A stretch of 64,000 nucleotides of DNA from Sipunculus nudus. Lineage: Eukaryota > Annelida > Sipuncula > Golfingiida > Sipunculidae. This document shows, one piece after another, positions 1-64,000 of this stretch. The DNA lies in contig CM049316.1 of assembly GCA_026874595.1 (NCBI GenBank), positions 16,207,839-16,271,838 of the forward strand, read 5' to 3'. The notes beneath the pieces were generated by a model. That model was not told where the DNA came from and made no database searches. It was given only the letters and a program-made list of their open reading frames with translations. Numbering within the stretch: position 1 is the stretch's first letter; each line of letters starts with the position of its first letter. Position numbers and translations under genes: made by a program.

Positions 1-1350
1 GTTAACTAGAATGTAGGTGGCGCCACCTGTCATAAAATCAAGAAAGCTATCCAGGATCTATAAAACTGCAAAATTTTAGGCAGATATGTCAAACTACTGC
101 CGACATATGAGTGACATTATCTAATGGCAGACAAACAGACGGACGCTGTGCTAAAATGGTTGCAGGTGGCGCCACCAGTTTTGCGTATGATAAAGGCCTA
201 TGTGCGATCTATACACATGCAAAATTTTGGCCCAATCGGTCTAACGGTTCCCGAGATATGAATTTGGATGTCTGCAGCGTAAACTATAATGAAGGTGGCG
301 CCACTTGTCATAAAATCAACAAAGCTATCCAGGATGTATAAAACTGCAAAATTTTAGGCAGATATGTCAAACCACTGCCGAAATATGTATGACATTATTC
401 CACAGCAGACAAACAGATGGACGCTGTGCAAAATGTGCAAAAATGGTTGCAGGTGGCCCCTCCAGTTTTGTGTATGATAAAGACCTATGTGAGATCTATA
501 CACATGCAACATTTTGGCCCAATCTTTCAAACGGTTCCAGAGATATGAGCTTGGATGCCTGCAGCGTAAACTAGAATGTAGGTGGCGCCACCAGTCATAA
601 AATCAAGAAAGCTTTCCAGGATGTATAAAGCTGCAAAATTTTAGGCAGATATGTCAAACCACTGCCGAGAAATGAGTGACATTATCCCACGGCAGACAAA
701 CAGACAGACGCTGTGCAAAAATGGTTGCAGGTGGCCCCTCCAGTTATGTGTATGATAAAGACCTATGTGAGATCTAAACACATGACCAATTTTAGCCCAA
801 TCGGTCAAATGGTTCCTGAGATATGAGCTTGGATGTGTGCAGCGTTAACTAGAATGTAGGTGGCGCCACCTGTCATAAAATCAAGAAAGCTATCCAGGAT
901 TTATACGCATGCCGAATTTCAGGTGAATTAGTCAATTCACTGCAGAGATAGGAGTGATTTTAACCCAAGGCAGATGAACAGATGGACACTGTGCAAACAT
1001 GGTTACAGGTGACGCCACCATTTTTTGTGTATGTTATAAAGCTATCCAAGGGCTACATTTGTATAAATTTTATTTCCTGATCGGTCAAACGTTTCCCCAG
1101 ATATGAGCTTGGATGCCATTAGCGTTAACGTGAATGTAGGTGGTGCCACCTGTCATAAAATCAAGAAAGCTATCCAGGATGTATACGCATGCCGAATGTC
1201 AGGTGAATTAGTCAATTCACTGCAGAGATATGAGTGATTTTAACCCAAGGCAGATGTACAGATTGACACTGTGCAAACATGGTTACAGGTGGCGCCACCA
1301 TTTTTTTTGTATAAATTTTATTTCCTGATCAGTCAAACGGTTCCGGAGAT
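1..1350. repeat. Tandem repeat A, ~280-bp unit, about 4.7 copies
   Basis: The phrase AATGTAGGTGGCGCCACC recurs near 11, 291 (degenerate), 571, 852 and 1131, giving a period of about 280 bp. Each unit holds two copies of a GGTGGCGCCACC-type palindrome about 155 bp apart, some decayed to GGTGGCCCCTCC, followed by a segment ending in TCAAACGGTTCC-GAGATATGAG and one with ACAGACGGACGCTGTG. The copies differ by point changes and small indels, so the array is not very recent. Short open frames at 111-341 and 389-574 are products of the repeat and not genes. Confidence 0.9.
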
Positions 1351-1559
1351 ATGAGGGTTTATGTGTGGAAACAGACGCACAAATGGATGCTGGGCAGAGA
1401 AGAAAGATCAGAGGTCAATGCAAATTGATTAAGCACCAGTTCACATGTGACCCGATAATTGGTGTAAGTTTCGGAAAAATCGGTATATTAGTCTCAGAGG
1501 AGTTCTCTGGAAACGAACGCGGTGGCGGCGGAGGAACCCGGTCAAAATCATAGTATCCG

Positions 1560-3250
1560 CAAATCTTCGTTTTGGCGGATACAAAAATACAGGTGGCTCC
1601 ACCAGTCTGAAGAAACTAATAAAAACACTTAATGGTCAATATCCATGCAAAGAATCATGGTTATCACAGCATCAGATGTTCAGATTCTTCAGCTTTTGTA
1701 TCAAATTGTCCATTATTCTGAGGGATACTTCGGAGGCCTTTAGCTTGAAGGATATGGGTAACAGAGACCTAATTTCTGGTTTCCAAGGAGATTTTTCATG
1801 GACCTCTCAGTGTGTCAAGAATTAAGATTCTAGTTCCCGTCTTTATGATTTGTGCCTTGTTAACAGATGTTCACATTTTTAAAGGTCTCATAAATAGAGA
1901 AAAAATCGTAAAAAATCGAAAAATACAGGTGGCGCCGGCAGTCTGCAGGAACTGATGGAACATCTCATGATCAATATATATGCCAAAATTCATGACCATC
2001 AGTCGAGTAGTTAATGAAATATTGAAGTTTTTGTATGGAATTTATTTACTTTTCTGGGGGGTAATTTGGAGCCCCATAGCTCAAAGGATATGGGTAACAG
2101 AGACCTAATTTCAGGTTTCCATGGAGACTTTTCATGGGTCTCCCTGTGTGTCAAGAATTAAAATTCTAGGTCCAGTTTTTATGATTTGTGCCCTGTTAAC
2201 AGATGTTCATATCTTAAAATGTCCCAAAAATAGAGAAAAAAATCGTAAAAAGACCCGAACAAATACAGGTGGCGCCACCAGTCTGCAGAAACTTATGAAA
2301 CATCTCATGATCAATACGTATGCCAAAAATCATGACCATCAGTGATGAAGTTAATGAGATATTGAAGTTTTTGTATGAAATTTTTGACTATTCGGGGGGT
2401 ACTTTGGGGCCCCATAGCACGAAGGATATAGGTAACAAAGACCTAATTTCTGGTTTCTCTGGAGAATTTTCATAGGTCTCTCAGTGTGTCGAGAATAAAG
2501 ATTCTAGGTCCAGTCGTTACGATTTGTGCCATGCACGTAACAGATGACAGCATCCTTAAAGGTCTCAAAAATAGAGGAAAAAATCGTAAAAAATCGAAAA
2601 ATAAAGGTGACGCCACCAGTCTGCAGGAACTGATGGAACATCTCATGATCAATATGTATGCCAAAAATCATGACCATCAGTCAAGTGGTTAATGAGATAT
2701 TGAAGTTTTTGTATGAATTTTTTTACTATTCTGGGGGGTACTTTGGGGCCAAATAGCTTGAAGGATATGGGTAACAGAGACCTAATTTCTGGTTTCCAAT
2801 GAGATTTTTCATGGACCTCTCAGTGTGTTAAGAATTAAGATTTTAGGTCCAGTCTTTACGATTTGTGCCTTGTTAACAGATGTTCACATTTTTAAAGCTC
2901 TCATTAATTGAAAAAAAAATTCGTAAAAAATCGAAAAATACAGGTGGCGCCACCAGTCTGCACGAAGTGATGGAACTTCTCATGATCAATATGTATGCCA
3001 AAAATCATGTCCATCAGTCAAGTAGTTAATGAGATATTGAAGTTTTTGTATGAAATTTTTGACTTTTCGGGGGGGGGGGGGTACTTTGAGGCCCCATAGC
3101 TCAAAGGATATGGGTAACAGAGACCTAATATCTGGTTTCCTAGGAGATTTTTCATGGACCTCTCAGAATCCCAAGTTACAAGGTTCTAAGTCCAGCGGTT
3201 ACGATTTGTGCCTGGTTAAAGGACGGACAGACGGACAGACAGAGTGACGA
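1560..3250. repeat. Tandem repeat B, ~337-bp unit, about 5 copies
   Basis: Units start with ACAGGTGGCGCCACCAGTCTG near 1588, 1926, 2267, 2607 and 2940. Each continues through CATCTCATGATCAATATGTA, a GGGGGGTACTTTGGGGCC tract, GGTAACAGAGACCTAATTTC, and an A-rich tail before the next palindrome. The array ends at 3225-3260 in a degenerate ACGG/ACAG microsatellite. The shared palindrome and ACGG tail link it to repeat A and to the copy at 52070. This layout (palindromic head, tandem core, ACGG-type tail) resembles the non-autonomous 'pearl'/Helentron-like elements known from bivalves; that is inference. Confidence 0.88.
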
Positions 3251-3927
3251 CGGACAAAGAGTGATCGCTCGGGATTTCCGACAGGAAAATTCCGACCGGA
3301 AATTCGGTAGATGTGATGACGGAACCCCCAGAAAATCTACCTTTCCTTCATTTTATAATTTCTCCCACTAATTATAATCCTGGAAACGAAATCAGAAGTA
3401 ACCAAAATGACCGAAAACATCTGGTAATCTGCTAATAAAATACGGGTACTCACTGGCTGGCGAGGTTTGTATATTTTTTTTCGGCCGGTAAAAAAAGTCT
3501 ACCGGCAAAAAAAATTAGTAGATCGGAGGCCGGCTTTAAAACCACAGTTGTTTGCGTCCTTATTAAGGAAGCTTTCAATTATGTACACCAGAGTAGCTGT
3601 CTGGCGGCATATATATGATTGACACGCACGAGTGATTATCTCTAACAAGCAGTTCCAATTCAGTAAATTTAGAATATTACTATTCGCATAAACACGTCCA
3701 GTCTTTTGTGGGATGACTTTTTGGTGGCCTATTTACTCTGATATATAATAACACACAGAGATCTCACTGAAAAATAACACGACGGCATGAGTGGTTGTAT
3801 GTGTCGCCGGACAGCTTGTGTATACGTATACCCGTGATGTTTGAGTCGGATACATCCAGCCAATAAAATTCAGCATCCTGTACCGATAGAGACTTCACCA
3901 GTTAAGTGTCTGCTAAAAGATTTCAAC
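3251..3927. other. Upstream region of the sulfotransferase gene
   Basis: No coding signal is seen. Positions 3478-3535 hold a short imperfect inverted repeat (GGCCGGTAAAAAAAGTCTACCGGC followed by GGAGGCCGGC). The last ~100 bases before the ATG at 3928 probably include the 5' untranslated leader, but no TATA box or initiator could be assigned with confidence. Confidence 0.4.
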
Positions 3928-6626
3928 ATGCAAAGTAAGTGCTAAAATTACTAATAATTAACATTTGGATAACCTTTATATACCCCAACCACAGGCACCT
4001 TGGATGTAAATTAAAAAAAAATATCAGTAGATTTTCTAAACATAAAGGATTTGTGCATTCCCTGAGTAACCTATATATACACACAAGGCACCTATCTTCA
4101 CTCAGTACCTATCAGTACATTCCCATGCACCTCTATGTATTCATTCCCTCTGAATGAAAAGCATCATCCACAATAACCCTTCGACTCCACAAATAAAACT
4201 ACATAATTTACATACTAGTACCCCGATTCCGTCTAATCATATGACATAATTATATATAATCCACATTATTACGCACATATTATGCGCCTCCCGCTGAAAT
4301 GGCTTTTTGGCTATGCATATAAGTTACTCAGAGGATGCATAAATCGTTAATTTTAAGAAAACCTACTGCTTTATTCTGAATTTACACGTCAGGTGTTGTG
4401 GTCCAAGCAATACTTTATTATTTAGTCTGTTCCTCCACGGGCTGCCCGTTGAATTTATTATTTTTTTTTATGAAAATGCAGAAAATGTTTAAAAATCATG
4501 CTGTAATGAAGGAAAGAAATATGCAAAAAATTATATTTTAATAAGTACCTCTGATTACAATTTATTTTTCACAAAATCTGAAATAAGTTTAGTAAGGTCA
4601 AGGTCGCTTGTCACAGGAACAAAGAAACAAAAAAGAATTGCATTTACAAATCTAGTGATTTGGTGTTTAGTATCTTGAATATCCTAAGAAATATTATAAT
4701 CAAATTTAGACTGCCAGCCCATGGCAGACCAATGTCACATTGCCGCAAGCACTCGGTAGAAAAATGAGGAGAACGTCAAATATAAATAATTGGTTATTTT
4801 CATATGTATTTTTCTACCCATTTAATGCCTTAAGTCCCACATCCTCTTAAGTATAAAACGTATAATGATATTTAGATTTGATGAAATAATTGGCTAATTT
4901 CGATGGGCGCCCCTACGTTTAAAAAAACTAAAGTAAAAGTTTTTTTTTCTTCTTTTGAGTTGCTTTGCTAAAGAAGATTCGGTTTTCTCCTAAAATAAAA
5001 TATTTCAACGTGTTCTTGGCCAAGTCGGGTGGAACTGGGATTCACACAGAAATGTGTGTCCACTTTACATGCACTTATCTGTTTACACTATCTGAAATAT
5101 GTTTTCAGAATTAACCAGCGACACCTATGAGGTAACTAGAACACGAAAGTGCTGTACAGTCCTGGCCGCTGTGTTTCTCCTTACCGGTCTGACCTTCACC
5201 TTCTGGTCGCCCATTCGTCTTTCAAGTCGACCCCAACGGCTAAAATCCAGGGCAAGTTGTTTTTGTTTTCCCTGTCCACTAATACATAAAGGGTATTAAT
5301 CGTAAAATACAGTTAGAATTGTCATCATCATCACTATGTAATGTAAATATCGTTACTAACTGGCTGAGAACGTTAAATACTGATGTTTTCAAATTGCTGT
5401 TCATTATAAAGTCAGTTCATAAGAATTATTTTGTTATTGTATTATTTTGTTTCAATATAAAGGGTATGCGTATATATCTGATAAGATACAGGAATTATTT
5501 TATGACATACCATTCTGCAATTATTCGTAATTATTGCTTCCATATTCAGTAAATCACAACTGAATACTTCAGGGAGGATTTAAACATTGTTTTGCAGGTG
5601 TTTACAGATTCCGTCCAGAGACACCGGAAAGTTCAGCTTCAGACCGTGTGTAACCACAGGTTGGGTTTTCAAACGAGGAATTTCACATTTCAGGAGGACT
5701 ATTGGATTCGTGTAGATGAAAAACGAAACCTGATTTTTTGCATGATACCGAAAGTGGCGTCAATATTTTTCAGGAGGCTATTATACGGCAAATTCCATTT
5801 TAAACTGGACACGAAGCCAATCTCGAATTTTACAACTGGGAAGAGGGAAACAATGCTAAAGGAATATTTGAAAGTTATATTTGTTCGTCATCCGTTGGAC
5901 CGACTCTGGGCAGCATATATAGAAAAATTCGTCGGTTATATGCCGAAATATATATTAAAGGATGGGGTTAAGATAATCCAACGTTATCGGGATAACCCAG
6001 ATGATAAGACCAGCAGCTGCGCGCATGACGTCACGTTTTCAGAGTTCGTTCGTTACATCGTTGATAATGAACAAATCGGAATTGCCCATGATCACCATTG
6101 GCTACCATATTATAATTTATGCAAACCTTGCGAGATTAAATATGATATAATTGGAAAACTTAAAACTTTAAGAAGTGATCTGAAAACACTCCGTTTACAT
6201 ACGGAAATACCAGAAGTCCCTTTGCACGAAGACTTGAAATACATCTTCGACGCCCGCTGTAGGGAATTTTATCACAGAGGTCCTCATATCGAAGGATGCA
6301 CAAACATACAGGATACATTTATCAGACGTTGGAAAGCTTGGAAGTACGCAGGACTTGTAGATCCCATGGCGCCTCTACCTCCTATCCCAAAGTATCTTAA
6401 GACGCAGCCTGAACGGGGATCTTTATGGAAACGTTTCTGTGTGGAAACGATAAGGAGAGAATATAGTAGAGTAAAAAATATTACAATATTTAGGAAGTTG
6501 ATAGCACAGAGAAAAGAAAGAGTGAAAATTAAAGCTTTCAGTGCAATAAGTGAAGATATTAAAAGAAATTTAATTGAAATATACCGTTTCGACATGTCAT
6601 TATTTGGATACGAACAATACGTTTAA
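3928..6626 (+). CDS. Carbohydrate sulfotransferase, HNK-1 family (Sulfotransfer_2)
   Basis: Modelled exons are 3928-3934, 5109-5251 and 5598-6626, giving 392 aa. The protein would be a type II Golgi membrane enzyme moving sulfate from PAPS to a glycan. It has a short cytosolic tail, a signal anchor near residues 20-37 (CCTVLAAVFLLTGLTFTFW), a 5'-phosphosulfate loop at about 98-112 (CMIPKVASIFFRRLL), a 3'-phosphate motif at about 145-161 (FVRHPLDRLWAAYIEKF) and the family's C-terminal YRFDMSLFGYE. Length fits CHST8-14-type enzymes. The start is ATG-CAA-A before GTAAGTGC at 3935, joined in phase to 5109. An ATG at 5099 lies within the acceptor and is less likely. Intron 2 (5252-5597) appears to be GC-AG: AGG|GCAAGT joins in frame, while a GT site at 5290 does not. 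The acceptor-substrate glycan cannot be told. The loop lacks the Cys/Thr common in relatives. Confidence is high for the family and moderate for the first exon. Confidence 0.88.
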
Positions 6627-7216
6627 AGATTCTTGGCAGATTATATATCATTACTTGGGATATTAAAATAATATTTTATTATTACGCATGTCCGACTTTT
6701 CCTGTTACTTATGGTTAAGTCTTTTAAAATGAAGGAAAAGGGACACTTGCGTTTTCCTCAGTGTGGGGTTAAAAAAACCCCCAAAAAAACCTTGTAATTG
6801 TCTATTTATAATGGGACCTTTTTACTACAATGTAGTTGTAAATAACAACTGATATCTTATTTATATAAACATGAATCAAACTGATCGGTATATGCACATT
6901 ATCGGTATTGTCATTTTATCTGTGCATGGTGGTACATACTTCAGTACAAAGTTTAAAAGGATAATAATGTAATTCTTTTCCATCTGCTGTCCATGAATGT
7001 TTATTTATTTATATGTACCCATGCAAGATCCGTTGCGGAAACAAGACGGTTACTCTCCTATTAATATAACCGTGTTCGTCGTAAATTATCATAAAGAATG
7101 ACATGAAGCCTTTGTAAATTAGGCTCGCATGGTTTAATTAAATTTTTTAAAATATGGTTTTGATTAAATTAAAATAATTCCAAACCTCAATATAAACATT
7201 GTATAGAACTGCTTTA
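6627..7216. other. 3' flank of the sulfotransferase gene
   Basis: AT-rich sequence without open frames of interest. An ATTAAA-type hexamer lies at about 6660, some 35 bases after the stop, and could serve for polyadenylation. Nothing else is seen. Confidence 0.35.
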
Positions 7217-8141
7217 GGGTGCTTTTCCATATACGCGTTTTCCAAGCGTTTGTCGCGCGGCTGCCGCGCGGCGAAAATCCAACCAGTAAAAAAGTCATGT
7301 TCTATTTAAATGTATGCGATTGCTGTGCGGCAAACGCACGCGTCAGTTTTGGAATCCAGCAGAACCCTTAAGGCGAAAACACACTGGCGCAGGCGGCATG
7401 CGGGCGTATCGTGGGCGGCAAGGCGGCAAAAATCGCTTCCCTATATGTTACTTCTGACAAAACACACTGGCGCAGGCGGCAGGCGTGCGGCACGCGGGCG
7501 GCCACTCGGCGAGTTTCTGCGATCGCTCCCAGAGCGATTTTTGCCGCTTGCCGCCCGCGTGCCGCGTGTGGATTTCATGTGAATATATATTATGTCTGTT
7601 GAAAATCTAGTAAACTGTATTTAATTTACACCTTATTTATTTTTTATCTCAATATATAGTAAAGTATATACGTAAATGTAATAACTATAGATAGAAATAT
7701 GTATGTTTATATATATTTTCATATGTAATTCACAAGCATATATATTCACATAGAAACATATCGTTTGATATAAATTAAATCATAATTAATGTTCACCGAG
7801 CGATATCATTACTATTTTTTTTAAATTTACGTTATACAGGAGTATATTTTTCAGACAAACATGTAAAATACCACAAAAAAATCTCGATATTCCACAGCTA
7901 TTCCACAAAATTTGCCGCGTGCCGCCAGCGCCAGTGTGTTTTTTTTTAAATGCCGCGTACCTGCCGCATGAACGCTTGCCGCCCGTTTGCCGCACGCCTA
8001 CCGCCCGCGCCAGTGTGTTTTGGTCTTAAGGGTGCTTTTCCATGTGCGCGGCAGTTTTCCGCCGCGCGTCAAACGCATACATGGAAATAGCACGACTTTT
8101 AACTGGCTGGATTTTCGCCGCGCGTTCATGGAAAAGCACCC
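7217..8141. mobile_element. Nested inverted-repeat elements (MITE-like)
   Basis: The outer element starts GGGTGCTTTTCCAT (7217) and ends ATGGAAAAGCACCC (8141), flanked by TTA on both sides (7214-7216 and 8142-8144), as PIF/Harbinger elements are. Inside it, 7372-8025 is bounded by TTAA (7368-7371 and 8026-8029) with ends GGCGAAAACACACTGGCGC and GCGCCAGTGTGTTTTGGTC, the target choice of piggyBac-type elements. A further pair of the same AAAACACACTGGCGC ends sits inside at about 7459 and 7932. The stretch 8030-8141 alone is also a complete 112-bp inverted-repeat copy of the outer family. There is no transposase open frame, so all are non-autonomous. Superfamily names are inferred from the target duplications only. 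Confidence 0.75.
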
Positions 8142-8144
8142 TTA

Positions 8145-8990
8145 TGCAGTCAACCTGTCAGTGCATAAGAGCCACCTGTGCCCACTGTTCAAAGAGAAAT
8201 ATACATGTTTGAAATGTACATGTCCAGCCTTCTATCATCCGGAATATGACTGAAATGTAGCGACTCTGGTATGACGTCATATGTCAGCCAGTGCTTTGAA
8301 ATATCATATGTTGCACCATGAATAACAAGGCTGATAAAAAATGCTCCACTGTAATGCTCAGTTGCACTTACGTTTGTTATCTATGACCTCGAGAAGAAGT
8401 TTTTAATATGATGTAGCGTGGAATGGTTGAATCACGTGTACTATGAAAACGAGGACAAATATAAAAGGGTTTATATCATTATTTTGATATGGAGAATACT
8501 TTGAGAACGATTCTTAACAGATCATATATATATCATTATTTGGATATGAATATAACACCTTGATCGAATCTTGACAGAATAAAATGTAAACTTTAGCGCT
8601 TTCTGAAGCACCGTGATAGTGTGACTCATATGTCATGCCCCCCGTCAGGCTTTATTGGGAAATAAATGTCATAGCAATATTCATAGAAAGTACATTGTGA
8701 TTTATATGTTGTTTCATGTTAAATAAATCCTATATTTGGTTCTAGTAATATTTCCAGTACCACCCTGAACAGGTATTGTGTGGGTTAAAAATCAATATCA
8801 CTTCGTGGCTAAAGGACGCATTTTCATTATTCATCCAGAAAATGTATTTTATTTTCAAAATGAATTTTTATTTTTAAATAGAGATGAAATTTACTAATAT
8901 GTCTATCTTGTCACGCTGTGTCTTTCATTTTCATATGTCGGAGGCTGCATGGGTACAAACAATATGATATGCTCGAGCTTTATTAATGAT
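8145..8990. other. Intergenic, no gene seen
   Basis: AT-rich spacer with a few AATAAA hexamers (for example near 8658 and 8722) but no coding exon, RNA gene or clear repeat that I can support. Confidence 0.4.
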
Positions 8991-8994
8991 ACTA

Positions 8995-9232
8995 ATCGGA
9001 AGCGAATCCAGGGCAGGTGGAGGGGGGATGTCCAGGGGGTCCGGACCCCGACCTCTGTTTTCTTTTTCATCTGCTGCGACCGTTTTGAGGCTTTCTAACC
9101 ATTTTTATTAGCTGGATTCCCCTCCCCCCCCCCCCCGAATTTTTCTGGACCCGGGGACCTTTTTTCAGGCTTTATAATTAGTCCTCCTCGGCTTGACCCC
9201 TCTTTTCTAAATCCTGGATCCACCACTGTTAT
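8995..9232. mobile_element. Short inverted-repeat element with GGATCCAGG-type ends
   Basis: The left end GCGAATCCAGGGC near 9002 is matched by CCTGGATCCACCACTG near 9213-9228 in inverted orientation, with C-rich tracts between. Related fragments lie at about 10570-10705 and 39990-40135, sharing the CTGC-ACCGTTTT core. No coding capacity is present, so this is a MITE-like family. Confidence 0.5.
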
Positions 9233-9412
9233 ACTTTAAATGATCCTCATGCCAGATTGGATAACCCCTCAGTGATGATTATTTTAAGTCGCGTCAACTG
9301 GTTGCACAGTAGTCTTACTAGGCCGATGACAGAAGATGGTTCGCACAATGGTCAGGTGAACCAAAAAGTCCTATCTATTTAACTAGCTATCTGTTTAGCT
9401 ATCTAACTTTCA

Positions 9413-9413
9413 A

Positions 9414-9462
<49 letters not shown>

Positions 9463-9608
9463 GTCTCTATATCTCTCTCTATTTATCTCTCTATATTTAT
9501 ATATATCTCTCTCTCTCTCTATCTCTCTCTCTCTCTCTATCTATCTATCTATTATTAATATTTTTAAAATGATATTAATAATAATAATAAAATTTTTTAA
9601 TAATAATG

Positions 9609-9663
<55 letters not shown>

Positions 9664-9676
9664 TATATATATATAT
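9413..9676. repeat. Compound (CT)n/(AT)n microsatellite
   Basis: Runs of CT, AT and CTAT at 9413-9545 and of AT then AG at 9605-9676. Apparent open frames through it are simple-repeat translations. Confidence 0.95.
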
Positions 9677-11422
9677 AAATAGACCGAACGTTTTTGTGCT
9701 AAAAAGGCATTACCTTTCTGACTCTGCTGTTTAGGGAAAGTTGGAGTCAAAACGACCAGCCCCCCCCCCCCCCCCCAAAAAAAACACAATCTAAAATACA
9801 TCAGCGGCGAAGGTATTAATGTGGTGAAAAGGACAGTTGAGTCCATTTAAGTGTTGGAGTGCACATTATATAAACAAGGGTGTTTTGTGGTAAGGCCTTT
9901 ACAAAATTAGTAATAGTTTTGTAAGCATGCCTGCACATGTGAAATGTAAACATGTGTTTATTTGAAATGTGACAAATTTTTATTTTGAAGTTGACAGTTG
10001 AGACAAGTAGTCCCGGCCTTCCACAGTGCCCAGACAGAAAAGATTCGTTTCGAGTGGAAGCAAACTCTGGTGGAAGGCTCTTTAATACCAAATATACGAC
10101 AGATGGCACTGCAAGCTCACCTACTATCTACAGTGGCATAGGTTTTGATAGATGGCGATACGATAGCTCCCCCCCCCCCTCCCATCCCACTTAAAAGTAA
10201 AATGTCAAATGTCTCAGGATTTCTGAGACTCCCCCCCCCCCGGGTTGAGTGACATTTGCATCGCATTTCAAGAACGAACATTCGTGGCAACAGGAGTCGC
10301 ATGACAACGGGCTGAATGCCACAATCGCCAATTATAATATAAATGTTTTAATGATTAATGTTTTATTGCCCACGATGAAAAACTTTGCAAGTGAGCGCTA
10401 TTTTTATAAAAGGCTTAGATCCATTACTCTTCAGGATGGTAGATCTATATAGCCGTTCGACTTATTAAGAAAGTGTTCGATGATCCGGGCTAATGTCTAT
10501 ACGGACGGCGAAATTTTGACCAACATGAAGAACGATTTCCCTTACTGTGATTAGGATATTAATCCATGCAACTCAGAAGAGAATCTATGGGGAGGGTTCC
10601 AGGGGTCCCGACGCCCCCCCCCCCCCCCTTTCAGTCGCCGCAACCTTTTTAAAGGGGTTCAGACCAATATTTGTAACCTGGACCCGTTCCCCCTTTTTTC
10701 AGCCGTGCATGTGTTACTGCATACTTTGGAATATTTCCCATTCCAGCGGTGCCCTGAAAATTCCTGGGATTCTGTTCATGATTGCGTGAGTTATGTTGTG
10801 AACAAACAAACCAACAGACACAAACACACACACACGGAATGAACGCATACCCTGCTGGCGGAGGCAAAAAGCACCGGGACATAAAGATGATTACCATCCT
10901 TTGATGAATGACAGTTTGAAAGACAGAAATAAGGATTTAAAAAAAGGGCAGTCACCAAGGTTAAGTGAAAAGTATTGTTATCTCACCGATTTTAGCAAAT
11001 GCACTGACTACAACTTATGTAAACACATATGTTTTATAATCATTATGAAAATCTACCAGATACGACACCACAACAGCAAGTAACATATCACCTCAGTACA
11101 GAAATAAAGATTATTACACGAACGACACAAGATAGCTACCATGATGCAAATTAATTGAATTTGCTAACATGAATAAAAGTAGCAAATCAAAGTACTTTCA
11201 TTTTTAAATGAATGCTAATGAATATATGATTACCATAAAAATATATTCTAATCAGGCTTAATGTGCATCCACGCCAAAATTAAACATTACCATAAAGTAT
11301 CTTGTATGAACGAAAAACAAAGTTGTAAAAATATTAAGTGAAAAAAAATATGTTTCGACATAATATGGGAAAAAAACACTTCTCATAAAAAGACAAGTGT
11401 TTGACGGTGTCTTTTTGTGTTT
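9677..11422. other. Intergenic, homopolymer-rich spacer
   Basis: This holds poly-C tracts (about 9759-9776, 10171-10179, 10231-10240 and 10613-10628), a GGATCCAGG-family fragment at 10570-10705 and a short CA run near 10826. A 69-codon frame at 9985-10194 (+) looks more complex than its surroundings, but I cannot assign it to a family or find convincing splice borders. The 3' untranslated region of the large minus-strand gene should lie just below 11423, but no AATAAA in the right orientation was seen there. Confidence 0.4.
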
Positions 11423-14332
11423 TCAAGCGTACGAGAGTTTGAATACCCGGGTGGCATAGAGTCCGGCTTTGTTGATTGCCGTGATAGTGACAAAGTGTTC
11501 CCTCGTGTGGTCAACATCAGTTACCGTCAATACGCTAAGCTTGGTCTCTATCCATCTCAGTACGTCGTAGCCGCCATGTTGGGTGCCTGTTACATATATT
11601 TAATAACATTTTACATAACACTAGTGTGAGAAAAACATGCAAGTGTAAAATATGTGTTTCTGTAAATATACTGGTAAACAACTCTGTAAGTATGCCATAA
11701 TACGAAACTTTCAGATTGATATTAAAATAACATTTAAAATAGTCAAGATTAATGATATAGGTATCAAAAGTTGAAATATATGCTTCATACATTCTTTACT
11801 TTTCTATAAGAAAGAGCTCTCCAGTAGTATAACGGCAATAAAATAACATTTTATATTTCAATACATATATCTGAGTAACTAGTGGGAATAACAAGACAAA
11901 ACTAAGAACAAAAATATTTACACACTGAAGTTTCGAAGGACTTTACGCAGAAGTTTGTTTATAGAGATGCTTTCGATTTGGATCATAAATGACACTTACC
12001 CAAATTGACTTCGTATCTGGCGTCTTCGTCAAAACCAAACACATTAGTCCAGTTAAGGTAAACAGTATGCAAGCCATCCCACCAGCTCCATAAGGCGTGA
12101 CCTGTTAAGGAGGATATATAAATTTTTATTTTATTTTGTTTGAATCTGCGTTAAACTGGCCTAGTCAGTACAGTCGATAACACTTTTAAATTGTATCAGT
12201 TGAGAGAGCCGCAAAACTTGCTTCAACGCTTAGCACTGGCTTTATGTAAATATTTTACATCTCTCTGACCACCCAGCTGCCGAGATGTTATATAGTTTAC
12301 ATGAAAGCAAGTTTTATTTTACACGTTTTAGTATTACACGTTTTCATATTAAACAAACTAAATACTCATGGCCTTTAAGGCGTAATATGTATGTAATACG
12401 TGTGCAATATGCGTTTAAACAAGGAGACACTATTGCAAATACAAGTCTGATTTCTATCTACATCTAGATTTTGTTCAGAAAAAGTCTTTAAATGATATCC
12501 CGAACGATTTTAAGTGTTGATAAAAGTGAGAATTGTTTAGGCTTTTTTATCGTCCGATTTAATGATTACCTGTCACGACTGGCTCCTTGTCTTCTACTTT
12601 GAAGCTAGCACTGACAGCATCACTGACGTATCCGGCGTGATTGACAGCTCGTACAGACACTGTGTACCGGGAGGAGCCCTTAAGGTTCAAGCCATCAAGA
12701 CGGGAATAACGCCCAGCAGATGACGCTACCACGAACCAGTCTCTTACGATCTCATGAATGCTTGTTTCTAGTTTAACCTAATGATGAAATAGTACATTAA
12801 ATCACATTGAACTTGGACAAACTTAACGTCAATAGTATTGCTATCATGCAGTCATATGTTATTGCTCATATGCTAAATAATAATCTTATGTAAGTAATAA
12901 CTATATACAAAAGATTTCGAAAAGTTGGAAAACAATTTGATCTTTGCCTGATCATTTTTGGTACATTTTGGTACGAACCTATTAAAGGGAAATATTTGTA
13001 TTGATTAAAAATGTCGACGTTCATATCCTTCTAAAGTTTAACGCCTAAAATTTCACGTATAGGTGAGTTGGACTGAGATTTTAGGAATTTGGCAAATTAA
13101 CCAAAGCCATACTTATTTAAATTATTATACTATATTATGTATCTTGTTATATATATTTTAATTGATCTTTCTTGATGAAGGTTTATGCTTTCAGAACACG
13201 AGCATTTTACCTGGTATTCCTTGATGCCTGAAGAATCATGAAAACCCGTCCATTCCAACATCACGTGGTCACGTGCCGCCTGGTGGGCGTTTCTGGCGGG
13301 AAACTGTGTTGTGGATGATGGTATTACGTTTACCCGGGCGTTCTTGGCATCGGGTGGCCCGGACACAATGATTACCATAGCAGACGACAGGTATGTCGTC
13401 AAATCTTTGACATTTGTACATCGGATTGTTACATAAAAGATAGTCCCATGCTCAAGGCCGCTCATGTCTACATCAGCGTGAGTACCATTTGCCTTGGTGT
13501 ATGGAACGATGTTGATATCTCCCGCCGCTGACCCTGAATTTACAAGTTAAATCACAACATATGCAGGCAAGGTTCATGTAACAAATACAGGTATCGCTTT
13601 AGGTACTTAATTATAAAAGCCAAAAAAAATAGTCACTCAAGATAAATAAACAAATTCATGGATCAAGGGTAATAAGGTCATACCAATTGCCCATTCACAT
13701 CCAGTCACCGCCGATACAGCGTCCTCTGCTGACCAGCGCAAGGTCAAGGCCTCAGTGGATACGTACGATCTTAGTTCAGATGAGACTTCGTTCATCTGTA
13801 TTCATTGAAAGGTAAATTCATATCAAAATATCGACCAAATTAACTTCGGTGGTTGCTGATTTGATTGTTTTTATATCGGAGTGGCATTCACGAGCTGCAA
13901 ATTAATCTTATATTGTCTTTTTCTTATGATATTAAAGTTCCTGGATCATCATTAAATTCTATTATTTTCTCTTTCAGCATGGTGTCATCTACATTGCTTT
14001 TGAATCTGGATGACAGTTAAGACGTCATCGAAACTATCACACATGGCTTGCTGTAATGCTAGGAGATATAAAGAGCATGCTTTTATTTACTAACCAGGAA
14101 CAAGAAAAATGTTATAATAATAATAATAATAATAAATTTACTTTGAGACAGCATATTTTCGGCGGTGTGAAGTCAGCTTTGACTGGCACTGAATGTCCAA
14201 TGCTGGTCAGTCCTGCCTCATTAGTGGCTGTAACGGTCACGTGGACCTCCAACCCCTGAGACAGGATCGTGGGTTTAGACCGGCCGTGGTTCTGTAATCC
14301 CATCGACTGGAAACGTTGTATCTGAACGCCAC
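11423..14332 (-). CDS. Exons 46-51: C-terminal FN3-like modules and stop
   Basis: Exons 14142-14332, 13684-13795, 13211-13533, 12570-12777, 12000-12101 and 11423-11586; residues about 2984-3349. Motifs include VTVTATNEAGLTSIGHS, LEWTGFHDSSGIKEYQ, YTVSVRAVNHAGYVSDAV and, at the end, HFVTITAINKAGLYATR. The TGA at 11425-11423 closes the frame 8 codons later. No hydrophobic tail follows, so the protein is predicted to be released from the cell. Confidence 0.88.
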
Positions 14333-17300
14333 CTGTGGTGTCACAGGTAAAGTACAAGAAGTATTAAACATATGCAAGATGCTCACATAATTGTGCTTTT
14401 GCTAAAATAATCAGAATAAGAATCAGAAAATAATCCCACATAATTCTATTTGTCCAACATCTGTTACTTCAAAACAACAGCATAGAAGCATGCAGTTTTA
14501 ATGTAAAGATATCCATGATGAACATATTCAGAAAAAAAAAAATAAAGGATGCATATTGCATGCAAATGAACATTAGAGCTAGTTAAATAAATTAATTGAA
14601 ATAATACAATTATTTTAATTACACGTGGAATTAAACGTGGGATAACATACAAAGAAAAATATCATGATGTACTTATATATCCATTTCTCTGCATTATGAA
14701 CAACTTGCACACGGAATATGAGAAGATTCTGCATCGAATAAACCTACACCTGACGGGTATTTTATAGATTCAGCTTACCTCGCACCGAGCCGATGGCCCA
14801 TTTGTAGTCAACTATTTCACTCTCTGGGTCCGTAAACTTCCATGACGCTACGACGTAGCCCTTCCCTTCATTAGACAAAGGAATAATCTCTACATATATA
14901 CCGTTACTGGTTTTATTGTTATCTTGGTGTTGAAGCGCCACCACTGTGACGTCATCAAGAAGGTATGGCTTGGCCTCGTCTGTGTTTGTAAAGGTCAGGG
15001 TAATTGGAACGCTCGGGGTAACTCGTGTGAAATATATGTGCCGCTGCCAGGTAGCAGCCGTTGCTGTGGTAACAAACGTATGACTTGAACTTCCGATTGT
15101 CACATGACCGACAGTTTCCTGTTGGTTCCCCGTGCCGTTATTCCCTGAATGTCTTGGGTCTGTCAGCGTCCAAAATGTTAGTCTCACCAGGTCTGAGTTT
15201 GCTACGTTTACGTCTTGTCTAATTGAACCATCGACCAACATTGAATGGCTGCCGCTCTTGGAAGCGCCCGCATAGATCTCGCCATGTCCGTCACAGGCCC
15301 AGTTGAGTGAAGCAGGGTCTGCTTCAAATGACCCGTCGAGGATCAAACTGGAGCCGCTGGTCCAGGAGTCAGCTGGTTCCGGGGATGTCAGGTCGACTGT
15401 CACACCATCACTTAAAGCAACATCTGACACATGACCAGCTGAATCCACGGCCTGCACGCGGGCATAGTAGGTCTGACCTGTAAAATGCATATGAAATTAA
15501 CAATGGATCACCAGAGTTATATTCTTACAGAAATCCAGATAATTAAATTACCGCGTGTTATTTAAAATTACATTTTGCTGGTTAACAACGTAGGAGCTTA
15601 AATAAAACCCGTAAAAGTAAATAGTTTCAAGTATACCGAGCAACGGCATTAGTTCCGGATATTGCCCAAACGCCGTGGCAATAAAGAATAATCAAATAAA
15701 ACCCGACGTTCACGGATGTCAAGGTTACATCAAAATACAATCTGAACAGCAGTAGGTATTTTGATAATAAAGTCACTCTTAAGACGTGTAAACGTGTCTC
15801 CTTCACCATTATTAATTTTTTTATTTCATTCTTTTGAGCATTTCGTTTTGTATAATATCATATTATATTATATTAAACTATTTGAAACTCACCATGTAAA
15901 AGGCCGTTGTGTGGTGTCAGCTGGGATTCGAGCTTAGCACCAACATTCGTACAAGGGAAGACGTCCTGCCCGCCGGGCGCGGTTCCTGCGCACACTATAT
16001 AATGATGGACAGCAGACTGTTGATCATAAAACCCGTGCCATGATACCTGTAACGCCGTGTTGTCATGCCGGTACGTGTCATCACGTAGGGAGTGACCGTC
16101 CTTGACAACAGCTGACGTGGCGTCAGGTGCCGTAACGTCAACCTGCCATTAAACCATAAGGAATATGAAAAAATACAAACAGGATGGAACATTTAAAATA
16201 AGTATATATAAATGTTAGTACAATGGGTTATTCCTCCTAAGTAAGTTTATAAATTCATTGAAAGCATTTACTGTATTATTTTAGATAATTAGCTACTTGT
16301 ATATTTACTGATAGCAGGTAGAGTATAGAAGGAAAACTCTCTATCCGATCTGACAACAAAGCAAATACGTTGAAAATAAATTCTTGTACACCAGATAATC
16401 ATAACAAAATTAGAATAAGTGAATGTGATCATTGTAAGATCAACTGTTCAAATTGTTATGCATCGAGGTAATTTCTCCTTTGAATAATCTTTAATAATTA
16501 CCTGTTAGATTATTACCTAAATACCTATTTACTTAAAATAGGCATATCCTAACAAGAAAAACAATCCATTATTCACGTTTCCAATATAAATATAGTGAAA
16601 ATAAAATATTGAAAGTCAGATAAACATAATACACACGAATACACCTACCTGAAATTCGTCAGACTGAGTGATGGCCGTGAACCCTGCCTGGTTCTACACT
16701 GCCTGAAATCCGTCAGACTGAGCGATGGCCGTGAACCCTGCCTGGTTCTACACCTGCCTGAAATCCGTCAGACTGAGCGATGGCCGTGAACCCTGCCTGG
16801 TTCTACACCTGCCTGAAATCCGTCAGACTGAGCGATGGCCGTGAACCCTGCCTTGTTCTACACCTGCCTGAAATCCGTCAGACTGAGCGATGGCCGTGAA
16901 CCCTGCCTGGTTCTACACCTGCCTGAAATCCGTCAGACTGAGTGATGGCCGTGAACCCTGCCTGGTTCTACACCTGCCTGAAATCCGTCAGACTGAGTGA
17001 TGGCCGTGAACCCTGCCTGGTTCTACACCTGCCTGAAATCCGTCAGACTGAGCGATGGCCGTGAACCCTGCCTGGTTCTACACCTGCCTGAAATCCGTCA
17101 GACTGAGCGATGGCCGTGAACCCTGCCTTGTTCTACACCTGCCTGAAATCCGTCAGACTGAGCGATGGCCGTGAACCCTGCCTGGTTCTACACCTGCCTG
17201 AAATCCGTCAGACTGAGCGATGGCCGTGAACCCTGCCTGGTTATACACTTACATGAAATCCGTCAGACTGAGCGATGGCCGTGAGCCCTGCCTTGTTGTA

Positions 17301-20300
17301 CACCTGCCTGAAATCCGTCAGACTGAGCGATGGCCGTGAACCCTGCCTGGTTCTACACCTGCCTGAAATCGGTCAGACTGAGCGATGGCCGTGAACCCTG
17401 CTTTGTTCTACACCTGCCCGAAATCCGTCAGACTGATCGATGGCCGTGAACCCTGCCTGGTTCTACACCTGCCTGAAATCCGTCAGAATGAGCGATGGCC
17501 GTGCAACCTGCCTGGTTCTACACCTGCCTGAAATCCGTCAGACTGAGCGATGGCCGTGAACCCTGCCTGGTTCTACACTTACCTGAAATCCGTCAGACTG
17601 AGCGATGGCCGTGAGCCCTGCCTTGTTCTACACCTGCCTGAAATCCGTCAGACTGAGCGATGGCCGTGAACCCTGCCTTGTTCTACACCTGCCCGAAATC
17701 CGTCAAACTGAGCGATGGCCGTGAACCCTGCCTTGTTCTACACCTGCCTGAAATCCGTCAGACTGAGCGATGGCCGTGAACCCTGCCTGGTTCTACACCT
17801 GCCTGAAATCCGTCAGACTGAGCGATGGCCGTGAACCCTGCCTGGTTCTACACCTGCCTGAAATCCGTCAGACTGAGCGATGGCCGTGAACCCTGCCTGG
17901 TTCTACACCTGCCTGAAATCGGTCAGACTGAGCGATGGCCGTGAACCCTGCCTGGTTCTACACCTGCCTGAAATCGGTCAGACTGAGCGATGGCCGTGAA
18001 GCCTGCCTGGTTCTACACCTGCCTGAAATCCGTCAGACTGAGCGATGGCCGTGAACCCTGCCTGGTTCTACACCTGCCTGAAATCCGTCAGACTGAGCGA
18101 TGGCCGTGCACCCTGCCTGGTTCTACACCTGCCTGAAATCCGTCAGACTGAGCGATGGCCGTGCACCCTGCCTGGTTCTACACCTGCCTGAAATCCGTCA
18201 GACTGAGCGAAGGCCGTGAACCCTGCCTGGTTCTACACCTGCCTGAAATCCGTCAGACTGAGCGATGGCCGTGGACCCTGCCTGGTTCTACACCTGCCTG
18301 AAATCCGTCAGACTGAGCGATGGCCGTGAAACCTGCCTGGTTCTACACCTGCCTGAAATCCGTCAGACTGAGCGATGGCCGTGAACCCTGCCTGGTTCTA
18401 CACTGCCTGAAATCCGTCAGACTGAGCGATGGCCGTGAACCCTGCCTGGTTCTACACTGCCTGAAATCCGTCAGACTGAGCGATGGCCGTGAACCCTGCC
18501 TTGTTCTACACCTGCCTGAAATCCGTCAGACTGAGTGATGGCCGTGAACCCTGCCTGGTTCTACACCTGCCTGAAATCCGTCAGACTGAGTGATGGCCGT
18601 GAACCCTGCCTGATTCTACACCTGCCTGAAATCCGTCAGACTGAGGGATGGCCGTGAACCCTGCCTGGTTCTACACCTGCCTGAAATCCGTCAGACTGAG
18701 GGATGGCGGTGAACCCTGCCTGGTTCTACACCTGCCTGAAATCCGTGAGACGGAGCGATGGCCGTGAACCCTGCCTGGTTCTACACCTGCCTGAAATCCG
18801 ACAGACTGAGCGATGGCCGTGAACCCTGCCTGGTTCTACACCTGCCTGAAATCCGTCAGACTGAGCGATGGTCGTGAACCCTGCCTGGTTCTACACCTGC
18901 CTGAAATCCGTCGATTGAGCGATGGCCGTGAACCCTGCCTGGTTCTACACCTGCCCGAAATCCGTCAGACTGAGCGATGGCCGTGAACCCTGCCTCGTTC
19001 TACACCTGCCCGAAATCCGTCAGACTGAGCGATGGCCTTGAACCCTGCCTCGTTCTACACCTGCCCGAAATCCGTCAGACTGAGCGATGGCCGTGAACCC
19101 TGCCTGGTTCTACACCTGCTTGAAATCCGTCAGACTGAGCGATGGCCGTGAACCCTGCCTGGTTCTACACCTGCCTGAAATCCGTCAGACTGAGCGATGG
19201 CCGTGAACCCTGCCTGGTTCTACACCTGCCTGAAATCCGTCAGACTGAGCGATGGCCGTGAACCCTGCCTGGTTCTACACCTGCCTGAAATCCGTCAGAC
19301 TGAGCGATGGCCGTGAACCCTGCCTACTTCTACACCTGCCTGAAATCCGTCAGACTGAGCGATGGCCGTGAACCCTGCCTACTTCTACACCTGCCTGAAA
19401 TCCGTCAGACTGAGCGATGGCCGTGAATCCTGCCTGGTTCTACACCTGCCTGAAATCCGTCAGACTGAGCGATGGCCGTGAACCCTGCCTGGTTCTACAC
19501 CTGCCTGAAATCCGTCAGACTGAGCGATGGCCGTGAGCCCTGCCTGGTTGTACACCTACCTGAAATCCGTCAGACTGAGCGATGGCCGTGAGCCCTGCCT
19601 GGTTCTACACCTGCCTGAAATCCGTCAGACTGAGCGATGGCCGTGAACCCTGCCTTGTTCTACACCTGCCCGAAATCCGTCAGACTGAGCGATGGCCGTG
19701 AGCCCTGCCTCGTTCTACACCTGCCTGAAATCCGTCAGACTGAGCGATGGCCGTGAAACCTGCCTCGTTGTACACCTGCCCGAAATCCGTCAGACTGAGC
19801 GATGGCCGTGAACCCTGCCTGGTTCTAAACCTGCCTGAAATCGGTCAGACTGAGTGATGGCCGTGAACCCTGCCTGGTTCTACACCTGCCTGAAATCCGT
19901 CAGACTGAGCGATGGCCGTGAACCCTGCCTGGTTCTACACCTGCCTGAAATCCGTCAGACTGAGCGATGGCCGTGAACCCTGCCTGGTTCTACACCTGCC
20001 TGAAATCCGTCAGACTGAGTGATGGCCGTGAACCCTACCTGGTTCTACACCTGCCTGAAATCCGTCAGACTGAGCGATGGCCGTGAACCCTGCCTGGTTA
20101 TACACTTACCTGAAATCCGTCAGACTGAGCGATGGCCGTGAGCCCTGCCTGGTTGTACACCTACCTGAAATCCGTCAGACTGAGCGATGGCCGTGAGCCC
20201 TGCCTGGTTCTACACCTGCCTGAAATCCGTCAGACTGAGCGATGGCCGTGAACCCTGCCTTGTTCTACACCTGCCCGAAATCCGTCAGACTGAGCGATGG

Positions 20301-23300
20301 CCGTGAGCCCTGCCTCGTTCTACACCTGCCTGAAATCCGTCAGACTGAGCGATGTCCGTGAACCCTGCCTGGTTCTACACCTGCCTGAAATCCGTCAGAC
20401 TGAGCGATGTCCGTGAACCCTGCCTGGTTCTACACCTGCCTGAAATCCGTCAGACTGAGCGATGGCCGTGAACCCTGCCTCGTTCTACACCTGCCTGAAA
20501 TCCGTCAGACTGAGCGATGGCCGTGAACCCTGCCTGGTTCTACACCTGCCTGAAATCCGTCAGACTGAGTGATGGCCGTGAACCCTGCCTGGTTCTACAC
20601 CTGCCTGAAATCCGTCAGACTGAGCGATGGCCGTGAACCCTGCCTGGTTCTACACCTGCCTGAAATCCGTCAGACTGAGGGATGGCCGTGAACCCTGCCT
20701 GGTTCTACACCTGCCTGAAATCCGTGAGACTGAGCGATGGCCGTGAACCCTGCCTGGTTCTACACCTGCCTGAAATCCGACAGACTGAGCGATGGCCGTG
20801 AACCCTGCCTGGTTCTACACCTGCCTGAAATCCGTCAGACTGAGCGATGGTCGTGAACCCTGCCTGGTTCTACACCTGCCTGAAATCCGTCGATTGAGCG
20901 ATGGCCGTGAACCCTGCCTGGTTCTACACCTGCCCGAAATCCGTCAGACTGAGCGATGGCCGTGAACCCTGCCTCGTTCTACACCTGCCGGAAATCCGTC
21001 AGACTGAGCGATGGCCTTGAACCCTGCCTCGTTCTACACCTGCCCGAAATCCGTCAGACTGAGCGATGGCTGTGAACCCTGCCTGGTTCTACACCTGCTT
21101 GAAATCCGTCAGACTGAGCGATGTCCGTGAACCCTGCCTGGTTCTACACCTGCCTGAAATCCGTCAGACTGAGCGATGGCCGTGAACCCTGCCTGGTTCT
21201 ACACCTGCCTGAAATCCGTCAGACTGAGCGATGGCCGTGAACCCTGCCTCGTTCTACACCTGCCCGAAATCCGTCAGACTGAGCGATGGCCGTGAACCCT
21301 GCCTCGTTCTACACCTGCCTGAAATCCGTCAGACTGAGCGATGGCCGTGAACCCTGCCTAGTTCTACACCTGCCTGAAATCCGTCAGACTGAGCGATGGC
21401 CGTGAACCCTGCCTGGTTCTACACCTGCCTGAAATCCGTCAGACTGAGCGATGGCCGTGAACCCTGCCTGGTTCTACACCTGCCTGAAATCCGTCAGACT
21501 GAGTGATGGCCGTGAACCCTGCCTGGTTCTACACCTGCCTGAAATCCGTCAGACTGAGCGATGGCCGTGAACCCTGCCTGGTTCTACACCTGCCTGAAAT
21601 CCGTCAGACTGAGGGATGGCCGTGAACCCTGCCTGGTTCTACACCTGCCTGAAATCCGTGAGACTGAGCGATGGCCGTGAACCCTGCCTGGTTCTACACC
21701 TGCCTGAAATCCGACAGACTGAGCGATGGCCGTGAACCCTGCCTGGTTCTACACCTGCCTGAAATCCGTCAGACTGAGCGATGGTCGTGAACCCTGCCTG
21801 GTTCTACACCTGCCTGAAATCCGTCGATTGAGCGATGGCCGTGAACCCTGCCTGGTTCTACACCTGCCCGAAATCCGTCAGACTGAGCGATGGCCGTGAA
21901 CCCTGCCTCGTTCTACACCTGCCCGAAATCCGTCAGACTGAGCGATGGCCTTGAACCCTGCCTCGTTCTACACCTGCCCGAAATCCGTCAGACTGAGCGA
22001 TGGCCGTGAACCCTGCCTGGTTCTACACCTGCTTGAAATCCGTCAGACTGAGCGATGGCCGTGAACCCTGCCTGGTTCTACACCTGCCTGAAATCCGTCA
22101 GACTGAGCGATGGCCGTGAACCCTGCCTGGTTCTACACCTGCCTGAAATCCGTCAGACTGAGCGATGGCCGTGAACCCTGCCTGGTTCTACACCTGCCCG
22201 AAATCCGTCAGACTGAGCGATGGCCGTGACCCTGCCTCGTTCTACACCTGCCTGAAATCCGTCAGACTGAGCGATGGCCGTGAACCCTGCCTAGTTCTAC
22301 ACCTGCCCGAAATCCGTCAGACTGAGCGATGGCCGTGAACCCTGCCTGGTTCTACACCTGCCCGAAATCCGTCAGACTGAGCGATGTCCGTGAACCCTGC
22401 CTGGTTCTACACCTGCCTGAAATCCGTCAGACTGAGCGATGGCCGTGAACCCTGCCTGGTTCTACACCTGCCTGAAATCCGTCAGACTGAGCGATGGCCG
22501 TGAACCCTGCCTGGTTCTACACCTGCCTGAAATCCGTCAGACTGAGCGATGGCCGTGAACCCTGCCTGGTTCTACACCTGCCTGAAATCCGTCAGACCGA
22601 GCGATGGCCGTGAACCCTGCCTGGTTCTACACCTGCCTGAAATCCGTCAGACTGAGCGATGGCCGTGAACCCTGCCTGGTTCTACACCTGCCTGAAATCC
22701 GTCAGACTGAGCGATGCCCGTGAACCCTGCCTGGTTCTACACCTGCCTGAAATCCGTCAGACTGAGCGATGGCCGTGAGCCCTGCCTGGTTCTACACCTG
22801 CCTGAAATCCGTCAGACTGAGCGATGGCCGTGAACCCTGCCTGGTTCTACACCTGCCTGAAATCCGTCAGACTGAGCGATGGCCGTGAACCCTGCTTGGT
22901 TCTACACCTGTCTGAAATCGGTCAGACTGAGCGATGGCCGTGAACCCTGCCTGGTTCTACACCTGCCTGAAATCCGTCAGACTGAGCGATGGCCTTGAAC
23001 CCTGCCTGGTTCTACACCTGCCTGAAATCCGTCAGACTGAGCGATGGCCGTGAACCCTGCCTGGTTCTACACCTGCCTGAAATCCGTGAGACTGAGCGAT
23101 GGCCGTGAACCCTGCCTGGTTCTACACCTGCCTGAAATCGGTCAGACTGAGCGATGGCCGTGAACCCTGCCTGGTTCTACACCTGCCTGAAATCCGTCAG
23201 ACTGAGCGATGGCCGTGAACCCTGCCTGGTTCTACACCTGCCTGAAATCGGTCAGACTGAGTGATGGCCGTGAACCCTGCCTCGTTCTACACCTGCCTGA

Positions 23301-26300
23301 AATCCGTCAGACTGAGTGATGGCCGTGAACCCTGCCTGGTTCTACACCTGCCTGAAATCCGTCAGACTGAGCGATGGCCGTGAACCCTGCCTTGTTCTAC
23401 ACCTGCCCGAAATCCGTCAGACTGAGCGATGGCCGTGAACCCTGCCTCGTTCTACACCTGCCTGAAATCCGTCAGACTGAGCGATGGCCGTGAACCCTGC
23501 CTAGTTCTACACCTGCCTGAAATCCGTCAGACTGAGCGATGGCCGTGAACCCTGCCTGGTTCTACACCTGCCTGAAATCCGTCAGACTGAGCGATGGCCG
23601 TGAACCCTGCCTGGTTCTACACCTGCCTGAAATCCGTCAGACTGAGTGATGGCCGTGAACCCTGCCTGGTTCTACACCTGCCTGAAATCCGTCAGACTGA
23701 GCGATGGCCGTGAACCCTGCCTGATTCTACACCTGCCTGAAATCCGTCAGACTGAGTGATGGCCGTGAACCCTGCCTGGTTCTACACCTGCCTGAAATCC
23801 GTCAGACTGAGCGATGGCCGTGAACCCTGCCTGGTTCTACACCTGCCTGAAATCCGACAGACTGAGCGATGGCCGTGAACCCTGCCTGGTTCTACACCTG
23901 CTTGAAATCCGTCAGACTGAGCGATGGCCGTGAACCCTGCCTGGTTCTACACCTGCCTGAAATCCGTCAGACTGAGCGATGGCCGTGAACCCTGCCTGGT
24001 TCTACACCTGCCTGAAATCCGTCAGACTGAGCGATGGCCGTGAACCCTGCCTTGTTCTACACCTGCCCGAAATCCGTCAGACTGAGCGATGGCCGTGAAC
24101 CCTGCCTCGTTCTACACCTGCCTGAAATCCGTCAGACTGAGCGATGGCCGTGAACCCTGCCTAGTTCTACACCTGCCTGAAATCGGTCAGACTGAGCGAT
24201 GGCCGTGAACCCTGCCTGGTTCTACACCTGCCTGAAATCCGTCAGACTGAGCGATGGCCGTGAACCCTGCCTGGTTCTACACCTGCCTGAAATCGGTCAG
24301 ACTGAGTGATGGCCGTGAACCCTGCCTCGTTCTACACCTGCCTGAAATCCGTCAGACTGAGTGATGGCCGTGAACCCTGCCTGGTTCTACACCTGCCTGA
24401 AATCCGTCAGACTGAGCGATGGCCGTGAACCCTGCCTTGTTCTACACCTGCCCGAAATCCGTCAGACTGAGCGATGGCCGTGAACCCTGCCTCGTTCTAC
24501 ACCTGCCTGAAATCCGTCAGACTGAGCGATGGCCGTGAACCCTGCCTAGTTCTACACCTGCCTGAAATCCGTCAGACTGAGCGATGGCCGTGAACCCTGC
24601 CTGGTTCTACACCTGCCTGAAATCCGTCAGACTGAGCGATGGCCGTGAACCCTGCCTGGTTCTACACCTGCCTGAAATCCGTCAGACTGAGTGATGGCCG
24701 TGAACCCTGCCTGGTTCTACACCTGCCTGAAATCCGTCAGACTGAGCGATGGCCGTGAACCCTGCCTGATTCTACACCTGCCTGAAATCCGTCAGACTGA
24801 GTGATGGCCGTGAACCCTGCCTGGTTCTACACCTGCCTGAAATCCGTCAGACTGAGCGATGGCCGTGAACCCTGCCTGGTTCTACACCTGCCTGAAATCC
24901 GACAGACTGAGCGATGGCCGTGAACCCTGCCTGGTTCTACACCTGCCTGAAATCCGTCAGACTGAGCGATGGTCGTGAACCCTGCCTGGTTCTACACCTG
25001 CCTGAAATCCGTCGATTGAGCGATGGCCGTGAACCCTGCCTGGTTCTACACCTGCCCGAAATCCGTCAGACTGAGCGATGGCCGTGAACCCTGCCTCGTT
25101 CTACACCTGCCCGAAATCCGTCAGACTGAGCGATGGCCTTGAACCCTGCCTCGTTCTACACCTGCCCGAAATCCGTCAGACTGAGCGATGGCCGTGAACC
25201 CTGCCTGGTTCTACACCTGCTTGAAATCCGTCAGACTGAGCGATGGCCGTGAACCCTGCCTGGTTCTACACCTGCCTGAAATCCGTCAGACTGAGCGATG
25301 GCCGTGAACCCTGCCTGGTTCTACACCTGCCTGAAATCCGTCAGACTGAGCGATGGCCGTGAACCCTGCCTTGTTCTACACCTGCCCGAAATCCGTCAGA
25401 CTGAGCGATGGCCGTGAACCCTGCCTCGTTCTACACCTGCCTGAAATCCGTCAGACTGAGCGATGGCCGTGAACCCTGCCTAGTTCTACACCTGCCCGAA
25501 ATCCGTCAGACTGAGCGATGGCCGTGAACCCTGCCTGGTTCTACACCTGCCTGAAATCCGTCAGACTGAGCGATGTCCGTGAACCCTGCCTGGTTCTACA
25601 CCTGCCTGAAATCCGTCAGACTGAGCGATGGCCGTGAACCCTGCCTGGTTCTACACCTGCCTGAAATCGGTCAGACTGAGCGATGTCCGTGAACCCTGCC
25701 TGGTTCTACACCTGCCTGAAATCCGTCAGACTGAGCGATGGCCGTGAACCCTGCCTGGTTCTACACCTGCCTGAAATCCGTCAGACTGAGCGATGGCCGT
25801 GAACCCTGCCTGGTTCTACACCTGCCTGAAATCCGTCAGACTGAGCGATGGCCGTGAACCCTGCCTGGTTCTACACCTGCCTGAAATCCGTCAGACTGAG
25901 CGATGGCCGTGAACCCTGCCTGGTTCTACACCTGCCTGAAATCGGTCAGACTGAGCGATGGCCGTGAACCCTGCCTCGTTCTACACCTGCCTGAAATCCG
26001 TCAGACTGAGTGATGGCCGTGAACCCTGCCTGGTTCTACACCTGCCTGAAATCCGTCAGACTGAGCGATGGCCGTGAACCCTGCCTGGTTCTACACCTGC
26101 CTGAAATCCGTCAGACTGAGCGATGGCCGTGAACCCTGCCTGGTTCTACACCTGCCTGAAATCCGTCAGACTGAGCGATGGCCGTGAAACCTGCCTCGTT
26201 GTACACCTGCCCGAAATCCGTCAGACTGAGCGATGGCCGTGAACCCTGCCTGGTTCTAAACCTGCCTGAAATCGGTCAGACTGAGTGATGGCCGTGAACC

Positions 26301-29300
26301 CTGCCTGGTTCTACACCTGCCTGAAATCCGTCAGACTGAGCGATGGCCATGAACCCTGCCTGGTTCTACACTTGCCTGAAATCCGTCAGACTGAGCGATG
26401 GCCTTGAACCCTGCCTCGTTCTACACCTGCCTGAAATCCGTCAGACTGAGTGATGGCCGTGAACCCTACCTGGTTCTACACCTGCCTGAAATCCGTCAGA
26501 CTGAGCGATGGCCGTGGACCCTGCCTGGTTATACACTTACCTGAAATCCGTCAGACTGAGCGATGGCCGTGAGCCCTGCCTGGTTGTACACCTACCTGAA
26601 ATCCGTCAGCCTGAGCGATGGCCGTGAGCCCTGCCTGGTTATACGCCACTAGGGTCGTGAAGTAGTTTAATCCCTCATTCAGGTTGAGTCCGCCCACGTT
26701 AGCCTCCGTCACGTGACCATCGTACTCGCGCTCAGTGACGTCAGATCCTCCGGCATGGCGACCAATGGACAGTTTAAACTTCGTTAAATTGGTGTCAGGT
26801 TCCATAAACACACCTCTCCATGATATATTGACTGAGGTCAGATCAGTTATGACATCAGTATCGAAAGGGGATTCCAATATTTTCACTTCTTTCGGTAGTT
26901 TGGACCGTGACACTGTGGGTGGTGTAGCGTCCACGAGTACCCCATCTGAAGTGAACACAGCCACCTCTTTTTCTGTGTACCAAGCTCGTACGTGGAAGAT
27001 GTACTCCACTCTTGGTATTAGTGGACCTAGAAAAATCCAAAGTCACTAATTATAGACAACCTTATAAGTACTGTCAACATATATGTACCGCTTTGTTAAT
27101 ATTTGCATTATCTAAATTTTTTTTATAAGTTTGAGTACATTTTAAAGTTGTTTAGTGCCTTAGAGGAAACGTTCAAAGCACCTCCTCGTGTTTCTTGCGA
27201 GAAAATATATGATGTAGAAAACATATTGAAATTGGACTGTAAAACCTTATATAAAAAGACGGCTTGACATTATCATTGTGATAGATATTTTCATTGTATA
27301 TCTTACAATGGCGAAAATTATAAAATACATGTTGTAGTAATGCGTGTTTCAAATGAATCTTGACAGCTGTTATTTAGTTTGGAGCGAAAGATGTGCATAA
27401 AAATAAAATTACCATTCTGAGGCTTAATAATGAAAACGGCCCACGTTTGATTCCCGTTATCAGTCCAGATGGGATCATTCTGTAAATCCAGTACGCCTGT
27501 CCCGGGGGTTTCTCCTTTCTGGCTGACGGACCATTCATATCTGTGGGGCACAGCACCTGATCCTGTAGTGTACCAAGAGGCCGCCAGAGTGCACTGGCTG
27601 TATGTGAAGTCTATGTCTTCGTAAACTTCATGTGTACTAGTCACATGCGTATCCAAGACGACCACGGACGTGAAACCAGTGGCTCCTTGAAATAAACAAT
27701 AGTTAGTTGTACATAAATACATCTCTTTTGAATCCCTAATACTCTGTTTCCAAGTCGTTTACTTGGTCCTTTGCGGATTCTGGCGCCACATACATAGTAA
27801 GTAATGTGTTTCAGTTCTGTAGCCGAGTAGGCACTGTATACTACTCTTACATTAAGCTTTGTAGAAATATAGCCTATAGCCGTCTAACAAACACAACATG
27901 GTATCAATCTGTTTGAAACTGGGCATTGTATAAATTGAATAAATAAAGAAATGCATTCACGTGTGAATTGATTTATTGCTTAGAGTTATAGATTAAGTCT
28001 TACATAAACAAGGTTGAAATTTGTAACAATCATATACACTCATGTTTAGACAAGTTTTTCATCTAATTACAAGTGAGTATACTGGACTACAAGACTAAAG
28101 TAGATATAAACATCAGGAAAATCGCATTCACTTGTAACGTCGACACACTGCCTGTCGTGAGCGCAGGTCTGGTCCTGAGGTGCACAGGTACAATGACCCT
28201 CACACGACCGAGCTGTACACTGCCTGACCAGCTCCAGGATACCGCCGGTAGGTGATGACGTCACTGCCAGGAACGTGCCGTGTAATCTGCGGCTCTGCAG
28301 GCCAACCTTGGTAATAAAATAAATAGTGTCATTTCTGTCGAGTCAACTTTTCAAGAGCATAAATATAAATAATTGTTCCGATGTCAATTTACAGTAAACT
28401 ATCTCTACAAAATTTTACTTTCATTAGGCCAAAAAAATAAAAGGTATGGTTCTCAGGCATCACCCGCGTCAATTTCAACCCCCCCCCCCCCCCAGCCCGC
28501 ATAAAAAAAAAAAATATATTTTGATTTTCATCTTTCAAGAAGATAAAATAATACAATTTTGATATGATTTCCTTTGCTTTCACTTGTTTAGCAAAAAAAA
28601 AAAAAAAACAATTTGTTATTTTCATGCTTTTCCCTTATCATTTAACATTTTTATCAAAATATACACAAAAATAAAAATTAAGAAATCCGCGAGCCCGCAT
28701 TGATTCCTGAAAAAAAGTGCCTGAGAACCAAACCTTATTTTGTTTTTGGCCTTAAAATTCTTTTAAAAACTTTATCTTAATTCGTGTATTAAGAGAAACC
28801 ATGTATGTTAAGAGAAACCATAAGATATTATCCATTAACTATCCCCTACTTATTATCCTCGATCGAATTAAGTAAACTGATTGCAGATCCCCTGATAATT
28901 GATTTCAACAATGACACGGACGTGTGTTATTTCGAACAGGCAACGGGAAAAGGGTCCTGGAAAGACTATTACAAAAACTTTTTTTTTACGTCTGACGCTA
29001 ATACATACGTATCCTGAACGAGACATGTAATTCATCAGTTGATTTTATTGGATATTTAAGAAAGTGTTAGGAACCAACGTCCAACAAATCAGAGAATGGC
29101 AGTGATAGACCCTTACTGCGTTTTCGGCCCACACGGCCACGTAGATGTTCTCCCCAGGGACCACCGGTCTCGACAGAGTGACGTCTACCTTTTGGATATC
29201 GCCTTCGTCCCGGTGAGACTCTCCCGAAGTATGGTTCGCCTCTTTTGCGCCTTCCTAGAATAACATTGGTTATCATCTCATTTAAGACCGCATTATCTAT

Positions 29301-31150
29301 CCTGCATAATGTTGATAATGTGGGATTATCCAATAATGTTGTAATGGGCTTCTAATCCGAAAACTATAAAGAAAGCAGTTTTTGTAAAGGTAAATATTCT
29401 TTCTGTTAAGAGTCATTCAGTTCGGATATATGAAACAAAATTAAAAAAAAATCTTTATTTAAAAAAAAACAGCCAATGTGTATACATTATACCTATTATC
29501 TGTGGTGATTTTAAACGAGATACACAGAGTAAAGTTTATTTTGGTAAAGGTACAAACATCCACTCCCATGATAATACTCTTAATTACAGTGAACTGAAAT
29601 GAAATATAGACTGACTTCATGAAAAATATCTTATATTCCTGAACAAAATCAGAATATACCTGTATCAGATCATTTGAGTCATATTCTGTGCCAGCGGTGA
29701 TATAATACTTTTGGACAAAAGTGTGCGGGTCAGAAAATCCCCCGAATGCCAGTTTTATTATGCGACCTTCATAGATCATGTGACCAGGACGGTGACGGCC
29801 AAGGTCGATCGAGTGATCGGTCAAGGCGGAGAAGGCGCCGGGTCGCGGTGGACTACTGTCAACCTTCAAAATCAAGTTGTTTAGAGATAGAATAAAAGTG
29901 GTTACCGAGACGTTATCCAGGACTGCATGACAAAAAAAAAAGGAAATGGAACAATTCTTACATGAATGTAGACAACAATAATATGGTTCTCTATAACTGC
30001 TTTCCGAACTTTAGAAATGAAAATGGTAAAAGTTTGGTGTACTTTCTGGAAGGCACAAACCGACTTACAGGGTTAATGCTAATTTTCTGACATAGCAGTT
30101 GTACATATAAAATGTTTTATAAAATGTTAAACAAATGGTCGAATGACGTATATGTGACAGATTTTCTTCACGGAAACGCTCATGTTTTGTTATTTTTTAT
30201 TCAGTCAAAAAATATCCCCCGACCTTGTAAACATTAATACAATGTTTTAATGACTTACGAGGTGTTCCTGGCTCAGTGAAGTTGTACACAGCCCTGCACC
30301 GTTACAGCCGATGACTTTAACACGGTAACGTTCTCCGTCGTAGAAGGACACATTGGGATATATCATACTCCTCACGTGACCTGGAAGCTGGAAAATATAT
30401 CACAGGATTACAGAGAAACTAATACATTTCGTATTCCGATCGTTAAATACAGTTAATTTTTAATTTTTTTAATCATACGGGAAATGGGTCGTGTTGTAAA
30501 ATATTTGCATTATGTGCATTGTAGGAATATCTATTCTTTCCAAGAGTTCGCCAAAAATCTTATGTAAATGTTCTTTCAAATTCTTATTGTACCTTTAACG
30601 TTGGAAATTGGTGGAATGTCGCTTCCTCCGTCTCCAGAGATATAAACTGTTCATGTATCCCACTTTCAGAGTCGGAGAATTCCCAAACAAACTGTGTAGC
30701 TGTCCGCAATATCTGAAATAAAAATTACCATGCAGTAATTCCGTAAACAGCAGGATAAAAACCACTTTCACACTGGTGGTACGGTAATTTAAAAGAAACA
30801 CTATCAAAAGTTAGTTTTAGAGATAAAGTAAAGATAATTTAAGATTATATGTGATAAATTATGCGAAAGTATTAAAAGGGATCGCAGGGAATCCTCATAC
30901 CACGGACCCTTTCCACCTGGACATCAGATCTGTTATTTACACGTATCTACCTGTGTCCCTTGTTTTATTGACCCTGTGTCAGATGCAAAGTGTGCCCGCA
31001 CGCTCGTGTTTGGAGGGGACGTGTCAATGATGAACCCATCCGATATGGATCGCGAAGCTTGGCCTAGAATGATAAATTAATTTAATAGAAAGTATGACAA
31101 GTTAAGAAAAACGTACACTATATAGGGGAATAGGTGCATAGACACATTTG

Positions 31151-31192
<42 letters not shown>

Positions 31193-34100
31193 CACTCATA
31201 TGTAGACAGTATCTTCTGACGACGGGTGAGATCAAGATAAAGTTAAATGCTAACCCACGCCATTGATGGCCTCCACAGTGGTATATATTTTGGTGTTGAG
31301 CGGAAGGTCTGAAGTCATTGTGTAGCAGTACTCTTCTCTAGTATCAAGGACCTGTTCCAGTAAAATATCTTCTGAACCACGTGATGTACCTGCCCATAGT
31401 TTCACCTGGGTAATTCCAGAATGAACGTCATGCATGCTGCCCCAGTGTGCACAAAGTCTGGTTCTGAAGAGGGAGGAAACAATATGTTAACTCGTAAAGA
31501 TATACTAGTATTACTCGAAATAAAGATAAAAAAGACTAATAATATGGGTGAAAACATCCCCAACAGAGGTTGGCCAATTAATTAAATAATATATATTTGG
31601 AGTGTTGAATACTGATCCGCGAATAATACACGTGTAATATATGATAGAGGAAAAGATAATCAATTCGAAGTTGGTTTCTGTTTGTAAATGTGGCCGTGTG
31701 TATTTTAATGTCGCCTAGCTATATACGAACGTGGATTGTTTATCACTTGTGCAAGCTTATGCTTCATATAAAGGTGTTTATATTATATGCCCTATGGTGC
31801 ATGCGATTTCATATAATATCCATGTGTCTTAACCAACCCAAAATACAAGAAATTACATATTATGATGTCTTGTCTGACTTCACTCCCCTCAAGGTCAGGG
31901 ATCTGTATGTGTTGTGTGTTTTTTTTTTCAACTGAATGTACGCATTTGCAGATGTGAAACTACCTTGAGGCCTGATAATCGATATCAAGCCCAGCGGGAC
32001 CGTCGAGGATCCGACCAATCACAGGCGGCGACACATCAGGCGTCATTCCATCCGAGACTAGCAGACGACACACACCTGCCCAGTTACAGGCGCGTACTGC
32101 GGTGTGGTACGTCTGACCAGGGCGGAGGGAGAGCCCGTCCAGGTGAAGTGCTATAATAGAAGAGAGCATTATATTTGCAATAACTTATTAGGTTTTGTTA
32201 CACTAAACGAATGTGGAACATATGAATGAAATAATATAGAGATTATTAGTGTGTGTGTGCCGATAAAACATACATTCCAGTTTAATAGCAGTATGTGGGT
32301 TTGAAGACCAATAGTCCAATGTTGAGACAAATGTTTATTATTCAGCTCCAGTCGGCCATGTTGTTCTATTTATTTCTAACCATAAGTACATTTTAAGATA
32401 TATGGGAATTACAGTGCATTCAATATAACGTTAAATATGTCTTGGATTGGTCTTTTGTTTTGCTCGATTTACTTATGAACAAACCATTTTCTATATATAT
32501 TTAATTTGGATTACATAAACCTGCACTCACTGGAGGTTAGACCCCACTCTGTCTCGTCCATGATTTGGTTGAACGGTGGCGCTGTACCCACCGACACGAC
32601 ATAGTGAGACAGGCCCGACTCGGCGTCATGGAAACCATCCCAGGAAGCCGTGAGAGAACGGGTCTGATTCTAAAGCGGGAAAAGAAATCTAGATGATCAT
32701 GATTATATATCAAGGAACTTAGTATTAATTACGTCAATCAAAAACCACCTAATTTTCCTACATTTGTGAGGATCAACACTGATATTTTCACCTAGTACCT
32801 GGGTATAGATTTATTATTTGTTCCTAGTTACAGAAACTAAGATACAAGGTATTTCCAAGTGTTACGCAAACTGGGAATATAAACATTTGATAACGTTATT
32901 CTATGATGTCAACAATACTATTATACACGGTATGAGGATGAAAAAGAGGCTCTGCATTGCAACAGAAATTTGTTTACTTCTATAAAATGCTATAAAATCA
33001 ATGTGGATTTGACCTCTTTGAACTATGAAGATATTTTCTACTATGTAACGTTTATTACTATGTTCAATTTACACGTTTAAAAGTGTATGCTCGTTTAAGA
33101 ATAAAGTTTGACAATTACTAAACCGTTAAATATGCAAGTCTGCTGTCACCTGGCAATCCGCGTCTTCTCCGGAAGCGGATCTTGGGCCGTCTAGTACAAA
33201 GCCACCAGATGGCGGTGTGGTGTCTATGATAAATGGCCTCGAGCTGTTGCGGCTCTCCAGTCCAGCGCCATTGATAGCCTTTCAAAATAAATGAAGATTG
33301 AAGAGTTTTAAAATTGATAATTTTAGGTACATTAACAATAACCTGTGTTGCCAATGAATAATCAAACAGGAATATTATTTATATGTTGTAATGGATACAT
33401 CAGACTTGCAAAAAATCAAGTTATATTGTACATTTCATCATCAGTGTTTCAAGATCATTCACAGCTGATTTTTAACAATACAAGCATGACCCGGTTCCCT
33501 CGCAAGTTTATTAGGAATAGGTAAGTAGTTCTCACCTTAACCGTTATGTAGTACTTGTGGCCAGACACATAATTAAGCGTACTATCAGTTGTAGCTTCTG
33601 TGATCGTCGATGTGATGAATGTCTGAAGGTCACAATGACTTGGTCTACAACCAATACACCAGTCGTACCTCACAATGCCTGTTAATGAATTTATATCACT
33701 GAACAATGAATTATTATTTTTCTTGGTACATTTGTTTATATGTTTTCATTTCTGTTCAATATTTTAACAAAATTACTTTTTCCCCAGAACTCTTGATTAT
33801 ATGACTAGGGGGATCAATAATTAATTAAAACTCGATACACTCAGAGTGTTAATTACAAAGTTTGGATCATACCACTTTCGGGGTCGTGAAAGAGACCGTG
33901 CCAGGAAAGCCTAATTGAGTCCACACTGCCATGGTAGGTGCCACCAGTGGACACGTGACTTCCGGTTACCTCAGGAGATGTGGTGTCTATGGTAACACCT
34001 GGTGAACTCACAGACACACTGCGGCCGACGAAGTCAAAGGCTGATATAGAAATAAGGATTGTGATATCAAAGTCCTTAATGTATCTTTATGACCATAGTG

Positions 34101-37100
34101 ACATGGAGGATGTGTCAATAATAAAAAAACTTGTTAACATCATTTTAGAGATATCAATCATGTAAAGAAAACTATGATTCTTCGGGGGCTTCAAACTAAA
34201 AGCATCAGTCAACACAAAGAATGGATCTTCATCATGCATGTCAACAAGTGCGTACTTGTATCTCAATGTCCATCTAAATAAGTAAAAGTACCTCTGAGTG
34301 CTTACCAAATTTCCATGCTCATTATATTAATTTACCAAAATTATTTATTAATTAAATATATCCTATCTTCTTTTATACTTTAAGGATGACCTTTCAGTCC
34401 CTGTTATATACCTTTTATTGTGGCAAAGTACGTCTCGCCTTGTTGAAGTAGCAGACCATTCACCATGTAGTCGTTAACAATGGAAACTAATGAGAAATCC
34501 AAGGTGTCTGTGCCTCCGGGATATGTGCCTTGAACAAAAAGTATTGTCAGTTGTTTACCATATATGGCATGCACGTCGTTTGGCGTTTTAACGATTCAAA
34601 AAATTTGCTATTATACAATTCTTTAAATATATGTTTAATTAAAATCTTTTACATTGTTAACTGAACGTGTCTCACCTACAGCGACCTGATACCCGGCAAT
34701 CCCTGTGTGGAGGGCCGTGTCTCCTCCCACCTCTATGTCCGAGAATCCATTCCAGTGAACTGATATAGATGCCGGGTCAGTCTGAAAGGTACTCAAAAAT
34801 CAGCTTTAGCTGAGAAATATTATCATATGCAAGATACACCGTAAAGATCAGACGCTTAACATGGCCAATGTTATTTTTTTACGAGGCACAGAACAAAATC
34901 ATAGAACCATCTAGATAACATAATAGTTTTTTTTAATAAAGAAATGATATAAAAGTTCAAGATTAATCAGGGTATACTTTAACTGGTCTCTATCATGGTA
35001 AGTCTTTCAGAGCAATAAACTTTTCTACAAAATAAGCGACAACAACCGGCCACCACTGACACCATAGATCCGGACATGAACGATCAATTAAGAAAGAGAA
35101 GTCCAATTTAATATTGATAAACTTCCTTGTCCTTGTTGGAATAACTTGCTATTGTGTCTGCCGTATCAACTTTTGTTAACTTGTTTACATATGGGTTTAT
35201 TTGGGTGTCATGTTTACATGAAGCAAGATTGTACCTGAAATTGTCTATGGCCAAGGCTGCTGTCCCCCGTCCAGACGGTACCGGCCAAAGGACCATGGTT
35301 GTCGACAACAATACCATCACTGCACGCTGAGACAGTTGGGAGAACTTCTTTGAACTTTTCATATTCTATTACCGTCTCATTTGCATAAATGCAGGTAAAA
35401 TATCGAACGCCTTCTCTCAAGACAAGGTTTGGAACATTCACATAGTTCTCCTACAAAGAAGTATTTTTATTAAAATTTTGTCACTAAGAAATAAGAGTCC
35501 TTATCTCAATAAATTCGATACTTAATAGTGAATGCAAAAGATTTTCTCCATATAGTTACGGAGAAATATATATCAGGCTGAAGAGAAGAGAACGAAGTAC
35601 GTATGTCTTCCCTACTGAAATAAGTGTTAAAATGAGTTTCCTTCCCTTTATACTACATGCATATTATTACATCGTGTGGGTTATGTCTATCTTGTGTGAT
35701 GGACGCATTGCTTGCGTTTAAGGGAAGAAGACGGAATTAGAATTGGACAGCTACCTCTGTTTCCCCGCAGGCTAGAGTCTCTTTGGCTGAGCAGTGGTAG
35801 TCCTGATATCTGAGCGGTCTCTCGTGATGATGGAAGCTGAGTTGATGGAGATTCTCCCCTGATACCACCTTCCACAGGAACCGGTCATGTCTCAGCCCCG
35901 GCCACACCGCCTGAAGGGTAGTCAGTGATGGTGTAAACTCTCGTTCTGGATCCGTCCACAGAGCATTTCTGGCAAGCTTGATATTTCTTAAACAAAAATG
36001 TAACATTTGATTGTTTTCTAATCCAAACGAACATATGCGAGCCTAAAATTTCTAGATAAATCAGACTTAATGTTAGTCATTTGACAAAACTTTAGATATT
36101 TATAAGAAACTTTTGTCCATTATAACCTATTAGATTTCAGTCATACTAACCATTAAAAGTTGCCATGAGTTATTGAAAGTTTAAAATAATCATGCTTAAA
36201 CACCACACGATATATGTTGTTTAAATGCCATCAAAATTTGTACTTTTGGCATTCAAAGAGGTGAATGACTAAATAAATGCGACTAAGGTTTCTGTGTACG
36301 CTGTGAAAATAATTTGCACACTTACGTAATTAATTATGAGAAATAATTCTATACTTTTTGAAATTACCCAATTTCTCCCTGACTTTCTCCCCAGGAGCCA
36401 ACAGCATCCAGTACTGTTTTCCGTCTCAGATGAACAAGGGTACAGTCCACTACAGGTATCTCAGCAGTGGCAGCCAGTCCTACCTTGTTGACTCCACGGA
36501 CCATCAATACATAGCATGATGATGGCGAGAGAGGTTGGTCTAATGTGTAGTTCACAGTGTACTAAAAACAAAAGGTAGTTAACAATCAGCTGTCATTTCT
36601 ACCTGTTACGGAAATATTTTAGAACAAAAATTGGTTATCGTGAAAATTATTTAATACGAAAATAGCAGAAAATCAGAATGATTAATCGGAACTCACTTTC
36701 CTTTTTTTTTTATGAACTACGTTTTCAATCATTTTTATGAGAAAACTATGAAAATATTGAATAAACGCTGTTTAATTTGTGATGGGTTAATTTGTCAATA
36801 ATTTTACATTATTTGTGCCTGATGTACCTTATTAGAAATGTTGTCACCGGGTATGCGTCTCCAAGGGAAAAGCTGCTGCCTTGGATGGGAACCAGCATGG
36901 TCAACAAGAACTGTCCATTCATAAAAAGCCAGACCTACCCCGGGACTAGGCATGTGTGGCTGCGTGAAAGGCTTCCACATAAAGTGAAGTTCATGTATGG
37001 GAGAAGCTGTGTCGTTGACCGGATCTATCTCAATAACTGCAGGCGTAGGGGCACTCGCTATGACTTGATAGCCATCTGAGAATACGGGCTGTAAAAAATA

Positions 37101-40100
37101 TATATAAACTGTCAGATACATAAATACCCGTATTTTGAAATTAGATATTGCAAAGTTCGCAGAATACTTATCTAGATATGGGGCGTTCTGAGAAAAAATG
37201 AAAAAATCTTTACCGTAAAGCACCCGTCTTCATGACAAAACTTTATGGCGGATCGGAAGTGTTCCCCTTCCGTTAACGAGAGGTCCGTGCGGACAAATGA
37301 CGAAACTCTACCAAGGGATATTTCCGAACTTGACTCGGTCCATGAACTTGGAAAAATTCAAAAGTATTTTTTCTCAATTTAAATAATATATACTACCATA
37401 TGACCAATAGCATGTGATGAAAACGGTGTTTTATCATTTTGTATCAAGTTTTAATCATGCATGTTTAATTAATCGTGTTTGGAAGATTCCTATTTGATAT
37501 ACGTTTTTACTTACAAACCTGCCTTTTGTATATATACTTTTGGCACATAGTTATCAAAGTGGAACAAAAGAGGAAGGTAACTGCCACAATAATTTATTAC
37601 AAAGCTTACTTAGTTTCTTCAGACCAACGCCAAATAGACCAGAGGACGTCCTTCACATAGGCTTCAAGGGGCGACGGAATGGTCCAGTGTGCTAAAGCTT
37701 TTCTTCTTGATATTTGGAAATCTATGTCATTTTCACGTCCTGCAAGACTGCCTACGTGATGTTCTCTAAGCCAGATTGTCACATCTTAAAGACAGATTGA
37801 ATTTAAAATAGTTTGTTATTGGCAAAACCTATTTTACAATCTAGCTTGCATCTGGTCTACAAGCACATACAGTCATACAGCTCAGTCACTCTTTGGTCTG
37901 ACTGAGGCTGCAGCTGTAAAGAAAGAATTTGACACTGAGTGCAGACAAATTCAAGTAAATATATAATGTTGACTGTAATACCGCATGTCACAATCCCTAA
38001 GACTGCACGTAAAATATGAATCACTGAAACACATGGCAGTAAGCCGCGCGTCTTGATAGGGGCGCTATTATACCTGTTATTCATTATTTACATCTGCAGA
38101 ACTAGACTCCATGGAGTTTGAACTGGAAATTGAAATAATTTTTCTGAAAGTCGAATGGAAACCCTAATACGGAAATGTTTACTTGTTTCTTCACATGCTG
38201 GTCCGTCATATACTGCGGCACCAGAAGCCTCGGCATTTGGACTTAAAAATGTGACGCCGTCACCTTCTGCGGTGGTGTTACCTTCCATTGTAACACCCGT
38301 AACGGCTCCATAATATATCTGGAATAATAATAGCAGGGGGTGTGTATTAAAAATTAACCCATACTGTGATCCTGTTGTCAATACATTAATTTGTTTTATA
38401 CATTAAGACACTTTCGAGCTTTATGTAATATTTATATATTTCTATTATGTTACATTTTACATATTCATATTTGTACATTTAATTGAAATGAAATATGTGA
38501 GCAACTCTATCCAGACCAATGTTCATTTTTCTTCTATTCCTAATAATTTAAAAAATAATTGATTACAATTAATATATATCCTCTAACTAGTGGAAAATGC
38601 AAATAAATAACCATATTGCAGAGGTGTATCACTCGAGTGCAATGCCATATTTAAACATTTCAGTGAATATGTTTTCAGAATGTTCGAAAAAGTCAATTTT
38701 CTCACGAGGATCTTTTCTGGAGACTGTTATTATGACATTAAAAATGCTGAAGCGTTTTACTTGGAATGGTTGCAGAGCCAGGTTGTTGAAGGTGAAGGAG
38801 GAGACGTCACGGTTTAGCAGTGGTGATGTCGCCGTGGGAATGTGATTTGTGTCCAGCACTTGCACCAGGTATTGTACACTCTCATGATTGTGATAGAAGG
38901 CCGTCCATGCAACTCTGACCTCCTTCTGATTTGTCTGTATGTCTATGTCATCCTGCAACAGTCAGTGTTGGAATATCTATATAATGATTTTGATGAAAGC
39001 CATAAAAGCCATTAGACCAAACATTCGAAAACAAAATTTAACTGTGAAATTGGAATAAATTTCCAGTATATCTAATTATTTTTTAACGCAGATAGTACTA
39101 TGAACATGTAATATCTTCCTTCAGCATTTTTACATTCAATAATTCTCAAAGCGAAATACCTGACCCCCAGCAAGGACCTCTCGCACTAAACCTGATATCG
39201 GTGGGCCATGATCGTGGAGATATGTTAGAGAGCGGAAGTCCCTGCGATTTCCTGCTATTGTCTCAATACGAAGGACGGCCTGGAATTTGTGCCCGGGGTG
39301 CAGATGGCGCTGTAGTTTTCTGGTGGACAGAACCAAATTACCTGGAAATTGCCCACCTCTAGGACAAGATCCTATCAGCTTTGAGACAGTGTCACTGGTT
39401 ACTTTGACAAAGTCCAGGACCTTCGAGTCAGATGTCTTGTCCACTGGAGGTATTAATATCAAATCGATATATTTCCTATTCCCATCATTCTAATTCTTAT
39501 CATGATGGTTATATACAGAAAGAAATTTAAGAACATTCTTATTTTTGCTTGTTGCATATTTGAATTGTATGAAGCATGCGTTTACCGACTAGTAAGCTAG
39601 AGCAATAACAGTCGCGGAATGATAGCAACGATATTATGAATATAGCTTTGCTAGTCACATATCAACAATATGTTATATTTAAGTCATGCTCTGAGTAATT
39701 ACATCGCACCTTTTTGTGCATATGCATTTAAAAACTGCAGATACCTATAGCCAGTGATACTGCAAACACAGAACGTCTTATTTCTTCATCCGCTGCTTGG
39801 GTCCACGTAATATGAACACAATCTGAGGTTTCATATCTGTGGAAATCCATCCCTAATTGCTGAACGGCACTGGTAGAGGCCCTTTCTTCTACTCGTACCG
39901 GTCCAATTACCTAGACAGATACCAATGTATTTACTTGTTATTAAGCTATGGAAAATAATTATTGTATTGTTTTTCCACGTCTAATAACAACAGCGGATTT
40001 GGAGGGGGATGTTTCTTTCAGCTGCAACCGTTTTAAACAGAATTGTGCGGTCTAGATCCCCATTATTCGGCACGAAGAACTTTTTTAAGTTTCTCTCTAG

Positions 40101-42814
40101 TCTTCCTAGATTGGAACTCGTTTTCTAAAATCCTGGATAACCTATGAATAATTCGTTTTGTTTTGAATTATAAAGAGATGCATAAGGTTGACGAGGAAGT
40201 TGTCCTTTTGTAACATTGTTAAAATATCATTTTTTTATTGATATAGCTTCCGGCAGATGCGATATGACACAAATGTTAAGGTCCTTATAATCCCGGTTAA
40301 TATGGCCTAAAATTGATTAATGGGGTAACTTGACATTTCAGTTCTGTCAATAAGAATCCTCAGATATTTGTACATGCTATTTACAATGAATGCTTATTAT
40401 GAAATAAAAGTTAGTGGTAAATGTAGTAGATTTTCCTATAAATTTTAAATATTGGGGAAACCAAAAGTAAACATTTTAGAAAAATGACCGTCAGGTTTTT
40501 AAAATTACTCGGAAAAAATGCAGACATTGTTCATCTGATCAAAATACAAAAAAGTCTATTTTTGTAGATTATATTTTGAAATATAATGAAAAAGTTATAT
40601 TTTTTTCTGATTTCTACTAGTTTAATACCCATAGGTGGCACTGGCACGTGAACGCGGTTGCTCGAAGTATTTCGTATGAGTACTATCTCTATCGTTAAAA
40701 TAGAGTGACTGTACACGACTGCTTGTGTTGATAACATGCATGGCCGTTTAATAACAATATTATTTATCGGCTTGGTGGCTACGGCTTCTGCGGTGATATC
40801 CTCGGGTCAATACGAAGTCAATACCCTTCATGCCGGTTAATAACATACGGGTAGCGTGTACCTGTGATGTATACAACCCGGCTTTGTTCCTGGCTCTTAG
40901 GTGTATGTAGACTTGCTGATCATGTGACAGGCCCGAATGATACGTAGTAAAATGACGATGGCCCTGTGTGGACTGGTATGGTAGCAGGTCCGGAGCGCCT
41001 TCAGAGGTCCTGCTGAAGCCGATCTCGTACTTGGCGATATGGCTCTCCTCGTCAGCTCCATGCCAGGAAATTTTGAGCTAGAATTCAAGTTTACATAGTC
41101 TGAAAATATTTAGCTGTATTTTATTGGCTGATTTAAATGCACGGATGGAAAGATTATAACCATAAATATTCTATAAAAAGAAACAAGGCCTACAGGCCTA
41201 ATGCGAACCTGTGCAAAGTTTGGGGATATGAATGGAGGTTTATTTTTTAAAATCAAATATTGATCCTCTTATGTCCTGCATATCTACCTTGGTCATTATG
41301 ATTTCAGCAAAATGGACGTTTCGGACCCGCAAGTTTCGGACTAGGACATTTTAAAACTAGGATGTATCAGTCAGGATATTCCAGATATGTTCTTTTTACC
41401 AGAGAGGATTATTGGGACAGATGAACGGACAATTTGGCAGCATGGTTTCGGAGAAGAACATTTTTTAATGTTTTTAGCTTCTTCCCTTTAAAATCTAAGA
41501 AAATGCAGTTAACCAAGAAATAAGCAAAATCGAATAGAATTTTTTAGATGATAATTTTTTTTGCAAAAATTATGGTGATGCTAGCTCCTGCCCTTTTTGA
41601 GATAGCTGTGACGCACGACGGACGACTGAAGACGCCACACCATTGCATAAGCTCACAGTTTCACTAAAAATGCAAATGTTTTTTCAAACAGTTGAAAGAT
41701 ATACTTCCAATAGTTCTAATCTGGGCATTCTGCATCTAGACGATGTGTCTAGACGTCTAGACACAGACGTCTAGACACAGACGTCTAGACACATTGTCTA
41801 GACACCAGACAGAGCCAGGTCAGTTGCCATGGTGATGTCTGGACCCCACTTGGTTGTACTGCGCGACCTCTTGATTTGGCTGCTGAAACTCAGCATGTTG
41901 TCAAATCTGTTCTCAAACACAGAAAGCCTTTTTCAATTGGCTACACTGTTTTTTAAAGCTGCATTTACCCGATCTATTCTTATAAAACCAGCAGAACACT
42001 ACCATAGAATAAATCGTGTAAAGCTGTAACCAATCAGCTTCACTGTTTAATCATAAAACAGTGTATAATCTAGAAGAATCTAAAATTATATTTTCTCTTG
42101 TAAAAAACAGATCAATGTAGGTGGCGACACCAAAACCTCAATTTAAGATGTGACATATTTTTTTATAAAATAAAAATATATAAAATTTGGGGATGATAGC
42201 TCCAGCCGTTTCTGAGATTTTAATTTGTATGCTTTTTTTGGATAGATGATTAAGTTCAACCTACTGTAACTCGGCAAAATATCTCCGAACTGGAACTATT
42301 CAAACAAACTTGAAAACGACTGTTCTAGGGATCATTTCTGTAAAATATTGGAAAATTTGGCTAAACAGTTTCGGAGAAGAAGATATTTAAAAGTTTTTAT
42401 GGTTTTTCATTATAAAATCGAAGTTCATGCAAATACCCAAAAAATAAGTTCAATAGGATGAAGTTTGACATGTAACAGATTCTTACATGCAATTTGGAGC
42501 TGCTACCTCTGACGGTTTCTGAGATAGCATGGGTTAACGTACGGACGACGGTAGACGGCGGACATATATCAGAATGCGTAGGTCATTTTAGCTTACCACA
42601 TGTTCGGAGCTCAGGTACAGCAGTTGTGATGCGCTTGATAGAGCCAGGCAATCAGAAGCTGACATATCCACGTGTATGATTGTTCCATTATCATAACGTT
42701 TTATCACATATTGTTCGAGGGAATCATTGCGTGCTTTGATTCTGAAAAGAAAAGCAATGTCAGCTACAGTGTTGTATGGCACTGACCTAATTTTTTTACT
42801 GTTGTGTGTGTGTT

Positions 42815-42869
<55 letters not shown>

Positions 42870-45800
42870 AGACATACCGACAAGCATTGGGAATTAAAGC
42901 CATGGAAGCAGTCCTGTCTCTGCCTATAAAGAATATATTTCCGGTGTTGACGTCAGATGCCAGTGCGGGCTGTTGGTACAAATTCTCTACATGTATATCA
43001 TACACTGACGGTGGACTGATGTCGACAACCACGCCATCAGAACACACCGGGTCAGACGGATCAAATGCGTGGTTATAGGCTACTACAGTCACGTGATATC
43101 TTCCAGGACCAGGAGCAGACCGACTTGCCCAGGTATGTGTTGTTCTCAGTACCTAAAAGCAGATGCAGCCCTTATATACAATCTATTTAACCAATATTAG
43201 AAAGTTTGGAAATGTAATTAGATCTCGAAACTGCGGAAAAATAACTTAAGTATGATATCGAAAATGATAAAGACCTAGATCTAAATACCATTTTTGACAA
43301 ATTACCATAGTAACTGAGATATTTCTAAAGACTTCATTAACGTTAAATGTTAATTTACACACTTAAAATAATGCACAGAACGCTTATAAATTTGAAATGA
43401 TATTCAACATTGACTATACAAAAAATATTATATTGCAAAAAAATATAACTTTATCACAGAAATTGGCGATGAAGACATCTAATATAAAAATCCATAATCT
43501 ACTCTCTCTCTCTTTCTCTCTCCATGTCTAACATACACCTTAAACCTTTAATATATTTGCTAAATTAGAACCGGGGGTAAGTTCTGTTATATCTAATTGA
43601 GCAAACATTACCACCGCAGACTCCTGTGAAAAGTCATTTGCTTGTAGGCAACTGTCCGAAAACCCATAACGGTAGAACATAACGCCACTCTCTTTGTCAA
43701 AGAAACCTTCCCATGATGCATGCTGTGTCATGTAACTTTGATAGTCGACATCTGGCTGTCCAACAATACTGTCCTTCACAACTCCAGCATGCGGCGGGCT
43801 CGCATCGACTGTCACCTTAATATGTTATTTGAATACATTAGCGAAAGACATTAATGTTGTTAAATTAACACCCTGAAAGGAAAATGATGTCCTGGTTCTA
43901 TTATTGTAATTAACAATTACTCATAGTCTCGTACGACAACTGAATTTTTACAAACATCTTTAGTTATACCTGGTAGGATTTGACTGTCTGGAGCTTTGCG
44001 TTGTTTGTGACCGTTATCGTATAAACATAATCGTAGTCATGGACCCCGTCTGATATGTTCATCTTATTGGCGTCAAGTTTTACATCATAAACACGCTTGT
44101 AGCAGGTTTCCATTGCGGCAACACAGGCACATTCAGGAGCGTGGCAAGAGGTGGAATTTTTCTGGAAACAGCACATGGCATATGTTGTTATTTTTATTCA
44201 AATACAATAACTGTCTGTAAAAATTTCTTTCACGGACTTCAATACAATTCAAAAAGATTTCTGCAAAATTGAATAGATCAATAACATTACCTTTTCGACT
44301 GCAATAATGCCGTAACCATGAACCCTTGAGGGATTCATTGAATCATGCAAACTCCAGTGTATAGTAAAAAGTCCGCTATGGTCATCGTACGCCTCTAATT
44401 CCAGCCTTCAAATTCCAGACACAAATTGAGCTATTGTACAAAGTCACGTAACACAAACATGATCCTGTGTTAATTTAAAGGAAAGAGTGGAAAATGTGTA
44501 CTTTACCCATATATCTAATTGAGATAATAATTTTAAAATTTGATTTCTCACCAAATACGTTTTCAGGTTTTCATTGGTAAAACTACTGTTTTATATTCCG
44601 TGCTTTTCCATGTAATACCTACTCCATTAAGAATAAATCTGTGGACTTATGAACAGCTAAACCCTGATGTCCATCCTTCATCAGTCCGATTATATCGACC
44701 TCTGGTGGGGTGCTGTCTACATGTACAAGAATATTGTCCGTAACAGTATTCTGAAGAACATCCTCAGCTTTGATAAAAATACGGATTGAGTCACCATCTT
44801 CTTTATGGATGTTGAAGGTAGCCGATTCTGTCTGAATTGACATCGGTATTTCAAGATCATAATAAACTTGGAACGAGATATAATATTAGAAACTCAATGC
44901 AAATAGAATAATCAGATAAATATAAATTTCTAAAATTTATAATGATTTGAACCAAGTTCTACATGAAATATAGATTTACTTGGAAATTCAGTAAGTTTGT
45001 CCAGTCGGGGACTGGTTCCTGGATTGTGTTCCCAGCCGAGTGGTCCCTCAGGTATTGGACCGAGAAAGCCGTCACACCGTTGACGTTTGGTATTGCTTCC
45101 ATTGACCGCACATGTGGAGGCTGGCCAACCCTGGTTTCGTACTTTGCGTCAATTATGGGCAAATGCGGTTTGACTGCGTTTAACAGCTTGTGCTTTTGGT
45201 GGAAATCATTCATAAAGTGACCTTTCCACATCACGTGTACCTTGCAACACAAATATAACAGGATGCCGGTTATAAAAAAAAAACCAAACAAATAGATCGG
45301 TTTAAAATTTTACCTGAAAAAAAGTATAGACCAATTTACAAAAATACCCAAAATTGTCAAAAGTTTGAATGTACACTTATTCAATAATTCAATTCTTGAA
45401 AAGAGAAATAAAAGAAATACTTGTTTCATGTACCGGTTCATTGGTGGTGGTTAGCCAACGATATGATGTGTTTCCAGCAGCTGAGGTCACTGTGATACTT
45501 CTGTTTTGCCCATGTATTATCTGTACAGTGTTAATGTCGTCAAACAAAACAAAAGTCCGCGCGTAACGGTGATTCCCCGCTTTGTCATCAGCAGACAATA
45601 CAAAGCAGTACATACCTGGGTAAATAGAAAATTTTATGTCAGAAATTGTTTCACAACAATGAATTATGAAAACTGAAATAAAACAGACCGGTCATGAACA
45701 TTAAAAGAAACACTGTTCAAAAGAAAAAATAAAAAGTAGGAGGGGATTACAGTGAATGCAATACTTCTTGTTGTTTTACATTATCTATGTACCGACAAAA

Positions 45801-47043
45801 TCTTATCTACAACTTATATTGAATAATAATACTAAAAAAAAGGAGAAAAAACCATCGGAGACCAGCCAGACAAATCTTATATTTGTTTCTATACACGATA
45901 AGTATTGCATTCCCAAACGATAAGTATTATTTATTACTGAAACAGTTTAAGTGTAATGCAACCTTTACCTGGACCTGGTAGAGCAACGTTTTGAATGGTG
46001 TCTTTTGTTTCATTTTCAAAGAAATGAGTCAGTTCTGGTTCAAGTGTGCCATCAGGTGCATGCATAGCATAGACGATCAGTTCATAGTCTTCAATACCAG
46101 AGGGATAATCTGACCATCCGTTCCACCTTGCCGTAACCTGCGCCTTTATATACACAAAGTTAAGTAAAAAGATTAATAGGACAACATAGGGAAGAAAAAC
46201 GATATTTTCGCTATAATTAGTTTTGCACGTCCAGCGATAAATTTTAAAGTTGTACTTCAATTAGCAGACAGCTAGATAATTCGGAAGGTCTCTAAGTGAG
46301 AATTGATACACATTTAACGATGTCCGTGTTTTATTTTAGCATAAAAAAAAAAGATGACTAAGGAAATAACTATATCTATAAATATATAGGTAGGATCTGT
46401 CAATTATATAATTAGACGTTTTCCTATATTCACTAGATAATGAATTAAACCGAATATCACCTTTACAATTTCCAAAGCAGCCACCACATATTTTATTGAC
46501 ATACATGTTACATCATGGTGAAAAATAACAATTCCATTGTAGTTACATCCAAGCTATCCATATATAATAACACTAATAACAAAATCCCGTCAAACCTGTT
46601 TTGTGAAACCTGGCCCTATGTCTAGTACTTTATGCGTGCAGCCTCCGCTTGCAGAGCAGTGGACAGGAGAATGATAATCGTAGGTTACTGTAGACGCAAG
46701 CGTAGTTGTCTTTCCTGTGTAAAACTTTTCTGGATCAACAGAAGGAGTCGACCCGCTGTCGTAGTTATTCAATCGAACATAACCTCCGTTTTCCCCTAGC
46801 ATTGTAAAACGTAAGCTGAAACAGAAATCATTAGGTTTTTAATATATAATGTACTTTGTTTTATTGTTTTTTTTTGTTTCAGCCAACTTGACTCAAAAAC
46901 AACCTCAGCTATCCCAGTAACGAAAACTTTATCCGTCTATTAAGACGAAAATATTCACATATCTGATCATTCCATGATACGCAGCTAAAAGCTGTCCGTA
47001 CGAAACAATTTTGTCATTTAACTGTTTTATATAAATATATATG

Positions 47044-47121
<78 letters not shown>

Positions 47122-49521
47122 CTGTAATAAAGAAGTCTTTTTCAGAGGTATTTGAGCAAACCTTAACTTCGCTTAGCAACATAAACGTGCCATCCTAACA
47201 ATATGTGTACAGTCTAACTGAAAACCAAAGATGATACTAACACATCTGCGTGTGACGGTGCGATATCTAGGTTAATTATTTCCTGTACTTGATGAGGATC
47301 TGTGTTAGGGTTAATTCTTGAAAAGGTACCGCTGCCGTCTACCGAACTTGATTTCACGGTCACACCGGCTAAAAGATAATTGAAATAATAAAATGATATA
47401 TTGTTAATGTTTAAATGATATACCACCAAAGAATCTGTGTTGAAATAGTTCCAACGTGTACTTATAACGCGTAATGATATTATTCTAACCTCTCTTGATG
47501 GACCATGACAGTGATGCCTTTATAATTCCAATACGGGAGGAATTAATATAATACGGTGGAGCGTTCAATTCTGGCCCTTTGAAGCTAGCCGTAAAGTTTA
47601 CCTGAAACAAAAGTGTATATATTATTGCGTTATTTTTATTAAAGTGGATGTATATTTTACCTTTTCCACAAATTATTTAACCTTGTCCAATACACAAAAT
47701 GTTAGTGCAGTACCTGGAGCTGTGCGGCTGGAAAGTTAATGAAATGTCCGTCATTTTCCTTAGCAGCGCATTCGATTATTTTGTAATCCGAGATTCCGTC
47801 TCGAAGGCCGACAAGCTTTGAGGAACATGAGCTTAAAACGGGTGACGTCTTTACTATAAAAAAAAAACAAAATAATGAAAACATTATATGAAAACAAACT
47901 CGTTCTAATTGGAATTTCCCAAATGATTGGAATGTTGAAGTACAAAAGATGTCCAACATGGTCATTAAGGTATGTCTGTTATATTAATCGTCCAAAGCCG
48001 AAAATAACAATGGCTACGGTAAAATCAGTTTCATTTTCTAAAAATATAATCACATGCGAGATTTCTACATCTGAGGAAATAATACACACAACCATAGTCT
48101 CAGTGATAAATATACAGTAAGTTTCAAAACCCATACTAGTCATGCAGTTCTGATTTTCTGTGCCATATCCTTCGGCACATTTGCAGCTTGTTGGTACGTC
48201 ATCAGTACAGGTACCGGGGTAACAGTAACGGCTGTCTGGTCGCCATGAACAAATTTCTGAAAATTCAACAGTATAAAATTATGGAGTATTACCGTTGTAT
48301 TTACTTTAAAATTAGGTGTCGACAAGAGGATTTTTACAATGACATTGTATGAAATGTCACATCTGTCAACAAAATTTATTAACATCTCGGCATGTCACAA
48401 ATTAAATCTCCTTTCGCAGAATTGCTCCCAATATGTGTATACAGTGGCGTCAATTTATCATAAAGGCTCGGAGGTTGGGGGTGGGGGTGGGGGGGGGGGG
48501 CTTTGACCCGCAGGTCTGGGAGGGATATATATTTATATATATATATTCATAAATACATACATTATAAAATAATATAGTATGATTCATTTATATGTTAATC
48601 TAAACCATTTTAGATATAAAATATTTCACAGTTAATTCAGATATGGAACCAAAATGGAACTATTCGAAATATTAATATATTTAATTTCCTATATGTATAT
48701 ATAAATATTATTCCCTCAATATCGGGGGGGGGGTTAAATTGACCATTCCCCCCTTGCTACTAAGTGAGGGGGGTATATATCCCCATATATTCACGCATGC
48801 TCCGAGTTTAAAAGCTTCAAGTACTTTGGTCGTAGTTATATATAAATGATGTTACGTTCACATTTCCTCTTCTGGTAGCTCCCGACGTTCACCAATCTGA
48901 AAGCTGTGCGCTCCCCTCCTCTGTCATATTCACACTCATCACAGCGATGGTTACTCGAGCTGGTACAGTACAGTCGCTTGCAGTTGGAAATTGTGACACA
49001 ATCTGTAAATTGTGTAAATAACATTGAACGCTGTAGTTATGACATGCTTTAAAAGAATAAATAACAGTTTAGGTTTTTCTGATATGATCTAACTGTTACA
49101 GGTAATTTTATTGTCAGTGCCTTATCATAAGGAAGTAAATAATAATCACCTACATATACACGAATAAGGCCAAAATAAAAAAAAGGTATGGTTCTCAGGC
49201 ACTTTTTTTCAGAAATCAATGCGGGGGCGCGGGTTTTTTATATTTAATTTTTCGGTATGTTTCCATAAAAATGCCAAATGATACGGGAAAAGCATGATAA
49301 ATACAGATTTATTTTGCTAAACAAACAAAAGAACTACATAAAAAAGGAAATTGTATTATTTTATCTTCTTGAAAGAAATGTCTGAGCGGCTGCAGCTCAT
49401 AATTGGTAAGTTTCTATTAAAAATCAAAATAAAAATTTTTGATGCGGAGGTTTAAAATTGATGCGGGCGGTGCCTGAGAACCATACCTTTTTTTTGGCTT
49501 AAATGGGAGAATATTTTCGGA

Positions 49522-49579
<58 letters not shown>

Positions 49580-50029
49580 AGAATCGAAAAACAGTCTTTG
49601 AACGACATTACCTCTGAGCTACCGGTAATCTGTAAACGTCTCTTATCTATATGTCCATAAGAATAAATTAGACTAATTTTGGATTGAATAAAACTTACCA
49701 TATTGGCAGCATTGTCCGTAATGCTCGTTCCTGCAGTAGCATTTATTGTAGCCAGGCGATCCACCATTTCTACATTTGTCACGGTTGCAGTCCCTAGACC
49801 TGCTGCTTGAACCAGAACAATCGTTACCACAATCGTTTTTATCGGGATCTTTATAGCGGCTGCTGGATTGCGTTCCGGAGTGTCCACATGCATGGTTGCA
49901 GGAGCTCCAAGAGCCCCAGTTACTCCATTTACAGTGTCTTGGATCGCAACCCCAAAACAGAAAAGACTCCCCCGGATCAGCAGTCCAAGCGATGACCACA
50001 GCAACCGCCAACCAGCAGGCCGGATTCAT
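11423..50029 (-). CDS. Giant secreted TSP1/EGF/fibronectin-III-like protein, 51 exons
   Basis: I rebuilt 51 coding exons from GT/AG borders and conserved reading frame. All junctions keep phase and the sum is 10,050 nt, giving 3,349 aa. The order is: signal peptide, thrombospondin type 1 module, Cys-rich and EGF-like exons, then many fibronectin-III-like modules. These show W-x-G-F-x-D-x-E-S-G, Y-x-x-x-I-G, Y-x-V-T-V-x-A-x-N-x-A-G-L and S-D-G-x-x-V-D-x-T-P-P, the last seen about a dozen times. A second Cys-rich exon (41) and a jelly-roll domain (exon 45) interrupt the series. There is no C-terminal membrane segment or GPI signal, so an extracellular matrix or secreted adhesion role is inferred. 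I know of no named orthologue; comparable tandem FN3-like proteins occur in marine invertebrates. Exon coordinates are in the segment entries below. The main risk is a wrong choice between nearby splice sites, such as at exon 14. Confidence 0.87.
14113..14134. repeat. (TAA)n microsatellite next to exon 46
   Basis: Seven TAA units lie 8 bases downstream of the exon 46 donor. Confidence 0.9.
14779..16142 (-). CDS. Exons 44-45: FN3-like module plus jelly-roll (galactose-binding-like) domain
   Basis: Exons 15893-16142 and 14779-15477; residues about 2668-2983. Exon 45 (699 nt) is the longest of the gene. After LSDGVTVDLTSPEPAD it carries about 135 residues that match the plan of galactose-binding-like/CBM jelly-rolls: LILDGSFEAD at the start, W in the middle, GSHSMLVDGSIRQDVNV, WQRHIYF and YLLDDVTVV at the end. 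The FN3 frame then resumes with WKFTDPESEIVDYKWAIGS. A carbohydrate-binding function is inferred from fold pattern only. Confidence 0.85.
16639..26640. repeat. 55-bp minisatellite of exon end plus 5' splice site, ~180 copies
   Basis: About 10.0 kb of head-to-tail 55-bp units fill intron 43 of the minus-strand gene. On the minus strand each unit is 45 nt encoding NQAGFTAIAQSDGFQ, the last 15 codons of exon 43 with small changes, followed by 10 nt of intron start, usually GCAGGTGTAG. Thus each copy carries a 5' splice site, mostly the GC form; GT forms occur at both array ends and at a few interior units (near 16648, 17250, 17580, 19558, 20108, 20162, 26540 and 26595). Copies are mostly over 90% alike by eye. 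A few units are 53 or 54 bp. Shared marker variants show that blocks of many units were copied within the array. The unit length is not a multiple of 3 and reading through meets a stop in the next unit, so the array is not an extended coding exon. Confidence 0.96.
26596..27685 (-). CDS. Exons 42-43: FN3-like modules ending at the minisatellite
   Basis: Exons 27413-27685 and 26596-27026; residues about 2433-2667. Exon 43 has TSDGVLVDATPPTVS, WRGVFMEPDTNLTKFKLSIG and YNQAGLTAIAQADGFQ. It ends TTTCAG|GTAGGTG at 26595. Reading past this donor gives a stop within the next repeat unit, and exon 44 opens with V-D-V-T-A-P-D, which completes the motif exactly. The last 45 nt of this exon are the seed of the 55-bp array in the following intron. 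Confidence 0.9.
28132..28306 (-). CDS. Exon 41: Cys-rich EGF-like module within the FN3 series
   Basis: Residues about 2375-2432. The exon reads CTARSCEGHCTCAPQDQTC followed by a further Cys, a six-Cys pattern with spacing 4-3-1-6-5 that looks like a small EGF- or disulfide-knot-type module. It opens in phase 0 with VGLQSRRLHGTFLAVTSSP, the end of an FN3-like strand. The donor is ACAA|GTGAAT at 28131. Confidence 0.8.
28427..28751. mobile_element. MITE copy 1 (GGCCAAAAA ends), intron 40
   Basis: A ~325-bp element with ends GGCCAAAAAAATAAAAGGTA and (inverted) TTATTTTGTTTTTGGCC, followed inwards by GGTTCTCAGGCA at both ends. TTA flanks both sides, as in PIF/Harbinger target duplications. The interior is AT-rich with a C15 tract and no open frame for a transposase. 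Confidence 0.75.
29117..35450 (-). CDS. Exons 27-40: regular FN3-like modules
   Basis: Exons 35235-35450, 34676-34781, 34412-34528, 33873-34040, 33536-33678, 33150-33278, 32531-32669, 31964-32150, 31255-31463, 30951-31063, 30593-30712, 30259-30387, 29660-29863 and 29117-29254; residues about 1669-2374. Modules show VHWNGFSD, VTIDTTSPEVTG, WHGLFHDPESG, FIIDTTPPSGGFVLDGP, WDGFHDAESGLSHYVVSVG, VSDGMTPDVSPPVIG, ISDGFIIDTSPP and VDSSPPRPG. One module is usually split over two or three exons, with a phase-0 intron near the V-D-x-T-P-P segment. Confidence 0.87.
31152..31191. repeat. (AT)n microsatellite, intron 35
   Basis: About 19 AT units, in the intron below exon 35. Confidence 0.95.
35755..41077 (-). 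CDS. Exons 17-26: divergent FN3-like modules
   Basis: Exons 40862-41077, 39745-39910, 39160-39443, 38761-38952, 38183-38318, 37610-37784, 37214-37346, 36828-37088, 36368-36561 and 35755-35986; residues about 1006-1668. Clear module signals are WHGADEESHIAKYEIGFS and HLRARNKAGLYTSQ (exon 17), HDHGPPISGLVREVLAGG (exon 19), FSDGYQV (exon 24) and VLMVRGVNKVGLAATAE (exon 25). Exons 21-23 and 26 are less regular, with more Trp, Arg and His, and may have lost the consensus. Confidence 0.83.
39990..40140. mobile_element. Degenerate copy of the GGATCCAGG-type element, intron 17
   Basis: CAGCGGATTTGGAGG at the left and AAAATCCTGGATAACC at the right form imperfect inverted ends, with the core GCTGCAACCGTTTTAAA shared with the copies at 9000 and 10600. 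Confidence 0.45.
41370..42570. repeat. Dispersed repeats in intron 16 (two related copies)
   Basis: Segments 41370-41660 and 42290-42570 share GGTTTCGGAGAAGAA / AGTTTCGGAGAAGAA, a tract around AAAATCTAAG/AAAATCGAAG, TTTTTGAGATAGC / TTTCTGAGATAGC and a closing GACGGACGAC. Between them, 42116-42240 holds GTAGGTGGCGACACC and GCCGTTTCTGAGAT. They belong to the same loose family as the palindromic arrays at the left end of the window. The intron contains no exon that I can see. Confidence 0.6.
41733..41808. repeat. Short array of GTGTCTAGAC palindromes
   Basis: About 75 bases hold eight TCTAGA hexamers arranged as overlapping GTCTAGAC units, including TGTCTAGACGTCTAGACACA, alternating in an ACAGACGTCTAGAC pattern. 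The segment could fold into several hairpins. It lies in intron 16. Confidence 0.85.
42597..44831 (-). CDS. Exons 11-16: FN3-like modules with a Cys-rich insert
   Basis: Exons 44623-44831, 44291-44405, 43970-44161, 43546-43815, 42878-43152 and 42597-42741; residues about 604-1005. Motifs include VHVDSTPPEVD (exon 11), a short Cys cluster CHAPECACVAAMETC (exon 13), VTVDASPPHAGVVKD and WEGFFDKESGVMFYRYGF (exon 14), and CSDGVVVDISPP (exon 15). Exon 14 has two phase-0 donors: GTG|GTAATG near 43612 and AAG|GTTTAAGG at 43545. I took the second because it keeps residues that fit the module. Confidence 0.83.
42802..42866. repeat. (GT)n(GA)n microsatellite beside exon 15
   Basis: A GT run followed by about 25 GA units ends 11 bases from the exon 15 donor; long open frames through it are simple-repeat artefacts. 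Confidence 0.95.
44980..47853 (-). CDS. Exons 4-10: first FN3-like modules
   Basis: Exons 47714-47853, 47490-47601, 47242-47368, 46596-46815, 45969-46137, 45434-45615 and 44980-45240; residues about 200-603. Recognisable FN3-like pieces include LVGLRDGISDYKIIECAAKE (exon 4), WNGWSDYPSGIEDYELIVYA (exon 8) and GMYCFVLSADDKAGNHRYAR (exon 9). Exon 6 ends GCAGATGT|GTTAGT; I chose this over the GTATCA site six bases downstream because only it meets exon 7 in phase. Confidence 0.85.
47031..47116. repeat. (AT)n microsatellite, intron 6
   Basis: More than 35 AT units with a few TAAATA interruptions at the left edge. Confidence 0.95.
48137..49002 (-). CDS. Exons 2-3: Cys-rich and EGF-like modules
   Basis: Exons 48856-49002 and 48137-48256, residues about 111-199. 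Exon 2 carries CKRLYCTSSSNHRCDEC and continues into an R/K-rich end. Exon 3 reads CSWRPDSRYCYPGTC then CKCAEGYGTENQNC, a six-Cys pattern (spacing 8-4-7-1-10) typical of a small EGF-like domain. Both introns are phase 1, the usual phase for shuffled EGF modules. The exon 3 donor is ACTA|GTATGG. Confidence 0.85.
48440..48775. mobile_element. Possible inverted-repeat element with poly-G tracts, intron 2
   Basis: CAGTGGCGTCAATTTA at the left and TTAAATTGACCATTCCCCCC at the right are imperfectly inverted, with G-runs just inside both ends and AT-rich sequence between. This is a weak case: target duplications are not clear. Confidence 0.35.
49168..49498. mobile_element. MITE copy 2 (GGCCAAAAA ends), intron 1
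   Basis: Ends GGCCAAAATAAAAAAAAGGT and (inverted) ATACCTTTTTTTTGGC, each with GGTTCTCAGGCA just inside. The interior TTTTATCTTCTTGAAAGA matches copy 1 (28427-28751) in the opposite orientation. The flanks read TAA, with one end base changed. No coding capacity. Confidence 0.72.
49523..49577. repeat. (AT)n microsatellite, intron 1
   Basis: About 26 AT units right after MITE copy 2, at 49523-49577. Confidence 0.95.
49699..50029 (-). CDS. Exon 1: signal peptide and thrombospondin type 1 module
   Basis: Residues 1-110 of the giant protein. The start is the ATG at 50029-50027. A hydrophobic leader (MNPACWLAVAVVIAWTA) is followed by CKWSNWGSWSSCNHACG, the W-x-x-W-x-x-C-S-type opening of a TSP1 repeat. 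A run of six further Cys, rich in Asp, Ser and Arg, follows and ends in CRNEHYGQCCQYG. The donor is ATG|GTAAGTTT at 49698. The exon ends in phase 1. Confidence 0.9.
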
Positions 50030-52069
50030 TTCTCTTCACTGATTGTGAAGAAATACACTGTGGATATAAAATATTTTCCATAACAGTACATGGATTTTTG
50101 AATATGACCATTTTCAAACTCACAAAACAGGCACAGAAAATATTATATATTTTGTTGAAAGAGCTGAATGCGTTCATAGTATCAGTTTATTTCCAATTAT
50201 TGTAATTTTTCACTTTTAGTAATTTTTTCTGTCATAATTGCATACGTACTAAAATTTAGACACGTTTTCTCATTTAAAAGATTTAAACTCTTTGTAAAGG
50301 CCGAAATACACGGTGCGACATGTCACAAGCCACACTTGTTCTGTAATATGTGGCTATGTGTATCGGAGGTTGTCTCACTTTGCATAAGGTCGTGGGACAG
50401 ATCGCAAAGGAAGACATGATTCTGCGACTTGTATTTCCACATCAGGTCCAGCTTCGGGGAAACAGCTTGTTTAAAAAATAACAACTCTGGAACACTTTCC
50501 GTTAAGAGTTTATAATAATGAAAAAGTGTAATAAGCACATACATTTCCTCCCCTACACGGGGAGGGAATGCAAATATTTTTTATTTCGCGGTTCTTGGTT
50601 GAATATTAAAGCAATTTATATTTGTTAAGTATTCTTATTCCTTGATAGGATACACATTTGTGTAAATTTAATATGGCCAATGCTTTTATTAGATTGAATT
50701 GTAGAGCTTTCAAAGCGAATCTTCATAGATAGACGATAATTAGACGACTTATTAAATCAACTGCATATTGTCTTATCATGCGAAGCCAGAGAATGGCGTA
50801 TACTGTACTTCCTTCTATATTAACATATAATTATATCACTATAATTCCACCCCCAGTCAGTCATATATACATCTATGTATGTATGTGCGTGTGTCCATTA
50901 TTTCGAATCATACCCGTAACCGTACTTAGATGTTAAACATTGCAACATAGATTATTTTTTTACTCCAGACGATAATTATCAGCTTGTGAATGTAAAGGTA
51001 TACAAATATTTTGCACAGCTTGAAAAAATAGGGCCATGTATGATAATGCCATTATTGTATTTGCAAGAAGTAATACTTTCACACAGAAAAAGAAATCCAC
51101 AAAACATAATATCTGATTTTCCTAATCGAGGCATAAAATGAAAATTATGAGTCGATGATGATTGAGTTCAATTTTTTTTTAGTTAATTTACATATTTTAT
51201 TCACCAAATCACAGATGTCATTTATGCAAAAGCTAATGTGTACCATATAATTAATATCTATAATTTATAAGACCACTTGAGTTCTTGGCTGATGCTTGGC
51301 AAAATTGTTTTTAGCCTGGTAAAATTTTATATAACTTATTCTTATCACAATATTAGATACACTGTTTTATGATATATTATATGATACCTGTGAACCATTT
51401 GTCGAACGGTATGTTTATCGGACACCCCTCTATTACGAAATCCTGGCTACGCTCGTTTATATGAATAAGTATGTAAATATGGGCGAGTCAAAGAAAAACA
51501 ACCAAAGCACATGAACGACAAGGCAGCCACTGCAAGTAGTGTAGTATTGCTTTCTCTTGTGTTAAACTTTATGCTTTTGGGTCCGAGTTTTTAGAGCGCG
51601 AGTCTGGGTTCAATAGAAATATCATTTCTCAAAACACTTAATGGATATTCGAGATTATCATGAATATTTTTGTTATATTTTACACGTTTTTGCTTTGATG
51701 TTTAATTACATTAAGCTCAAAATCCAGGGATTAAGCTTTGTATAAACAGTCTTGATTTGTTTAATAATCTGTTTACAGTTCACATATATGAGTCTCTATG
51801 CATGAGCAGTGTGTGTTCCTCGATCTGAACGTACTAGTGACAGTCTATTCCCTTGGACTAGAGATGGACTCGGAATGATATCTCGAACTTGACCTACAAG
51901 TAAAAGTCGATAAACCCTCGAATCCAAGTCAGAGTCTCAGTCACTGAATTAGTGAACAACAAATCGCTGCCTGGTGGCAGTCAAAGAGGGTTTCAGTACA
52001 CTGATGAAACCTGATAGAACCAATATAATTTGGCATTCTCACAATAAAGAAAAAATGCATGAATTGAAA
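50030..52069. other. 5' flank of the giant gene, intergenic
   Basis: AT-rich DNA upstream of the ATG at 50029. It should contain the promoter and any untranslated first exon, but I could not assign a TATA box or a leader exon. No other coding exon is seen. Confidence 0.4.
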
Positions 52070-52395
52070 AAAATAAAGGTGGCGCAAACTGTGAATCAAT
52101 CATAATCAATAAACATGCTAGGTTTCGGGACACTGCATACTGGTTTTTTTTATCAATTTTTTATTTATTCCGGGGCGGTACTTTTGAGCCCAATAGCTCA
52201 AAGAGTATAGGTCACAGTGACCTTATTTCAGGTTTTCTAGGATAATTCTTATTAACCTACCTGGCTATATAGTAACAAGGTTCTAGGGATAATGGTAACT
52301 ATTTTTGCCCTGCTAAGGGATGGCTGGACGGCCAGACGCCCGGAGAGACGACGGACAAAGCCTATTCTGATATCTCAGTTGACAGTCAGACTGAT
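52070..52395. repeat. Single dispersed copy of repeat B
   Basis: It starts AAATAAAGGTGGCGCAAACTG, passes CAATCATAATCAATAAACAT, GGGGCGGTACTTTTGAGCCC, CAAAGAGTATAGGTCACAGTG and CAAGGTTCTAGGGATAATGG, and ends GACGACGGACAAAG, in the same order as the units and the tail at 1560-3260. It shows that the family is dispersed and not limited to the left array. Confidence 0.75.
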
Positions 52396-52918
52396 CTGCA
52401 AATTATTTTTAATCCCACAACAAATTTGAACATGATAATAATCAAACATTTCATTTTCGAATGCAAACCCATTTCTTTAGCGCTATATTGTAATGATAAT
52501 AAAAGGGAGAGTCACTCAAGAGTCATTGCTAAGTAGAGTTCTCTATATAAGTCAAAACTGCTAATCATGCTAATAGAAAACGTTCCTCCATTAATAACTA
52601 AATCCATTCAGCAAATTTTTTTAATGTAAATAAAGACGGTTCTAAATATATTTGCAAGAATGCCCTTAATTGTTTTCCTAAAGTCGGTGTGTGCAATCTT
52701 TTAAATTTTTTAAAACAATTTATCCTGCCGCGAGTGATTCAACAAATATAATATTCAAGTTTAGGTAAATCCGCGCTCTGTTGCCTATTGATACAAATCC
52801 CTTTTGATACAAATAATGGATTCAACTAACTTCAACTCAATTCAACACATTCCCCGATCCATTACTGAGCGGGATAACTGGTAACTTGTTTAGAGCACAT
52901 GGCTGGCGTCTCCGCCGG
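52396..52918. other. Intergenic, nothing recognised
   Basis: AT-rich sequence with no coding frame, RNA gene or clear repeat. Confidence 0.4.
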
Positions 52919-53209
52919 CTTCTGTGGCTCAGGGGTAGAGCGCAAGACTAAAAGATCGGGATGTAATTAATTCAGATCTCAGACTAAAAGCGGTGAGATT
53001 TTCATGGTTTGCCCCAACCTAGGGTAAGCGCTCTGCAGACTTAATTTGAAGGCCGTACCCCATAGCCGTGTATCTTTTACAAAAGAATGCGTCTTTTGGA
53101 GGTTCCTCGATTGTATGACCAAGCAATGGAGATAATTACACACCCGGGACCTGCAGGTGGGTAAAACACCTGGCCTGAGTGACACCAGGATATAAAATAT
53201 AAAAAAAAT
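52919..53209 (+). mobile_element. tRNA-derived SINE candidate
   Basis: The head CTTCTGTGGCTCAGGGGTAG has a good polymerase III A-box (TGGCTCAGGGG), and about 55 bases on, AATTCAGATCTCAG is a decayed B-box. About 200 bases of unrelated body follow, and the element ends CCAGGATATAAAATATAAAAAAAA, an A-rich tail. The D- and T-arm regions are too altered for a working tRNA. The SINE family is not named because no consensus could be compared. Confidence 0.6.
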
Positions 53210-53417
53210 GAGTGGAAACGAGTGCTATCGCCTGTCACGAAGTCCAAAACCAACATGAAACTCTGCAGAAGAAAATACTAAATACATGAATTAGATAAGT
53301 CAGCATTAATAAAGTGGAGGCGGTTACCTCCACCAAAAAAAATACAAAGGCCGGAGTCGCCGTTTTCAACTGTTTTGCTACCAATTTTCTCCTTGTGGTT
53401 AACTGTAAATAATCATT

Positions 53418-53464
<47 letters not shown>
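53418..53464. repeat. (CA)n(TA)n microsatellite
   Basis: A short CA run followed by about 20 TA units. Confidence 0.95.
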
Positions 53465-53469
<5 letters not shown>

Positions 53470-54930
53470 AATAGCCCCATCACAAAAATAACTAGAGGTC
53501 AATCTTTGTTACAACATATTTCATGGCAAGGGACTGGCAAGTAGGAGCACCATAGACTATATTGGTCGAGTGTATACTTGACACTGCGCCACTTATATTA
53601 ACCCTTTTCTCAATGAAACCTCATTATTTCCCGCTGAGTTTCAAGGAAATTTTAACACCTTAGCCTTTACATAATGTTAAAATATATCTTAATACTTTTT
53701 AACCTGAAAATAAATTTAAAATTGGTAACTGTATAGACCTCTACATTTCACCGAGGGCAATGTTGACTATGACGTGTTTGGGTACATGTTGCTGTTAACA
53801 AATTATCATAGGAACGCCTACAGCTATCAGCAACAAATATTAGAATTATATTCATCACAGTGACTGTATCTAATGAAATACACTGCATGTATCTAAACTG
53901 TAGGCATTACCACTTTTGTTTACCGTTTTTCTCCTTTTGCCAAAATATTTTTAAATGTTTTAAATTTCCAATTCGTTTTCCAAAGTTAAGTCAGAAAATG
54001 AAACCTGATAGTTTAACATTCATCTCTTGTCTTTAAAGCAAAGAGTTAAAAAAATAAACTCATTTTCTAACTATTCTACATACACTTTGTCTTTTATTAA
54101 ATACCTAATAAATGACCGCACCTATGTTGTAATCCAATGGCGTGCACATATAAATGTAAATAGAAGAAGGTAATGATAAATAAAAGACTCACTTGGTCCC
54201 TTGTTGAGGAATGTAGACTACATATAGGTTATTGTTCTGACAGTTAACATGACACAAATCGTAACCGTTAGATATAGGATATAACTTAACATAAAGGCAC
54301 TGCTAATCTCACTGTGACATATATTCCTTGCTATGTCCTGCTGCCAGGAGGCAAATTCGGCGATCGGTCATGGCGCTTGTTCAAATATGTCAGTAATGAC
54401 ACATCTTATTATGTTTCATTAATTTGCAATTGAATATCAAAATACCATAAGTTTACTTGCAACGTCACGTTTTAAGGTAAAACTACTTTTTTGATCAACA
54501 AACCTTTTGAATATTTTAAATCTGATTGATTTTAAATCAGCGGGAGTGTAAGCAGTGATTACTCACGTACAAATTATCTGCTGCTTATAAACATACTATT
54601 CGGCATGAAGAAAGGAAGTCTTCCTGGTTTTTACAGTTCAAAGCATACCCTGAGAAAAATTTGATAAAGGCCCTTTGCGTTATTTGCTCACGTAGTGGTA
54701 TATTATTTTTGGTTGTAACGAACTTACTAGCACGAGGTTAAAAGTATCTGGTAATGAAAAAGAGATTTCCTTGGAGGCATTATTTATTATTAAAATGCTT
54801 CTGGTGAGTTTAACTCTACTTTATGACGTTGAATAGTCATATATTATCTTAAACAGTTCTTAACGTATTGACCTTCCCACATCACAGTTATAGGATACAT
54901 TGCAATATCAACAAATACATAATTTTCACA

Positions 54931-55310
54931 GACAGCAGGATATGTACAAAGGTTTTTACATGATACTAATCTTGAGAACGCCGGTGTGATTGGCCTCTCT
55001 GTATTATCCATGATACGTGTGCATCATTGTACTTTTTGTAGAATCACCAAACGTCAGAATTTCGTTTTTTTTTTTTCATTTTAAATCCTTTTATGTGATA
55101 TCAAAAAATATATAAGTTTGACAGACAGCAGGATACATACAAAGGTTTTTACATGATACTAGTCTGGAGAACGCCGGTGTGATTGTCTTCTCTGTAGTAT
55201 CCTTGATACGTACACATCATTGTACTTTTTTAGAGGCACCAAACGTCAGAATTTCGGTTTCTTTTTTTTCATTTTAAATCCTTATATGCATGTAGTTTTA
55301 CGGTACACAT
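54931..55310. repeat. Direct tandem duplication, ~193 bp, two copies
   Basis: GACAGCAGGAT starts at 54931 and again at 55124. Both copies continue through ACAAAGGTTTTTACATGATA, GAGAACGCCGGTGTGATTG, CATCATTGTACTTTTT and CACCAAACGTCAGAATTTCG to CATTTTAAATCCTT. They differ by scattered substitutions, so the duplication is moderately old. It has no open frame. Confidence 0.88.
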
Positions 55311-58300
55311 GGTGACAGTGCAATATTTGATCAATGAATCATGAAACGAAGGCTAGAGTGTTCTGCTGTCTGATTTACCTGGAAAACGTGTAATATAACA
55401 TATTGACTTGCATAAAATAGGTCAACATACGTGTTGTCACATGTAATTTGCATACATAAACATGTCACATTATATGTATTATTGTAACATATGGAGGTAA
55501 TAATTGCAATAGCTCCTCTGATAGTTGGTTGTGGATATTACATTTTGCATGCAAGCACACCAATAACGTCATTCCATTATGTAAATCGATTGTCCTTTAA
55601 CTCAAACAATATTGGGATTTGATTGGGTTCATACTTTGCATACTGATAAGCGTAAATGCGTTCATGAAGCTGATCATTTCACTTTTAGGATTGCAAAGTA
55701 TATCATCAGCAGCCTTTAGCACTGAGAAAGGTTATGTTTTAACGCTGTAACTCATCTTTGTTATATAGATGCATTTTCATCATTCTCACCCAGGGAGCCA
55801 CAATTGTGGTTTATGTCAAGCAGTTACGAATGTTGTCTTGTTAATGGGACATAATCAGGAGAAATATTTCACTCTATCAGTTCACTTATGCTTTAAACAA
55901 ATGTTTCCAAGCAAAACCATTCCAGCACACAGTCTTATTTCCTCGCATATGACGGTTTAACACCATGTTATAACCCTGCGTGTTGGTGAACACAGTCTGT
56001 TTACCATGACAAAGCCGCGTGACCGGAGGTCCGATTTAGATGGGCAGCACGCGATGTTTCAGCCAGCGGGAACATGTATTACATTTTTTTGGCCAAGTCA
56101 GTCAGAGCATCTCCTGATTGGCACGTGTTGTGGCTTCGCGCAGCACGCGGCCCGACGCACTGTGTTATTGTTTACAACTGCGATCGCGCCCGGTTCACTA
56201 TATGTACACTCGTGTACAGAAGTAAGCAAACGGTTTCAAGTCAATATTTTGCCAGGTACAGATTTATTTTAAAGAGAAGAAGCTATTTTTCGTGTTAATT
56301 CAACTTGCTTTATAGGTGATTCGGCCCCTTTAACTGACAACAAAACAAATAGTTTCAGTAAAATGTTATTTGGGTGTCATCCCGTTGGGTTCCTGTGTAA
56401 CCCTGACCTTACCCTCAGATTAAGCCAAATCGGGACACATTATAAACAGCAAGGGCGATTTGGGAGTCCTGCCTGAATCATAAGGCCATTCCTAACGTTG
56501 TTTCAACCTAATGTACGTTATATTCTTCGTTTGTTTCGAGGTGGTTGCATTAACCAACATGACTACATTATCATCTATAAAAGAACCACATCTGCCACAC
56601 ACATTTGTATATATATATATATTTATATATATTATTATTATTAATGCTCCCCTGCATAGTTGAGCACTTCCACTATGATGTATTGAATTTCTATGTGTAT
56701 TACTTTGATTTTATATATATATATATATTGTAGAGTTAATTAACAGACAGATATACACTATGATGCTTGATTGAGCCCTACACTTTTTAAGATAATATAA
56801 TGGAGTAATATTATCAAATGCCCTTACCTGTAGACACGTCTTATCAGGCAGGCGCACAATACACACTGTACACACATTTATCTGGACACTCACGGAAAGA
56901 AATACAACCTATGATAAATCATGCTGGCTGTCTTTGTTTTAGCACGCTCCATCAAGTACAACTGAGGAGTAAAATATTATTAAGTTACCGTTATCGTGGG
57001 AAATGGCTACCGTAATTTCGATTATCTGTATAATAGTGCTTACTATAGATAGAGTTTCAACATGCCTTGTTGGATGAAAACTAGGTTGTTCCTAGGATGC
57101 CGTATGTAAGCATTTGCATGTATATAAGAAACTTGTTACGAAGAATTTGAAGACAGGTTTTAGGTATTGATAAGCCTATCCAGCTAATAATATCTTTCAT
57201 TATACCCACAAACTATACGAGCTACCATGCCTGATACTGATATTCCCTTACGCGATGTAGTTTTTACATAAAAACCCGAGGACTTTTGTCCTGATTTATT
57301 CAAAGCTAATGTTGTTGTGCTTTACAGCAAGAGGGAAAGATAGTGATTTTCTTTGATATAACCTATCAGTCCACCTGATCATGTTTATATTTTTACTTTT
57401 ACAAAATTATTAGGAACAATGCAATATTTCTGGGAAACTTTCATGTGTGCATAATGGAGCTCAAAATTACAGTTGTTAAATGATTGTAATTACTTGAGGA
57501 TAACGGAATATCCCAACTGAGGAAATTTTCGTCCAGAAATTGGTTAAGTTCATTTAATGTTTTCGCAATGGTTCTTTCCAAAATGTTCAATAGGAAAATA
57601 AAAAATAATTGCTTATTTTTCTAACATGGACAACCTTTTGAAGAAATATATTCGGTTTATGGTGGCTAAAATTGGTAAATGTTATGTAAAGAACTTGATT
57701 GTTTGGTGTTAATATGCAGTTAATGCATAGGGTTCTACAATATTCACAACTGGGTGGTTTGGAAGGGAGGGCGTCATTTTAATCCAACAAGTTTGTGACA
57801 TGCTGTTGTTTTTTTGGGCGCACAAAATAATAAAAATATTTATTCAAATATGAGTTTTCCTTGGTTCATGCTGGACAAATTGAGTTACATTTTTTTTTTA
57901 TATTTCCATTCAATTTTAGATCCAAAGTAAACAAAAGAGGAAACGATTATTTCACAGGCAAATTATATACTTTAGAACATTTATGATTAGTGCTTTGAAT
58001 TTCTATATAACATAATATATGTTAGTAGGTATTTATGTTTTTTTTTTTTTTGCATTTGACCATATCGATAAGTATGTCTTATTCAGTTTAACAAAATGAA
58101 AACATTATATTCCATCCATTCAATGCATTTAGTTGTAACCCTGGTCTGCCCATGGTTAATGGTGCATGAGACCGCATTGTATCAACAGGGAAGTATTCGT
58201 GTTAAAATGAGACAAATAAACAGCACATTTTACAAGTGACACTCATTTCTTCGAGTAGGGCGATGGACTATAATTTATGAACGCTGCATCACGTTACTGT

Positions 58301-58844
58301 CATATATAACTTCTGAAGCGTACACTTAATATAAAGTTCGTAATGAACAAAGACCCATGGCGTTGCTTATCAGTACATACCATACTTCATGCATGTGTTG
58401 GTACGGGGATTTATCTGCTTAACCGAACACTTAAGTGCATTTACATTACCACTAAACCGATTTATGGAGATGAAGACATAATCTGCAGTCTCCTGTGTTT
58501 CAAAATTGTTCACATTTGCACTATGAGGCTTACGTGTGTAAGTAGCTTGCTATAATTCAAAGTACCAGGAAGTCTCCTTCCACATCTATGTTTATTAGTT
58601 TCAAGTGATCAAGTTGTAGCCGGGTGAGATGTTAAAGGTGTCATGCCCGGAGCTATCCAGGAGTCTACACAAACATTATATATCATCAGCCCATGAGAGG
58701 GGTTGTATATTTCATTCACTTTAGACATACTTACACACTTTGTACTTTTGGAGGGTACCTCTCTTTTTGATTATCCCCTTTTCCGCAAGATAATGTATAA
58801 ACACTGAAATAAATTGATCATTATATATATGTATAGACACACAC

Positions 58845-58939
<95 letters not shown>

Positions 58940-59532
58940 CCATTGTGATACATACACATCCGCCAGCAAAGGTCTTTCAAATAACAAGATAAATACTAAA
59001 TTTGTATCAATATAAGATCATACCTATTTCACTTTGAATCAACCTCCAGGGTCTTTTCATGGGAGGAGGGGTGGGGGTGGAGTTGATCAAGGACATCAAA
59101 TAGATCCTGCAGCCAATTGACTATTAGAATTTTGTCAAAATGAACAAATCCTATTCACTGTAAGTGTGGACCAACAAACAGTCAGAAGACAGATATGATT
59201 TAAAGTAAAGCCTCTGAATGTTCAAGCGTTTACCAGTGCAGTTATAGTGATAAGAAATTACAGCCAATTGACATGATTTAAACCCCTGTGGTCTGGCAGT
59301 CTGAACTTCAGACGTTCGCACTTGCGCCGAGTCAAGTATCTTCCAAAGGGACTTACTTGTCCCTTATATTCCCGAACGAAGTTAAAGTTTATGTAAATGT
59401 AATGAATGCATTTAAACTTTGCCTGGCCAGAACTGATCAAGTCAAAATTCTGTCTGGTGGGAAAGGTGATGTCTGACATAAAAATGTGTCAGTGATAGAA
59501 TCAGGGCTTTCAAACATACCCTGGTGGCTATC
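55311..59532. other. Intergenic region upstream of the lipid transfer protein gene
   Basis: Mostly AT-rich. Positions 55985-56270 are more GC-rich with several CpG and an 88-codon frame that I cannot assign. A compound (CA)n(AT)n(GT)n microsatellite lies at 58830-58937. No further exons or RNA genes are supported. The promoter of the gene starting at 59533 should be at the right end, but no clear core element is visible. Confidence 0.4.
58830..58937. repeat. (CA)n(AT)n(GT)n compound microsatellite
   Basis: A short CA run, about 25 AT units and 18 GT units. As CA and GT flank an AT core, the tract can pair with itself. Confidence 0.95.
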
Positions 59533-60153
59533 ATGCGTTACAGTCTCTTCATTGCGGCCCTCGGGGTACTTTTGCCCGAGGCCGTGGGGTTGGTCAATTT
59601 CGCCCCCGGGGTGCGCTATGAGTACAAGTATTCCGGAGTCCAGCAGATCACCGACCTGGCCCAGGTTCACGTCCGAGCTGAGGTAGGTAAATCACCAATA
59701 TATAATTTATGCCGTATTGAAATATAACGAAACAACAATCATGAAAATGAAACCGTACAATGAATATGAACCTTCCTAATGAATCAGCAGTTATATTATT
59801 ATTATATAAATGAAAAAAGTCGGATATGGGGACGCAAAGATAGTGCGCCAAAGAGAGTATTCAAATGTGCAAGGATTGCTCATGGGTTTTGTCAGGTTGA
59901 TGTAATTTTACGGGACTACCAGTAACACGACCAATTTTCCCTTTTTTCAAGTTTTATGAATATTTCGAAATCCATCAATAGCATCCAAGTTCTAATATAA
60001 TGATTGTTCTTCTACTTAGTTTCCCAAAGTGTAAAGCTGTCCTCTTTTACTTTTTCAAGGTTGGTATTTCCCTGGAATCGCAGGTACCCCACGGTCAACG
60101 ATGTCGCCTAGAAGTAGACAGTTACAAAGTGCACGTCAAATATGAGAACCTGG
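59533..60153 (+). CDS. Large lipid transfer protein, N-terminal exons (vitellogenin/apolipophorin type), partial
   Basis: Exons 59533-59682 (50 codons) and 60060-60153 (phase 1 end). The product would be secreted and carry lipid. It opens with a signal peptide (MRYSLFIAALGVLLPEAVG) followed by NFAPGVRYEYKYSGV, the usual first strand of the lipoprotein N-terminal (Vitellogenin_N/LPD_N) domain, and then VHVRAEVGISLES and CRLEVDSYKVHVKYENLG, which fits the paired strands and Cys-Leu pattern of the family. Splice borders are GAG|GTAGGT and TTTTTCAAG|GTT, then CTGG|GTGAGT. Later exons were not found before 64000, so the gene runs off the window. Whether it is vitellogenin, apolipophorin or a microsomal-transfer-protein-like member cannot be decided from 81 residues. 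Confidence 0.7.
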
Positions 60154-60469
60154 GTGAGTACTTCAATTTCAATTTCATTGTTTATTATTCGCCCAAAAAC
60201 TATAATGTATTGTCGTCAAGTCTAAACCTAAGAATCTATATGCACAGTATGCGGAATGCGGTGTGTGGAGTGTGGGATGTGTGTCATATGTACCGGACCT
60301 GCCGCATGCTATATCTGTATCCGCCAAGAAAGTTTAATGGATACAACGTTTTCAGCTATCTTCCGCTGCCGCCGCGTTCGTAGTGTTTAACTCCACTGGA
60401 CTGATTTGTACATATAATTCAAGTAAAAATTGCACATATTTCAGGAGTGTACCGGAGGTATAGATGACC

Positions 60470-61050
60470 AGACAGGTTTCGCCACCCACCTTCCCTTTTC
60501 GTTGGAAACTGGGTTGGCCTTTTAACTGAGGAGTGGTTTGGAGTATCAGCCTGAAATTTTGCATATTAATCCATCCTGGGTAGCTTTCTCATACACTCAT
60601 AGACTCGTTGCGCCACCTAAAATCAAGTACTTAAGGAATACATTCACGCACTTGTCCCAGGAGTCGTTGAATGTATCAGTCTGAAATTGCGCATGCCCAT
60701 AGATCTTATTTCCTTATCTTGTATACAAGACTTCCGTTACCCCCTCATATCTTTTTTGCGTGACATCCATATGTGCCCTTGCTGTTGGTAAATATCACAC
60801 ATTTCTCTGTATTGGTTTGGTTTATTAGATTGAAATCGGGCATTTAGACCCATCTTGACTGGATTTTTCATAAGGCTTCTCAGGACTGGTGGCACTTCCA
60901 GCAATCACGTATTTGTAGAACACATTCAAGCTATTATCTCAGGGATAGTCGGATGTATCCACCTGAAACGCTGCATGTCCATATATCTTGGAATGGTTTG
61001 TCTTAAGTACAGAAATGGTAACAGCCTAAAACTTGGGCATCTCTGAAGCC
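60470..61050. repeat. Degenerate ~150-280-bp repeats, likely in intron 2 of the lipid transfer gene
   Basis: Phrases of the type GT-T-ATGTATC-CTGAAA-TGC-CATG-CCATA-ATCTT recur at about 60534, 60666, 60832 and 60951, and GCGCCACC or TGGCAC motifs at 60479, 60612 and 60886. They resemble the palindrome-headed repeats at the left end of the window. No exon is seen here. Confidence 0.45.
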
Positions 61051-61965
61051 ACAAATTATGAGGCTTTATGTTGTATCCGGTATTTCATGCGGAACCGGAA
61101 GAAATCGCGCATATGAATTGAACTTATTTTTTCATAATCTTTATTCTGCATGGCGGATCAGCATTCCATGCATGTGGAGTATGAGACAAAAGGTTCTGAA
61201 GAGTGTAAACACAGTACTAGTGGAAAAATGGAAAGAGTACTGGTCGGTGATTAAGAGTAGTGTATATCCTCCAGCCGAAGTTAAAATCGGACAAATTATA
61301 TGTCCATTTTCAAACATGAAATAATTGTTTATAAGCAACAGTTTAGATAATTTAATAACCACTTTAATATGTTGTTAACACATCCATTTCTAATTAAATT
61401 ATCTGATGTTTTAAGGATCAAATATGAGTGTTATGTCCAAGAAATTTAAATCAGTCCTTAACTGTAAAATTCCTTTCTACTGTTATTTTGTATTTTTCCT
61501 TACTAAAAAAATTAACTCTGCTGGTATATTTTTAAAATCAAAACAATATGATTTATGAAACGATGCAACAAGATATGCATTTTGGTGTCCGTAACCTATA
61601 GGTTAGTAAAGCTGGGTAATGAATTATCTTCATGACGTTATGCGTATCCCAAAGGTGTAACCCTAGCAGATGGAATGATACATAAATATGTTTATGCAAA
61701 AGATGTTTTATTTGAAATGTTTTGACAAATGGACATAACATTCGAATTATATTTTGATAACGTATAATGATGTGGATTTTATATATATATAAATATTGAA
61801 ATAAGACACCAAAGGGTCTAATTTTCAGTCTGTGAATTACTGTGTATGAGGGTAAGCATTTAGAAAAAGATACCATTCATGCTTTTCCCAGTGGACACTG
61901 TGCCATTGCACAGGTTTACAGAGTCAAAAAAAAAATGTGACAGAAAAGGCTGAACGGAAAATAGA

Positions 61966-63295
61966 TTAATCTTGACAATAATTTTACTGGATTTATACTA
62001 ATTTTATTTTCCTTCCTTTAAGGAATTGTTTACTTTCTTATGATAGCTAAAGTATTAATACTTAATGACATATCTTGGAATAAGCGGAAAAAAATTACAT
62101 CGTGCAGAAAGTAGGTCATTACAGGTGGCGCCACCTCCAGGTCAAAAGCAAATAGCAGTGACATGCTAAATATTCCTGTGAAATTTGGTGCTAAAGGCTA
62201 CTGCAGTTCCTGAGTAATTTGGTAACATACATGACATCATGTATGCACACACGACGAATCGTCAAGTTCTGCGAAATCTGAAATTCCGGAAAGACGCGAT
62301 CTACGCTCTTTACACAGCGCTTTACCTATAGGGTCACTACCTATATCGTAAGGCGCTGTTTGTTATGACCTCGTATCCTGAATTGCTACACCAGAGGGGA
62401 GCACTGTATTTTTGTCCAATCAGATGAGACCTTGTGCTGGAAGACAAAGCCAAGCGAGGAATAAACGGAGCCAATCATGTTTATTTCGTTTTAAGTGACA
62501 GCTCATCACCCCGCGTAACCGTCTGAACAGGCCACAAGCTCAGAGAGAATTGCCCCTGACGTGGTTTGCTTAGGGCCTTGGGCACATAGGATGCTCGGCC
62601 AGTGAGATGTAATTCAAACGAAACGTAACAACAAAGGCTGCGTGCACACCTCGCTGGCTTGTTTCAGTTCTGCAGACAACAGATACATGGCTACGCTAAC
62701 ACAGTCATAATGCCATAATCGAATCGGGCGATGATGCAAGAATGCAGAGGGAGCAATTTAAATTCGACCGGAAACTCATCAAGCGGCGCTTGAAGCGCAG
62801 CAATGGGCGGAGCCAGCTAGGATGCCTGTCGAGTGTTTGTTTATTGGCATCTCATTGGCTGCTTGTCACATCATACGCAAGTTTATTTCAGCGGACAACG
62901 AACCGCCATCTGGTGTCTAAATATATCATAAACGGTCAAAGCTGGCAGCGTGAAAATCAGTTGCTTCATTGGAAGCGCAAGATTTCCGCTGCCACGGGAG
63001 CGTAGACGCGATCTTGAAAAGAATTTAACTGAATTTATACTCATTTTATTCCTCTTCAAATAAGGATCTGTTGACTATTATATGAAAGCCAAAATGCTTA
63101 CACTTTATGACTATATATTAAAAAGAGGTAAAGATTATTTCAGCCCACCGAAAGCTTCTGCTACCTAAAACCATATTTTTGCATATTCATATAATGATAA
63201 AAAATGTATGCAAAGTTTCATGATAATAGCTGCAGCGGCTGTTGAGATATTTGATAACAGACGGTGGACGGTAGACAAAGGACGCTGCACCGTGG
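61966..63295. repeat. Two copies of a palindrome-family repeat around a GC-richer insert
   Basis: Segments 61966-62290 and 63005-63295 both begin near an AATTTATACT-ATTTTATT phrase, pass TATGAAAGCC/TATGATAGCT, and end in sensor-like phrases (GCAGTTCCTGAGTAATTTGG; GCGGCTGTTGAGATATTTGA). The first includes ACAGGTGGCGCCACCT, a perfect palindrome, at about 62123. The segment between them (62290-63005) is richer in GC with CCAATCAG and TCATTGG boxes and an 87-codon frame (62742-63005) that I cannot assign. Confidence 0.5.
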
Positions 63296-64000
63296 TTTAA
63301 ATATCAACAAAATGATGTCTATATTAAAAATCATTTATCTAATCAATGAGGTCACAGTGAACGATAACCTTTTAATGAGGTATAACACAATGTCATAAGC
63401 AACGCAGTTTCAGAGAACATTGAGGACAAAAGTAGACCAACGGCCTTTTATAAGTATTAGATACGTATATTCATAATTTCGGCATGCGACCTGTCGCATC
63501 CGGGATTAAATATGCACGCAAAATGACAGCCCCCTTGGCTGTTTCGATAAACTAGGAGACGAAATATTCCGAGGATAGCGTATAAACGATAATTTGTCTG
63601 CGGAAAATTTTAGCGGAAAAATATTTTTACAATGCTGTAATGCTAAAACTATAATAGGATATGGTTAGGGCCAGGATGAGGAAAGTAAACAGGATGACAT
63701 AGGTGTGATAAAATCTAAGGTCTCTTCATGTTACAATTGACGGCCTTATCACAAATGGTCCGCGCTACTAGTCAGGTACAAGACCTTGGCATGCAGCACC
63801 CTATAAGATTGCTGGCAACAGGCCGTCCAGCGACCGTGATCGATACCCTATTTAATATGGCTCCTGACTCTGGCAAGACCAGTTCTATCCGTGTTCTTTC
63901 CTCGCGAAATGACCTGGCAATAAACCTTAAGAGACCTCATTTCGTATTACATGCCTTTTGTGTAGCCTTTGTGGATACCATTTATTCTAAGGATTATTGG
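63296..64000. other. Right end of the window, no gene seen
   Basis: No exon that continues the lipid transfer protein in phase 1 could be recognised. It is presumably intron sequence. Confidence 0.35.

Follow-up and report, generated by a model that had tools for sequence, protein, structure and literature searches.

The genome of Sipunculus nudus contains, in the 64,000-nucleotide stretch that we analysed (hereafter the window), a giant minisatellite whose origin by tandem duplication at an exon-intron border is well supported by the sequence. The array comprises 182 units of 55 bp on the minus strand, running from position 26640 down to 16639, and most of its copies do not carry the exact splice signal from which they derive. 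Apparently it belongs to a known, little-studied kind of repeat, the so-called mirages, of which it would be an unusually large case. Probably it is a mostly neutral array of this type, tolerated because the first donor site still works, with possible leakage to the second unit.

Structure of the array

The units were delimited by wrap-around alignment and cover 10,002 bp. TRF listed a single array at 16640–26644 (period 55, 182.1 copies, 96% matches, score 18463). The consensus unit consists of the coding bases of NQAGFTAIAQSDGFQ (15 exon codons, 45 bp) together with ten bases beyond the exon end. The original prediction, about 180 units of 55 bp made of 15 exon codons and ten intron bases between 16639 and 26640, was thus reproduced in its coordinates and its composition.

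Unit 1 (26586–26640; all features are given on the minus strand) contains the end of the exon and the presumed true donor, CAG/GTAGGT, with its GT at 26595. A Leu codon of this unit is present in all nine paralogues described below and altered in 170 of the 182 units; the array consensus has Phe in place of the Leu of the exon and the paralogues. Unit 2 (26531–26585) carries the strongest nearby competitor, CAG/GTAAGT, with its GT at 26540. It is followed by 115 successive units without a GT at the donor position (units 3–117, 20210–26530), all of which have GC except unit 68 (AC). The remaining part of the array (units 118–182, 16639–20209) has GT donors in units 118, 119, 129, 165, 171 and in the terminal unit 182.

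Block duplications are visible within the array: units 32–45, for example, equal units 51–64, and units 87–95 equal units 104–112. The interior is homogenised and the edge units 1, 2 and 182 depart from its consensus. This separation is not strict, as unit 119 is identical to unit 2 and units 118 and 129 differ from unit 1 by one base only. In total, 61 distinct unit types occur in a structured order with retained edge states. A long array of 96% uniformity might reflect an assembly error that lengthened a shorter genuine array, but the number and order of the unit types and the preserved edges make such an artefact very improbable.

The variant types in the exon-derived part (9 synonymous and 29 nonsynonymous, compared with 30 and 105 possible) give no sign of coding constraint. 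A coding repeat was rejected, since within the intronic array no stretch free of stops exceeds 73 codons (plus strand) or 60 codons (minus strand), and the unit length of 55 bp is not divisible by three. Neither an Rfam match at gathering thresholds nor a tRNA was found in the window.

Host exon and origin of the array

The exon that ends in unit 1 (26596–27026, 431 bp; exon 43 in the original prediction) starts in phase 1 and ends in phase 0, and both its acceptor and its donor were located. It is FN3-like, with an fn3 match (E = 7.6e-5) below the Pfam cut-off. Reading continues in phase 0 from the exon end at 26596 to position 16142, where the next coding exon begins (VDVTAPDATSAVV..., 15893–16142). 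Pfam matched two of the ten other frames of the window. One protein search gave four matches, and the only named one was a crab protein with 34% identity over 29% of the query.

Nine paralogous exons of nearly equal extent are present in the same 1.43-Gb genome. All nine end at the same codon, followed by GT, which supports the predicted exon end at the right edge of the array, and all are followed by an exon similar to the next coding exon after introns of 126–431 bp. The intron described here measures 10,453 bp with the array and 496 bp (16143–16638) outside it. For none of the paralogous exons did TRF list a 55-bp array within the following 10 kb.

An exact 25-mer core of the unit has 112 matches genome-wide, all 112 of them in the window; for a 28-mer at up to three mismatches, all 178 matches lie there. 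Copies at unrelated loci, which would have counted against the original prediction, were thus absent from the whole genome at up to three mismatches. An independent satellite that lies in the intron by chance was rejected, because at up to three mismatches the core is found only here and the exon border sets the register of the units. The motif GTAT occurs in the exon directly beside the array (26641–26644) and at the far array end (16639–16642), and the two copies may represent the two sides of a birth microhomology. Together with the border and the short introns of the nine paralogues, they support the predicted duplication across the exon-intron border.

Donor sites and U1 pairing

For canonical GT donors, the original prediction of some 180 donors in a row did not hold. 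The donor dinucleotide is GT in only eight of the 182 units (1, 2 and the six listed above), GC in 173 and AC in one, so that seven intronic units retain GT and about 95% of the copies have GC. The sequence CAG/GCAGGT is found in 137 units. Donor sites were scored with a human matrix (PWM) and by predicted U1 pairing. On this matrix, the score is 3.5 bits for the common GC site, 10.1 for the true donor and 12.7 for unit 2; the corresponding predicted pairing energies are -9.0, -13.7 and -14.0 kcal/mol. In predicted pairing, the GC site exceeds the donors of all nine paralogues (-4.1 to -8.1 kcal/mol), and one paralogue donor also falls below it on the matrix (3.4 vs 3.5 bits).

We compared the array intron with four clean blocks of 9.9 kb. 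GC sites of the common quality number 140 in the array intron and 0, 0, 1 and 0 in the blocks. Intronic sites at the strength of the true donor number six, compared with 1, 2, 0 and 0. Sites of at least 6 bits, in contrast, are fewer in the array intron (10) than in the blocks (22, 21, 27 and 16). The excess of sites at true-donor strength (6 vs 0–2) speaks against a neutral mirage, as does the predicted U1 pairing of the GC sites, which is stronger than that of all nine paralogue donors.

According to the original prediction, the array could act as a regulatory decoy, sequestering U1 or tuning splicing through its many donor-like sites. The abundance of GC sites that are predicted to pair better than the paralogue donors would fit this idea, as would the six strong intronic sites. 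The GC in 173 units, the deficit of sites of at least 6 bits and the long run of units 3–117 without a GT donor argue against it. Of the proposed U1 sequestration, weak contact of the array with U1 is therefore possible in terms of predicted pairing, whereas a strong canonical U1 sponge is not seen in the scores, and we regard a decoy function as improbable.

Unit 2 deserves separate consideration. Because its consensus is better than that of the true donor, substantial splicing at this position may occur. A sizeable share of the transcripts would then take CAG/GTAAGT 55 bp downstream and run into a premature stop, leading to decay and a lower output of the gene. Read-through beyond 26596 meets an in-frame TGA within unit 2 (26551–26553, first base at 26553), so that every later donor would bring a premature stop, in agreement with the original prediction. 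Human IFI6 provides a precedent for downstream repeat units acting as donors (PMC4526556, in excerpts), but excerpts on amphioxus mirages with AG/GT copies report no disturbance of splicing (PMC3087553, PMC3902484). A real alternative donor in unit 2 would involve one copy, not 180, and would be compatible with a mostly neutral array; we consider it rather unlikely.

In each unit, a donor-like site comes after an AG (TTTCAG/GYAGGT). A splice joining unit 1 to a later unit with GT would therefore restore a donor, and the 10-kb intron could be shortened in steps. Unit 182 indeed reads TTTCAG/GTAGGT, the same as the exon end. Such recursive splicing is hardly credible, however, given that 173 units lack a GT and that GTCTGACGGATTTCAG before the AG, judged by eye, looks poor as a pyrimidine tract.

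Proposed origin and persistence

We favor a mostly neutral array and suggest the following course of events. A 55-bp segment across the exon end and the first ten intron bases would have been tandemly duplicated, perhaps via GTAT. The early copies may then have expanded to 182 units by block duplication and homogenisation, enlarging the intron from about 0.5 kb to 10.45 kb. The exon-adjacent copy keeps exon and donor intact, and this first donor is presumably the one that is used. Normal mRNA would therefore still be possible, and the array could persist as a passenger that is mostly neutral. Most of the downstream canonical donors would have been eliminated as a unit with GC for GT spread, either by selection or by a founder effect. 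A single event propagated by copying may explain why 173 units lack GT, and this loss therefore says little about selection. Unit 2 may leak at a low level, and the resulting transcript would be cleared by nonsense-mediated decay.

Should splicing rely almost entirely on the first donor, despite a better one 55 bp away and 10 kb of copies, the locus would be a natural test of donor choice among near-identical sites. It would likewise offer a natural experiment on the twenty-fold growth of a short intron with the gene unbroken.

Other border arrays in the genome

In the same genome we sampled 34 further arrays in which consensus donors recur at intervals and sorted them by our own, unblinded reading of sequence and frames; this reading of the flanks covered the donor arrays. 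On this reading, 15 of the 34 begin where an open coding exon ends, which suggests that the 182-unit array has counterparts elsewhere in the genome. Eight of these 15 border exons have protein-family support, while Pfam at E 0.001 gave no match for 11 of the 15. Two arrays (L064, L085) begin at a donor but show little exon, and one is ambiguous (L086). No exon was seen at nine (C1:1041372, L058, L060, L061, L070, L071, L073, L074, L088), and seven that extend past the sequence taken were left unsorted (L066, L067, L069, L075, L076, L077, L082). A PDB search gave no match for the exons of L081 and L086. The unit length (30 bp in L068) is a multiple of three in 7 of the 15 border arrays; as p is 0.28 against one third, nothing is shown either way about a frame bias.

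A codon-usage test was applied to the 75 nt before each array, with 6.1 kb of training data, a background that includes parts of the window and, for 18 arrays, start points set by us. In this underpowered test, from which the seven unsorted arrays were dropped, 3 of 27 arrays had values below 0.05, but no array reached 0.01. The Fisher p for the 27 arrays together was 1.1e-4. The test failed singly on exons with clear Pfam matches, such as L065 (0.15) and L087 (0.37).

Triple-donor matches numbered 1418 in the genome and 635 in the reversed control in one count and 2107 and 1380 in another, and single octamers 79,657 and 99,233; none of these comparisons is a valid enrichment test. A few big arrays dominate the triple-donor rows, and the listed control rows represent three arrays. 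Because of this dominance, our claim concerns the existence of a class of border arrays and not a hotspot.

As a tentative generalization, which we put forward with somewhat less than even confidence, 5' splice-site borders might be recurrent birthplaces of minisatellites throughout the genome. Exon-end mirages, tolerated through use of the nearest donor, may exist in on the order of a hundred genes. Such arrays would then represent a general way for introns to grow and for splice sites to evolve and not isolated amphioxus cases, with the 182-unit array as an extreme in which most downstream donors are also disabled. With the further border arrays of this genome, mirages would no longer be single reports but a collection open to statistical survey, which would bear on how introns grow and are gained.

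Comparison with known systems

To judge by the title of Turri et al. 1995, the minisatellite of IFI6 (6-16, G1P3) reportedly provides its transcript with several donor sites. According to excerpts of a further report, two downstream repeat units of human IFI6 are used as donors (PMC4526556), and neutrality of such an array is therefore not automatic. The array described here likewise offers several candidate donors, but they are predicted from sequence and their use would add a stop, whereas those of IFI6 are used.

The closest parallels discussed here are the amphioxus mirages of Adh3, the globins BflGb6 and BflGb9, TnC and PGBD5, which are minisatellites spanning exon-intron borders. In the excerpts available (PMC3087553, PMC3902484), many but not all of their copies contain AG/GT, the interior is homogenised with the cluster boundaries excluded, and regular splicing is said to be undisturbed; instability in length and in somatic tissue and a cephalochordate host also belong to the description of mirages in PMC3087553. 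Our array resembles them in a unit that spans the border (45 + 10 bases), a border common to all nine paralogues, in the authentic border kept at its edge (unit 1, GT at 26595) and in a homogenised interior with excluded edges, although the edge-type units 118, 119 and 129 lie inside. It differs in its donor dinucleotides, with GT in 8 of 182 units and GC in about 95%, and in size: where these excerpts give numbers, the amphioxus mirages have 2–7 units of 10–160 bp, compared with 182 units of 55 bp, or about 10 kb, here.

Internal tandem repeats at exon-intron boundaries, which can alter splicing, are also described for human segmental duplications in excerpts of PMC2812944. They average 30-bp units, 4 copies and 160 bp, and the boundary cases are linked to new introns. 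Our array shares their position at the boundary, with 55-bp units in 182 copies. Finally, the Rogers model, as cited in the excerpts of PMC3087553, explains intron gain by duplication across AG/GT. Since the units of our array each combine an AG with a donor-like site after it, they could seed new introns or exons in a similar manner; the Rogers model concerns the gain of a new intron, whereas here an existing intron has been enlarged.

Structure of the array and of the exon end

Tandem Repeats Finder detected a single array of period 55 in the window, with 182.1 copies and 96% matches. A wrap-around alignment resolved it into 182 units on the minus strand, running from 26640 down to 16639 and numbered here from the exon side. 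The consensus unit consists of AACCAGGCAGGGTTCACGGCCATCGCTCAGTCTGACGGATTTCAG (45 bases, 15 exon codons) and GCAGGTGTAG (10 intron bases), with the exon end between them, and the alignment thereby confirms the composition given in the original prediction. Unit 1 contains the exon end at 26596, followed by GTAGGT. The exon (27026–26596, minus strand) is 431 bp long. The intron holding the array comprises 10,453 bp: the array contributes 9,957 bp, and non-array sequence makes up the other 496 bp. The next exon begins at 16142 on the minus strand in phase 0.

The exon protein has 12 matches in the genome from which the window comes (1.43 Gb in 153 contigs), one of them being the exon itself; nine of the 11 others span nearly the full exon. 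In all nine the last codon aligns with that of the array exon and is directly followed by GT, which, at the level of sequence, supports the predicted exon end at 26596. The introns of these paralogues, measured up to a similar next exon, are 126–431 bp long with AG at the 3' end, and the listing of tandem repeats in the 10 kb downstream of each of the nine contains no 55-bp array. The array has therefore enlarged an intron of ordinary size. One of the nine exons (locus L010, C6:2815735-2816154) carries an in-frame TGA and is possibly a pseudogene. The intron of the paralogue at locus L017 holds an unrelated 44-bp repeat, whose four copies start about 27 bases past the donor and lie entirely beyond the exon end. 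Arrays with periods of 277 and 336 bp near this paralogue are similar, by period alone, to arrays of 278-bp and 338-bp units at 1–1305 and 1694–3219 of the window.

Two further reading frames with Pfam matches were observed in the window. A single open frame of 357 residues (5553–6623, plus strand) matches Pfam Sulfotransfer_2 (E = 9.9e-38); its protein has four database matches, of which a single one is named, a carbohydrate sulfotransferase 14-like protein from a crab (34% identity across 29% of the query). A frame at 49676–50035 (minus strand) matches Pfam TSP_1, the thrombospondin type 1 domain, with E = 1.3e-6. Judged by its position, this frame may belong to the early exons of the large gene that harbors the array.

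Donor sites within the array

The original prediction envisaged about 180 donor sites in a row. The array structure agrees with this, but the number of canonical donors does not: the dinucleotide at the donor position is GC in 173 of the 182 units, GT in eight and AC in one, and GT is absent from units 3–117. Scored with a human position matrix, the presumed true donor reaches 10.1 bits, unit 2 12.7 bits and the GC site shared by 137 units 3.5 bits. Pairing with U1 has energies of -13.7, -14.0 and -9.0 kcal/mol, respectively. The donors of the nine paralogues score 3.4–8.2 bits, with pairing energies between -4.1 and -8.1 kcal/mol, so that the GC sites, by pairing alone, are not negligible.

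For comparison, sites were counted in four clean blocks of 9,947 bp each. Six sites in the array intron score at least as high as the presumed true donor, against 1, 2, 0 and 0 in the blocks. At a threshold of at least 6 bits the array has 10 sites and the blocks 22, 21, 27 and 16. Lowering the threshold to 4 bits gives 181 against 68, 57, 72 and 55, because a weak site recurs in every unit. GC sites of consensus quality number 140 in the array and 0, 0, 1 and 0 in the blocks.

Reading through the first donor leads to a TGA at 26553–26551, inside unit 2. Any donor after the first would thus bring a premature stop, as had been predicted. The array consensus encodes Phe where the exon and all nine paralogues have Leu, and the exon part of the units shows nine of 30 possible synonymous and 29 of 105 possible nonsynonymous variant types. 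Both observations fit untranslated copies.

Origin and spread of the units

An exact 25-base core of the unit occurs 112 times in the genome, all 112 within the window; for a 28-base core with up to three mismatches both counts are 178. The array is accordingly absent from unrelated loci in the whole genome with either probe. GTAT immediately precedes unit 1 in the exon and also ends unit 182, and this microhomology at both edges could have seeded the first duplication. The 182 units fall into 61 distinct types. Blocks are repeated in the interior (e.g. units 32–45 match 51–64, and 87–95 match 104–112). Unit 2 recurs exactly as unit 119, and unit 1 recurs with one base changed as units 118 and 129, indicating that edge-type units were copied inward.

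We consider it likely that the array is a giant, mostly neutral mirage, i.e. a minisatellite spanning an exon-intron border as described in amphioxus (PMC3087553), and that the gene continues to be spliced from the first donor. The first donor would then face one close competitor, the donor of unit 2.

Other donor-bearing arrays in the genome

The genome was scanned for three AGGTRAGT sites at a spacing of 37–67 or 7–37 bases, with the reversed octamer as control. The wider spacing gave 2,107 matches (control 1,380) and the narrower one 1,418 (control 635); since large arrays yield many rows, these counts do not measure numbers of arrays. Taken singly, the octamer shows no excess over its reverse (79,657 versus 99,233). 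Both patterns miss arrays like the 55-bp array of the window.

Among the matches listed we distinguished 34 arrays, on contigs C1 and C2 and the start of C3, and inspected the 5' flank of each. By manual reading, 15 of them have their first unit where an open reading frame ends, and their later units resemble the last 15–59 bases of the exon together with the intron start. The remaining 19 comprise nine without a visible exon, seven that overran the fetched edge, two that start at a donor with little exon and one ambiguous case. One array without a visible adjoining exon (G000:C1:1041372-1045959) has 58-bp units, most with AGGTAAGT.

Peptides of all 15 border exons were compared with Pfam, and five with PDB sequences. 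Protein matches back eight exons: PI3_PI4_kinase (7.7e-9), MIP (1.6e-12), LRR_8 (1.3e-12) and, slightly under its cut-off, ABC_membrane (4.5e-6) in Pfam; PKA RI-alpha (1.1e-25), cysteine-rich intestinal protein (9.9e-7), aromatic amino acid decarboxylase (3.6e-5) and, weakly, SKAP55 (9.6e-4) in the PDB. The other seven rest on the open frame and the repeat alignment. With the exon frame set manually, a stop precedes the second donor in seven of the 15 (loci L057, L059, L065, L068, L079, L084 and L087). The border array behind the exon with the ABC transporter match (L056, C2:8512622) has a 42-bp unit whose frame is open across the 38 readable bases beyond the first donor; these copies could in principle be translated.

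The 15 sampled arrays, as read manually, support the view that exon ends have repeatedly seeded minisatellites in this genome, in the sense of recurrence and not of hotspot status. By a hand estimate, the listed matches of one pattern cover about 226 Mb with 13 border arrays and those of the other about 118 Mb with three, one being shared; scaling to the 1,427 Mb genome gives, very roughly, on the order of a hundred.

Comparison with known systems

Among the titles listed from the open literature, which covers few subscription journals, we saw none that reports mirages so named from a host other than amphioxus, nor one that surveys them genome-wide. Internal repeats at exon-intron boundaries average 30 bp and four copies according to PMC2812944, and two downstream repeat units of human IFI6 serve as donors according to PMC4526556. 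TnC and PGBD5 are amphioxus mirage examples in PMC3902484. By its structure the 55-bp array is, as far as its sequence tells, a mirage; with 182 units, its size is beyond that described in the sections seen of PMC3087553 and PMC3902484.
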